A stretch of 64,000 bases of DNA. Origin: Protonemura montana. Its lineage: Eukaryota > Arthropoda > Insecta > Plecoptera > Nemouridae. Location: contig OX387607.1 in assembly GCA_947568835.1 (NCBI GenBank), positions 9,563,701 to 9,627,700 of the forward strand, written 5' to 3'. The notes below the pieces were generated by a model, which saw only the letters and a program-made list of their open reading frames with translations, was not told where the DNA came from and did no database searches. Shown here piece by piece: positions 1 through 64,000 of the stretch. Position 1 is the stretch's first letter. Each line of letters starts with the position of its first letter. The position numbers and the translations under genes are program-made.

Positions 1-720
1 TAGCACATTTTAACACACCTATTAATTATCTGACGAAGCCCATTGAAGATTTCATAAATCACAAAGCAGCACTACACGTAATTATACTACGGCAAATATT
101 TCGTGCATCACATCTCGAATTATTTCATTTTTGCCGAAGAAATTTTGGGAAAATCCAGACTTTTTTTTTACCTTTCAGATCACGTAGATACTTTCGATCA
201 TAGTAAACTATTTCTACAAGACAGGGATCCCACTCACTCGCATTCTTCTCTCAGCGAAAGGATGATCTATGTTTTGATTCGCTTTCTGACTTAAATATCT
301 CAACATTTTTTTACTTATGTTCCAAGATTTCATAAATACTGACAACTTATGAAATCTGCAAATAACATGAAATAATATTATGGAAATACATCATAAACTA
401 AAAAAAAATATTTTTCACAGTCATGAACTGAACTGCGTTTTTATATAAAAGTAACTCAATTGATTTTCCAACAGAAAAACAATGCTGAAAACAATTCGAA
501 TTTCACCGAAGAAATCGTAAGAGGAAGGAAAACCAGATACAAAAATATAGAAAAACAATTGTCACCCTTTTTGCTTTTTTTGTGAGTCCCTTGTGTCTCC
601 GTTCTAGTTCATATCTCAATGCTGTCTAATACGAAATACAATAAATTGGAGACACATAACTCATTAGCGAAACGAAATCATGGAACTTATAGAGATGAAA
701 TTCTATGAAATTGCATAGAA
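1..720. other. AT-rich stretch without a recognised gene
   Basis: Only short chance open frames are present on either strand, with no splice-linked coding signal, tRNA-like fold or clear repeat. I see nothing to annotate here. Confidence 0.5.
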
Positions 721-1105
721 CTGTTTGGAGTGTTGGAAACACAGGTTCTCGTGAGATCACCGAAGTTAAGCAACACATGGATCAGTTATTGGATAGGTGA
801 CCATGTCATCCACATAAGGAGAGAGGTTGGAGTAATAAAAGTTGGAACAACAACTTCATTCGCTTTGCTTATCAACCTCGACAGGATGCAGGTTCGCTTT
901 GCACTGGCATTCGGAAGGGACGCTAAGCCGGTGGTCTACTTGGTACACCGGGTTATCCCTCCTCCTTTTTAGGCTAAATTATGTTAATTTTCATCCTCAT
1001 TCATTTCATTCCTCTCATTCACCGACACCATAAGACCAGTGCCACAGAACCCGTTGTCAAAACAGCGCATCATTGAACTCCGCAAATCAATATCAATTAC
1101 AAAAT
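721..1105 (+). repeat. 5S-rRNA-derived SINE, copy S1
   Basis: The head, about 745-815, matches the internal promoter part of insect 5S rRNA: GGTTCTCGTGAGATCACCG, then AGTTAAGCAAC (box A-like) and a TTGGAT-GGTGACC-like box C. The body follows with the segments found in the other copies (AGAGAGGTTGGAG, a GACAGGATGC-type stretch, TTCGGAAGGGACG) and ends in a CAT-rich and AT-rich tail. This copy is somewhat diverged. The 5S-like head with body and A/T-rich tail is the layout of SINE3-type, pol III-transcribed elements. Small open frames here belong to the element. Confidence 0.85.
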
Positions 1106-1269
1106 TACAAATGCCATTATTTTTGAGGGTACTAAAAAACTTTACACGGAAGAAATTCTCCTATTCTAACAGTCGGGAACTTCCAGTTAAATCTAATTAG
1201 ATTACCTAATCGACTGTTTCCTGCGTGAACCTGCCTCGCGCCAGACAATTCGGCAGACATGCGTGTGGG

Positions 1270-1293
1270 GAGGGGGGGGGGGGGGGGGGGGGA
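1270..1293. repeat. Poly-G tract
   Basis: About twenty Gs in an almost uninterrupted run, with one A near the start. It is a simple repeat able to form a G-quadruplex. A matching poly-C tract lies near 5430. Its exact length is likely to be uncertain in the assembly. Confidence 0.9.
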
Positions 1294-1434
1294 TTAAACT
1301 GTCCGACCGTGAAAACATAACTGCCCACATCCTCTGCACAATCCAATTTCCGATCTCCAAAGAATGAAACGATTCCTCGGTCCACGCGTCAATAATTAAA
1401 CTCTTTTCATGCTTTTGCCACCACCCATCGCCGC

Positions 1435-1752
1435 TTGCACTCAAGGCGAGGCCATCGAGAAAGTCTTCCCGGACCTTTCTTATATCGACAGGTCATCAAT
1501 GGTTGCCCCTCGAACGGTCAATTGCGGCTGAAAGCGAATAAGAAACATTGTTTTGGGAGTTTGCTAGCCGAAAGTGATCAAACTTATTTGGAATGTCACC
1601 CCGCCACCGGGCTAACTCAATGGAAGAAAGAACTGAAAACCTACGCGGTGACGGTCAAGAAAAGCAATCAAAATACCGGTGAAAGTGTATCAATTAAAGC
1701 ACACTTCAATAGCGATGTGAATGGTTACTCAGAATTTAATATATACGATTGA
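1435..1752 (+). CDS. Orphan coding-like exon or gene fragment, unknown
   Basis: An open frame less AT-rich than its surroundings, with codon-like composition. The best part begins after a possible acceptor at 1491-1492 and encodes a Cys/Lys-rich segment (NGCPSNGQLRLKANKKHCFG) ending in GYSEFNIYD and a stop at 1750-1752. In another frame the sequence just upstream also reads like protein (EAIEKVFPDLSYIDR), so this may be two exons, or a fragment broken by a frameshift. No start exon, signal peptide or nearby AATAAA was found. I do not recognise the family. It may be a pseudogene piece. Confidence 0.3.
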   Translation: MHSRRGHRESLPGPFLYRQVINGCPSNGQLRLKANKKHCFGSLLAESDQTYLECHPATGLTQWKKELKTYAVTVKKSNQNTGESVSIKAHFNSDVNGYSEFNIYD

Positions 1753-4700
1753 CTTTGACTTTACAAATGTGAACAATAATTCGTCTCGCCTTGTCAAACA
1801 CTTTCAGAGCATGCAAAAGTATCGACTTATTTGTGTATTATCCTGTCCAATAGAGTCACGTTGTTGCAATTTTAAATTAAGTGCTCTTTTAGTGCATTTT
1901 TAGTGTACTTCTAGAGTCTTCACGAAGACACGCGACGCTAGCTCGCGATTTGCATGACTGCCAAGTTTCTTTAGGCAGTGCTATTTGATTTCTTGGAATG
2001 TCTGAACAAGGATATGTACAAGGCAGGGATACATTTACAATTTGTGTGTAGTGGTGCAGTTACAACAGGCGTTGGAGGCGACATGCATTTAAAAAATGAG
2101 GTGAACTGGATGATAGCTAATTCATAACTTTTTACAGAATAATTTAAGCGCATAGTTAATATAACCCCACCGTTACAATTATCCAAACAAGCGTTATCGC
2201 CTCTATCTGATTTTATGTGTTCAGCATGCAAAAATTATTATTCAACGTTTTAAGCTTGTTTCAAATTTGACTTTAAGCCGCTCTGTCCAGCTGTTGCACA
2301 AGAATAACCGTGCTGCAATTATTATAATATTATTATAATTATGAAAAGTATGCTTTTGGAATGTATTGACATTTAGCGTGCATATCTCATTTTATCCTAA
2401 GTGCGTCACAGAAGGCACGAGAAATCTAAACAATGACCGTGATATTTCCCCTCAGAGATAAGCTTTAGGTGCTCTGCAAAGATCCTACGTCATTTATTCC
2501 CAAATAACAGGGATTGTAATTTATTAAATTAATATACATATATATTAAAACCAAACAGAAATTTAAAAATCGCTTAGAAAATTACAGTTATTTGCAAATA
2601 AAACCTCTACAATTCTATTGTTTTCGCATGAAAATCGTAATAAACCAGTTAAAAACGGAGATTAAAACGTTATCGACTTACTAAAAGTTAAATGTAGAAG
2701 AAAATTGTCTCAAAACCATCGAGCCCAAGGCAATAAACATCCGGCAAGCCTGTTAGCGCGTTGAAATCTCATCGCCATAGCTTGTACTCAGCCCAAGTTA
2801 TTTTCGAGGCGTGTGCGCGTCACCGTTATGGGTCATCGTAGACCACCACTTTAATTACTGGACCAGTTTCGCATCATTTTACTCGACTCCTTTCACCTTC
2901 TCTTCGACTTTACAGGTTCACCGACCTACCATCTTAAATATCGGCTATGTCTTTCCACCGGACAGCCTTGACTCGGCCAACTGCATGCTCCAGTGAAGAT
3001 TGACGGTTGCAGTAAAACAGCCTCTCTAAGAACGTTTTGAAATTTCTAGGGGTCAGAATAATTACCTACAGATAAAGTAAAGTTGAAATTATCTAGACTA
3101 ATTGCGAAACGATTCCGCGTTGTCTAGAAACCGGACATGAATTTTTTGTTTTATGACCTGCAATTTTGCTAAATTAAGTGTTTGGATCGGACACTGGCAA
3201 GCGTAAAATGCAACGACTTTGATTGAGGCGATTGCATACACGATTACTGTTACTTTGATGGTCTGTCGATCGTGATATACTGGTAGATGGTGTGTGGTTT
3301 CTTAGCTGTGGAGGAGCCAGACTGTTAAACGGGCGAAGCCGTGGTGGTCAACGGCGAGGAATCAAGTGTTTGTCACGACTTAGCGGGCCACAAAGGAAAA
3401 ACATAGAGCTAATATTTCATCTGTTCACCTGCTAACTAGTTTCTGGCACGTTTGCTGTTCATCTGGATACCTTCTTGGCGTGCTATGAACTGGTAGTTTC
3501 AGATTTACTTTGATGGATTGATCACGAATGTTATTAATCAAAGAAATATAATACCAGAACCAGAAGTAAACCAAGACTATGATCTCATATAAAATAATAT
3601 GGCACTGTAGTTTGTGTTTTAGAGACGCAATATTTTTTAAATTAACGATTATGCTGGACAGAAAAATAACCTGAAAAAATGATAGAAATCTTTGGATTGT
3701 CACGTACATAAATAAGATTTCAACGAGATGACAGTTTAACGAAAACAACAATCCTAAAACGAAACCGAATACTTTATGTAAATCATCTCCCATGAAATGT
3801 ACTGTCGAGATCTCCGTCGGACTTTCCTCGACACCCTAAGGGCTTTCTCTGGCTTAGAACTCTGGACCGATTCGCGACCCAAGGCGTCGAGCAAATATAC
3901 GCATCGCTACCACTAGCTTCGTGTGCGGTTTACGCTTATGTAAGACGTCTCTAGCTGTGTCCAATTGTCATCCGTTTTCTTCTTAGCACCTTTTCGGAGG
4001 CTTGTAGAGATTTTAACAACCAGCGCGGAGCCATCCACCGTTACTGACGACATCTTTTTGTTTTCTTATAAAATCCACGATATTCTTGGCTGAGTAAAGA
4101 ACGTGGCATCAATTGATCAATGTGAAGGAAATCACTCGGAAACGTGTTAATTCTTTTTTCGAGTCACCATAAAAAAATAAACCAGCAAAAAGTCTCTTAC
4201 AACATTTTACTTTTAATTTGCCGTTAAATTTTTGACAATCGTAAGACATAATCGACTGTTTCATATCGAAACGTTTGTGAACCAAAAACAAGACAATCAT
4301 CCAATTCTTACACAATTCTTTGCGATGCTGTAAGATGAGGTGGAGTTAGTTTTGGCAAATTCACGACCTCGAATGACATGACTCGTGTCATTGCATAACA
4401 AAGAAAATGTGTAATAATTTTCAGCATTGTTTGAGACGCAGATGCACGTGAAATATTGAAGTGCATTTCTCGCTACATGTGGCGTGAGAGTGACTTGTAG
4501 TTTTGTTCCACTACTCGACAGGCGAAATCAGATTGAATCAATTCTTGATTGGTGATAAGTTAAGAACAAAACAATTTCCGATTACTATTCAATTTCTATG
4601 ACTTCAGTTCTCCTATACAAAGATGCTTGTCTTTTCTGATGTCATCATTAAACGATTTAATTAAAGAAAGGAGAGATTACCCATGCCCTACACCAACATG

Positions 4701-4838
4701 ACAGATAAAGAATATCATGGTGTTCAATAGTAATTATACATCTAAGGACCAATGAAAAAACTCATGGTACAAATCGGGGTAATTGCTACATACCCCTCAA
4801 ATCTACAATGAAAAAAATTAAATTTTTCGTCATTATTT
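1753..4838. other. Gene-poor stretch
   Basis: No convincing exon was seen on either strand; the longest open frames have no splice context or recognisable protein character. Some AT-rich runs occur, for example near 2320-2340 and 2520-2550. Confidence 0.45.
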
Positions 4839-5197
4839 AGTGGGATTTAACGACGCACTGTTTTGGCAAAATGACACTGTGGCACTGGTCTAATGGCTTC
4901 GGTGAATTAGTGGATGATGATGATGAGAATGATGATGAACCTAACCTAGTCAAGAAGGGAACGGGGTAAACCAGCTTACTTAGCACCAAGGCACCAAGGC
5001 ACCAAGGCTTTAAGTCCTTTCCGAAGGCCGGTTCAACGCGAATAACATGATTCCTCCACAAATCCATGCTGTCGAGAGGTTGATAAGCAAGGCGAGTAAA
5101 GTTGTTGTACTAACTTTCATACCTACAACCTCTCTCCCGGTCATGTGTATGATGGTCACCCATCCAATGCCTGACCCAGCGCCGTGTAGTTTTGATC
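4839..5197 (-). repeat. 5S-rRNA-derived SINE, copy S2
   Basis: The reverse-oriented copy starts with the element's 3' end (TTTAACGACGCACTG on the plus strand) and runs through the GATGATGATGA stretch and the CTCTCGACAGCATGG-type segment to the 5S box C complement (GGTCACCCATCCAA). The outermost 5S head is lost or diverged after about 5197. It contains a short tandem of CACCAAGG units. Confidence 0.85.
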
Positions 5198-5428
5198 ATA
5201 CACTCATATCTACATATTCTTGATGTATGCAAAAATCGGTTTCACGGACAGGACACATAATACGTTACCCGGGAAGGGTATATTTAACATGGTGTATAAT
5301 ACTTCACTGAAATCTCATTGAAACACTTACCTGTCACGATTACACATTCTAAACCACATCCTACCCATTATGCCCAGCAAGTGCCAAATTCTGATCACCG
5401 CGAGTCTCAAAGCGACTTGCCGACTTTT

Positions 5429-5446
5429 ACCACAACGCCCCCCCCC
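5429..5446. repeat. Poly-C tract
   Basis: A run of about 17 Cs on the plus strand, the mirror of the poly-G tract near 1280. A simple repeat within gene-free sequence that otherwise spans about 5198-6020. Confidence 0.9.
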
Positions 5447-6020
5447 CCCCCCCCCTTGTCTGATCGGGTCATCGGATCAGTCTTACTCCGGATGATCTGG
5501 TTTTCTCTGCATGTCGCGCAAAGGAACAAAGGAACACACCTTCTCCAATTAAAGGGAGGAGCACTTTCTCCTCAAACTCATATCGGCTCAACAACAACAG
5601 CTGCTACCTTTTTTTTCGGCACGACATGCAATTTTTGCGAAGAGACCCCGCCGTGTACACTGACGAGCGAATGATACAACTTCCTGATCTGATTAGAGAA
5701 TATTGCTGGCGATGTGGTTTGGCCTGCAGTTGAGTACAAGTGTGTTATTATTGTCGTTAGATTGCATGCAAAGAAATGCAGTTGTTAGGAAAATTGGACT
5801 TAAGGAAGTCGTGTGCACGATGTTTTGGTGAGTTTAGTGCTTTAATTGGTACGATGTGTAATTGCAGACAATTTCAGCGACGCTTTTTTGGATATCAGAA
5901 ACAATTAGACTTTGAATGTGCTGCTTCTTCTGTTAGAATGCTACTTCCCCAAACAATTTCACGTTTCATCTGTAAAGGATTGGTTACCATTGTTAAAATG
6001 GAGTTGATTGATTTGTGATG

Positions 6021-6404
6021 CTTAAAGACGCACTTTTTTAATATGGGCCGTGTTGCACTGGTCTATCGTTAGTTAATGAGTGAGTGATGATGAGGGTGAT
6101 GATGAATCTACCTTAACCTAGAGGGATAAGAGGAAATCCGGTGCCTGTACGTAGCATAATTCTGTTGAAGAGCACAAGATTCGAACTACAGGATGTCTCC
6201 ACTTATCCTTGCTGTCTTGAGAGGTTGATAAGCAAAGCGAAATAAGTTCTTGAACTGACGTTACTTCTTCAAGTTCAACCTCTCTCTTACACAGTGCTCG
6301 TCATGGGTATGATGGTCACCCATCCAACACCTGGCGCAGCGCAGTGTTGCTTAACTTTAGTGATCTCACGAGAATCGATGTTTCCACTACGCTGAACCGT
6401 TCGG
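6021..6404 (-). repeat. 5S-rRNA-derived SINE, copy S3
   Basis: A near full-length reverse copy from TTAAAGACGCACTTTT (3' end) to the head GTTTCC...CCGTTCGG at about 6404. It contains the box C complement GGTCACCCATCCAA and box A complement GCTTAACTTTAGTGATC. It lies just beyond the 3' end of the first cuticle gene. Confidence 0.88.
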
Positions 6405-6506
6405 TTTGCAGGTAGGAGAAGGAATAATGTGTATTCCTGGTATTCTGCATCAAAATGATCCTCAAGGAATCAGAAATAAATCTCATAAAGTAATCAAAAA
6501 TATATT

Positions 6507-6512
6507 TTTATT
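6507..6512 (-). terminator. Polyadenylation signal of cuticle gene A
   Basis: AATAAA on the minus strand, about 160 bases after the stop codon of the first cuticle gene. Confidence 0.6.
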
Positions 6513-6669
6513 TTGCTAAAAAAAACAAATAGCGTTTTCAAAACGAAACTGACTGGAAATACACTGCATTTAACGTTGCTAACAAAAAGGATCTCACAAT
6601 ATTTTTTTTTTGTTCATTCGACCGATTGGCACGTAACGTCATCCTAAACCGTTCCATCACTTTGTGAAA

Positions 6670-8259
6670 TTAACCGACGATGATGGACCTGGCTCCCCAA
6701 GGAGCGGCAACTCCCTGGAGTCCCCAAGGCGAGGCGACGAGTCCATGGGCGGCCCAGGGCGATGCGATGAGTCCGTTGTGGGCGATCACGTTGGGAGCGA
6801 TGAGTCCGTGGGTCGACACGAGTGCGGGGGCAGCACGGAGCTGGAGAGCGGGGGCGGAATGGATCTGGACGGTCGAGATGGCGGCGGGGGCGGTCAATAG
6901 GGGGGCGCCTCCGATCAGGAGTCCGCGCTTGTCTCGTGCTCCCTGTTCGGCCTCCTCAACGGGGGCGGCGGCGACAACGGCCACGGCGACAACGACGAAT
7001 GCAATCTAAGGGTGAACATATAATTTGAGAACTTGGAGAGGTTATTTACAGGACCAAATAGTCAAAACAGGAACGAGATTTAATTTCCTTTTTTTAGTTT
7101 GTGGATTGTTGCATGAGCGTTCTTGACCGTCAAATACAATTTAAATTTAAGACATGTTTTTCCATTGTGTTCAATCAACTTAAGTGAAATAGATAGTTCG
7201 GATAACTTGCATTAGTAGCAAAGCATAGCGAACGAAATGAGCAAAGAGAAGGCTCAATTTGTTTGCGGGGAAAAAAAATTGCAGAAAGTTTTTTTGTTTT
7301 GTATGTGTTTATTCGCTCTCTTCCGGCTAAACTGTTGGACTGATTTGGATGTAAATTGCAAGACAAATTCTAAATCTCTGAACTTAGATCTGCTACGTGT
7401 TTGAAAACAATCGAGCTCTTGGTATTGTTTAAAAACAAGATTTGCGAAAAAAAATCCGTTAAAATAGTCCTGACACGTTTTTAGTTTGTAATTAGCATAT
7501 ATAGTTTTCATGATAACATGTTTACAATAAGAATTTGAAAGATACTTTAGTGAACCTAAAGTACCGAAAGAAGCGTGAGGGCTAACTCTTCTCCAAAGGT
7601 AAATAAAGAAATAAAGAACAAAAAAATATATACGCTCATCTACAAAACTTAGATTGTGTTTGCGAAGCCCTTGTCCACAACGTTCCGCTACCAACTTTAC
7701 ATATATGCCATTTAGTGAAACACGTAGTTAAATTAGCATATGCACATCGTGATTTCGCGAGGTCTTATCAAGTATCGGTTGACCATTTTCAAATTAGTCT
7801 CGAATTCAAGCGATGGTAATTTATGTGCACACAGAAAAAAAAACCCTGGGCTTTGAAGTCTTAGAAAAATATAAATATTTATCACTCTCCGAGGGGCCAT
7901 GTTAAAATGCAATGACGAACACGGACATGCCAATCGTGTAATGGATGGATTTAAAATTTTCTGCAAATTAAAGAGGTAAATGGTGTACCTATACTTATAA
8001 TTGGTCAAACTGATTATTGATGATATACCTGGGGGTTCTAAAATAAATTTACTATACCGAGGGTAATAAACGGCTGTCTTATGACGTCTATTACATGTCG
8101 TATTACATGGTTAAACATTTTATGATAATGTACATCGGTAATTTGGCTCTGTTGAATTTTTGGAAACATTGTACCTCTATTTTCGATGCCTAGCAGTATT
8201 TTAATGTGAAAAACGCATTTTAAGTTGATGTTGTTCGGATAACTTACCAAGAACTTCAT
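6670..8259 (-). CDS. Cuticle gene A: Ala/Pro/Leu-rich secreted cuticular protein
   Basis: Two coding exons: 8248-8259 (Met-Lys-Phe-Leu) and 6670-7005, joined in phase 0 across a GTAAGT...TTCACCCTTAG intron, giving 115 residues. The product starts MKFL then IAFVVVAVAVVAAAP, a clear signal peptide split by the intron after residue 4, the usual arthropod cuticle gene layout. A short acidic propeptide-like part ends in DKRGLLIGG, a probable dibasic cut site. The mature part is rich in Ala, Pro and Leu, with repeated (L/V)IASPW and HGL/APW motifs. There is no chitin-binding Rebers-Riddiford consensus. It should be exported from epidermal cells into cuticle. It resembles low-complexity alanine-rich cuticle proteins; the exact subfamily is uncertain. 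Neighbour B has the same architecture. Confidence 0.85.
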
Positions 8260-8314
8260 TTTGACTCGAGTTTTCTTCGACTTCGACTTCTTGATTCGAT
8301 TGAAACTATTGAGA

Positions 8315-8351
8315 ACTGATACCAACCAGAAGCAACACACACGTTTATATA
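8315..8351 (-). promoter_or_regulatory. TATA box and initiator of cuticle gene A
   Basis: On the minus strand TATATAAA (about 8344-8351) is followed about 28 bases later by an ATCAGTT initiator (about 8314-8320), the arthropod Inr consensus TCAGT. The start codon follows roughly 60 bases downstream. Spacing and sequence fit a strong, focused developmental promoter. Confidence 0.75.
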
Positions 8352-9190
8352 CTAGAAGATCTTAATTCGACCTCGCCACTTACGGCTGACGCAAAAATAG
8401 CAACAAATTTAACTATACTATTCCCATAGCCTCACAAACAAGAATTTCATCTACCACGCCCATAATATTTTTTTATTAAAGCTACGACTGATTTTTATTG
8501 AAGATTTTCTTTGTTTTCTAGATGGCGTTTGTCCCCCACACTCCCGTAGTGACCTTGATCTATCGCTAGTTGTCTATGCGTGCCTAGACCAATATCCGCT
8601 AACTGATTTAGCTAGTTCAGTCGGCCAGTTCCTCGTCGTACACACGTCTGCATCAACCTTCGACGACATGCTAAAGGTGCTTTACATGAAATACACATGC
8701 AAATTCACGACACGATGAAATCACTCTACATTTAGGTGCTATAAACTATTCAACGCTCAGAGAGTTAATAGCTTTGAATTGTTGTCATGAACAAATAGAT
8801 GATTGGTGCTTTTATGACGGCAGGTTTCAGATTTCCTATGCAGAAATCGAAGTGAGATTCACTTTTAAAGTCAGGGAAATGGGAATAACTTACAGAAAGG
8901 TAGAGAAATATTATTCGAAATATTATTCTGCATAACGGATTTTAATCATGTAAACAAACAAAACAGTGCATATTAACGAAACATTTTGTACAAATTGATA
9001 GTGGCGCTTCACGGCGATGACCGCGGTAACTCAAAAAATGAGTAGGTTCATTTTTGTTTCTTCGAAAGTTGTGTGGTCTTGTCGTAAACAAACTTCGAGA
9101 AATCGAACGCAAGATGTGTGCCAATTTAGAGGCAATTAATCAAAACTTGATAAGTGATTTATGTCGGATTTTTGGTGTTAACTTTTTGGC
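8352..9190. other. Intergenic stretch between the two cuticle genes
   Basis: Upstream of cuticle gene A and downstream of B. No further exon was seen. It probably carries the upstream control region of gene A and the 3' UTR of gene B. Confidence 0.4.
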
Positions 9191-10054
9191 TTAACCGTAG
9201 TAAGCATAGGGAGAGTACGCAGAGTAAGCAGCGGAGTATGGCGAATACGCGGCAGTGTACGGCGAGGCGACGAGAGGAGCAGAGAGTCCGGAAGTGTAAG
9301 CGTAGGGAGATGCGTAGCCGGGGGCGTACGCGTACGGGGACAGACCCGAGGCGTACGTGTACGGCAGAGCGTACGGGGAGGCCAACAGGGCTCCTCGTTT
9401 GTCGCGGACGATCGACTCGACCTCTGGTTTCGCCTCCAGTTGGTCGGCGATGACGCAGGCTGCCAGCGCGAGGAGGGTGATGAAAATCTTTAAAAAAAAA
9501 CGGGAATATTGGTTTGGTTAATTTGTTGTTTTTAAATATTGTGGTGAAAAAATATTCCCTGTTTTGATTTACCTCGTTGTAATAAAAAAAAAAATAACGA
9601 TTAAAACTTTATACATGGGCCATGGCAAATTATTTCCAGCATCTTTGATTTTGAGAGTTGTTAGAATGAAGCATTTACAAGCAGAATTACTCTGGGATGC
9701 TGGAAAATCCTTGTGAAGTAGTAAAGCGTACCTACAGTTTGCTTGCTACAATAACAGCGTTAAATTTGCAAAATACAAGGTTCACACCGACGTCTTTTTC
9801 CACATGAAATGCTTTCATTTTTCTGTATGTATTATTTAATTTGGTAAATTTTAAGCGGCATTTGCGATGAGGTAACAACATGCAACTGTCTCAATATTGC
9901 AAATATCAAATTAAATCACTGTACTTCCACTGAATTTATAGGTTTAGTTAGAGGACCAGCGTTAATGTTAAACATAAGTAAAAACGAGCCGGCTACGGTA
10001 GTACGGTAGTACCATGTACTGTAATGTTTTATCTTTTCTTACCATGGACTTCAT
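9191..10054 (-). CDS. Cuticle gene B: Ala/Tyr/Ser/Pro-rich secreted cuticular protein
   Basis: Two coding exons, 10043-10054 (MKSM) and 9191-9487, joined in phase 0 with donor GTAAGA and an acceptor after a T-rich tract, giving 102 residues. The signal peptide is MKSM then IFITLLALAACVIA. A short charged propeptide (DQLEAKPEVESIVRDKRGA) ends in DKR-G as in gene A. The mature chain is built of repeated ASPYA, SAYSPYA and PYAYT motifs, ending in YAYYG. Such Tyr/Ala/Pro repeats are typical of sclerotised cuticle and offer many tyrosines for cross-linking. Shared intron position and the DKR cut site suggest that genes A and B are related by old duplication or belong to one cuticle gene cluster. 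Confidence 0.85.
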
Positions 10055-10115
10055 GTTGATTGCTGAGGTAATCGATTGATTTCCAGGTGTGATGATGACT
10101 TGACTGCTGCTTGTC

Positions 10116-10153
10116 AATTGATACTTAACTCATCATGCCCCCGGGCTTTTATA
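10116..10153 (-). promoter_or_regulatory. TATA box and probable start of cuticle gene B
   Basis: TATAAAAG on the minus strand at 10146-10153, with an ATCAATT initiator-like site about 28 bases downstream (near 10116-10122) and the start codon about 65 bases further. Confidence 0.65.
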
Positions 10154-11268
10154 CCACACAACCTCCCAACGATTTGGCACGAGCACATCATCCCTGAGAT
10201 ACCCTCGACACATTTGACATCGGTAGCCAAAAACAATGACATGCGTGTGTCCCACACGTGCGTTTGCGATGCTAATAGTGCTGCGCACGTGACGAGAAAA
10301 GTGCAAACTTTCACCAAATATTGCGTGGACGTTGGCCGCTTGGTTCGCAAGGCTCGATCATTGCCTTGAAGGGACGCGCTCGGGTTATCAAATTGGAAGA
10401 ACGTGGTTTGATTGCATGTGACATAATCCATAGAGAAGGTGGGTGGTTTTCAATCGTGATCGTGGATTGGTTTGCTTAATGCTTCGTTTAATTGGTTGGC
10501 ATGTTGAAATATTTAAGCGGAATGATCATTTCAAAAACCACAGTGATCCGTGGGATTATTTTATGGCAATGAACTAACAGTAAGAGGCTAAAATTGTAAA
10601 ATATCCCACAAGAATCAACGAATCATCTCAACATTCATCTAGTTCACGAAATATCTTTACAGATTGCGGGAACCTCGTCGATTTAGATTTTTGACCGTTA
10701 CCGCTCAATGCCTTCTGCGTTGTCTGGCGTGAAAAGGCGATTCAAATTGTCTACCGGTTATTGTTACATGACGAGACCGACTGTCCTCTTACGTCAGCTG
10801 TGGCGAGGATTTGAAGGTCACACGCTTTCTGCATTTTCATCGGTTGACCACGCGTGATCCATGTTGAGACATTGTTGGCAGTGGGTTGGCTGCCCTGGTT
10901 ATAATGATCTTGTCACGATTATCGCGTTTTCCACACAGGCATATGACAGATGGCTCACAGGCGTGTCTTATCGCGGTCATAATTATAAAATAATTATTTA
11001 AGATGCTTTTTGTATTGTTACATCTAACCGTTGACTTGAAACTGTATATCTACCTGTTGATAGGCTTATATACTTTGTAATGCAACGCTTCCTGAATTAA
11101 AATTCAACCCGAAATTGATTCGAATTTGACAGTTCGTACATTTTCTTTTGTCTTTTTGAAACTTAAATTTACATGATTACAAATTTATCGTTTTTTCGTA
11201 TTCATATTTATTTGTAGCTTATATTTTTATAGTATTTAAATATTCTGTCAAGTGACATGTTTTAAAAA
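10154..11268. other. Divergent upstream region of cuticle gene B and P1
   Basis: No convincing exon. Open frames near 10,076-10,431 on both strands overlap the cuticle B promoter and look like chance frames. AT-rich TATA-like sequence at about 11,219-11,240 precedes the P1 start codon, which would leave only a very short 5' UTR. Confidence 0.4.
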
Positions 11269-14200
11269 ATGGCCTTTAAGCTGCCTCCGGAAAAATCAGG
11301 TTGGTTAGGCCCTGAAGAACATTTTTCCGACACCGGTGACATTTCCGACGATGCTACTTATCAGCCAGCTGTCAAATCACCTCTACCAAGGGATGAAAAT
11401 CGTCCAGTGGAAACCAAAAAAACAACAAATACTAGTGACATCGTCGATTTAAATCTTAACCAAAGGCATTTTGAAACCAACGCTTTTCAAAGCTCACCGC
11501 CTGAAAATGACCCATATGTCGTAGGGTACGTTGCCCGCAAAGAAAATGTGGCGCCTCGCGGTTTTGTGTCGTATCCTGTCGACGTGACCGACGATGCGCG
11601 TCGCGACGGCAGCGTCGTTCCTAACGACAAACACAGAGACGCCTTTGTATATCAAACTACGATGCCGATAGGTTTTGAGAAAACCGCTGCTCTGCCGACA
11701 TTAGATCCAATCCCAAAGGTAGATGCAACTGTGCTAGAAAAAACTAATGTTCAAAGCAGGGGCGCTCACAACCAAAAATATCGACAACGTGCAAAGACGA
11801 CAACTTGCTTTGGAAACCGAGGCGAAAGCGAGGGTAGTTTTTATTACATAGTTACGCCGAAGAAGCGTGAACAAACGGTGCAGGAGCCGATCTCTATCAT
11901 TGATGTAGAAAGATACAAAAGTTACGAAAACGAGACCCCCTTGTCAAGGAATGCATCCGTTGTTTCTCCTATAAGTGGGCAAACAACGTATCAAAATAGG
12001 GAGATTTTCGACGGGACACAAATTGCGAACAATAAGGTTTCAAAAAGTAATAACATAATTCAGTCGATTTTGAAGAAACCCATTGAGCACTTGCCTCACA
12101 CTCATTTTCCCAAATTGAGCAGTCTTAGCCCGATAAGGCCAGGTAACCATGACGTTTTCACAGCTGTAGGCACAGAGCAGAAACCGAAAATAATCGAAGA
12201 CGGGCAAGTGTTTTCTAGCCATTCCGTAAGGTTCAGCAACGACATCGCCATGAATCGTGCCGAGGTCCAGGCTTCGAGCGCTTTCTCGCAGAACTCTCGA
12301 GGAACGAACCCTCAGGAGTTTCAGGAACGAAACGTCACGGGCACCGCCCGACCGTCGACTAGATCAACCTCGCCGTCCAGATTGAGCTGGAGGACCGGGA
12401 AATCACCAGGACGCGGACGCTCCACTGATAGGGTTCAGTCCCCGTATCAATTTGCAGGAAGGAGAAAGGAGACGGCACGAAAAAACGATTTGTTTATCAT
12501 CGACGAAGAGGTCCACGCTACTAACGACAGTGCACGAGATGCAGTCGCCAAGGGAACTCGTTCCGATTTGTCTTCTGGTGCTAAACGCGTGATAGTCGGT
12601 CGGGTTTCGTCTCCGAGACGAAGTCGAGACATAGATCTCAGTTGCCAAACATCCGATTCCGCGTTGTCAACAAAAAGAAAGCGCAAGGAACACAGGAATA
12701 CTGACGGAAAATCAGTTGCCGATGCAGTTTTCTATGAGAACGTGTGTGAAGAGCAGAATGAATGTAAAGAGCAAGTCAGGAACAAGAGCGACTGGACCGG
12801 CTTGAACACATACCAGGCACACAGGGTTAAGTTTGAGGACAACCAAAAAAGGCTTGACTTGGTCAGCCCGGATATCTGCGCCATCAGGCAGACAAAAGTA
12901 CAGACGTCGTTCGAAACGACGCCATTGGTCTACGCGACGAGTTCCACAGAGAAGATCGCTTGCCACAACGTGGTCTGCAAGACGAGACAACGTCGCGCGA
13001 GTCAGGACAAAGGAGAGACGGACAAGGACTGTTTCGACAGGTTAGATTCGCCACGCAAAAGGGAATCGAGGCGTTTGTCTAGACCCGCCAGCGCCAATAA
13101 GGAAAATTGCACAGCCGAGCTACCACTAAAAGTCATTTTTAAAAGGCCTCCTTCGATAAAGAAAAAGTTTCAAACGGATTGTGCACCCGATAAAAGTCGA
13201 GAAGTCCGAGTAAACACTTTAATACGTGAAAAATCGCACCCTGAAAGCTATGTGAATAACAACTGTGATATAGGGGTAAAAACACATTTTGAGAACCCTC
13301 CCTATCGAGCTAGCAATCTGAGTCGACACCGAGCGTCTCTGGACGTGGGCAACGACGAACATTGGGTGGCTGACGACGACGTCCCCACGATCGAGGAGCT
13401 GAACGAACGGTTTTACACTCCGGCTTCGGTCTTGCCTACTCCTGCCGGTAAGGATCACAGGTTTTACGACCAACCTCCTGAGAAACCTTGTCAGCAGACT
13501 AAGGAGACACAGACAGTCTTTAGGGGATCGTCGCCAGGTCCGCAACCCGTTGGCAAAACACAAAAATTCTTTAATATTGTCGGGCCGAGCAGCAAAGCTA
13601 GAAACACTATTGTAAGCCAGGCAGGCTGTCGATCTCAGCTGTATGACGGTAAACAGAGACCGTTCCCACGAAGCCATAGATTTGACGAGTCTCAACCCTA
13701 TGAACATGTTTACTCCGACTCTATAAGAGTTCTCCCTGATTTTCAAAGCCAGCAGTTATATAATCCCAATGCGCGTGGCCAAAATCTGAACGTAAATCAC
13801 TGTGAAGCTTACAATAGAAATTTTGAAAATGATGGAAACCGAGATTTCTATAAAAATTCCAATGGATGGGGAGATCAGGATAATTACAGAGACTATGACG
13901 GCTATGGAAGTCCTAATGAATATAGTCCTGATGAACATGGAATTCCTAATGAATATAGTCCTGATGAATATGGAAATGCTGATGAATATAGTCCTGATGA
14001 ATATGGAAATGCTGATGAATATTGTCCTGATGAATATAGTCCTGATGAACATGGAAATGCTGATGAATATAAAAATGGAGCCTCGTTCCCTCCGCCCGTT
14101 TTCGTCGGCAAGCCTCTTGGACAAACGAACAACAACCAAGTAGTTGAAGGAGCGTGGGATTTCATGAAGAATATGTTTCGCAAAAAGAAATTCCGGAACG

Positions 14201-14481
14201 CAGCGTACAACAAGAGGGCGGAAGTGTCCTGCGGAGATTGCGGGAACGGAATGAGGTTCACGCTATCGGTGGGAATGCAGGACGGCGCCGGCTGTCTGGT
14301 GTGTTACAACAGGGTCAGGGATGACTTCACGGAACTGTTGAATGTTTACAAAGAGAAGGGGTATTTGCCTTGTGATTGCAAGAAAGCACTTTGTGTCACT
14401 GAACTGGTCAATGGGTATATGGCCCAAGAAAAGGTGGTGTGCACTTGTATAGGGGATGCGTTCATTGATCTAGGAAAATAG
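11269..14481 (+). CDS. P1: long low-complexity protein with C-terminal paired-cysteine domain
   Basis: A single uninterrupted frame of 1070 residues; the ATG has A at -3 and G at +4. Residues 1-870 are polar, Ser/Arg/Lys/Asp-rich and probably disordered, with basic SP-rich patches around 365-390. Residues about 880-935 are 4.5 copies of an 11-residue repeat (G-x-x-[ND]-E-Y-S-P-D-E-[HY]), one copy extended by five residues. A basic stretch (FMKNMFRKKKFRN) leads into the domain at about 985-1064: C-x2-C-G, F-T-L-S-V, C-x2-C-Y, R-x-D-F, G-Y-x2-C-x-C and a last C-x-C (CTC). The four cysteine pairs suggest two zinc sites. The same module is in P2 and P3. KETQT at 745-749 fits a dynein light chain LC8-binding motif. 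There is no signal peptide or membrane segment. Function unknown; not a family I recognise. Confidence 0.85.
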   Translation: MAFKLPPEKSGWLGPEEHFSDTGDISDDATYQPAVKSPLPRDENRPVETKKTTNTSDIVDLNLNQRHFETNAFQSSPPENDPYVVGYVARKENVAPRGFVSYPVDVTDDARRDGSVVPNDKHRDAFVYQTTMPIGFEKTAALPTLDPIPKVDATVLEKTNVQSRGAHNQKYRQRAKTTTCFGNRGESEGSFYYIVTPKKREQTVQEPISIIDVERYKSYENETPLSRNASVVSPISGQTTYQNREIFDGTQIANNKVSKSNNIIQSILKKPIEHLPHTHFPKLSSLSPIRPGNHDVFTAVGTEQKPKIIEDGQVFSSHSVRFSNDIAMNRAEVQASSAFSQNSRGTNPQEFQERNVTGTARPSTRSTSPSRLSWRTGKSPGRGRSTDRVQSPYQFAGRRKETARKNDLFIIDEEVHATNDSARDAVAKGTRSDLSSGAKRVIVGRVSSPRRSRDIDLSCQTSDSALSTKRKRKEHRNTDGKSVADAVFYENVCEEQNECKEQVRNKSDWTGLNTYQAHRVKFEDNQKRLDLVSPDICAIRQTKVQTSFETTPLVYATSSTEKIACHNVVCKTRQRRASQDKGETDKDCFDRLDSPRKRESRRLSRPASANKENCTAELPLKVIFKRPPSIKKKFQTDCAPDKSREVRVNTLIREKSHPESYVNNNCDIGVKTHFENPPYRASNLSRHRASLDVGNDEHWVADDDVPTIEELNERFYTPASVLPTPAGKDHRFYDQPPEKPCQQTKETQTVFRGSSPGPQPVGKTQKFFNIVGPSSKARNTIVSQAGCRSQLYDGKQRPFPRSHRFDESQPYEHVYSDSIRVLPDFQSQQLYNPNARGQNLNVNHCEAYNRNFENDGNRDFYKNSNGWGDQDNYRDYDGYGSPNEYSPDEHGIPNEYSPDEYGNADEYSPDEYGNADEYCPDEYSPDEHGNADEYKNGASFPPPVFVGKPLGQTNNNQVVEGAWDFMKNMFRKKKFRNAAYNKRAEVSCGDCGNGMRFTLSVGMQDGAGCLVCYNRVRDDFTELLNVYKEKGYLPCDCKKALCVTELVNGYMAQEKVVCTCIGDAFIDLGK

Positions 14482-14488
14482 ACCCATC

Positions 14489-14494
14489 AATAAA
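14489..14494 (+). terminator. Polyadenylation signal of P1
   Basis: AATAAA begins only eight bases after the P1 stop codon, implying a very short 3' UTR. Confidence 0.6.
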
Positions 14495-14589
14495 TAATTT
14501 CAAAAAGTGTAACAGTCAAAAAGTGTTTTTTTTTGCAAACATTACAATATAAAAAAGATATATCTTCAAATTAGGATGAAATCTTATTT

Positions 14590-14720
14590 AAATTGCAAAC
14601 GCTTGCAATGCGCGGGGTATTTTATTATTATCAACACTATAACCGTCTCAAAAATTGATGCCCAAATGTCCCCGTTTGGGCATCAATTTTTGAGACGGTT
14701 ATAGTGTTGACAATACAAAT
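14590..14720. repeat. Small foldback element with a perfect 36-bp stem
   Basis: The left arm at 14,631-14,666 and right arm at 14,675-14,710 are exact reverse complements around an 8-base loop. Just upstream is GCAAACGCTTGCAATGCGCGG, itself partly palindromic. The same upstream motif followed by a shorter, decayed hairpin recurs at about 43,740-43,835, so this is a repeated, MITE- or foldback-like element. No open frame is present. The perfection of the stem argues for recent insertion or recent correction of one arm by the other. Confidence 0.8.
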
Positions 14721-15001
14721 ATATATCTTGTAATAAAATTACTTCAAATACTTCTTCATGACCAGAGTTAATTGAAAAGGAAGCTAATAAACAAGACTGT
14801 GTTTAAAAGAAAACAGCTGAAAATTCCGCGATTGACATTTCCTTCCATCACTGTATTTATGTCAAAACTTAATTTTGCTATGTAAACTCCAAATTTTCAG
14901 GATGAACCGCGCACTACGCTATTTTGATGGTGTTTGAGAGTCTTAAAAATGCCTCGGATCAAACAGAATATTTGATGACCATCATAACTTAAGAAATCAA
15001 C

Positions 15002-18000
15002 ATGAACGCGCCGCCGCACCCAACCATCCGTTCCCGAAACGTTCGTGCAAATATGCCAAGCTTACAAATACCTCGAAATAATCGTCCTGCCAACAGGTCA
15101 GGATACATGGGGGCACACACCGACCCCACCGCGGTGAACTTCATTTTGGAACCGCTAAACTGTCGACAACGTTTCAACCCTCCTCAATCGAACGATGCCT
15201 TCAGGAAAATTCGGGGAAACCGGCACCAAACCTTCAGTAGAAGTCCTCCGCGTGAAATGTACCAGTCTCACAATTCAAACATAATTGATCCGAACGATGT
15301 CTACTACCAAGAGTTCCAACGAATTTCTGGTAGACCAGGAAGTTGTGATAACTCTTATTTTATGAATAAACTAGCTCAAAAATACAAAATTGACGCATAC
15401 AATTTAAGTCACACCATACCACCACCATTCCCGACACGAAAACCTTATACAGTAGCGCCCGTTTCCGCTTCGTGTCCTTTTCCAGCACCGCAACCACAAG
15501 TTTACAGAAGCAGCGTGCTCCCCAAAAAAGGCCCCGGCGTTAAGGGTGGACTCACCAAAAACGCATTCGTTACTTGCGTGTGTGGTGACCGCATACAGTT
15601 CAGTTTAAACGTCGAAAACAATCAAAATAACAGTAAATCACAGTGCGAAATTTGCTTCGAGCGTTTGCGAAAAGATTTCGAGGAGCTAGTAGAGTCGTAC
15701 ATCGACCAAGGGTTCATACCGTGCAAATGCAGAGGACGTATCAGTGTCTCAGAGCTGGCTGCCGAATACTGGCAGGCCGAGGGGCTGCGATGCATCTGTG
15801 ACGACCCTTCCAAGATGGTTCACACTTGCGGGAAACCGGCGAGACCTCAAAGACGCTTTGCAGCAAAGTCCTTTGCGGCAGACTTTGCGCGAGATATGGA
15901 GGAAGACAGGAAACAGGTAGGTTCACTTCAATGTCGTGTGTAGTGTCGTTACAAAGCTGTTTAACGCTTCCCTGCTTAGAACTTAAGATTTTTTAATTAA
16001 TAGTCATACAATTATTTTAAAGCGCGAAGAAGATGAAGCAATCGAAGAGGAATGTTACTCGGATTGTGACGTGTCCGTTGCCAAGTCCGAAGAGTACGAC
16101 GATGACGATTACGACCAGGAGGAAAGCGGTGACTTTGCCGAGGAAAATAAATCTTCAGGCAGTAAAAAAAAAGCTGCTAAATTCCCAGAAGACGAAGACG
16201 ATTTCAACGAGGACGATGCGTTGCCTGCTTCGGAGGCACCGTCCGATGAGTCGGTAGCCTCTCAAGCTACTGGAACCAGTGTGTCCAAGAGCCAGAAACG
16301 TTCGGTGACTTCCGACGAATTTGAAGATGACTTTGACGCCGATGCTAGCACAGCAGGCTCTGGACGAGGAACGAAGGGCGGGACAAGATATGGTGGACGG
16401 GGGTCTTCACCGTCGGAAGGCTCCGAAGGTTACGCGAGTGGTTCGCGTGGCGGTGGTAGGACCAGGTCGGAATATTCTGAAGACTATCCACGAGACTCGA
16501 GGGGTAGGTGTACAGTTTGCGGTGATAGTAGAGACAGGGGTGGCAGAGGGTATCCGTCGTCCCGTTCAGGCGACTCTGACGGTTACCAGCGAGGTGGCAG
16601 AGGAGGTCGTTACGAGTCCCCTGGTCGAGCCGGCCGATCGAGTGGGTATTCAGGAGGCTCCAGGGATAGAGGGCAAACAGGTCCGTTGGAGAGGGGTTAC
16701 AGAGGAGGGCCAGGTGACTCTGGTAGAGCTCGAGACCGACAGGGTCGTGACGGAGGGCGTGGAAAGCGTGGGGGCGCTGGAGCGTACCCTGATGAGGAGA
16801 GAAGAGGTGGTTATCGTGATTCAAGGGGCTCTGGTAGACAGTCTAAAGATGATTCTAGAGGTTCTGATATATCTGGCCGCAGCTCCAGAGGCTCTGGACC
16901 GTACCGTTCAGGAGAGAGACCACGCTCTGGTCAAACGCGGGACGGCTATGGAGGTGAACGCCGACCTGGAAGGAGGACACCAGAACTGTACGATTATTCT
17001 GAAGGACGAGGCGCTAAAGATTACCCAACAGACCGAGGTGGATACGAGCCCCAAAGTGATAGATACAGGTCCCGTGGGTCTCGGCGTGATCCTGATTACA
17101 GTGACCGACAGTGGGAGTCGAGTCGGGGAAGGGTAATGCGACCTGAGGACCGCGATATGAGGCCCAAAGGTCGTCGCAGTGGGTCAGGTAGGGATGCGAG
17201 AGACAAGGAGAGAAGGCCGCCGAGGGACTACAACGATGGCGATGAAGACAAACGTCGGCGGCCTGTTGGAGGGGGAGCAGGCTTCCAGAGTCAAACCCAG
17301 GACCGGAAAGAAAGAATACCGAACGACGACGTGGCCAGGAGTCGGAAACCGGCCTCAGGAGCCAAACGAGCTGAAGCTGGTGGATCAGAGGCAGCGAAAA
17401 GAGGCAGGCCTCGAGCGCGAGAACCAGGTGAGAAAAAGACGGAAGGTGGAGGTGCCCGTCCTAAGTCAGAGCGAAAAAAATATCCGGAAGGGGTGACAGA
17501 CCCGAAGCCAAGGGTCGGAAAGGCCGAGGGCGAACAGCCATCATCGAATAAGTCTGATGGGCCACCGAGAGAGAAGAGGGTGACTGAGAAGACGGTGACT
17601 AAGAGGACAACGGTGGAAAGGGCAGTGCCGGAAGAAAAAGAGAAGCCTGTCAAGAAAAAGAGACCTGCTGAGGGTCGAAAGAAGGCAGTGATTGCTGAAA
17701 AGACTGTTGAGCTAGCGAAAGAAGAGGCTGAAAATAAACCAGTGAGTAAAGATTCTAGAAAGAAAAATGGTGCACCTGCCACGGGAGAGAAGGTACAAGA
17801 ACCCGCGAAGAAGGAGGAAGAACTCCGAAAAGAGAATGTAGAAGATAAGAAGGTTGTGAAGAAGAAGCTTAATCCAGACGAGGTAGAGAAAGTTGTAGAG
17901 AAGAAAGAAGTTAAGAAGAGACCCAAGGAAGAACCAGCGAAGGTTGTAAAAACAGAAGAGAAAAGGAAAGAGGTAACGAAAGAGGAGAAGAAAGAAAACA

Positions 18001-18122
18001 ACAAACTTGTGCAGAAGGAGACGACTGTCAAAGAGGAAACGGTTGTGGAGGAGGAAGAGAAGCCTAAGAAGCCCAAGAGACACTCGAGGAGTGACATGGG
18101 CAGCCACCATGTCACATATTGA
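15002..18122 (+). CDS. P2: paired-cysteine domain protein with long RG-rich and Lys/Glu-rich tail
   Basis: Two exons: 15,002-15,916 and 16,023-18,122, joined in phase 0 by a 106-base intron (CAG/GTAGGT ... TTTTAAAG), giving 1004 residues. Residues 1-180 are Pro/Arg/Asn-rich. The shared cysteine domain is at about 190-266: C192-x-C194-G, F-S-L-N-V, C-x2-C-F, R-x-D-F, G-F-x2-C-x-C-R-G, ending in C-I-C. After the intron come an acidic stretch (about 306-400), a very Arg/Gly/Ser/Asp-rich RGG-like region (about 418-720, with an isolated CTVCG) and a Lys/Glu-rich tail (about 765-998). Such RG and charged tracts often bind RNA or drive condensates; this is inference. Start chosen as the ATG after in-frame gene-free sequence. 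No signal peptide. Function unknown. Confidence 0.85.
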
Positions 18123-18175
18123 TTCAGTTACCTGCTCGTGAAATGCCTTTGTGCATAGCATTTCTGAAGACTCTC

Positions 18176-18181
18176 AATAAA
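18176..18181 (+). terminator. Polyadenylation signal of P2
   Basis: AATAAA 54 bases after the P2 stop codon. Confidence 0.65.
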
Positions 18182-18649
18182 CAAGTTGTGTATGTTTTTG
18201 TACCCTTAGTACCTCGTCAGTACTCATTTGTTAGATAAAGTGGTTGCAGATATCACTAGCAACACCCTCGTTTGATTTTGTTCACATTTAATTTCGAATA
18301 AATAATAGGCTTCAGTAAATAATCATCATTTTTAGCTCCATGATTATATTGTTATATTATTAAATAATTAGTCAATACAGGATGTATAATTGAAGTTATT
18401 CCTAGTTACTTGAGTAAAAATAATATATTTATCTGTTTTTTAAATTAGTACCACCATAATTTGTGGTGCTCAGCTTAGATAAGACTTTACGTAACGTTGT
18501 AACGTTACATAAAGATTGGCATGTGGTATTTTAGAGCGAACAGAGAGTAACTATTTGGTTCTCTGCAGCCAGTTGCATGCCAGGGAATAAATCCTTTAAG
18601 AAAAATATTTTTTTTAATTACGGTTGTTTTTCAATGTTCCATAAATACT

Positions 18650-18655
18650 TTTATT
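18650..18655 (-). terminator. Polyadenylation signal of the lectin gene
   Basis: AATAAA on the minus strand, about 45 bases after the lectin stop codon. The roughly 470 bases between here and the P2 signal hold no gene; the two genes converge. Confidence 0.65.
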
Positions 18656-18698
18656 TCTTCTCGTCCATCGCTCACGAAGTCTAATTTTCTCTCCTGGG

Positions 18699-21618
18699 TC
18701 AATGCAGCTCGACTTGCAAAAACCGCTTGCAAATGTATGGTAACGTGAACCCGGGCCCAGTTTCGACGTCTTCGAGCCCCGTGCTCCGTTCGTAGGGGTT
18801 CAAGTAGAGCAACATTGCTGGGTAATTGGAGCTCGGAGTCGGCACATGGTCGAACAACCACGTGTAATAGCCAGAGTGGTCCAGCCGCTCTCCTGCAAAT
18901 TCAGGCACGTTCAGGACTCGGGTGTCTGAATTGGAAGAATACGACTTAATCGCTGTCTTTTTTAACTTAATTTCTTACTTCACTATCATTATCTTTCATG
19001 GCCAAGTCACCAAGACTAAAAAAATCGGAATTTGCATTAAATTCATGATATATTCTCTACCATAGCTAGGTTATTACCAAGTGCGAGGGAATTTCCAGGC
19101 ATTTTCGGGCAACAGTTACGGCAATTTCATGAAACAGCCATGTATTGTAACTTTAATCGCATCCTAAAAGGAAATCATTCCTGAATTAATTAATCTTGAT
19201 TCCATGCACATACGCTTCTTACCGTAAGCATCCTGCAAGGGAAATAAGATTTTAAACTAGTCAATAAGCAGTTCTGAGATACTAGGTTCCAGAAATAAAT
19301 AAAAAAGTGTGTAAGCTTGCAAGGAATATGCTAGCCCGAAAGTGAAGATACCAGCAAACAGACTGCCCCCGCACCATGGCTAGTTCAGCTAAGATTTTAG
19401 TGGCGGATCAATTCCCAAGATTGTTATAACTGGTAGAAAAATGCTTTTAAAATAGCTCGAAAGCAAAACATTTTGGCATGGAAAAAGCTTGGCTAAAAAT
19501 GGCTAAAATCAGCGGAGTTGATTTGCTGTTTTTTTTTTTTAAATAGCAGTTGGCCCGTGTGTCATTCCAAAACGACCGGCGACGCCGCTACCCGAAAAGT
19601 ATGTTCGCTCGCTGAAAGAAAACACTCACCAAGAATGGTTCTAAAAACACCGCCCACGTTATGAGCGCCGTAGTGTATCTTGATCCCGTCCGGGGCGCCA
19701 TACTTGGCGAAGACGGCGTCGAACTCCGACTTAGATCTAAGCACGAGCAGGTATCCACCCTCCGAGAAGCACGTCGCGACGGCGACGCGCCATTCGACGA
19801 CTTCGGTGTGCAGTTTATAGTAGCCGTAGCCCGGCAGCAGGTCTCTGGGGGGTGAAGAGCCAGCCAATAAATAATGGTTCCTTTGGGCGAACAAAACCTA
19901 TTTGACTTGACAGCTGTTATCCTCTTTTTACCAATTAGCTGCAGGCTTATTAATTTTTTACTAAAACAAGTGCTTCCAGTAGCTTCTGGTAGACAAGTTA
20001 TGGGTCTTGTCATAGTACGCAATGCTCGGGCCGAGTTTACACAATTCGAGGCCTAGAAATCCCACAATTCGCGCCCCTATGATAGCAAGGTGTTTTTTTT
20101 TTGCTATTTAAAAACATGAAACATGAAATTAAATTCCTCCAAGACCGTGCTCTCAAGCCACCAAATAAGAGCAACGAAGTTGAGAAAGGAAGAACTCCTA
20201 TTGTCAGTTTATTCATTTCCCTTTCAAAGGCCGGCGGGAGAACGGAAGGAAGAACAAAATAAATTTGCTTTCTGACCCTGGCTGCTTCAAATTACATATC
20301 AGCTAAAAACAAAGAAGCCTGTCTTTATAGGCACAGCGGTGGCTTTGATGGATTGGCTTTGATGGATTGGCTTTGATGGATTGGCTTTGTTCTTGTCCTA
20401 TAGCTTGGTCTAGATTAAAGCAATGAGGATATAAAATAACAAAAGCGATACAATGCGACCAATAATAAATGCGGAATTGCGATTCTAGTGAAAGGTTTTG
20501 AAGTTTGGCAGACAGTTTTGAAGTTCTAGATCGACGAACAGGCGATCGTCAATAATTTTAAAACGTTTAAGAAACCCACCTTATGCAACTGGACGCATTA
20601 CTTGAATCAGGTGTTGTTTCTTGCGTCGATGGAGCCGTAGTTTGAGCCGTAGTTTGAGCCGTAGTTTGCGCCGTAGTTTGAGCCGTAGTTTGAGCCGTAG
20701 TGTGAGCCGTAGTTTGAGCCGTCGTTTGAGCCGTCGTTTGAGCCGTCGTTTGAGCCGTAGTTTCAGGCATCGTTTGAGCCGTGGTTTGAGCCGTTGTTTC
20801 AGTCGTTGTCTCTATCGTAGTTTCAGGCGTCGGTTCGGGCGTCGGTTCAGGCGTCGGATTGGTAGTAGGCAGAAGCCCATTGACGTTACCCTGGATGTTG
20901 ATGTAAATGTTGTTGGCGTTCAGCTCGCGGAAGACGACTTGCACGGCGGAGTCCTCGCCTTGGGGATTCTGGGCGATGTCAACGGCGACGTCAACAGCTT
21001 TGGCGTCGTCATCAGCTTGGGCGTCGTCAACAGCTTTGGCGTCGTCATCAGCTTGGGCGATGTCGATGGCATTTACATGATTCTGCGTTTCAAATATTAA
21101 TGTACTATGTTGTCTAAAAACTTATCAAACATAGTAATTGATGTGTTGTTTTAGTTTTGAAAGCTTTCAGGAGGTTTTAGATTATGCTTGAAGTATTATT
21201 ACCGAGTTGAAATTACAAGAATGTCATGTTACTTTAACAGTTCGAGATAGACATAATAAAAAACATTTTGAGCCACATGAGTTACCATAAGATGAGCAGG
21301 AATCTGGTGTCTGAACATTAACTTTTGATAAATGTTTGATGTTTTTTTAGTTAGCGGAGTTTCGTCGCAAATTCTGAATGGTGTGGGAGCAAATTTCGAA
21401 AAAAATTACACATTTTCAATGAAACTTAAATTTTATGTCGACAAAAAAATAACTATCATGAAGTTTTCTTCAACGATAATGCTTGGAAAATTTTAAGAAA
21501 AATGTGTCAGCAATTATTTTTTTATATAATACGGTCTTACCTGGGGAAAAGTTTTTACAAATTTGAAGTTGGTAAAAACAGCGATCGCCACGATAATAAA
21601 AATAGAGGTTGCTTGCAT
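18699..21618 (-). CDS. Secreted C-type lectin-like protein with mucin-like Thr stalk
   Basis: Four exons: 21,541-21,618; 20,580-21,082; 19,630-19,844; 18,699-18,925, with phases 0, 2 and 1 all agreeing; 340 residues. Exon 1 is a signal peptide (MQATSIFIIVAIAVFTNFKF). Exon 2 holds an Ala/Asp repeat (AQADDDAKAVDD twice), a short hydrophobic module (VQVVFRELNANNIYINIQG) and a stalk of Pro-Glu and about 18 Thr-Thr-Ala-Gln tetrads, likely O-glycosylated. Exons 3-4 form one C-type lectin domain of the insect hemolymph LPS-binding type: GYGYYKLHTE, W-x5-A-x2-C, GGVFRTILG, ending LPYIC. The outer disulfide cysteines (VATC and YIC) are present, but the inner pair and the EPN/QPD and WND calcium-sugar motifs are absent, so classic calcium-dependent sugar binding is unlikely. 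Probably an immune or extracellular-matrix protein. Confidence 0.85.
20341..20389. repeat. 14-bp tandem repeat
   Basis: Three and a half copies of GGCTTTGATGGATT in the second intron of the lectin gene. A simple repeat. Confidence 0.85.
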
Positions 21619-23491
21619 CTTGTGCGAAGTAAACGACTAGCATATGTTTAAACAAACTATTGGCAACTTGGTTGAAGTGCGTTTGATTCCTGAATGCCGC
21701 GATCAAACTGCCGATTACCTAAAAGTTCGAGGATTTTATCCGCCATTTCGCTATTCTTAGAAGGATTAGCAAGTGAACAGTATTTGCAGCTGACTTTTAC
21801 CTGTCGACTCTATTTAACACCAATAAATGTCGGATCTCTTCATAATCTATTTATTGGCATCATATTTTGCTTTTGTTCGACTCGGTTAACTAATCTGTTT
21901 GTATCTTTGAATTTAAGAAATCGTGGATTAGTCATGAATTGCGCGATTAAAGTGCACTAAATGTCATTTGTAAGGGATTAACGATGTTGACACAATCGCA
22001 ATTACTTCGTTGCACCCTCGCCGAGTCATACGTTTTCTGAGAAGATTTCAACTGATTTTTAGTAATTATTTCTTTCAACAAGAAGTTGGAGTTGACTCAA
22101 GCATCAAATCATAAAATGTTGCCTACAATTCTCTTAGAACCGTTGGGCAAGGCAGAAAAACACGAATCAAACAAAAGTATAAATGATTGTAATTTTAAGC
22201 GCGGGCTTTTGCACTTAAATTTTTTGCCATATTCACTGCCTCTCATTAAAATTGAAAAAATGATGTAACCTGTCCTTTACTGTCTTACTTTAACAGTAAA
22301 TCTGAATAGAAAAATCTGCATATCGGAAAGGATCTAATTTCTAACATCTAATTGTTTTAATTAGCAAAACAAACAGTTTTAATTATTTTTTCTAAAACTA
22401 GTGTGACCAGATAAAGTAAACATGAGTCTAAAACCCATAAAAATGTCAAAATCTTTGATGCAACCTGCTACTAAATCTAACTATAAATATCAAGATAACA
22501 AGTAGACAATTGTTCTAAATACTGTAAGTGTCGATCGGATATCGTTTAAGTCACGGATTATGTATTTTATTGTCGTTTATAACAACTAACTCAATCATTG
22601 AATTGCGGATAATAAAGTATCGGTTGCAGCAGATGACAACATTGCCATTGGAAACAAATTTAAACCCGAGGATTCAGAAGCTTATTATCCATTCATACCT
22701 ATAAAGATCTTAGATTTATTAGTCCTTTGTCGGCATATTTTCAACCTCATCATTCACGGAGATGGGTTTCGTTTTTTAAGCCGTTGTACGTGTTTTACGA
22801 CACAGACATGCATATATTTTTGGTCACACCTTCATGTATTATTTTCAGGATTTAACAACCTATTAGCTTTTATAGGATAGAGTTACAAACAAGGTTAAAA
22901 ACAAGGTTGCCGATGGTTCTTATCCTGAAAATTTTACTCTCATGACATTTCACAATTTCTCTTTTCTATATCCTTTGACCAGTTTTTGCTATTGAAAGCA
23001 ATAAATACAGCTGCTTTCCAGATTTTATGATGTCACACAACATCCTGCTATTTGATAGGGTAATTCCCCAATTGTTTCTCTGACAGGACCTGCCCACGTC
23101 CCAAAATATTCAAACACGATATGTAAATTATTGTTTTGCAGCCACTGTCTCTTGGATTTTACGACCTCTTTTACTGAAAATTTCCGCAAAAACAATATCA
23201 TGCCTTCAACGTCATAGTTCAGAGAAAACTACTCATATTTTCTATTTATTTGACGTTAAATGATCCAAATTTCAAAATGCCATAAAATCTAAGTCAGAAA
23301 AAAAGCCGTCTATACTCAAAAATTAAAAATGGCAAATCATTTTCAGACTAGCACGACGTAAGTTCATACTTTATTGCAAACTTTGATTGAAGAAACGCTT
23401 CAGAATTGATTTGCAACTCAGGTAATGTCAAAGAAAAGTCGTTTAAGTCGTACACTATCGTCTTAATTAGAACTTGAAACAAGTGCAGACA
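21619..23491. other. Intergenic stretch between lectin gene and P3
   Basis: No coding exon found. A TAAATAG-like box with a TCAGC site about 27 bases downstream (about 21,788-21,818, minus strand) could be the lectin promoter, but this is weak. The rest is AT-rich with no recognised repeat. Confidence 0.35.
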
Positions 23492-25621
23492 ATGTCGAAA
23501 AAAGCCCGAAACATCTTGTGCGGCTGTTGCTGTCAAGACTCAGCAGCTGTCTCAAAGGATCAGTTCCCTTTGGCCAAGAAACAAACTTGCGTCTCCATGG
23601 GTATACAGACTGAAAGCTACAAGTGTCGCAACTATTACGAGCAGGAAAACCAGTCGAGTTCCCAGCGTGGCTACCCCCTAGAAAACCAGCCGAGTTCCCA
23701 GCGTGGCTACCCCCTAGAAAACCAGCCGAGGTCCCAGCGTGGCTACCCCCTGGAAAACCAGCAGAGTTACCAGCGTGGCTACTCCCAGGAAAACCAGCAG
23801 AGTTACCAGCGTGGCTACCCCCAGGAAAACCAGCAGAATTACCAGCGTGGTTTTGAGCACGGCTACCAGCAAGACTATTCACATGATTACTCTCAAAATT
23901 ATCAAAAGGATTACAATCAGGAGTGCATAGATCCATGTGCCGAAACAAGTCAGTATTATGGGAATCAATACGACGCCGAATTAGGCCATCAATTGTATGG
24001 TGCCCCAGTTGGTCCTTGTCATAGATATAATGACGATGCTTCAACGCATCAAAATGATCCTGCGATGGCAAGTAGTAAAAACAATGGTAAAATAGGATAT
24101 CAAAAAGAGGATGAAATGAGATGTAGATACGATCCATTGAGTTCACGATACAACGCATTAGGTGGTGATCAAAACGAGGTCACGAGAGATGGTGATGATC
24201 ATTTATCGGGCATCGGTGGTGTTGACGATGCCAACAACGGAATGGAAGACGGGGTTGGAAACCAAATTGATCAAGACCTTGCTCATGACCACGAGCACGA
24301 CCATGACCACGATGACGACGAGACTGGTCACAAAAATACACCTCATCATCACGGGAAGAAACCAAAAGGTTCAGGACCTTCAGGACTCACAAGGACCGCC
24401 ACGATTATGCCAAGTAATCAGCCGCCATTTTTAAATCGCGGACCTTTCTCGTCTCATTCAAGACCGTATTCAGCAATGCCGTATGTTCGTTCCCGCAACA
24501 GTCTACATCCTGACACCAATGGGCGGGGATTCGGACCAGGGAGGCGAGCTACTGACCCCGGCAACCAGAGGCAATCAATGATGGAAACCAGAAACAGAAG
24601 ACGAAACTCATCCTTACCATTCGCAAGACCTCCATTAACCACATACTCGATTCCTCAAGCTAGCTGCAGCGAAAACCCTTTCTATTCGTCCCCACAAGAT
24701 CACCCAAGAGATATTTGGCAGAACAACAACCAGCAATCTTATCTCTTCGGGTTCGGAAAGAAGAAAGCTGCCAAAAATAGTGGCGACGGGAGCAGCAAGC
24801 TGAAGATGCTGTATCAGATAAACAACGCGGGCGTTACGTGCAATTGCGGGCAACGGATGCAGTTCAACCTGTCCGTGGAGGAGAATGAGGGGCGATGCGT
24901 TGCCTGCTTCGAGGAGTTACGTCAAGATTTCGCCGACCTCTTAGACCTTTACAAGGAAATGGGTTACACCCAGTGCGAATGCAAGGGTAGAATCAGCGTT
25001 ACCGATCTTGCTAACGAGTACCTTATGGACCAAGCAAACAACGCTAGCGGACTGGGATATGAAAATGTTGGGGCACCGAGGAAGAAAGCCCCTGTGAAGA
25101 CAATCGAGTTGACTCCGACAGAAGGCTTTACTGGCTGCTTGTGCAGAGAGATTAAAATGGAGATGTTTAGGAAGCCTAGTGATTTGCGCTCCTGTCAGTG
25201 TGACACTGATCGACCCAAAATTGTGTTGCGACCACCCTCTGAAGACGACGACGACGAGTCAGAAGCAGAGTCTGAGAAGCCGGAACATGAGGAAGAGCCC
25301 GAACTGCTATCCGAGTCGGAGTCTGAGGAGCCGGAACATGAGGAAGAGCCCGAACCGGAGCCGGAATCGGAGCCTGAAATAGAGAACGATCCTAGCCCAG
25401 CGTCTAGATCAGACAGTATATTGAAGTCACCTACTAATACATCTGCAGAGACAGTATATACTGTTGCTGGGTCATATGCTAACGCTTTATTCAAGAAACG
25501 CAAACCTGTCCCACCATATTTTAGGTCAAAACAATCAAGCTCTTCAAATACAGCTTCATATGAAACTGCTTCATCTGACAGATCTGTTCAATCAAATAAG
25601 ACGTACATTATTTCAAATTAA
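23492..25621 (+). CDS. P3: repeat-rich protein with paired-cysteine domain and acidic tail
   Basis: A single exon, 709 residues from the ATG at 23,492; upstream in-frame sequence lacks another ATG. Order: a cysteine cluster near the N-terminus (C10-G-C-C-C14); a GIQTE motif (37-41) resembling LC8-binding sites; six 12-residue repeats (ENQxSxQRGYPx) at 52-121; a Gln/Tyr/Asp segment; a His/Asp-rich tract (HDHEHDHDHDDD); Arg/Ser/Pro-rich sequence; a basic leader (GFGKKKAAKN); then the shared domain from C450-x-C452-G: F-N-L-S-V, C-x2-C-F, R-x-D-F, G-Y-x2-C-x-C-K-G, V-T-D-L-A. The final C-x-C (GCLC) is displaced by a Lys/Ala-rich insertion and followed by another (CQC). The tail has acidic repeats (PEHEEEPE). 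No signal peptide. Function unknown; clearly related to P1 and P2 only through this domain. Confidence 0.85.
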   Translation: MSKKARNILCGCCCQDSAAVSKDQFPLAKKQTCVSMGIQTESYKCRNYYEQENQSSSQRGYPLENQPSSQRGYPLENQPRSQRGYPLENQQSYQRGYSQENQQSYQRGYPQENQQNYQRGFEHGYQQDYSHDYSQNYQKDYNQECIDPCAETSQYYGNQYDAELGHQLYGAPVGPCHRYNDDASTHQNDPAMASSKNNGKIGYQKEDEMRCRYDPLSSRYNALGGDQNEVTRDGDDHLSGIGGVDDANNGMEDGVGNQIDQDLAHDHEHDHDHDDDETGHKNTPHHHGKKPKGSGPSGLTRTATIMPSNQPPFLNRGPFSSHSRPYSAMPYVRSRNSLHPDTNGRGFGPGRRATDPGNQRQSMMETRNRRRNSSLPFARPPLTTYSIPQASCSENPFYSSPQDHPRDIWQNNNQQSYLFGFGKKKAAKNSGDGSSKLKMLYQINNAGVTCNCGQRMQFNLSVEENEGRCVACFEELRQDFADLLDLYKEMGYTQCECKGRISVTDLANEYLMDQANNASGLGYENVGAPRKKAPVKTIELTPTEGFTGCLCREIKMEMFRKPSDLRSCQCDTDRPKIVLRPPSEDDDDESEAESEKPEHEEEPELLSESESEEPEHEEEPEPEPESEPEIENDPSPASRSDSILKSPTNTSAETVYTVAGSYANALFKKRKPVPPYFRSKQSSSSNTASYETASSDRSVQSNKTYIISN

Positions 25622-25722
25622 ATTTAGCTTTGTAACATTGAACCAATTGATCTTTGGTCTGGGGTAGACACCTCATGCTACAGATGTGATGCGCAAATAG
25701 TCTACCTAGACATGCGTAAAGC

Positions 25723-25728
25723 AATAAA
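25723..25728 (+). terminator. Polyadenylation signal of P3
   Basis: AATAAA about 100 bases after the P3 stop codon. Confidence 0.6.
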
Positions 25729-25986
25729 GTGAAACGACTACGTCATTCCATCGTCAGCTGTTCAATATTTTGGTTCGTTCATTGTGCTTGACGTGAGAAC
25801 ACTTTGTGAAACTCGTTTTAAATCAGCCAGTGAATTTCCATCATTCGATGGTAACACTCTATTGAAGAAGAACTCTCGGATTTCATCGATTTAAGGTACT
25901 TGTATATCTTATATGTCGATGGATATAAAATATTTGTGATCATATTGCGTCTGTCAGTGCGCTGACCACCTTTGTTTTTGTTCTAG

Positions 25987-26434
25987 ATGGGTCGGATTTT
26001 CTTGGATCATATTGGTGGGTCCAGACTCTTTTCTTGTGCAGCCTGCGACACAATTTTAACAAACAGAAGCGAACTGATCAGTACACGATTTACTGGAGCT
26101 ACTGGAAGAGCGTTTCTGTTCAACAGAGTAGTCAACTTGAATTACAGGTAGCGGTTGTCATTTGCATTTTTGTTATTTAATGCTCTACTAACCTACTGAT
26201 AATTTAGCTGTAAAGTTTGCGTTTGAATTTTTCAGCGATGTGCAAGATCGAGTGATGCTTACCGGTCGCCACATGGTACGCGATGTGTCGTGTAAAAATT
26301 GTGATGCCAAGCTCGGGTGGATTTACGAGTTTGCTACAGAAGAGAACCAGCGTTATAAAGAGGGTCGAGTGATTCTCGAACGTGCTCTGGTCACTGAAAG
26401 TGATGGAATTGATGAGCACATGGGAGATGATTAG
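25987..26434 (+). CDS. YPEL5: Yippee-like 5 zinc-binding protein
   Basis: Coding exons 25,987-26,147 and 26,236-26,434 (phase 2 junction, AG/C serine), 119 residues. The start codon directly follows an acceptor (TTCTAG), and a likely untranslated first exon ends at 25,895 with AAG/GTACTT. The protein is almost the vertebrate YPEL5 sequence: [12 protein letters not shown]-x2-C (CAAC), [46 protein letters not shown] and [12 protein letters not shown]. The two C-x2-C pairs bind one zinc in the Yippee fold. In animals YPEL5 associates with the GID/CTLH ubiquitin ligase complex and with mitotic structures. It is single-copy and conserved, useful as an orthology anchor. Confidence 0.97.
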
Positions 26435-26534
26435 CCAGCTAGAATAAAATACCAATGACGTTAAGCTATTGATTGAGCTCCATAAGGATCTTTTCACAAT
26501 TACCTAGGAGGGAGCTTTGAAGGCTAACTTTATT

Positions 26535-26540
26535 AATAAA
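26535..26540 (+). terminator. Polyadenylation signal of YPEL5
   Basis: AATAAA about 100 bases downstream of the YPEL5 stop codon. Confidence 0.6.
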
Positions 26541-28136
26541 GAAATATAATTCATGAGTAGGTTCTACAAATTCTGTGTGAGCCACTGAAATGGTTATACA
26601 AGGGTGGGTATTTATTTCTTGTTTAATCGATGTCTCTTCCTTGCATAAAGTATGTAAATTCGTATGGGTTAGAGAAAAGTTTTGAAAACCGTCCTCAGAT
26701 TGTTGTCATTTGATGCCCAATGAAATAAAAATAATGTATGTCACTCGTACGATAATTGACAGCTGGTAATAGAATAAGGGTTCTTTAAACCCAAATGAAC
26801 TGTCAATTTCTAGATTAAACAATTTTTTTTAGAATTATAAGTTACAATAATCGTAACGTTCCTGGAAGATTTCTTGAGGACGGTAATTATGTGTTGTTAA
26901 CAGGAATGTCTTGTGATTGTCTTGCACATGCTTTTCCTTAATATTTCTTTTCTACTTTGCATAATATTACCTAAATATTATTATACAATTTAAGAACTCC
27001 TTTGCAGGATTGATACTTAAATTTAGGATTGATTAAGGTGGTTGGGTAAGGAAGTTAACAAACTGAAGGATAGTTGCAGACTAGATTTGGTGGAAAGATA
27101 GCTGTGAGCCATAAGAAATAGATGACACTTCTTAAAAAGTTTCTGCTGTCATCGGTTTTACCAGTATCCAGCTGGTCTCGAAGCAATCGACCAGAGAGCG
27201 AGAAAGAGCATACACTTTGCATTTGGCAATGGAGAACCAGAAGTGGCTTTTTTTGTGGTGGTTTAAAGTTGCTACAGCTGGCCAGAGTGCACCCAATTGA
27301 CTTTGTAATTAGCAATATGTTACAGATTGTAATTGCCTTCGGTAAAATATATTTTCACACCAACTGATATCTGCCTTCTTAGTTGACAATCCCCACTCAA
27401 TTAGGATAGAAAGACACCAGGGTTTACTCCAAGAAACCAATACATGAGCTCGCTACAATCGTTGACACGTATTTTATTTACTGATAAAGATCATAATTAT
27501 AGTGGAACTAGAATTTTTATGGCAAAATGCAGTTCAAAGAATCTATGAACAAGAACATTTCTAAAATGAGCAAGCTAAGCTTAGCACTAGACGTCAATTG
27601 CAATTGGTGTGTCAGCTTAATTTAGAGCACATGAAACACCTATATTGCAATGAACATGTTATCACAGGAAATATATCGACTGATACTTAGTTTACTTCAC
27701 GTAATCTAGTTCGAGATACGTCTTATTATTAAATATTAATGCTAGAGTAATATAATATACACATTATAAAAATTAGATCTGACAACATTTTTATGTCGAA
27801 TGGAAGAAAAATAGATAATATACTTTTGTAAAATTTGATTAGCTTTATAAATTTGTAAATTACTAAAGAAATGATACCTAATTTGGAATACTGCTTTTAT
27901 GTTGTAAAAGCCTTTGATGTGCTTAGTTTAATTAGGTTTAACTACAGTTAGGTACAGTATTACTATTTAAACCACTACTTTATGTAAAGCTGATTGTAGT
28001 AGGTATGACCCACTGATAGAACAGTAGTATTCTCCCATTCAAATGAGACTCAATCTCTACAGCATAGTTAAGTAATTAGGGCAAAGAGCTTTTCAAATAC
28101 TTAACAGGCACAAAAATTTTCAAGTATAGCAAACGT
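26541..28136. other. AT-rich intergenic stretch, convergent 3' ends
   Basis: Lies between the 3' ends of YPEL5 and the HEAT-repeat gene. No exon, RNA gene or known repeat was recognised. It probably holds the HEAT gene 3' UTR. Confidence 0.4.
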
Positions 28137-31100
28137 TTAGAATGGTGCAATAAATGCGTTGGCATCCAGGTGGTGTAGGTAGCTGAAAACATAACCAAAA
28201 TTATGTTAATCAACAAGTAATGATTTATCATAGATTTAAGATACTACCTAACAGTGTATCTTTGGGAAGTGTCAGTGGAAGGTTAGATACAAGAAAGGTG
28301 CGTACTTTGGGTTGTAGCTCTCCACTTTAGCTCGCAAAATGCTTGGGCCTAAGAGTGTTCCAATTTGATTCAGGCACTGGCTAGCTGCGCTTGATGTCAA
28401 GGAATTCTCGCTGTCCTGAAAATGAAAACACACTGGCTCTAGAAAAAAATATATGAACCATCGTATTATACATCTTTAGCTAGAATCAGGGGTTGGAACT
28501 GAGAAAGATATTTAAAAACAAAGTTTTTTGAATGCCAAGTAAAAACATAACTTTCCCAACGTATTGCAACTTGTACCTGTTTCTTCATGAAGGGTACTCA
28601 AGGCCAGTTGTGCTGCTGAAATATTGGGAAACTTGTTTTTACTTAGCATTCATAGAACTCGGTTTTTTAATATGTTTTGCTAAAAATCAAGTACTTGGGT
28701 TAGATAAAGTATACATGAATCTAAAAACCATAATGAGAGTCGGGACTTTTATTGAGGTTCCAATTGAGATTTGCAAAAGATTGAAATTCCAGCCCTGTTT
28801 CTGACCCCTGGATAGAATCAGATCTTTGTAGTTGGTAACTGTTATACCTTGTGCCATAACAGTAATTTTGATCCAAGGTTTTTAATGTGCCAAAGGGCTG
28901 GGATAACCAATATGTTGATTGGAAAGATAAAACGAGAGTACATAGCCTTTATTACTATAGAGAAGAGAGGTCAATCTCTTCTCTCTAGGGGTAAAGGCAA
29001 ATGCTGAAACGTTAACAAACAATCACCTTCTATCGCAACCAGCCACTCTCGGTACTTTCCGTACTCTCCTTTTACCTTTCCAATCAACATATTTGATCCA
29101 AGTAAGCATATTTAATCAATTATTGACCAAATCCACTTCCAGATTCCTATTTTCCGTATATTCCCATGCACATAACTGTTCATTTCCCATTTAAATCTAC
29201 CCTAAAGCGTCAACCATCAGCAAGAATCAACAAGACCAAACCATCATTCAGGTATATTTCAAGAGTTTCTAAGAAAACTCCTACCCACCAGCGCATAGAA
29301 TACGGGATCTAAGAACTCTTCTGTGACGGACTTAAACGGCTTCTTGCCAACCCCCTTGGCGAGTGTGGGCAGCTGACGACAAACCGTCTCCAGCAGCGTG
29401 ACGTGGTGAGTGTAGTGGCGGTGGCGGCAAGCTTCTGCGATCAGCGGCAGTGCGGAAAGCACAGTTCGGGCAGCGTCTGGGATCTGAGACAACTCCGACA
29501 GCAAGTGGACGCAGCTTGGTTACGAACACACGCAAAGGCCCAATTAGTTTCAACCATGTTAATACTGTAGGCAGACCCAGCTTTTACAGGGTCCAGCTTC
29601 TTTTTTTTAAGTTTTTGAAAGGTACAAGAATCTAATTGGTTTAGGTTGAAACTATTTTTTTTCTATGTTAATGTTAGCTATATTTTTATCATTACAAATT
29701 AGTTTGCAATCTTAGCTGGGTCCAAACAGACTCAAGGCTTATCAACAATCAAAATAGCCACAAACACAACATTAGCATAGCAATAAACATAAACGCACAT
29801 TGAGTTAGGGATTAAAATGAAAAAGTAGGTGTACGTGATTCTATTGCCGGGTTTTCGCCTTGCTGAGCCTGAGATATTCTTACCCGTCAGCCATTTCCCA
29901 AGGCTGCGAAGGCCGTTTGAATGTGTGATCCGTAAGACTCCCTCTGTTGAACCTCGTTGATAACGAACCACTTGAAAACATCTAAAAAAATATAACAAAA
30001 ATCACCATTGTGCGGATGGTAATCAAGTGTACGTAATCAGCTACCCGCTTCCTACTGATAACACTTGACTTACTTTATAATCAGTCACCATATCAGGATC
30101 ATTATCCTGCACCCTTTTAGAAGCGCCATACTTCCCAGGGCCTTTATCAACATCTGTGTATTTTTCCGACTCAGCTGCCTGATTTTTGACGTTTTTCAAT
30201 GCTTCGGTGATTCTTTCCATGATCACCAAAAGGCTGTCTTGACCGTAAGCGCGAACAACATTAGCCAAGGAAGTAGCTGCCCCTTGACGAACCGAAGGGA
30301 TAGGGTCTTCCAGGTTCCGGAAGAACATTGGGTAGAGCGATGGCATGGCCGTGTGCGACTCTTCCGGGAAACACAGAACAAAGTTTCCGCATGCCAAGCA
30401 AGCAGCTGAGGGAATAAGAGACGAATAAATTACAATATTTGTATGTGTTTCAAACAATAAGCTTTTTAAATTACGCTGTGCATGTATATTAAATGAGCTC
30501 ATGTGGATGTTTGGGCGCCAGTTACAATAGAGACATGACATGTTTAATGTATTGGTTAACAAAAGATGCACAAATTGTAAACATAACACATGTGTACTTT
30601 CTGCAATTATCTACTATTTGGCACCATTACCACAACCCAAAACCAAAACCACAAACAATCCACCTTTACCAACAAGCATAAGAACCTTGTGGAAAATGGT
30701 TAAAAATATACGTACTGTCATGAGGTTCATACAATTTCTCCTTCAACTTTAAACTTTGCAAAATTCTGTTAAAGAACTCTACGCACAATACATATAAAAT
30801 GTATCAACTATCTTATGAATTAAATTCTGAATTAATCCTTTCCTTACATACCATCTCTGACGGGCCAGCTCTGGTCATCAAAGCAAACAAGAAGTATATG
30901 CAACAACCGCTCCACGTGAGGTCTGACGGCATTAGGATGTATTTTTGCTGCAAGCTCTGCAATGCAAGCGCAAGCTGCTTCACGGACGGCATGGTGTTCG
31001 CTTTCCGTTGCTGAGACGTAGTAGTCCACTGTCGGAGAAATGTATTTCTGGACGAGGTCTTTCCCATCGGTGCCAGTCACTTGGCGCCAGGTTTCTTGTG

Positions 31101-32865
31101 AGAAAATTCTAACGCCGTCGGCCACGTAGTATCTGACAGACAATGAATTGTATTGGTCATTTGAGAACGTAAAAATTAGCAACAGAGCTGTGATACTCAA
31201 AACAATTCTGTCCACTTAAAAAAGAATGGCTGGAGTGCAGAGGATGAAATAAAATAAAAATGCAATTAGCTGGAACTGAAAATGAAATTTTTTTTAAAGT
31301 AGCTAATTGAAAGAAAAGAAATAATATATATATATATATATATATATCATTTAAAAAGAGTACCGTTTTGGGTGTCAAATCCAGATTTTCTAGTCAAATT
31401 TACACGTTTATAGCTGTACCTGTTCAAACACATCCTTGGAAGCAGGACCGGGTAGAAAACTTCCCTGGAGTTGCTATCCGGCAAAGATCGAAGGAACTTT
31501 CGAGTTCCTACAGATGCAGCAAGGCGGACTTGGCTCCAACTATCAGCCAAACCCTGGGCTAGATATTTACTGAGTTCGTGTCCATAGGCGTAGATAGGGT
31601 TCATTAATACATCACTCTCCTCTGAATCTGAAATTGAGAGGTTACCTTTGTGTATAAGCTTTCTACTTTAATCTAGGTACTTACTCTTATGTTTTACCTT
31701 ACTATGTGGGACTAAAACATACTCTTTCAAGATCAGTAGGCAAGTATTAAATTGTTAATTGAATACCTTGACTGGAGTTTCCACAAGAGACTAGTGCTGA
31801 GCTGAGGTAGAAACCAGTTTCACGAACAAATCGATTGGCATGTGTTAAGGTCTGAAAGATGAGATCGAGGAGTTCCTCATCGACAAATGGTTGGAAATTG
31901 GTTCCACAGCCCTCAATCATAGACTGGAGACACTTGAGGCTTGTCTCTAGATTTTTCCACCCAGCTGTATCTTGGAAAATCTGCGCTGCTTCAGCACTGT
32001 TCCGCTAAAGATGGGAAATAACTGTCTTTGTACAAGCACATTTTTTTATTTGGCAGTCTACCTAAAGCCCCCAGCCCCTTTAGGCCAAATGCACATAGGA
32101 AATAACACCAAAAAAGAATAGTGAATATCTAATCCACTGCCTTATAAATTAAAGTTAAACATCATAGCAACGTCTTCAGGAAACAACACGTTTGGATATC
32201 AATCACAGTTACACAGCAAAACCAATTTGAAATTATAGTAACATATTATTAGCAGTATTAGGCAACACTTTTTCCTACCCTTTGTTGTCCAGCTAATTTC
32301 TCCATGAGCTTTTCAGTCTCCTGTTGTTCTTGTTTCGATGAATCGTCGTCTGCAATATCTCTGTCCAAGTTGCTTCGTACAAGACGTAGAACGTAATCCT
32401 TGTTTTCTTGGTAAATCAACGGACCAACTTTTTCACATAATGCACCAAACACTTCACCTACAGGTATGTTTATCATCACAAAGAAATAAATTGAATTCAA
32501 TTGATAATAATGAAGTATAAATTATAAAAGTTTCTAAAACGGGAATACCTACCAGCTGAAATTCGTACCCGTACTTCAAAATCTGTCAGAAACTTTAAAG
32601 CCATTTCCTTCATTCTTTCAATGAATTCGACTTCTCTGTCATTTTCCAAATTCACAAATGATATCAATGCCTTGGCTCCAAGTAGGCTTCCTTGCTTACG
32701 TTCCCAAGAACTTTCAGAATCGCCCAACAGCTGTATGAGGTTATCTTCGAACTGAATTCGCTCGCTCTCATTCAATGAAGGCAAACATCTGTGAAGCTCA
32801 CCAACTCCTTGATCTCGTATCAACTTAACTTTGTTACACAACATTTCTAGAACTTCTGTTGACAT
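28137..32865 (-). CDS. HEAT/ARM-repeat protein, ten exons
   Basis: Exons (5' to 3'): 32,553-32,865; 32,279-32,457; 31,767-32,004; 31,420-31,627; 30,852-31,132; 30,074-30,405; 29,884-29,981; 29,289-29,514; 28,306-28,415; 28,137-28,182. All phases agree; 676 residues from MSTEVLEMLCNK to NAFIAPF. The chain is a series of paired amphipathic helices with HEAT-like motifs such as VRISAGEVFGAL, VREAACACIAELAAKI, PVRDGACLACGNFV and VRQGAATSLANVV. A charged linker (about 515-560, KYGASKRVQDND) is followed by an FSSGSL...PWEMADGCVHLL block and a second helical part. No membrane segment or signal peptide. HEAT solenoids are protein-binding scaffolds; the specific role is not evident. It looks like a well-kept single-copy host gene. 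In exon 7 a second frame is also open-looking, but only the chosen frame joins both neighbours. Confidence 0.85.
31323..31347. repeat. (TA)n microsatellite
   Basis: About twelve TA units in intron 4 of the HEAT-repeat gene. Confidence 0.9.
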
Positions 32866-34020
32866 ATTTATAATGAGTGTATTTCAAACATTGAAAATCA
32901 GACTGTCAAAATGACAGCAGACCTCACTCGACACAAAGTTGCGGCAACTGAAGTATAATTTTGCTTATAGTGTGTAGTAGCTTTACTCAATAGCATCTAG
33001 CAAAATAAACAGGAACACAAAAGACAAAAAATGTCTAAATACTTGAGAATTTTGAAGGATTTTTTAAAAAAGAAAACTACATTTCACTGGATCCAGCCAC
33101 ACCAACCTTACCTACTACAAAAATCAATACCTTTTAATCCTGGGGCTAAAATATCAGCCCTCTTGAAAACATTAATTAGCTAGTTTTGAAGAAGATAAAA
33201 GTCATCATCTACTTCACTGCAACAGCACTATCCATGAGATTATTGTGTTACTTTACAAAAAATAAAATTAAATAACTAGTAAAAAATGCAGTCTGTGCCT
33301 CTAAGCTACATATCTGAATTCTTCCATAGAAGAAAGAACTAAACTTCTTAATTCAATGATTCTTCAGAAGCTATATTCCCATTAATCTGTGGTCCTAACA
33401 TATTTTTAAGTGATGTCTGTGTTAGGTCCTGTAGAAGTTTTCAACAAGTTACAATTCATTGAAGTATCTGTAGAACAGTCATATAGATGCCTAGAAAAAT
33501 AAATTTGTTAAAAGCATTATGGTATACAACGATTGAATAGATTCTTTCAATGAATCTAACAGAACATCATACCATTACTATCTTTTCAGACCATCTCTTA
33601 CATTCCTGCCATATTATAGTATTATAATATAATATTATTATTATGTCATTATATTATATTATTATCGAATAAATGTTTTGTGACGATACTTCTAAGACCT
33701 AGAGCTTTACACATTTTTTGGACTGAATTGAGGCCATAACCACAACTAGTGCAGCCGTGGTTTAGACTAAGCTGCAAACTCGATGACAAGGAGCACTAGA
33801 CACTGACTTTAATTTTACATTTCTCAGTTCACATGCAATGAAGAGAACAACATGAGCCCAAGGATATGAGGGATAAGATATGCAGATAAGTAATTTCTAA
33901 GCACACAACTTGTACAATAAATTATCTTTAATTATTCACATGTTACAAAACAAGTAGACCTGATTATTTTACAAAACAAGTAGACCTGATTATTTTACAA
34001 AACAATCACACTTTATCGGG
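32866..34020. other. Intergenic stretch upstream of the HEAT gene
   Basis: No gene seen. It contains AT-rich palindromic sequence near 33,600-33,660, and two direct copies of a 26- to 27-base unit (AAACAAGTAGACCTGATTAT core) at about 33,949-34,004, next to the 3' end of adenylating-enzyme copy A. Confidence 0.45.
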
Positions 34021-37000
34021 TTAGTTCTTCTTGTTGATATCAATGTCGGCAATTGTAGGCAGGTTGGTAGGCCTGGCGTTGTATTTCTCACGAAGTTCTC
34101 GCTTCTGAATCTTTGCGTTGAACGAGTATGGAAGCGAGTCCACAAACTTAACACCTCCGTGCAGCCATTTGAATTTGGGCAGCGTATCTGCAATGTCAAT
34201 ATTAAATCAAACGTCTCACTTGGGAATCATCATTTATGCGATCCTACCTTAGGGGTCTAGTCACTTCATATTTGAATTATGGGGTTTCAACTACCTAATG
34301 GTCTTATTTCAATAGTTGATTTTAAATTCAATGTCATTGTTTTTTAACGAAATTCTGATCTCTTATTGGCGACTCGCAAATCAGGTTCCTAATTATAAAA
34401 AGAAATCATTTAAACATTTTTCATGGATTTTCACAAAAATTGCAAGTAAATTTCACCAGTCCAAGGTCCACTGCCTACACTTAAGCTACATCCTCAGTTG
34501 AAGCATAATTGAATTAATCAACCTACCTTAATTGTTAAAGTTTTGTCCTTGGAGCTGATATTGAACCACAGAAGAAAAAATGGATAGAAAACAAATAGTT
34601 TTGTTTCTTGCAAATAACCAACTGTCTACAGATGACAATAACTTAATATAGTTGTAAGGGTAAGACATTGGATATTTGTAAATTCATAGCAATAGGTTTT
34701 TTGCATTTCTGCCACAGTTTTTACCTTGAACAAGTTTGACGAGTTCCTCTTCGGTAAGTGTCTCCCCCTTCTTGACAACGACGATGGCAGTGGCATGTTC
34801 CCAGTCGGTGTCGTGATGGACTCCGATGCAGCACGCTTCCTGTACCTTTGGATGCCGAAGCAAAACCTCTTCGATGTCCGTTGCGGGGATCTGTTGAGTT
34901 CAAACAACTTATGTCAATGCTCTGTAAATTTAGGTAGGCATTTAAACAAGAAACTAAATCCAAACAAATAGAGTATTTAATAGTGAAGGTACTGAATAAT
35001 ATAAATATATTTATATGGTACAAGATCAAAAATTTAAGTTGCAAAACTGGAAAAAGCATCATTGGAGAGAAATCTGTTATATCTCAGTTCTTATTTAACT
35101 TCGACAGTTCCGACCGCAATTCTCTACCAGATCACATTGCAAACTACAATACGATATAATAGTAATGCCATGCACACAAAAGAATTACTTACATGTACAT
35201 TCCTATACTTGATGTGCTCCTTTATCCTGTCGACCATGTACAAGTAGCCATCATCATCAAAGAAACCAATGTCACCAGTGTGAAAGAATCCGTCGCTGTC
35301 AAAGATGTCATTGGTGGCTTCAACATTGTTCCGGAATCCTCTCAGGGCGTACGGGGCTTTCAAACAAAGTTCTCCTTCTTTTTTCGTACCCAGGGTTTTG
35401 CCAGTCGTGATGTCAATAATCTAGATTAAAAAATAAGCAATAAGAAAAAAGAACAAGTTTGGACTTAAGAAAAAAATGTCTGTAATCCTGTTTATATTTT
35501 AGTGAAAAGACAGGAACAGCTAAACATTGACCAGAAATATATTAATTTTATTTAGTCTTGACTTAATTGTACCAAATTTCTAACCTTGGCGACAACATTG
35601 TCAGCGAGCTTGCCAACGGTTCCTGGCCTTGTTGTCAGTCCATAGGCTGGACTGCACACTCCAACTGTCTCGGTACTTCCGTATACAGGTGTGATGTTGA
35701 GATTAAACTTCTCTCGCGCCAACTCCTGCATTGCCTTGGAGACTGGAGAGCCGCCGACAAGCGCAGACTTCAGCGAAGACAGGTCATAGCTCTTGCCCTC
35801 CGACGATTTCACGAGGGCTACAAGATGGCTCGGACTCATCACGAGAAAGTTGACCTTGTATTTGACGAGGGTGTCGAGGAAGATAAGTTCAGTAAAGATC
35901 TCGATGGGGATGAGCACACAGATCATGTGGCTGTTTAGTGAGAGCAGGCTGATGGTTTGGCCGGTGACACCGAATGGACCGGCGATGTTCACGGAAACCT
36001 CTTGGGCTTTATTGTTATCGCCGGACCTAAACATGTCAAAAAATTAATTAAAACTGAAATCCTGTGTATAACTGATGCTAGTGAATTAATAAATTGTAAA
36101 ATAACTTCGGTCAGTTTTACAATGTCCAGTAAAATAAGCAACCAGAGGTTTACATGAAAGTGTAATCTGATTGGCTGTGACCATGGAGATGAGTTTTAAC
36201 CGACAATTATCCTTTTTGCTGGAGATTGGAAAACTGGGTCTTTAATTGCCTACACCTGCAGTAATTGGGGATGCAAACTAAATTGAAATTATTTGTCCTC
36301 TTTTATGAAGTGTTTCTTCATTTTCAAATCTGGTAATCTAGTTCTTCAGTCTTGCTGACTGTTGTTTCTGGAGTGGTGTAAATTTACATGATGAACTCAT
36401 TTTCACAGATTGTAAATAAAAAACTCTCTAGGATTATGTTTTTGATGGGAATGGTTTTGCTCTGCATTGGGTTGTTTTCGGTCCTAAAAAAGACCGCGGC
36501 TGGTACTGACGTTTTCGACGAATTACCTCATCTTGAACCAGGCTTAAAATATCTCTCACTTGAGGTAGTTGAGGTCCATCTGCCTCATGATGGTTGTGTG
36601 ACAAACTTCAGCACACTTTGGTCGACCCGAAGAGCCAGATGTACACAGAACGGTTGCAATCTCGGTGTCCGGGTCTTCGATCTTGCCAAGGAAGAAGCCC
36701 TCCTCGCTGGGGTTGTCCTTTAGGTACTTGTAAATCTCGGCCATGGTTATGAAGATCACCTTCTCGTCATGCGTCTCGAGCACTTTGCGCATGGTGGCCT
36801 CGGCGTGCTCGTTGCAGACCATGATCTGCGGACGGATCGTCCTCACGAAGTGGGCCATGTCATCTGGAAAGCATACGACAACATTCCGATTCTATTATTC
36901 TCTCTATTCTAAGCAGGGTTTAATCTAGGAAAGTTTTGAAAAATCTCTTCTGGGCAGTAGATTTAACATGGGATTGAAACTATTTGAATTTTAGCGTTGG

Positions 37001-39472
37001 AAAGAGCTTCAATTAAAACTTTAAAGGTTGCAGAAGGAAAATAAAATGGTTCATTATTATACCATAAACCTTTATAGTTTGTGGTCCTACAGACAGAGAT
37101 TTGTTTGACTGATTTTCTTTGCATTGTTTGTTCAATCGTTTCAACCTTACAATCAACTTGGGCTTCGTATAGAAGAGTAGGTATCACAAATCAATAGACT
37201 TGTCTCATAGATAACGAAGATAAATCGTTAAATAATACTCATTGTCAATGGCCTTTTTACTTGATCGATGAGATTGGAAAATATAATCTAACTCGCTATC
37301 TCTGTAGTCTGTTGTAGTGCATGCTCGACATTGATGGGTTCTTTGACTAATTACTATCCCAGATACTATAACGCCCTGATTAAAATATAGCTAATCATGA
37401 TTAAACTCATTGACTCACGATATGCGATGAAGTCCAGGGAAAGCACGACTTGTCGTATCTAGCTTGCATTGTAAACCACCAGTCAAATGCATTTCAATTT
37501 TTTCAGATAAGATATAATTTGAACTTATGGTTGAAAATCGTCCAATTTACATTAGCGATTGAATTGATGTTTCACATACATTTGCATAAACCTCTGCGGG
37601 GTTGGTTTTAAAATTTATTTAAAATTTCTCTATGATCTCAGTCATTCAGACACTCGTATTTTCATTCTGAGGGGAAGGATCCGTACGTTTTTTCCGTAAT
37701 ATAACTGACATTTTTTTGTACACCCAGAAGTAGCAGCAACTTCTTAGCGGTCCTCTCCGGGAATGTGCAGAGTTGTAAAGATGATAATGAAATGCAATCA
37801 GATGACCAATTCACAATTTCTTTGTTTAAACTTTCATTATTCAATTCGCCTATTCAAGTAGACCGAAAAAATACTCCAATCGAATTTGTCATTTCTGGAC
37901 AAAAATTGTATCACGTCCTTGCATCACGTCTGGATCGTAGATATTTCCGTCGATAAGATAAGAAGTGAATCGACACAAACATTTTTAAAGCATTGATCTC
38001 GCCATTTTATCAATGAAATCGATTGTCATGCATGAAATAATTTGTAGAGCTTTTTTAAACTTACTTGTGTCAAAAGCGGGCGAGTATTAAACGTAGTCTA
38101 AGCGCAAGATATTGTCTCATTCATCAACACCTAGCTGGGTATGGAAATTCTTGCAGCGTAAAAGTCAACACGAATTTTATGTCTAGTTGGCTAGTTTTAG
38201 AGCAAAAGTACACAGAGTTTTAAAAAGATTTTAGTGTTTTATCGACAAAAATGAACAGGGAGTTCATATGAATTCATATCAATATGAACAAGTCTCAAAA
38301 TGAGCGTGAAAAAGCAAAATATCAGACCAAACATTGCAGACATTTTATGACCCTCTTGTAAAATTGATAATAATCGTGTAAGTGGCAGATAAAGGATCTA
38401 TCTTTATAAGATCATAAGTTTCGAAAAAATACCTTATTCGAACAAAATTTAATCCTTGCCTTCAACATACTTGATTTTTGGAATTCTAGCTACAACAGTA
38501 GGGGAAAAAAAAAACTCTACAAAGATTGATCTGAAATCAATAGAGGTATTTCCCCTTAACTTCTGCAGTTGTTTAATTTATTTGAAATTGTAAAACCGGC
38601 CCTTATAGGATATGATTTTCAGGTTTATGTGAGTAGTCCTCTTCCAGAATAAAGAATAAGCTACTTGATGACCTTACTCTCTCATTCCAACCAATGGGAA
38701 ATAGAATAACGAATTATTCTATTCAATTCGGAATATTCTATTCCACCAACTGTCAACTAATGATGTTTCAAAACTTTCATACTATGATTGCCGGTACCAT
38801 CATGTACTCACCGTACTCATACAAAGGGTTGACCGGTGCGATGGTGGCGCCGACGAAGAGGGTACCCCACATGACGGGTGCGTACTCGAGGGTGTTCGCG
38901 ATCACAGTCATAACAGTGTCTCCCGTGTTCAGTCCATGCTTGCGAAGTAGACCAGCGATCACCTTGGCGCTGTGCAAAATCTCCGAATATTTCAAAGATT
39001 CGTTTTCGCCCTGGCCATTTTTCTGAAAACGATTGGATGTATCTTTACTTAGATGAAACTGCGCAAAGTTGAATTATGCACAAAATATGCAGATTTCGTC
39101 CGAATCTACGAACTCGAAAGACCAGCAACGAGATGGATTGACCAAAAAGATTGAAAACATATAAATGGTAAGTAGTGTTCAATTTTTGTCTACTTAAAAT
39201 TTGGACTAACTATTGTTGAAGTACAAGCTGAGTTTGTAAATGGAATAAATATTAGAAAAACTCATGCCTTGATTGAATACCGCACGAGTTTTACACTTTA
39301 TAACTAAGTTTTACTTGATTCAAGTAAAAAGGTAACTGCAACTTACCTCAACAATTTGGGCGATTTTATCCCCGCCAGCCGCGATACGGTCGTGGAAGTA
39401 CGCCCCAACGCCCCAGGGGTTCTTGGTCACCTCCACTTTCGGTCCGTAGAAGAAAATCTCTTGATCTGCCAT
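34021..39472 (-). CDS. Luciferase/4CL-like adenylate-forming enzyme, copy A
   Basis: Seven exons: 39,347-39,472; 38,812-39,022; 36,560-36,863; 35,585-36,026; 35,193-35,420; 34,725-34,890; 34,021-34,187; phases 0,1,2,0,0,1; 547 residues, normal for the family. It is an AMP-binding (ANL) enzyme: activation motif TSGSSGRPK (about 186-194), YGSTE (about 329-333), HTGD (about 408-411), DRIKEHIK hinge (about 425-432) and the catalytic lysine in NAKI (K518). These enzymes adenylate a carboxylic acid with ATP and transfer it to CoA; the insect relatives act on fatty or aromatic acids, and beetle luciferases arose from them. The substrate cannot be told. The usual PKG is PKC here and the hinge KG is RN, both shared with copy B. 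No SKL peroxisome signal: it ends INKKN. Intact. Confidence 0.88.
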
Positions 39473-39528
39473 CTCGATCGCTTGGTACGACGGTGAAGGG
39501 TATGTGCCGCAGGTCTGTCACACTTTCT

Positions 39529-39536
39529 CTTTTATA
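39529..39536 (-). promoter_or_regulatory. TATA box of copy A
   Basis: TATAAAAG on the minus strand, about 60 bases upstream of the start codon. The same box lies at a similar distance before copy B. Confidence 0.65.
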
Positions 39537-39874
39537 TGCAATTGATAAAGACATCTTAATTGATAAAAACAATTTTTGTCCATTTACTTTTATCAGTTCA
39601 CCTACTCAAGCATTACTCATGAGTCATGTGTTGTGGTATGGTAATCAGTTAAAACCCGACCTTTGCCATGTAACTCTTTGCCTTTATTTTGATATAGGTA
39701 ATCTCTTACTAACTGAGCACACTCGCTATGTATTTTGCACGTGTGCAAAATTGCATTGCTTGCAGTAGCAAGAAGTTGCGTTGAAGAATAAGCGTTACGA
39801 AAGATACAAGAGTTCGACAAACTTGAGCTTCTTTAGAGCCAATTAATGCAGGTTTTTTATCATTATTATTATTT

Positions 39875-40298
39875 GTGGTGTTTAACGACGCACTGTTTTG
39901 ACATCTGGCCATGCGGCACTGGTCTAATGGCGTCGGTGAATGAGTGGATGATGATGAGGATGATGAACCTAACCTAGCCTAGAAGAGAGGAGGGGAAACC
40001 CGGTTCCGTCACGTAGCCTACTCCTATCGAAGGCACCAAGGGGTCCACCGGTTTAACGTCCCTTCCGAAGGACGGTATTACGCGATCAACAGGATTCCTC
40101 CACAAATCCATGCTGTCGAGAGGTTGATAAGCAAGGCGAGTGAAGTTGCTGTTCTAACTTTCATCCCTCCAACCTCTCTCCCTAACAGAACTGGTCATGT
40201 GTATGATGGTCACCCATCCAATACCTGATCCAGCGCAGTGTTGCTTAATTTCGGTGATCTAACGAGAACTGGTGTTTCCAACATGCCAAACCGTTCGG
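39875..40298 (-). repeat. 5S-rRNA-derived SINE, copy S4
   Basis: One of the best-kept copies. From the plus side: GTTTAACGACGCACTG, GTGGATGATGATGAGGATGA, CTAACCTAGCCTAGAAG, CTCTCGACAGCATGG-type segment, then GGTCACCCATCCAATACC (box C complement), GCTTAATTTCGGTGATC (box A complement) and CCGTTCGG at the head end. It lies just upstream of copy A and faces S5 in inverted orientation. Confidence 0.92.
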
Positions 40299-40444
40299 TG
40301 GGTGGTTTTTTTTTTTATCGTCAGGATCGATTTTCTCAGTTAAATATGGCCAAAGAATCACAAAATAACAATTAGAAATTTAAGTAAAGGTGAGAATTAA
40401 AAAATATGAGTCCTCGAAAAGACTTTCATAAATCATAACACACT

Positions 40445-40850
40445 GAACAGTTGGGAGTTTTGGAAACATCGGTTCTCGTGATCATCGAAGTTAAGCAACA
40501 TTGCGCTGAGTAAGGTATTGGATGGGTGACCATCATACACATGACCAGTTCTGTTCGGGAGAGTCTTGGAGGGATGAAAGTAAGTATAGCAACTAATTCG
40601 CTTGCTTATCATTTTCTCGACAGCATGGACTTGCAGAGAAATCCTGTTGTTCGCGTTGTACCGTCCTTTGGAGGGAACGTTTGGCCTTGGCGCTTTTCGA
40701 CAGGAGTAGGCTACGTACTGGATCGGGTTTTCTCTTTTCCCTTCTAGTCTAGGTTAGGTTCATCATCATCCACTAGACCAGTGCCACAGGAGCCGTTGTT
40801 AAAACAGTGCGTCGTTAAACCAAAAGTATCAATAAATAAATAAATCAATA
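40445..40850 (+). repeat. 5S-rRNA-derived SINE, copy S5
   Basis: A near full-length forward copy: TTGGAAACATCGGTTCTCGTG, GAAGTTAAGCAACATTGCGC, TTGGATGGGTGACCATCA, then the body to ACAGTGCGTCGTTAAAC and an AATAAATAAATAAATCAATA-like tail. The ATCGGTTCTCG...GATCACCGAA...TTAAGCA series matches insect 5S rRNA closely, with pol III box A and box C preserved. It forms an inverted pair with S4, about 145 bases away. Confidence 0.93.
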
Positions 40851-41143
40851 ATTATAGAGAAGCGAGAAATCAAAAGAGAATCTCGAAATCATTGTATTCT
40901 ACCGTTTGACCGGCCAGTTGAAACCTTATTATTTGCATAACATTTCGTAAAGAAAATCGTTCACAACCAAACTATGTTCAAAAAAAATACTTAATCGCTT
41001 CAAAGCACACAGGGAAAGGAAATTCAGGCCAATAAACACACAACAAGTATAAGAAATTAACTTTAATTGTTCACACGCCAAAAAACAAACAGACCTGGAT
41101 ATTTTTCAAAACAAATACTTCACTCGCCACCCCGTTCATCGGG

Positions 41144-44100
41144 TTAGTTCTTCTTGTTGATATCAATGTCGGAAATTGTAGGCAGGTTGGTAGGCCTGGC
41201 GTTATATTTCTCACGAAGTTCTCGTTTCTGAATCTTCGCGTTTAGCGAGTACGGTAGCGAATCCACAAACTTTACACCTCCGTGCAGCCACTTGAACTTG
41301 GGCAGAGTATCTGCAATGCAAATGTTCTTTGAAATTTCCCATTTAAAAATTATCTAGTCAGTTTCCCCGCTTTATCACGGCTTTACTTTACTGGAGTCAA
41401 GGTACCAGTACTGAAATAGTTATAAATTGAGTGTCTTGACGTTCTGGACAGAAACGCTTATTATTATTATTATTATTATTATTATTTCTATTATATTTGA
41501 GTGTTAGCAATAAAAGTGCTTTTCTGCTAGAAAAGAAAGCTATTGCAAAAGGTTTTTAAAGATCCAACTCATTCCCTACGGGTTGCTTTAGCTTGGAATT
41601 TATAAGGACAATTCGCAGAGAATGCGAATGAGGTCATTGAGTATGAAGCTTTCATTTCTCCCACAATTGTTACCTTGCACAAGTTTGACGAGTTCCTCTT
41701 CGGTAAGAGTCTCCCCCTTCTTGACGACGACGATGGCAGTGGCATGTTCCCAGTCGGTGTCGTGATGGACTCCGATGCAGCACGCTTCCTGTACCTTTGG
41801 ATGCCGAAGCAAAACCTCTTCGATGTCCGTTGCGGGGATCTGTCAAGATTAAATGACTAAATGTTAGGATGTTTGCATGTAATGAATGGATTAACAGACT
41901 GCAGTTGATTGAGTAATGTCTAGTCATAAAGTGTTCCACTGTAAAATGTCGGATTTAAATGTAGATTTCAAGTGACATCTTTATATTGTCCAGCTAAAAA
42001 AGATAACTGCACTCATCTCCATGGTCACAGACAATCAGATACTTCCACGACATTTTCCTAACAGTTTGCAAGACATTTATAATACAAACGTCACTTACGT
42101 GTACATTCCTATACTTGATGTGCTCCTTTATTCTGTCGACCATATACAAGTAGCCATCATCGTCAAAGAAACCGATGTCACCAGTGTGAAAGAATCCGTC
42201 GCTGTCAAAGATGTCATTGGTGGCGGCAACATTGTTCCGGAATCCTCTCAGGGCGTACGGGGCTTTCAAACAAAGTTCTCCTTCTTGTTTCGTACCCAGG
42301 GTCTTACCTGTTGTGATGTCAACGATCTGGATAAACAAAGAAAAAGTTCAGAAATTTGTCATTGGAGTTCTGTCCTTGTGACGACATGATCATCGTCAAT
42401 TATTTTTGAAAATTGTGCGGTTTTGCTTTCAATATGATGACTTTTTTCTAGGTAAAAGACACCCTGTTCAAATAGGGCAAGTTCGCATAGGTTTTGGAAA
42501 TGTTCATTTCCTCTCCTACCTTGGCCACAACGTTGTCAGCGAGCTTGCCGACTGTTCCTGGTCTGCTTTTCAGTCCATAGGCTGGATTGCACACTCCAAT
42601 TGTTTCAGTACTTCCATAAGCTGGGGTGATGTTGATCTTGAACTTCTCTCGTGCCAACTCCTGCATCGCCTTGGAAACTGGAGAACCGCCGACAATTGCA
42701 GACTTAAGTGAAGACAGGTCGTAGCTCTTGCCCTCCGACGATTTCACGAGGGCTACAAGATGACTCGGGCTCATCACGAGAAAGTTGACCTTGTATTTGA
42801 CGAGTGCATTCAAGAAGCCAATGTCGGTGAAGGTCTCGATGGGGATGAGCAAGCAGATCATGTGGCCATTTAGTGAAAGCAGGTTGAGGGTTTGGCCGGT
42901 CACACCGAATGGACCGGCGATGTTTACGGAGACTTCTTGGGCTTCTTGTTTGTCGCCGGATCTAAACATGATAGTTAAAACAATTGAATTTCAAATGAAA
43001 ACTTGAGTGTTGATGTCTTAGAATCATGGAACAGTAATTTGACACTGCATTTGACATCTTGCTCCGTCAAACGTCAAACTTCTTTGGATTGTGCCGTTAG
43101 ATTACTTTAGAATTTAATCTTAGTTATCTTTAATGCATATCATGATACACGTATTCCTTCTGGACGTTTATTTTTTTTTTAAATAAGAATTCATTGTGAT
43201 TTAAATCTTGTCATGAGAATGTAAATAAAAACTGTTTTATCCAAAATGTCTCTTCAAGCAAACCAAGTTTAAAATAAGTCACCATCAGTCTTAACATATA
43301 TCTCACTTGAGGTAGTTGAGGTTCATCTGCCTCATGATGGTTGTGTGACAAACTTCAGCACACTTTGGTCGACCCGAAGAGCCAGATGTACACAGAACGG
43401 TTGCAATCTCGGTGTCCGGGTCTTCGATCTTGCCAAGGAAAAAGCCCTCCTCGCTGGGGTTGTCCTTTAGGTACTTGTACATCTCGGCCACGGTTATGAA
43501 GACCACTTTCTCGTCATGCGTCTCGAGCACTTTGCGCATGGTGGCCTCGGCGTGCTCGTTGCAGACCATGATCTGCGGACGGATCGTCTTCACGAAGTGG
43601 GCCATGTCATCTGGAAAGCATACGACAGCATTCCAGTTCACTGCTAGCTTTCTGATCCAAGCAGGGTACAATTTAGGGTTGCGCTAACTGGAGAACCTTC
43701 TACGGGGAAAAAATAAAAGCTTGTGAAATCTGATTTAAATAGCAAACGCTTGCAATGCGCGGAGTATTTTATTTTTAGGAACACTACTACCCTTCAAAAA
43801 TTGAGTTCCCGTTTAGGTCTCAATTTTTGAGAAAAAATAACAATAAAAAACTAAAAACTAATTGTTAAACTACTTTTAAACAACAATAACATTCATTCAA
43901 TAGCAATTGGCAATAGCAATAGCAATAACAATGGAAATAGTGTCAAGAATTCTCTCCGATATAATCGTTTTCTCCACTGCCTACTACAAACTGTTCGTGG
44001 ATGATTTGGCTTTCCCTAACTCCTAGTAGCAGCCAACACTCACCGTACTCATACAAAGGGTTGACCGGTGCAATGGTGGCGCCGACGAAGAGGGTGCTCC

Positions 44101-44656
44101 ACATGATGGGCGCGTACTCGAGGGTATTTCCGGTGACTGACATGACAGTGTCTCCCGCGTTCAGGCCATGCTTGCGGAGCAGACCAGCGATCACCTTGGC
44201 GCTGTGCAGGATCTCCGAAAACTTCAAGGACTCTTCTTCGCCCTTGCCGTTGTTCTGAGTAAAAACGTTTGGTAATACGTTAGGAAATTGCGAGGGATTC
44301 ATATGAGATTCATAGTGACTTATGAGATTTAAGTTCAAGTATGGTTATTCTATTTACAAAAAATTCTTCTGGATCACTCCTAGGCAGTAAGAGGTATGCA
44401 TGAATGTGGAAGAACTCAGGAAGAAACATAAAATCAATTGCAATCCTGATTAACTATTGCTATTTGCTATCAATTCGTGACTTGTAATTAATTAAAATAT
44501 CTTTAGAATGTCTTTAAAGCGGTAACTAACCTCAACAATTTGGGCGATTTTGTCTCCGGCAGCTGCGAACCGGTTGTGGAAATATTCGCCAACACTCCAG
44601 GTGTTCTTGGGCACCTCCACTTTCGGGCCGTAGAAGTAAATATCTTTGTCTGCCAT
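41144..44656 (-). CDS. Luciferase/4CL-like adenylate-forming enzyme, copy B
   Basis: Seven exons: 44,531-44,656; 44,044-44,254; 43,307-43,610; 42,520-42,961; 42,099-42,326; 41,674-41,839; 41,144-41,310; exon sizes and phases identical to copy A; 547 residues. Key motifs: TSGSSGRPK (about 186-194), YGSTE (329-333), HTGD (408-411), R426-x-K-E hinge and K518 in NAKI. It ends INKKN with no peroxisomal SKL. Predicted ATP- and CoA-dependent carboxylate ligase, substrate unknown. Exons 3 and 6 are almost identical to copy A by eye (about three changes in the 166 bases of exon 6), while exon 1 differs at about 20 positions and the introns are mostly unlike. That fits recent tandem duplication with patchy gene conversion. 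Intact. Confidence 0.88.
41459..41488. repeat. (ATT)n microsatellite
   Basis: About nine ATT units in intron 6 of copy B. Confidence 0.9.
43738..43838. repeat. Decayed relative of the foldback element at 14.6 kb
   Basis: Shares GCAAACGCTTGCAATGCGCGG and the following GTATTTTATT with the 14,590 element, then an imperfect short hairpin (TCAAAAATTGAG / CTCAATTTTTGA arms). It sits in intron 2 of copy B. Confidence 0.7.
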
Positions 44657-44713
44657 CTCGACTGCTATATACTAGAGTACAATTGAAAGTGCCACAGATT
44701 TCGCACTCACGCA

Positions 44714-44721
44714 CTTTTATA
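44714..44721 (-). promoter_or_regulatory. TATA box of copy B
   Basis: TATAAAAG on the minus strand, about 60 bases upstream of the start codon; the counterpart of the copy A box. Confidence 0.65.
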
Positions 44722-45084
44722 GACGTTCAGATTTTAAGTGATTGATATCAATAATATGCGTCAGTTGTGTTTTATCAGGGAGATCACCCAGGCATTTTGG
44801 TGGCGAAATCTGTCATAAAACGACCTTTGTAGTTACTATCTCAACTTTGCAACCCAAAAATTACACTCACAGCTATACGAATCACGTGTTACCTTGATTA
44901 ACCAACAATATTACAATCACTGGAAGCCGACCACTCTGTTATGTAATTTCGAGAGACTTCAAAAATGTGTGATTTTAGCTTAATTGTCTTCTCGACTAAG
45001 TTATTTTTTGTTGTTGTTGAAATATCCCCCAAAAAATTGTCCGCATATGACTGAATGACATTTTCTCATGCTACATCATAGCCC

Positions 45085-45389
45085 ATGATGCAGGATAAGC
45101 AACTGGAATATCTTTCTGAAGCCAGAACTGCTGGTTACCCTTGGTTACCCTTGGTTACAAAAAGTCCCAACTATCCTGGTTCTTTTTATTGTAATAGACT
45201 GCCAGGAGCCTTAAAAGCAATCAGCAATGATAAACTCTACAACGAAAAATTACATACACTTTTAATTGACTGTACAGTATATTCACTTAAAGAATTTGAA
45301 TATACGACATAGTATATTTTCCTTCCTCATGTATATATTAGCGTATATTAATAACTGACTTATTCAATAACATGTATTGTTCTGCTGAA

Positions 45390-45416
<27 letters not shown>
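45085..45416 (+). mobile_element. LINE 3'-end fragment with (ATT)n tail
   Basis: The open frame 45,085-45,312 has the typical end of a non-LTR retrotransposon reverse-transcriptase protein: an N-x-LP-x2-(I/L)K-x-I segment (NRLPGALKAI), a helical stretch, then CTVYSLKEFEYTT and stop, like the usual YS-x-x-EFL ending. After it come about 80 bases containing GACTTATTCAATAACATGTA and GCTGAATAAAATT, then an (ATT)n tail. Only the last few hundred bases of the element are present (5'-truncated), as is common. Probably a Jockey/CR1-type LINE; the clade is not certain. Confidence 0.65.
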
Positions 45417-45420
<4 letters not shown>

Positions 45421-46495
45421 TGTACCTACCTTAAATTCTTCGTTTATGCTTCATCTAATCAATTCTTCCTGTGCTATGACTTGTACTATATCCAATCCTA
45501 AATTCAGTAAGTCTAAATGGACTTCAATCCGTGGATTCCCATACAATTTTTTGGTAATTAATTTTTTTCCCGACAGAGAGCCGTTACTAGCACGTACAGA
45601 TCCCTGGAGGTCCGTACGGACCACTTTGGAAACTTGCGCTTTAGACCTACATTTTTTAGAGCGCTGTGACTTATTCCTTCTGTGGTTAGCACTAGGGTAC
45701 TAGTACACTTTGTGAATGTCTTTTTAGGCACGTTGTCGTTGAGTATTTTTGATTGCTCATTTAGTGCATTAAAGAATTTGTGGTGCGCTAGTCACCAATT
45801 GGTGCAATATATCCTTGACACCCTTTAGTAAAATAATAAAACACTGCAGCGAGATCTGCTGTGAGATTTTCAGATGAGATTCAACAGCCAAATACAACAA
45901 GAATAACTGTCTCGAGGTCTGTTAGCTATTTTGTATCGAAGCCCTTACAGATGTTTGTGCAAGTGTGCCATTAATTACTTTCCCCTGATACACAAGAGAA
46001 CATCCGAGCACGATTGGTGCAGGATCCCACCATATGTCACCACTTGTAAGGGGATCGAATGATACACATAGCATTTGCACAGAACTCAAAAGAGATTTCC
46101 GAATTATTATTTTTGTACTACCAACTAGTACAAAACGCGATCAACGATCGTCGACATAAGTACGCACTCTAATTGGTTGAAAAAAGTAATTTTATTGTCG
46201 GAAACAAACTTCAGTATATACCTACGAATCATTATCGATCGCGCGATAGTATATCCAGTTTAATCTTGATGTAAATTGTGTAATGATGTGGCCTAGATTA
46301 GAGTTTACTGTTTATTGCCTATGGAAAGAGATCACAGGCAGGTTGCTATTGCAATTCTACCTGTTATGCCAACATGGTATTGAACTTTAGCTATCAGCTA
46401 TAAAGAAATCATCAGCACACACTGCGAAGATAAAAGGGCTAGAACATTTTTTTGATATGGTTGCCTGATAAAAAAAATGCTTAAAACATGCAATT
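45417..46495. other. Intergenic stretch between LINE fragment and copy C
   Basis: No gene or clear repeat recognised apart from AT-rich sequence. Confidence 0.4.
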
Positions 46496-48299
46496 CTAAG
46501 TGATCGAGCAAGGTAATGAATCATTCATGCTAGGTGGAATTTTTATTTCACATCCCCGATGACGATTGCATTCATCTTTCAATGAACGCCTGTCAATTCT
46601 TGCGTTCAATGTGTAGGGTAGGTAGTCCACGAAGCGAACGCCCCCGTGTAACCACTTTGTTTCGGGTAGGTTATCTGGAAAAATGTCAAACAATTGTATC
46701 ATACACATCTAGTTTGAAGGACTCTACCGAACTGCATACAGCCTAGTACGCGAAATATGATTCCAGCCTAAAGAACTGCCCTCCAGCATTGCTAACAGTT
46801 CATGAATGTGATTTCTGTAATGATTTCAACGGTTGAATCTAAAAATACTTCTTATTTCTGCAAAATAATTTCCAAAATTGCAATAATTAGTAGAAAAATT
46901 CTTAATACAGCTCTTAAACAAAACATCTTGGAATGTAAAACCTTAGGTATTTTGGTATTGAGGTAAGATGCAATTTTTATTGGTGATTTAACTTTCTTTG
47001 GACAGTTATGAGTTATGGAGGTTCGTACTCTTAACCAGGGTGACCATCTTCAGGGCTCATCTTCTGAAACAGTTTCGTCTTTCTTCAGGAAAACCATGGC
47101 GATAGCGTGTTCCCCTTCTGGTTCGTGGCAGACACCGATGACACAAACTTCCTGGACTTTAATATGGCGCAGAAGAACTGCCTCTATGTCCCCGGCTGCA
47201 ACCTGTCTCAAACAGAAGTCTATTAAAAATTGATATTGGTTGCGTTGTGTTGCGTTGCGTTGTGTCGTTTTTTTCCTCTTTTTAACAAAAATCCAGTCAT
47301 GGTCCGTCATGGCACGGTCTATTTAGATTTGACCAAAGCTCTTCTCAAGATGAATTGTGACCATGATCGTGGAAATGCAAGAACGTATTTAATGTATTTT
47401 CTCTTATTTTTCACCAAAAAAAACGCATGCTTTTGAATAGTTTTTCAAAATTTTCAAAATTTCATGGGCTATTGACAGACTTCCAGCGAAGCTAATTTCA
47501 AACTCGATTTACGAAGCATCCTAATGGATAGAGAGTACTAGATGTAAAAATAATTTCTTGAAAATAAGATATAAATCATAATTCGATTATTTTTACAAAA
47601 TTGGTTAAATTGTTTCTGAAGACCGTTCTTAAATAATTACAGTTAAAAAAACGTACAAGTTCGTCGTTGAACCTGATGTGTTCCGATAGTTTGTCCACAA
47701 CGTAAAAGAATTCATCCTCATCGTAGTATGCGATGTCACCAGTCTTGAGAAAGCCATCTTGGTCGAAAGAAGTAGCAGTGGCATCAGGGTCGTTGAGAAA
47801 TCTTGGCTTTCCGTGCGCAGTTTTCACGCGCAGCTCACCTTGTTCCGCGGGGCCCAAAGATGTTCCTGCCTTCAAATCGATAATCTGAAATCAGTTGCGA
47901 AATTGATCCATACTCTTTCCGGTAGCATCGAATCTATAGATTGCCAAATGTTGACAACAACTTTTTAAACTGGGTTTTGACTGCTAAGTGAATAACAACT
48001 AAATTTCCTAACGTTTCGTAACTTGTACCTATTACTTATCAAGGGTACACGCAGTCCTTACAATTTTCCGATAGCAAAAGAATAATTGTCACTTCTGCTT
48101 TAAAAAGTGTTTGTCAAAACTAGTGCTAAGGTTAATTAAAGTAGACATGAGTTTAAAAACCATACTTGATGGATGTCATTTTTCTTATGAAAAATAATAA
48201 AAACTTGTTTCTGTATGTATTCAAATTTCAGAAATATGTACCTACCTGGAAGCCTACCTGGAAGCATCGCTTCACTGTTCAATGAGAATTGCTTGATTA

Positions 48300-48767
48300 C
48301 TAGTGTTTAACAACGCACTGTTTTTAGAGCTTGTCTTGTGGGACTTGTGTAAAGGTACTGAATGCAAGAGTTATAATGAGGGTATTATTGAAACTAACCA
48401 GGCCTAGAAGGGAAAGGGGAAACCGGGTAGGTACCGGTACATAGCCTACTCTTATCAGAAAGCATCAAGGGGACCATTGCCGTAACGTCCCTTCTAAAGG
48501 ACGGTGCAACTCGAATAACAGGATTCCTCCACAAATCCATGCTGTCGAGAGGTTGATAAGCAAGGCGAATGAACCTGCTATATACTAACTATCGTCCTTC
48601 CAACATCTGTCCCAAACAGAACTGGTCATAAGTAAGATGGTCACCCACCCAATACCTGACTCAGCGCTCTGTTGCGCACTGTTGCGCACTGTTGCGCACT
48701 GTTGTTGCTGTTGTTAACTTCGATGGTCTCATGAGAAACGGTGTTTCCAACACGCCAAACCATTCGG
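48300..48767 (-). repeat. 5S-rRNA-derived SINE, copy S6
   Basis: Reverse copy within an intron of copy C, from GTTTAACAACGCACTG to GTGTTTCCAACACGCC. It contains the box C complement GGTCACCCACCCAATACC. Near its 5S part, CTGTTGCGCA is repeated three times in tandem, an internal expansion not seen in the other copies. Confidence 0.88.
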
Positions 48768-51475
48768 ACCAAGAATTAATGCATCATTCGACACTCGCCG
48801 TAATAAAAAAAAATTAAAGAGGATATTTATCATATCTCAGATAGTCCAGTCTATGCTAAGAAACCAACCTTGGCCAAGACGTTCTGAGACAGTTTTCCCA
48901 CCGTACCCGGTCGATTGGTCACCCCGTAAGCCGGGCTACAAACTCCAATGACCTCCGTCAAGATGTACTCAGGGGTTACGTCGATCTTCAGCTTCGCCAA
49001 TGCCAATTTTCGAATCGCTTCGGTCACAGGGGCGCCTCCAACAAAACAAGCTTTCACGTGGGATAGATCGTGCTTGCCTGCCGCGGGACTTTTCAACATT
49101 GACACCAAATGACTTGGACTCAGCGATAGGAAGTTAACCTGCAAAAAATATAGGTAGTGATTAAATTGCGTATGAAAAATAAATGTATCGAAATGGTAGA
49201 GCAAGTTCACGATAGGATATTTCCTAATTAGGGAATTTCTAATAATACAAGGGAGAGCGAATTTCGATTCATGGCTGGCAATTTTTTTACTAAAAACATA
49301 TTTAATTTCTGTCATATTTGTACTTTACTACAATTATTGTAATTTGTTGTACTGTAATTTGCTGTACTGTAGTGTAACTGGTACGAACTGTAATACAATC
49401 ACAGAGTATTTTTACTTATTTCAACGGTAGTACAACTTGTTTTAATTTTTATGTAGTAAACTACTAAATAACTGCAAATTGTAAAGGGGTGGATTGTACA
49501 ATGAGCTGGAAAACTGTGTTTCCTGGGTTAAAATAGTTGACAAATAGGTTAAGCACGGCGAACTTTTCGTGAAAAATGACCGTCCCACCTGCCTTGTATT
49601 TAACCAACGCCATCATGAATTCAGCACCGTCGAAAGTCTCGTCGGATATTAGCAAGCAGGTCATGTTAGCGTTGGCTGCCCGCAGTTGGGTCATCAGTCC
49701 AGAGACCCCGTAAGGTCCTGTGACGTTAACACACACCTGCTGTTCCTTCAGGTGGTCTCCTGGCATGCTTAAAATATAACGGATGAAATAAACATTCTTT
49801 GACGCCTCGTTGAGGACCTCTTGCTGCAATTATAATAAAAAAATTAAAAAAAACACATACACACACTACAAATTATCTCCGCTGATTTCGACCATTTTCT
49901 GTTTGCTCGAAAGCTTTGACTGATATTATATTTTTCGAGCTATTATCAAAATTTTCCTACCAAATATAACAATCTTTGACATTTCTTTGGAGATATAATC
50001 AGTATATTGAAATCCTGCCTATGAAATCAAAGCTTAAATTTAATTCGTGGCTTGGTGGCAATGCTGGGGGGCGGTCCGTGTGCTTGTATATTTGCTAACG
50101 GGCAAGACTATAGGCATGAACCAAAAGTTGCAAATTTAGCTTACGTTTAACAGTAAGATGGGTACCCTTAAAAAATGTGAACGCATTCTCTATCTTATGG
50201 TGTATGAATATCGCTTTTACAGAAAATTTAAATTACCACTGCTGAGGGACTATTTAAAGTGGCTTCAGACAAAGAGGCGTTTTCCACCATTGCCATGCAC
50301 TTCCAATTTGCTGAATTAATGCTCTATAAATGCATATCTTACTGCGGAAAATAAAGTAAATTACATGGCATTGTGAAGATCCATTTGTCTCATGATTGCA
50401 GAGTGCGTAATTTCTACGCATTTTGGTGTCCCCGACGCCCCCGAAGTGTACACCGCACACGCAACATGCGTGTCCGGATCTTCAACCTTGCCAACGTAGA
50501 ATCCCTCCTCACTCTGGTTTGCCTTCAGGTACTCCAACATGTCATCGATGGTGATGAAAATGAGGTCTTCATCTTGTACTGTGCTATCGCCTTTTTTACT
50601 TTGGACTCGGCTCGTGCGTTGCAAAACACTGCTTTAGGTCTGATAGTCCGCAGAAAATGCAGCATGTAATCTGAAAAAAAAAAACGTCCCATATTAAATG
50701 CAAATGTCCTTGTTCATTCTTGATTGAATCACAAATATGTTGTAGTGGTAGAAAATTTTGTTGTTGATGGCCCTACCTTCTCGAAAATAAGTTTTAGTCT
50801 AAGCGGACTTATTTTTGTTGATGTTTTTTTGATAGCACAAATCAGAGTTTAAGCGTAAACCTCATACAATTGGGGGTAAAGCTGTTATCACTATGGTAAC
50901 AACCCCTAAAAATCTGGAAACGCCATCGGGGATTAGCTGATAATTTTCCTTCGAGGTTACCCTAAGCTCTGGTTTGTGGATCCGGCCCCTGGGGTCATTG
51001 ATATTCAGTAAAAATTGTTTTTAAAAGGTCTATTGACTTAGGTAAATTGTAATTCGATTATAGTTCATCAGGTCAATTCTTCCCCAGAATATTCTAAACG
51101 ATGAGCTCTGTTATTTTGAAAAGCCATGTAACAGGCAGTCTAATTAGATTGCTACAAATTATGTCATAATTTTTTTTTAAATTTTGCTACGAATGAAAAG
51201 AGCGTACCGATTTCGTGCAAGGGGTTGACCGACGCAATAGTCGCACCAACGAATTGAGCGCCCCAAAATATGGGTGCGTGATCCAAGGTGTTTCCTGTGA
51301 TGGCTATGAGCGCGTCTTTAGAAGTGAGTCCGTGGTTTCGAAGAAGTCCTGCGATCACTTTTCCGGTGTGCAAGATATCAGAGTAACTCAAGACACCTTC
51401 CTCGCCGTCACCGTCATCCTGAGCCAAAGCAGTTATTTTTTGAGGGTCTGTAATGTGCCATCCTAGATTTCTACT

Positions 51476-51794
51476 AGCCTAGAAGGTAGTAGGGGAAACC
51501 CGGCGTTGACACGTAGCTTACACATGTCGAAGAGCACCAAGAAATCCATCTGCTTCACGCCCCCTTCGAATTATGGTACAACGCGAACAACAGGATTCCT
51601 CCACAAATGCATTCTGTCGATAGTTTTGAGAAGCAAGGAAAATTAAGTTGTTGCACTAACTATCTTCCCTGCAACCTCTCAGCTAAACCGAAGTGGTCAT
51701 GTGTATGATGGTCACCCATCCAATACCTGACACAGCGCAAGGTTGCTTAACTTCGGTGATATAACGATGTTTCCAACACTCCAAACCGTTCGGT
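51476..51794 (-). repeat. 5S-rRNA-derived SINE, copy S7
   Basis: Reverse copy in the first intron of copy C. The element's 3' end is missing (it starts at GCCTAGAAGGTAGTAGGGG). The 5S head is present: GGTCACCCATCCAATACC, GCTTAACTTCGGTGAT and CCGTTCGG. Confidence 0.87.
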
Positions 51795-52093
51795 ATATCA
51801 CTCTAAAATAGGGTAAAAAATCCCTTTGCGTGAAGGGAGGAACTGTGCAAACAGTGTCACCTTGAATGATGAGCATTTCAGAGATAAGTGCGATAATGGA
51901 TGTCCGTATTGAGTCGCCGCTTTCCTGGCATAAACACAACAACTCAAATGTAAAATCTCACCTGGATTATTTGAGCAATTTTTTCATCCCCAGCCTCCAG
52001 TCGATGATAGAAATACTCCCCAATGGAATAAGTATTTTTCAAGGTGTTCATTTTGGGGCCGTGGACTAAGATTTCTTTATCAGAATCTGACAT

Positions 52094-53744
52094 TTTTATC
52101 GTCGTATGTAATCTACAAAAATGTTTGTGATAAGTTTTATCAGAAAGAGTATTTATTAAATATCTGGGAAGTTGTACTCCGTGATTAAAATTATTCCAGT
52201 GGCGTTGTGTGTGTTGTCAAAGCAAATGGTGGTATCAGGCACCGGTATTCTGTGAACCTATGGTTAGTAACGATATCATGGAAAACCAGTGAAAATGTAA
52301 GATGTTTGTCTGCCTTCACAAGTCGTCTAATCACCACCACCGATTTTCAAATGAAAAAAACAAGATCTCTGACCTTCTTTTCTCTCTCAACTGACGACTA
52401 ATTACCGCACTTATCATACTACAAATAAGTAATTAATTAGTGTTCTATTAGTGCTTTATACCCATTTAACTTAAAAAAAAAACTCCTAATAGTTTTCGAG
52501 CAAAAATGATTGAGGTCAGTGTACGACTCATCCATGGTCACAAAAAATAAGAGACCCCTATTCTTATCTTAACCTCCAGTTGCTTATGTAACTGGACTAT
52601 ATAAAACTAACTGTTATTGGTGTCCATTTGTGAAAATAAATAAATAAAAAAAAAAAAAAAACAGAAAACAGTTTGAGAAAAAAGTATGTTACATTATGCA
52701 ATTAATTAGGAACAAGATATGCTCTTGCCAAATGCGAATGGCATTACATTCTGCGATAGCGCCCGTCACAAATCACCAAATAATTAAAAAAACAAATCCA
52801 AATTAAGCAACAACATGACGAATAAAACCTGGCAGTAAATTGTTTTCTCCTAGGGCTTACCCTCCATGGTTTCTAGAATCTTGAGAGATACAAAAAACGA
52901 CGCTAATTGTCTGCAATCAATCGAGTCCACGATGTCGACGCATGAATCATGCGGCCACGTACTACCTTATCACCTTGAAAATATGGATACCAGAATTTTT
53001 ATAAATCCAGATTAATCTGGCTACGAGATCTACACTTTGCCATGGGTAACTTTTCTCAAAACTGCCATAAAAACATGTCAACAAAGATAAAAAGAAGATA
53101 CCCCATGGTAAAAAATTGAATTCTGTTACACCACAAAAAAAACTTATGATGTTTGCACCCAGCGGTGATTGGTGGATTAAAAAGTGAGATTAATGAGTTC
53201 ATTCATGTGTGAAACACGAGACGCTTTTTATGATCATGCGTTCTGAGCAAAAAACAATAGGGTACTCGATAAGATAGCTCTTGCAAGTGATTGTCTCGTT
53301 ATCTGGAAAGCTATTGTAAAGATAAGTGCTGCTATGGTGATTTTTTGGGACGCACAGATCAAGAAATTTCAAGTTGTGTAATATTTTTTACTTGTCAAGT
53401 TACACACCTGACCGGGACTTATCTAAGGTGATATCAAGTGATAGCAGTTTGATAGTAAAATGTAAACAATGGTTTTTTTTAATCCGCTGAGTGGATGATA
53501 ACGATTTTTCAGTAGTCGTGCAATTTCGACCCTAGATATTTGTCTGCTGCAATATTGGAGCAAATTTTGAAGTCTAAACAATTTTTAATAACTTTTTAAT
53601 AGTTTTTGAACTATTTTTCAAAATTACCTAATGGGGTTTTATTGAACTAGATGTACATTTTATTGTAAGATATTTAACTAGTAATTTAGCTATAGTAATG
53701 GACGATTTCTGGGCAGCGGTTCTAGCGTTCTTTGCACTGTCGGT
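52094..53744. other. Intergenic stretch upstream of copy C
   Basis: No exon found. The TATAAAAG box seen before copies A and B was not found before copy C, in line with its decayed state. The rest is AT-rich without recognised features. Confidence 0.4.
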
Positions 53745-54060
53745 TTTGGTTGGTTGACCGTCTTAAACATGACCAGTTCTGTTCGGGAGAGAGGTTGGAG
53801 GGATGAAATTTAGTACAGCAGCTTCATTTGTCTTGCTTATCAACCTCTCGACAGCATGAATTTGTGGAGGAATCCTGTTTTTCGCGTTGCGCCGTCCTTC
53901 CGAAGGGACATTAAGCCGGTGCCCTTCTACAGGTGTAAGCTACGTGCCAACACCTGGTCTTCTTTCTGGGATGGATTTGTTCATCATTATCTTTGTACTC
54001 ATATTGAGACCAGTCAAAACAGTGCGTCGTTAAGCCCCACTAATCAATTAATCAATCAAA
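53745..54060 (+). repeat. 5S-rRNA-derived SINE, copy S8
   Basis: Forward copy lacking most of the 5S head (only a degraded GGTTGACC box C trace). The body runs from CATGACCAGTTCTGTTCGGG through TCAACCTCTCGACAGCATGA and CCGTCCTTCCGAAGGGAC to ACAGTGCGTCGTTAAGC and a (TCAA)n-like tail. Confidence 0.87.
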
Positions 54061-54710
54061 ATATGGTAATCTAGTAAAACGATTACCCACATTAAACATA
54101 CGTAACCGTTGGAGTATTGAACTTGAATTTCAAGATTATTTAGCAGACCGATCGAAAGTGCTGTATTTTTAATTTATCATTTAATGACTTTGCTAAGGTC
54201 TAGATCTTTCAGATATACCATTATTGACCTTTGAAATTAAATTGAGTCGCGATTCACTCGAAGGAAGTAACAACCTTATTTTTTTTTTTGTCGCAATATT
54301 GCAAGGTTGACTATTTAGTGAATTTTCTTCGAGAACAACATGCCTCTGGCCACCATAATTTTTACCCATTTCAATGCACTTGGCCTCAAAAATTGATAAT
54401 GCATCTGTGCACATAACATCAGCGACGCATATCTCTCAAACTATTGCAAAACGAACCGCATTTAACATGAAATTCATATTTTGAAAAAATCACAAATGAA
54501 CTCCGTCCGTTGCTGTAAAAACCAATAAGGACACATAACGATAAACCCAGCTTTAATCTTACACCATTTATAACATGAATGCTATTCCCCTCATTAACGT
54601 TCGCTTAAAAAAAAAATCTTATCAGTTATCCTGGTTGGTCATATGTACTGCCCTCATGCTCTTATGGTATGATTTTTATAGCATGATGGTTCCAAAAGGA
54701 TCTTTCCGAC

Positions 54711-54720
54711 TATATAATTG
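54711..54720 (+). promoter_or_regulatory. TATA box of GNMT copy 1
   Basis: TATATAATT about 77 bases before the start codon, leaving a probable transcription start near 54,742. The 650 bases between S8 and here contain no recognised gene. Confidence 0.55.
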
Positions 54721-54787
54721 ACTGAAAATCTCCAGAGAATTTAGTCTTATTAAATCTCCTTTGCCAGTCGCTTTAAACTTCGTGACA

Positions 54788-57089
54788 ATGACTAAGACCA
54801 TGCCAGGGAACAACAGCGTGTTCTACGCCAGAGCAATGGCCAACAATACATCTGCTCTTGCTGATCAGTATTCTGAAGGCAACGTGGCCAAGGTGTGGAA
54901 TTCTTTCATTGGCGACCAGAACAACCGTACGCAGCATTACAAGGAGCGATTGGTAGCTCTGCTCAGAGCTAAGGGATGCCACAAGGTACTTGATGTGGCC
55001 ACTGGAACTGGGTAAGTTATTTTTAATTATTTATTATTAAGTCAGTACATAAAAATATACCGACAAGATTTGAGGAGGAACAGACCTACCCCCTAGTTTT
55101 AAAGGTTGTCAAAATGTTCTGTCATCGTCTAGAACTAGATCGTAAAAAACGGTTATCATTAAAAAATCTGTAATTAAAGTTTGAAAAAGATTCCTATCAC
55201 AGCCAAGATGTTTCAGTCTGTTAGGCAACTTGTAAGTTATCTACATGTATCGCTGGCATAGTAGGAAAAATTTCTTCGGCGGAAGGAACCAACATGGAAA
55301 TGAGTACTTTGTCTCCCAGGGTTCTCGCATATATGCCAGATCTATAACATTCAAGGAAAAGTGACAACGTAGTAAACAGTTTATGGAGGTTTATTACAAA
55401 GTCAACTTTATGACTTTTTTAAATTTTTCTGGGTGTTCAACTTGCAGCGTGGACTCGATAATGCTCTGCGAGGAAGGGTTCCAAGTGACCTCCATCGACG
55501 CGTCGGACAAGATGCTAAAAGAAGCGCTTAAAGTTCGCTGGGCACGTAGAAAAGAGGAGGCTTTCGACGACTGGGGTTAGTTGTTTTAAGAAATCGAATA
55601 ATATATTTGTCTTTTGTCTATTACATTAGATTTAAAGAATACATGATACTTTTCTGTGCACACAGTGATCGAAGAAGCGAATTGGCTGACGATGGGCAAC
55701 AATGTCAACCTGGAGGAGCAATTCGATGCGCTCATTTGTCTAGGAAACTCGTTCGCTCATATGCCAGATTTCCACGGCGATAAAATGATCCAAAGGTTTC
55801 TTGCTCATAATCCTGTTATCTTATAATAATTACTACTGCATGCTAATCACACTCTAAGATCAAAAGTCATCGTGATATCGTTCAATACTCGTTTTTTCTG
55901 CGAGTTCAATTCTTGTGTCAAGGGCTACTAGAGCTGAATTCTACCAATTTTTATAAACAACGCATTTTTTGTTGTTAATCTCGATGATATCTGATCACCA
56001 GGCTGGCGCTACAGAACTTCGAGAAATGCATCAAGCCTGGTGGTCTGTTGATTATAGACCACAGAAACTATGATCACTTCTTGGATATCGGCACCTTGCC
56101 CTCAAAATGCATTTACTATGATGTACGTATATGAAAGTAATACCATTACGTTTATAGATAAAGTCAAAGGGCCAGCGTTGATGTTAAAATTTCTGCTGAA
56201 TAAACGGTTGGTGCTACCAGATGGCGCTTGCAGCCGTCTTTTTTAACATCAAAAAAGATTGATTGAGCGTAAACCAGTTTTAAATGCGAGAAATAACGAA
56301 ATTAAATTGCGTAAAACTCGAAACGACGGTGACTCCACTAAAGAGCAAATTCCATTTTTGTCGGTTAAGAAGTCATTTGGTAACCATTTTAAGCGAAGAC
56401 AGTTAAACATTGGCGCTGTGGTTAATTGTATATGTGGCTGAGGCTGTGGCTGTGGCGGATTAACATTGGCGGGACCACAGCATCAGCATTTTAAAAATTG
56501 CAACAATATTTTCAAATAAATTTGTGATGTTTTTTTTTACCTTTTCATCGCTACTGAGCTACATCTCAAAGATAATATTAATAACTTTGTATTCAAACGT
56601 TTTTTTTTTAGAGCGAGAGCGACTGCGAAAAAGAAGTAGACACTTCTATACTGTACGTAGATGGATGTCCAAAGCTGATCACTGTCGACTACATCGTGAA
56701 ACCAATGAAAAAGGAATACAACTCTGACGATGACGAAAAATACTCCTACAGTGAAAATGATTCACAACTGAAAGAAAACGAGAAAAACAAGAACACAACA
56801 GCTAGGTATTCAAAGAAATCATTGCTTTCTGAAGGGTTTGAAGTTCTCTCACTAAATCAGATCCTGTAGCTGAATTATTTTCAATCCATGCCCTAATTAT
56901 TATATGGTTTTCAGCAAGTTTCAACTGTCCTGGTACCCACACCGCTATAAGCAATTTGCTGAAATGTTGAAGGAGGTTTTTGGTTCGGAAGCCAAGCACT
57001 CGGTCTTCGGGGACTACAAGAAGTTGACAGACATTGTTGAAAACGATCCTCCAGGATTCTACATTCACATTGTTGAGAAATGCTTCTGA
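54788..57089 (+). CDS. GNMT: Glycine N-methyltransferase, copy 1
   Basis: Six exons: 54,788-55,011; 55,448-55,575; 55,666-55,795; 56,002-56,122; 56,612-56,805; 56,915-57,089; phases 2,1,2,0,2 all agree; 323 residues. It transfers methyl from S-adenosylmethionine to glycine, giving sarcosine, and so buffers the SAM pool in the cytosol. Seen: [13 protein letters not shown] near the N-terminus, SAM motif I LDVATGTG (68-75), SIDASDKML, the VIEEANWLT loop, [11 protein letters not shown], the IDHRNYD signature and a C-terminal [11 protein letters not shown] segment. Compared with copy 2 and the usual length of about 295, it has a longer N-terminus and an acidic, Lys/Asn-rich insertion of about 24 residues in exon 5 ([15 protein letters not shown]), at a surface loop before the last strands. 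Start chosen as the first ATG after the TATA box; a second in-frame ATG is four codons on. Confidence 0.93.
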
Positions 57090-57263
57090 GAAACAAGCGA
57101 GGAATGCTTGTTCCAACCTTCTTTTCAGTTCAATTCTGTATTTTATTTATTTGTTGTTGTTATTCTCTTTTGATTTAGTTATTTTTGCTTTGATTTACAA
57201 TTATTCGTTTTTCAGGAAGTAGTTCATACAATAATTTAAAGTCTTCAATGTACATTTATTCGA

Positions 57264-57269
57264 AATAAA
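57264..57269 (+). terminator. Polyadenylation signal of GNMT copy 1
   Basis: AATAAA about 175 bases after the stop codon. From here to about 58,280 no gene was seen. Confidence 0.6.
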
Positions 57270-58282
57270 ACTCTGTTACACACATTTGATTTACCTTGCT
57301 CTTACCTTGCTGCGCAAATAAATACATTTCCTTGTCACTATTTAAATAAATACATATATTTGCGCTAACTTGAGATATTTCAATACAACTGATACATTGC
57401 TAAGAAAAAATGATTGACAAGCACGATAATGCAACGCAAACACAACATACGCGTGCAATTGTGTATATAAAATCGAAAACAAACTTTAATGTAAAAAAAA
57501 ATTTTGTTTTGCATTTCACATGTAGCCTCAGGCTCAGGGGTCAAGAATATTCTAACCTCGATCGACATTATCACTCTAGGAAGATTACAGCAGACGTCGG
57601 TCTTGCATCTCCAGATTTAGCTCTAGAGCGACTGAATCTCCGTGGACCTTGGTTTTAGAGTCACCCATGAACCCTTTTTTTGTGGGTGACTGGCAGATTT
57701 TCATAACACAGTTTCTGCTGCTATTGGAGAGTTTTTATTTCCTTATTAAAGCAGTCGCTGTGAAAGAAATCGGTCACTGTGATCAATATCGCTTCGCTGC
57801 CAAGATATCCGGTAAGAGCAAAGTGTGATAATATGTTCGTGCAGAGAGATTATACATCAACGGACAATGGTACTGACTTGTTCATTCAAGTCCTCGTGAA
57901 GATGTGATCAAAATTAGGAATTTGAAAGTTTTAAATTTCTTAAGGGGAAGGATCCTTGCTGTTTTTTACTTATTTGTTTATTTGAATCCAACTTTGTACA
58001 GCCCTTAGCCAACAATGGATTGCCTGACTTTAAATTTTTACCAGCAGGCTGGATCCTATACTCTAACCAGGTAATTGAGATTCTCAGTGGGACCAAAGTC
58101 ACAAAATAAGAGTGAAAAAGTCAGGAAACGTATTGAGCTTTCCAGAGATATTTTGGCCCCATAAACATACAAAAACAACCACATCCACGCTAGTTCCTTT
58201 TTTTAAACTTGTGTTGAAATTTAAGATTCGCTTTGTTCGCTAAGCTCATCAGTTAATGGAATATCGTAAGTAATAACAAATG

Positions 58283-58312
58283 AATTAATTAAAAGCGTCT
58301 CCTATGCTCAGT
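58283..58312 (+). promoter_or_regulatory. Core promoter of GNMT copy 2
   Basis: A TTAATTAAAAG TATA-like box followed about 25 bases later by CTCAGTGG (TCAGT initiator at 58,308-58,312), only about 12 bases before the start codon. That would make a very short 5' UTR. Confidence 0.5.
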
Positions 58313-58323
58313 GGACTTGAACG

Positions 58324-60966
58324 ATGGCCGAGAGCTATATCAAATCAGACAATACCGGGCTGGGTCCAGACGAGATCAAGGACCAGTACGCCGACGGGAA
58401 GGCGGCCAAGGTATGGGAGGAGTTCATCGGGGGTAAGAAGACGAGGACCTCACACTACAGAGAGTTCCTGTGCGAGCTGTTGAGGAAACGAGGTTGCAAG
58501 AGAATCCTTGATGTTGCTTGCGGAACTGGGTATGTTGACATTTGAGAAGAAGGCAGATTTTGGGGTAAAGGATTCCAAGTGCTTTCTGTGTTTATTTTAT
58601 GAGAAAAAATGTTTGAATTTGCTCAAAATTTGAGTGCAAAGCTTAAAAATTACATTTCCCATTGTAAACCGGAATCACATAAACATTGCTGACCTTTTAG
58701 AGCCATCTTGAAATCGATAACCCAACAGAGAGTATATGTTTTAAGTCCTAGAAGACTGTGTGGCCGGCGGTCTGTCCCGAAAATCCTAGTTTCTTTTGAG
58801 ATTATTTTGGTGAAACTTTAGAAACCAAAATGGCTGGCTTCCTGAATCGAACCACCATATAACCCCGATCACAAGGATTGAACTAAACCGAGTTTCAGGG
58901 AATTGAAACCATCTTTTTTTTTTTCTGTTCTTTCAGTGTGGACTCCATGATGCTTTGCGAGGAAGGATTTGATGTGACGTCAGTGGATGCTTCAGACAAG
59001 ATGCTCAAGTACGCCTTGGAATCGCGCTGGGAGCGCAGAAAGGAGCCAACATTTGACCAATGGGGTGAGAACAGCACCCTGGGCCCGAACCCACAAAGCA
59101 GAGTTTAAGTTTAATCTTGGAGTTTAAAAATGATCAGCCAATCACAGACGGTGTTTCAAAATTTGTGGAAGTTGTTACTTTATTTTCAAGTTAATAGGGG
59201 TTAGCTTAAACAATCTGTGCTTAAACTCTACTTTGTAGATAAAAAAATAACTATTTTTTCCGAAGTTTCGTACCTTGGACTCATGCTTCTTTCTAACCGA
59301 GTTTGCCACTTGCAAAGGATGTATAATTTATGTTTGCTCTCTATAATTTATATAATTTATGTGGATAATTTTATTAATCCAATTATTTGATAGGTACGAA
59401 TAGCGACAATATTGGACCAGATTACTCCAAAATAAATATTTTTCTGCCAATGTTTGATTAAAGATGACTGATGATGACTGAAAACTGTACCATTTCCAAA
59501 TCTGTAATCAAGAAATATTTGTTGAATATAACCATGTCAACAGAAGCAATGCCTTCTTTTGGATAGTTCCAGTAGGGTGATTCACCGTGATATTTGGCTA
59601 CTGTGACAAATGTTCATCAACTTGTGTCCCTATTCCAGTGATCAAAGAGGCCAACTGGCTGACTCTAACCTCGGACATCGAGGGGTTGCTTGGGGATGGA
59701 TTCGATGCCATCATCTGCATCGGCAACTCCTTCCCACACATGCCTGACTCTACCGGCGAGAACACAGAACACAGGTTTGAACACATTGTTTATGATGAGG
59801 ATGATGTGGACCTAGTTTAGTCTAGAGGAGAGAAGGGTAACCCCGGTGCCGGCACGTAGCCATATATACTCCTGTCGAAGCGCACCAATTAAATGGGACC
59901 GTCCCGTTTGAAAGACAAAAGGTTGATAAGCAATGCGAATGAAGTTGTTGTACTAACTTCAATCTCTCCAACCTCTCTCTCTGGACAGAACTGCCCAAAT
60001 GTCTAAATGGTTACTCATTCAAAATCTGACCCAGCGCATTGTCGCTTAACTTTGGTGAACTAACGAGGACCGGTGTTACCCAAACTCAAAACTGTTTAGT
60101 GGTCACCCATTTAATACCTGATGGGTTTTGGAGTTGATTTTTACCAGGATTGGCTGACAGTTCTTACCAAACGTTCAATATCATTTCCACCGATCGTAAA
60201 CGCTATACGTGATGTATGTTCTTCTTGTTAAATTTCAGAATAGCTTTGAAGAACTTTGAAAAGTGCCTGAAACCGAACGGATTACTTTTGATTGATCACA
60301 GAAACTTTGATCAGATTCTTGACAAAGGAGCCACGCCGTCGAAAGGAGTATATTATAATGTAAGAAATGGTTACACTTATCATCACATTAAGATTCGCTT
60401 TCGGCTCCTTGTCGTTGACAAAACTGTTCATTTGTTATTTCAGAGTGAACACATTAAAAATCTGAAGACCTCGATTTTGTACGTTAACTCAAAACCAAAT
60501 CTTGTCGTTTTGGACCACACGGTGAATTCACCTGAGGGTGACGGCAAGTCGAAGGACTCAGTCAGGTAACGTTTCTTTATTTGCTAGTTTTCCCTTTTTT
60601 TACGTACTTCTAACCCGTGAGAGAAGAAACCGTTTCACAGCCCTCTGGATAAATTTGTTGTCGTTATTGCACTTATGGCAAAATGACTCCAGAGGGCTTT
60701 GAAATTGTACGCATTTTTTCATGGGATAGATAAAATTTTGTTACTATTTATCATTTGAATATTGAATATTAAATATCCTCTTTAATATGTTTTGCAGTAA
60801 ATTTCGATTCACGTACTACCCGCATCGCCTTGAGAAATTTTCCGAACTTCTAATGGAAGCGTTCGACGGGAAGGCGAGGCACACAATTTATGGAGATTTC
60901 AAACTTTTGAAGGAAGTAGACAGCCCGGCGTTTTATATCCATCTGGTGGAGAAAGATCTCAAATGA
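58324..60966 (+). CDS. GNMT: Glycine N-methyltransferase, copy 2
   Basis: Six exons: 58,324-58,529; 58,937-59,064; 59,639-59,774; 60,239-60,359; 60,444-60,565; 60,798-60,966; same phases and junction points as copy 1; 293 residues, the usual GNMT length. Motifs: [27 protein letters not shown] (62-69, closer to the classic form than copy 1), [40 protein letters not shown] (Tyr replaced by Phe in the usual IDHRNYD), [10 protein letters not shown] and a C-terminal FYIHLVEKD. Predicted SAM-dependent glycine methylation. A 5S-type SINE sits in intron 3. The head-to-tail arrangement with copy 1 and shared introns show local duplication; the sequences are diverged enough that it is not very recent. 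Confidence 0.94.
59788..60126 (-). repeat. 5S-rRNA-derived SINE, copy S9
   Basis: Reverse copy in intron 3 of GNMT copy 2, diverged and shortened at the element's 3' end. The head part is followed by a second short piece with the box C complement (GGTCACCCATTTAATACC), so the 5S segment is partly duplicated. Confidence 0.82.
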
Positions 60967-61029
60967 TTTGATACAACTGTTATGTATATGAATGTACTGT
61001 GTTTTAAGTTTTAGTATCTCTCTATAAAA

Positions 61030-61035
61030 AATAAA
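61030..61035 (+). terminator. Polyadenylation signal of GNMT copy 2
   Basis: AATAAA about 65 bases after the stop codon. Confidence 0.65.
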
Positions 61036-64000
61036 GGTGATTTTTTTCTCTCTTATAATTACGGCAAAGAAAATTAAGTGTTGGTTTATTTTATTTCTTG
61101 AGCTTGATTAGTTTGATGACCGTGCATGTACTACCTTATCGTTTCTTACATATTCTTTCTAGTATTTACTTCCTTCCATCTACGTATAGTTAATATGCAT
61201 TTGTTTTATTCACATATCATTGAAATAATCAAAACAAAGTTGCACAATACACAAATGATTTGGTTTATTAGGTTCATTTCTTACTTATATTTTCTTGCGT
61301 TCTTTATAATTTCCTTACTTGAATGTATACAGAATCTCATAAAGAGTAGGTATAAGCATAAAAACTGATATTACAAAATGTCTACTACATTACCGGCTGA
61401 AACCTTTGCTAAAACAGAGTAATTTCAAAGTTATAAACGAGCGCGCTGCTGGCCGGAGACCTCTCAGCTCGCTAGCGCACCCCAGCTTCTAATGCGGGAA
61501 CCAAACGCACTATGACGTAATGCAAAGTGTTTTTGTTGTTGGTCGAGTATGAAAAAAGTGGGCTGCACTTCAAATGTGTAAAAATAGTATAATAAGCAGG
61601 CTGGAGACGGTTTATTCGGTATGTTAACACTTTTTAATACTTGCTCTCTGAACACGTGTAGATATTTAGTTCTCTGTACATTGATTGCTCGTGATATTTG
61701 AGTGTTAATGTTGACATTATTTGGGGGTTGGTCGGCTTCTGAAAATGAACTCCTCTTGTGTAGCCGAGAATTTAACTATGTTTGGTTGGATCCTTGTTGG
61801 AACTCGAACAAGAGCACTCTTTTAATGAAACTTGCATTCTGAAAATACGTCAATGCACTCTGGAGGTCATGAAAAGTGCTCCTCAGCTAATGGTCGATAG
61901 GTATTAAATTATTGAACTTGAATACATGGATGCATTGTTTTGTTCCCACCCCATGTGCCCAGCCATGACAGGTTTCGCCCCCTCCCCTATAGACGCCCTT
62001 TCAGTTTCGTTCTTTCTCTGTCAAATATTTTCTCATATTAGGTTCACTTGTATTTATCAGTAAAGTGCATCTTGGTTGTTCGGCTACAAGCGTACGTCTC
62101 AGGGTCTCAGTCCATTGCTCTGAAATTTAAATGAATTCTCTGTGTTTGACATTAACTGAACGAAGCCCCCGCCAGACTTGGCATCACTGTTACACTGGAG
62201 GTAGGAGGGCCAGCGCAGGGATATTGTTGTTTGTTTTGTAGACGAAAGTTCTCGAGGGTTGTCATAGCTAGAGAAGGACATTTGAGGTCATAGTCTGTGT
62301 CAACTAACATCACTTATACCACCGATAGTATTCAGGAATTTGTTTCTTCTTCTATTGACAGCTAAAATAAGCAGACACTTTACTTTTTTTTTGGGGCCTT
62401 CCAAAAACGTTCACATGAGCGGACTGTCTTTCGAGAAGGGAAATTCGAACAGAAATAACACGTCGTTGTCACGTAAATAGCTGTCTGGCTAGCGTCTGCA
62501 TACAAGTCTAGCGAGTTTTTTGAAGCACTCTCGTTAGCAAATATGCACTAATTACTAATTTCAGCCCATGCCAAGAAACCGACCAAGTACATAGCTGTTT
62601 CATACAAAACATTTTTTTTCCAAAGATAAGACCAGTGACAGGATGTGTCTTATCGTAACGAATGTCTGACTTCACAATTTTCTTTTTATCTGACACGACT
62701 GAAATTATCTGTACATTAGCGTATCTGCCTACTCTCTTTTCACCAGAGAAGACCTATCTGCTTTACGAGGAGATATTTACAATCGCCACCTCATTGACAA
62801 CGTAAAGAACGACCCCTTTGTTCCCTTTAAAAATTCCAGTAGTCAATCTAGCTCGCAGGAACGTATACACTGCCCTGTCTTCCCAAGGATTCTACCCTCT
62901 TCAAAAAGTTTAGTGTTCTCCCCGTTTTTTTTCGTACAAACGACCCTATGTACTACAGATTACTCGCTCACTTGTACTTTTGTTTAGAGAGAGAAAGAGA
63001 TGGCGAGTGTGATGTAGCAGAGAGAGATAGAGTACGAGAGCGAGGGGGGCATTGGCTAGGTCTAGTTCAAGGCCTTGGTCCAGACAGCTCTTCAGGGTCA
63101 AGATCTGGGCAGACGTGAGATACACGTAAGAAGTAGCTTAGCTCGCAAGAAGATACAGGGCGTAGCCAGTTCATTGGATTTATCATTTCCATATCCCATA
63201 TAGGGGCGCTAGTCGCTCGAAATAGCAGCTACTTTCAAACATTACCACTGTTGCCAAACTGTCACTAACTGTCTGCCTTCTTTTCTGGCTGACATTTTAT
63301 TTTAAAAATATATTCCGCTATCACCCAGCCAATTTTTGTGCGCTTGTTATGTTATTGTGTGCTTTTTTTTTAATGTGAGGCTGGATAATTTACTGTGCTC
63401 ATTATGCGGAGACATCCTTGTTTATCTAAGTGGGTGTTTTATGAAGCATGACATTTACCGGTTGGTTCTGTTGTTTATAATAAACATGGTTGAAAGAACC
63501 ACTGCACATGCTGCTGGCTAGACTGGCTCTAGGGTTCAGGTGTAGGTAGGTAGGTAGATAACATGTTAAAACGGTCGGTCTTTAACCCATGCTCAACAGT
63601 TCGTGTGCGTTCTAAACTTTTGTGAAATATACTTCACCAAATGTTCGTAGTGTTGGTTGATCACAATTATAAGCTAACCAGCAAACTATCAACTTCAGTC
63701 AATTTCAGTGAGTTCTTAATAAAGGTTATTCTTTGTATCCTCTTTGAATTATGATAGTTATTGGGCCTGTTATTAAATATTGGTATTGACTTTATTGCTG
63801 TACCTGTCTGGTTAGAGAATGCAGCTCACTAAAATGCGAAATACTTATTAGATAATGCATTTCTTAGCTCCGTTTTACCATCCATTTTAATTCAACATAG
63901 CTAACACTTCTCTACTCCCTTGTCAGTAAAGATAAATTCTTGATATGTATGGTACTATTTTGCCTGAAGTTAATCTGACTCCACCCAAATTTACAATTTC
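61036..64000. other. Gene-free end of window
   Basis: No splice-linked coding signal or known repeat recognised. A GA-rich tract (GAGAGAGAAAGAGATGGCGAG and following, about 62,988-63,050) and (GGTA)n near 63,543-63,558 are simple repeats. The part from about 61,430 to 63,250 is less AT-rich than most intergenic DNA here and could belong to the 5' region of a gene beyond the window, but nothing proves it. Confidence 0.35.

Follow-up and report, generated by a model that had tools for sequence, protein, structure and literature searches.

Treble-clef zinc domains form a fold group in which a knuckle on a hairpin is followed by a helix with a CxxC in its first turn, and the SWIM zinc finger has the pattern CxC...CxH. 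The CSL zinc finger (Zn_ribbon_CSL, PF05207) of Dph3/Kti11 and Dph4 is the nearest look-alike of the first half of a cysteine module common to three clustered proteins, P1, P2 and P3, encoded in the 64,000-nt stretch of the Protonemura montana genome that was analysed here (the window; Table 1). Small uncharacterised cysteine domains are frequent in animal genomes.

The cysteine module and described zinc domains

The frame proposed by the sequence-only reading recurs almost entirely: C-x(1,2)-C-G, F-x-L-x-V, C-x2-C-[FY], R-x-D-F-x2-L, Y, G-[YF]-x2-C-x-C, V-[ST]-x-L and a further Y are found in 3/3 modules, but only P1 and P2 (2/3) keep the last C-x-C in register; in P3 it comes 51 instead of 20 residues further on. 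The full cysteine spacing of P3 is CxC-16-CxxC-22-CxC-51-CxC-16-CxC, with the later CxC pairs at 555/557 and 574/576 (numbered from 23474), and the P1 module has a ninth Cys at 1042 and a CxxC instead of a CxC as its first pair. The alignment of the three modules contains 21 invariant columns, and the 22-residue spacer between pairs 2 and 3 is the same in all three. Scanning 354,193 residues for the cysteine spacing returned 16 matches, 3 being the modules and 13 overlapping in one frame at -31403. A basic stretch had also been noted before each module; the 30 preceding residues indeed carry a net charge of +5 in 3/3, but the signal is weak (windows of 30 residues that are equally basic make up 11% of all windows in P1, 12% in P2 and 8% in P3).

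Table 1. Features of the P1-P3 cluster, in positions of the window
Feature	Position	Strand	Description
P1	11269..14481	+	single open frame, 1070 aa (ORF list)
Module in P1	14209..14478	+	residues 981-1070; CxxC-17-CxxC-22-CxC-20-CxC
P2 exon 1	15002..15916	+	305 codons, contains module; donor CAG/GTAGGT (cut after CAG)
Module in P2	15548..15829	+	residues 183-276; CxC-20-CxxC-22-CxC-20-CxC
P2 intron, inferred	15917..16022	+	106 bp, GT...AG, GC 0.32
P2 exon 2	16023..18122	+	ORF search gave separate frame 16071-18122
P3	23492..25621	+	709 aa counted from first ATG; ORF list starts at TTG 23474
Module in P3	24812..25078	+	residues 447-535 (numbered from 23474); CxC-16-CxxC-22-CxC
Yippee/Mis18 domain (PF03226)	~25987-26431		next door to cluster

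The likeness to the CSL finger lies in the succession of C-x-C-G, a hydrophobic strand and C-x2-C in the module's first half, where the gap between the two cysteine motifs is 16-20 residues, compared with 19 in Dph3 (counted by eye); this layout is present in P2 (gap 20) and P3 (gap 16), 2/3 modules, P1 having C-x2-C-G. One explanation would be a zinc- or iron-binding first half that diverged from a CSL (Dph3/Kti11-type) finger, in proteins with a possible role in electron transfer or in contacting a translation or tRNA-modification complex. The PDB search did list Kti11/DPH3 chains below threshold (E 0.49-0.59 at profile positions 9-55), yet Kti11 was absent from the PDB rows of the first-half profile, and a P-value of 0.0003 in one single hhalign comparison came with a probability of only 17.6%. 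When a four-sequence Dph3/Dph4 profile was scored against permutations with fixed cysteines, the real score was reached by 25/1000 for P2 and 38/1000 for P3, but by 489/1000 for P1, which is therefore no better than its permutations. Moreover, the Cys-Ser-Leu of the family follows the second pair in 0/3 modules (FE in P1, YN in P2, FE in P3), a helix is instead predicted after this pair, and further cysteine pairs and a second predicted helix lie downstream. PF05207 was absent from the Pfam rows for the P1-P3 proteins and modules, and its 7 matches over the genome at E 10 include DPH3- and DPH4-like exons, with none at the modules or in the cluster. On these grounds (no PF05207 match, no Cys-Ser-Leu, the P1 permutations and the hhalign probability) we rejected CSL membership and regard a CSL origin of the first half as very improbable.

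The second half resembles the SWIM finger in having a CxC followed by a gap of ~20 residues, but it closes with CxC (P1, P2) and not with CxH, and the SWIM family was absent from the Pfam rows for the modules. The Yippee/Mis18 domain encoded in the neighbouring gene likewise has two cysteine pairs; kinship was rejected, as hhalign of the module against this neighbour gave a probability of 0.6%.

The suggestion of an undescribed family holds in that no significant match was obtained in Pfam, NCBIfam, PHROGs or PDB sequences, but the label stays provisional. The best Pfam values for the modules (DUF1488 0.013, GFA 0.063, WH_DRP 0.16, zf-UBR 0.21) and for whole P3 (Trypan_PARP 0.015, in the acidic tail) were all under the curated cut-off, and proteins and modules gave nothing above the curated cut-off or at E 0.01 in NCBIfam (best 0.04) and PHROGs (best 0.038). 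Among PDB sequences the best values, none significant, were 0.75 for the P2 frame, 0.23 for the module profile, 0.15 for the first-half profile and 1.8 for the second-half profile; PHD2 (Egl nine homolog 1), which occupied the top rows, was set aside because its alignment has a single Cys at the CxC of the module. Searches of viral contigs (36 and 96 pattern stretches, 0 confirmed), genome contigs (21 stretches, with one 23-residue Sellimonas match taken as chance), plasmids (one weak match, E 0.6) and phages (no match) covered collections without animal genomes, and the lack of relatives there carries little weight. Literature searches found no publication with the module peptide sequences and none on a novel zinc-binding domain in intrinsically disordered insect proteins.

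Gene models and common descent

The frames initially read as P1, P2 and P3 are all in the ORF list (11269-14481, 15002-15943 and 23474-25621), and two of them require adjustment. The 313 residues assigned to P2 do not stand, since an intron of 106 bp permits an in-frame join to 16023-18122, giving 1004 residues with a single, terminal stop. The exon-2 frame has its first ATG 371 codons in and an in-frame stop upstream at 15984, and splicing of exon 1 to this segment is the most likely model. P3 probably starts at ATG 23492 rather than at TTG 23474. The body of P1 is charged and S/R-rich by composition, with YSPDEYGN-type tandem repeats at 13903-14077, the module at the C-terminal end and an AATAAA downstream at 14489. 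Exon 2 of P2 runs from an acidic stretch through an RGG/RS-rich region to a K/E-rich tail, and P3 consists of Q/Y/N-rich 12-residue repeats, a D/H stretch, the module and an E/S/P-rich tail.

Pairwise blastp of the ~80-residue module gives good support for a common origin by duplication (P1-P2 1.1e-14, P1-P3 4.2e-16, P2-P3 1.8e-21), and the similarity exceeds chance also with every Cys masked (1.9e-9, 1.3e-12 and 4.7e-17, respectively). Outside the module the proteins are as unlike as had been proposed, with the remaining local blastp matches at E > 2. Each single-module query against the 258-Mb genome hit three places only at E 10, and a module profile run over 264 kb gave three matches at <=2.1e-43, the next at 0.69. 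The module is thus almost certainly a real conserved domain. Its dN values are 0.61, 0.43 and 0.42, and no dS was obtained, which we take for saturation, and the copies accordingly appear to be old and under constraint; the same codon is kept at 8/26, 11/31 and 18/36 identical residues in the three pairwise comparisons. Comparing the two halves of the module gave no support for an internal repeat (P 0.10; hhalign P-value 0.015, probability 2.9%).

Predicted fold and possible metal sites of the module

Order-promoting residues are enriched in the module relative to the remainder of each protein (42 vs 24% in P1, 39 vs 15% in P2, 35 vs 21% in P3). Two AlphaFold models had pLDDT values of 49.6 and 52.0, too weak for judging Cys-Cys distances. 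In both of these low-confidence models one helix begins at the CxxC and a second follows pair 3; a hairpin appears in 1/2. These predictions recall the treble clef, with a knuckle on a hairpin and a CxxC starting a helix, but the module has additional CxC pairs beyond this helix. Two Foldseek searches gave a best E of 5.4. The segment after the CxxC is amphipathic in P2 (P 0.016) and P3 (P 0.023), the value for P1 (P 0.10) not being significant.

The pairing of the cysteines, the N-termini free of a hydrophobic stretch and the CxxC at a predicted helix start make zinc binding plausible, and we consider it likely that the module binds a metal. Whether there are two metal sites is an even bet: two zinc ions, as originally proposed, would be compatible with P1 and P2, whereas P3 is without a fourth pair in place. 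The module would then be a zinc-stabilised fold whose two sites are used in sequence, the first, treble-clef-like site formed by pair 1, with its CxC-G in a beta-hairpin, together with pair 2, whose CxxC opens an amphipathic helix, and the second by pairs 3 and 4 flanking the second helix; the invariant 22-residue spacer would act as a rigid helix keeping the sites apart and not cross-braced. A single-zinc domain, with only pairs 1 and 2 as ligands and other roles for pairs 3 and 4, would accommodate the P3 pair 4 lying out of register, 51 and not 20 residues past pair 3, but it is rather unlikely given that pair 3 is invariant in 3/3 and that the CxC-20-CxC spacing is the same in P1 and P2.

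Scaffold readings and genomic neighbourhood

The reading we favour, at a probability of roughly 0.45, is that P1, P2 and P3 arose long ago by tandem duplication and are intracellular, mostly disordered scaffolds (disorder being judged by composition only) around a probably two-zinc folded anchor. One ~80-residue folded module would have been kept while the rest of the three proteins drifted past recognition. By binding other proteins or associating with itself, the module may anchor ribonucleoprotein or other condensate-like assemblies and bring the variable tails together in them: charged repeats in P1, RGG in P2 and Q/Y/N repeats in P3. That the module serves the scaffold of an RNP-like assembly is a tentative and somewhat unlikely proposal on sequence features, an RGG-rich region being present in 1/3 proteins (P2 exon 2). 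Quite unlikely is the stronger version in which a lineage-restricted new two-metal family has its three members co-assemble into one condensate or RNP scaffold, like modules joining the three partners and the tails contributing their RGG, Q/Y/N-repeat and charged-repeat chemistries. A conserved folded core in three otherwise unalignable low-complexity proteins would illustrate cleanly how a module can be conserved while its scaffold turns over, and if the module binds metal and the members pair, it would offer a handle on an unstudied scaffold set.

The tandem low-complexity repeats, the unalignable protein bodies, the clustered genes and the cuticle-like, secreted-looking small frames upstream (by eye; no Pfam family) would also fit structural proteins of sperm, egg-shell or cuticle, in which the cysteines form disulfide cross-links and not metal sites. 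We hold this to be improbable: a signal-peptide-like, strongly hydrophobic N-terminal stretch is present in 0/3, P2 has an RGG exon, and the CxC/CxxC pairing with conserved hydrophobic positions would better suit a metal-bound core.

Dimerisation could alternatively come from the disordered parts, if QT motifs there bring in LC8, the dynein light chain, and so pair the proteins in the way reported for Panoramix and ASCIZ. Four QT motifs, KETQT among them, occur in P1 (1.36 expected, P 0.048) and P3 has the strict motif once, GIQTE (0.05 expected, P 0.047), but these P values are marginal and uncorrected for six tests, the loose motif in P2 (P 0.32) and P3 (P 0.39) and the strict motif in P1 (P 0.28) are unremarkable, and P2 has no strict motif (P 1.0). 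We therefore give this explanation little credence.

The side-by-side arrangement described earlier applies to P1 and P2, which are 520 bp apart, but less so to P2 and P3, separated by 5.4 kb in which minus-strand open frames occupy the space; an identity of these frames as C-type lectins was without Pfam support. The small frames upstream of the cluster lie at 6673-7005 and 9194-9517 (minus). As for telomere repeats, TTAGG was found at 13,014 places versus 44 for TCAGG (overlapping places counted).

A module shared by three neighbouring proteins

The open frames P1, P2 and P3, which carry a common cysteine module of about 80 residues, were recovered in the ORF list where the sequence-only reading had placed them (table). 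Pairwise BLAST of the frames as listed, with P2 entered as the 313-residue frame, aligned each pair strongly at a single place, the module (P1-P2 1.1e-14, P1-P3 4.2e-16, P2-P3 1.8e-21), and every other match had an E of at least 2.1, in line with the earlier claim of no likeness beyond it. Since E holds with every cysteine masked (1.9e-9, 1.3e-12 and 4.7e-17), the match is not due to cysteine richness alone. The motif frame proposed earlier was found in all three modules, with 21 invariant columns, its final C-x-C excepted. Nei-Gojobori analysis of the three pairs gave dN of 0.61, 0.43 and 0.42 over 70, 69 and 71 codons and returned no dS, which we read as saturation, and the same codon is kept at 8/26, 11/31 and 18/36 identical residues; the copies thus look old and the module under purifying selection.

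Features and their positions
Feature	Position	Strand	Size	Source
5S-like stretches	near 740-830, 5100-5200, 6240-6370			by eye
P1 frame	11269-14481		1070 codons	ORF list
Inverted repeat	14618-14723		49-nt arms, 8-nt spacer
P2 frame as listed	15002-15943		313 residues	ORF list
P2 candidate exon 2	16023-18122
Presumed lectin-like pieces	18702-20052	minus
Repeat-rich frame	20570-21121	minus	184 residues
P3 frame as listed	23474-25621			ORF list
Yippee/YPEL5-like gene	25987-26431
Its PF03226 exon	26192-26431
AMP-binding array	34600-51500	minus		by eye
5S rRNA match	40180-40298	minus
5S rRNA match	40442-40560	plus
VDS(I/M)MLCEEGF genes	54700-61000

Copy number and gene models

Each module as a single query against the whole genome (258 Mb; the window's contig is 20.9 Mb) returned the same three places at E 10, and a module profile run over the window plus 100 kb on each side (8732 frames of at least 20 residues) gave three matches (1.9e-45, 5.4e-44 and 2.1e-43), the next being at 0.69. 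Non-module queries (P1 1-959, P2 1-182 and P3 286-446) found only themselves in the genome at E 0.01. Because the genome searches work exon by exon and score only the best candidates, a strongly diverged fourth copy may exist elsewhere.

P2 as first described is less than one third of our spliced model. A clean donor (CAG|GTAGGT) lies at 15917, eight codons before the listed frame stops, followed by a candidate 106-bp GT-AG intron (GC 0.32) ending before 16023. The frame beyond is in phase with exon 1, the joined product having 1004 residues and no internal stop. The first 371 codons of this second frame lack an ATG, and a stop lies in the same frame at 15984, so an exon upstream is required; we infer that exon 1 is spliced to this frame. 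Exon 2 would contribute a stretch of acidic residues, a region rich in RGG/RS and a K/E tail. P3 has 709 residues when counted from its in-frame ATG at 23492, which is codon seven of the frame as listed.

Relation to known families, fold and possible function

Neither Pfam, NCBIfam and PHROGs (best hit DUF1488 at E 0.013, which misses the family's cut-off) nor PDB sequence searches with the P2 frame and with module, first-half and second-half profiles gave a significant match, as the sequence-only reading had anticipated; the module is undescribed in the sense of being absent from these collections. A literature search with six module peptides and one phrase found no paper. The only instructive near-miss was Kti11/DPH3 (module profile against PDB sequences, E 0.49), whose CSL finger (PF05207) has a similar CxCG...CxxC layout. 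The hhalign P-value was 0.0003, and cysteine-fixed permutations reached the real CSL score in 25/1000 (P2) and 38/1000 (P3) cases. We nevertheless rejected the module as a CSL finger: PF05207 over the genome at E 10 gave seven matches, which include exons resembling DPH3 and DPH4 but none of the modules, hhalign probability was 17.6%, and P1 permutations reached the score in 489/1000. The CSL finger is at best an analogue. Dph3 is described as a CSL zinc-finger protein (PMC3502187) and as an electron donor whose finger binds zinc and iron (PMC8153317); none of our results links the module to that role.

The cysteines are arranged as CxxC-17-CxxC-22-CxC-20-CxC in P1 (with one cysteine within the last gap), CxC-20-CxxC-22-CxC-20-CxC in P2 and CxC-16-CxxC-22-CxC-51-CxC-16-CxC in P3, the 22-residue gap being invariant. 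The segment in this gap is amphipathic in P2 (P 0.016) and P3 (P 0.023), not significantly in P1 (0.10). Two AlphaFold models from the three-row alignment, of low confidence (mean pLDDT 49.6 and 52.0), place one helix from near the CxxC and another after the third pair; two Foldseek searches found no structural match (best E 5.4 each). Should that first helix exist, pairs 2 and 3 would lie at its opposite ends, which would favour metal sites formed in sequence (1+2, 3+4) over cross-bracing.

Order-promoting residues are more frequent in the module than in the rest (P1 0.42/0.24, P2 0.39/0.15, P3 0.35/0.21), and our reading is of a putative metal-stabilised anchor domain within disordered scaffolds. 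Since none of the three proteins has a strongly hydrophobic N-terminal stretch (top 19-residue mean within the first 30 residues -0.63, -0.72 and 0.39), we take them to be intracellular. The likeliest use of the scaffolds, weakly supported by the RGG of P2, would be in RNPs or condensates. LC8-type QT motifs are marginally enriched in P1 (4 versus 1.36 expected, P 0.048), not in P2 or P3 (strict motif in P3, P 0.047); possible LC8 binding is a lead, not a result. The pairing of LC8 with ASCIZ and with the Panoramix complex is the subject of PMC5963919 and PMC7861614.

Surrounding features

The inverted repeat between P1 and P2 (arms 92% complementary) has at least 80 genome matches, both strands counted, among the best 40 of 576 candidates, and is therefore a palindromic dispersed element, perhaps MITE-type. 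Between P2 and P3, the repeat-rich frame, which combines an acidic segment with a long TTAQTT/PTPEPT-type run, appears mucin-like by eye and has only below-cut-off Pfam matches; the frames that we take to resemble C-type lectin-like pieces gained no Pfam support for that domain. The Yippee/YPEL5-like gene lies directly downstream of P3 (PF03226, 5.8e-7).

Farther away, two 5S rRNA matches lie in opposite orientation, 143 bases apart; the 5S-like stretches, not listed by Rfam, suggest 5S-derived SINEs. By eye, the AMP-binding array looks like several tandem (luciferase/4CL-like) gene copies, the single exon tested matching PF00501 (3.6e-18). At least two tandem VDS(I/M)MLCEEGF gene copies look methyltransferase-like by eye, and the two exons tested had no Pfam match above cut-off. 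A six-unit TTAGG array has 13,014 overlapping places genome-wide versus 44 for TCAGG, which fits an insect- or arthropod-type telomere repeat; the places listed on contig 1 are internal.
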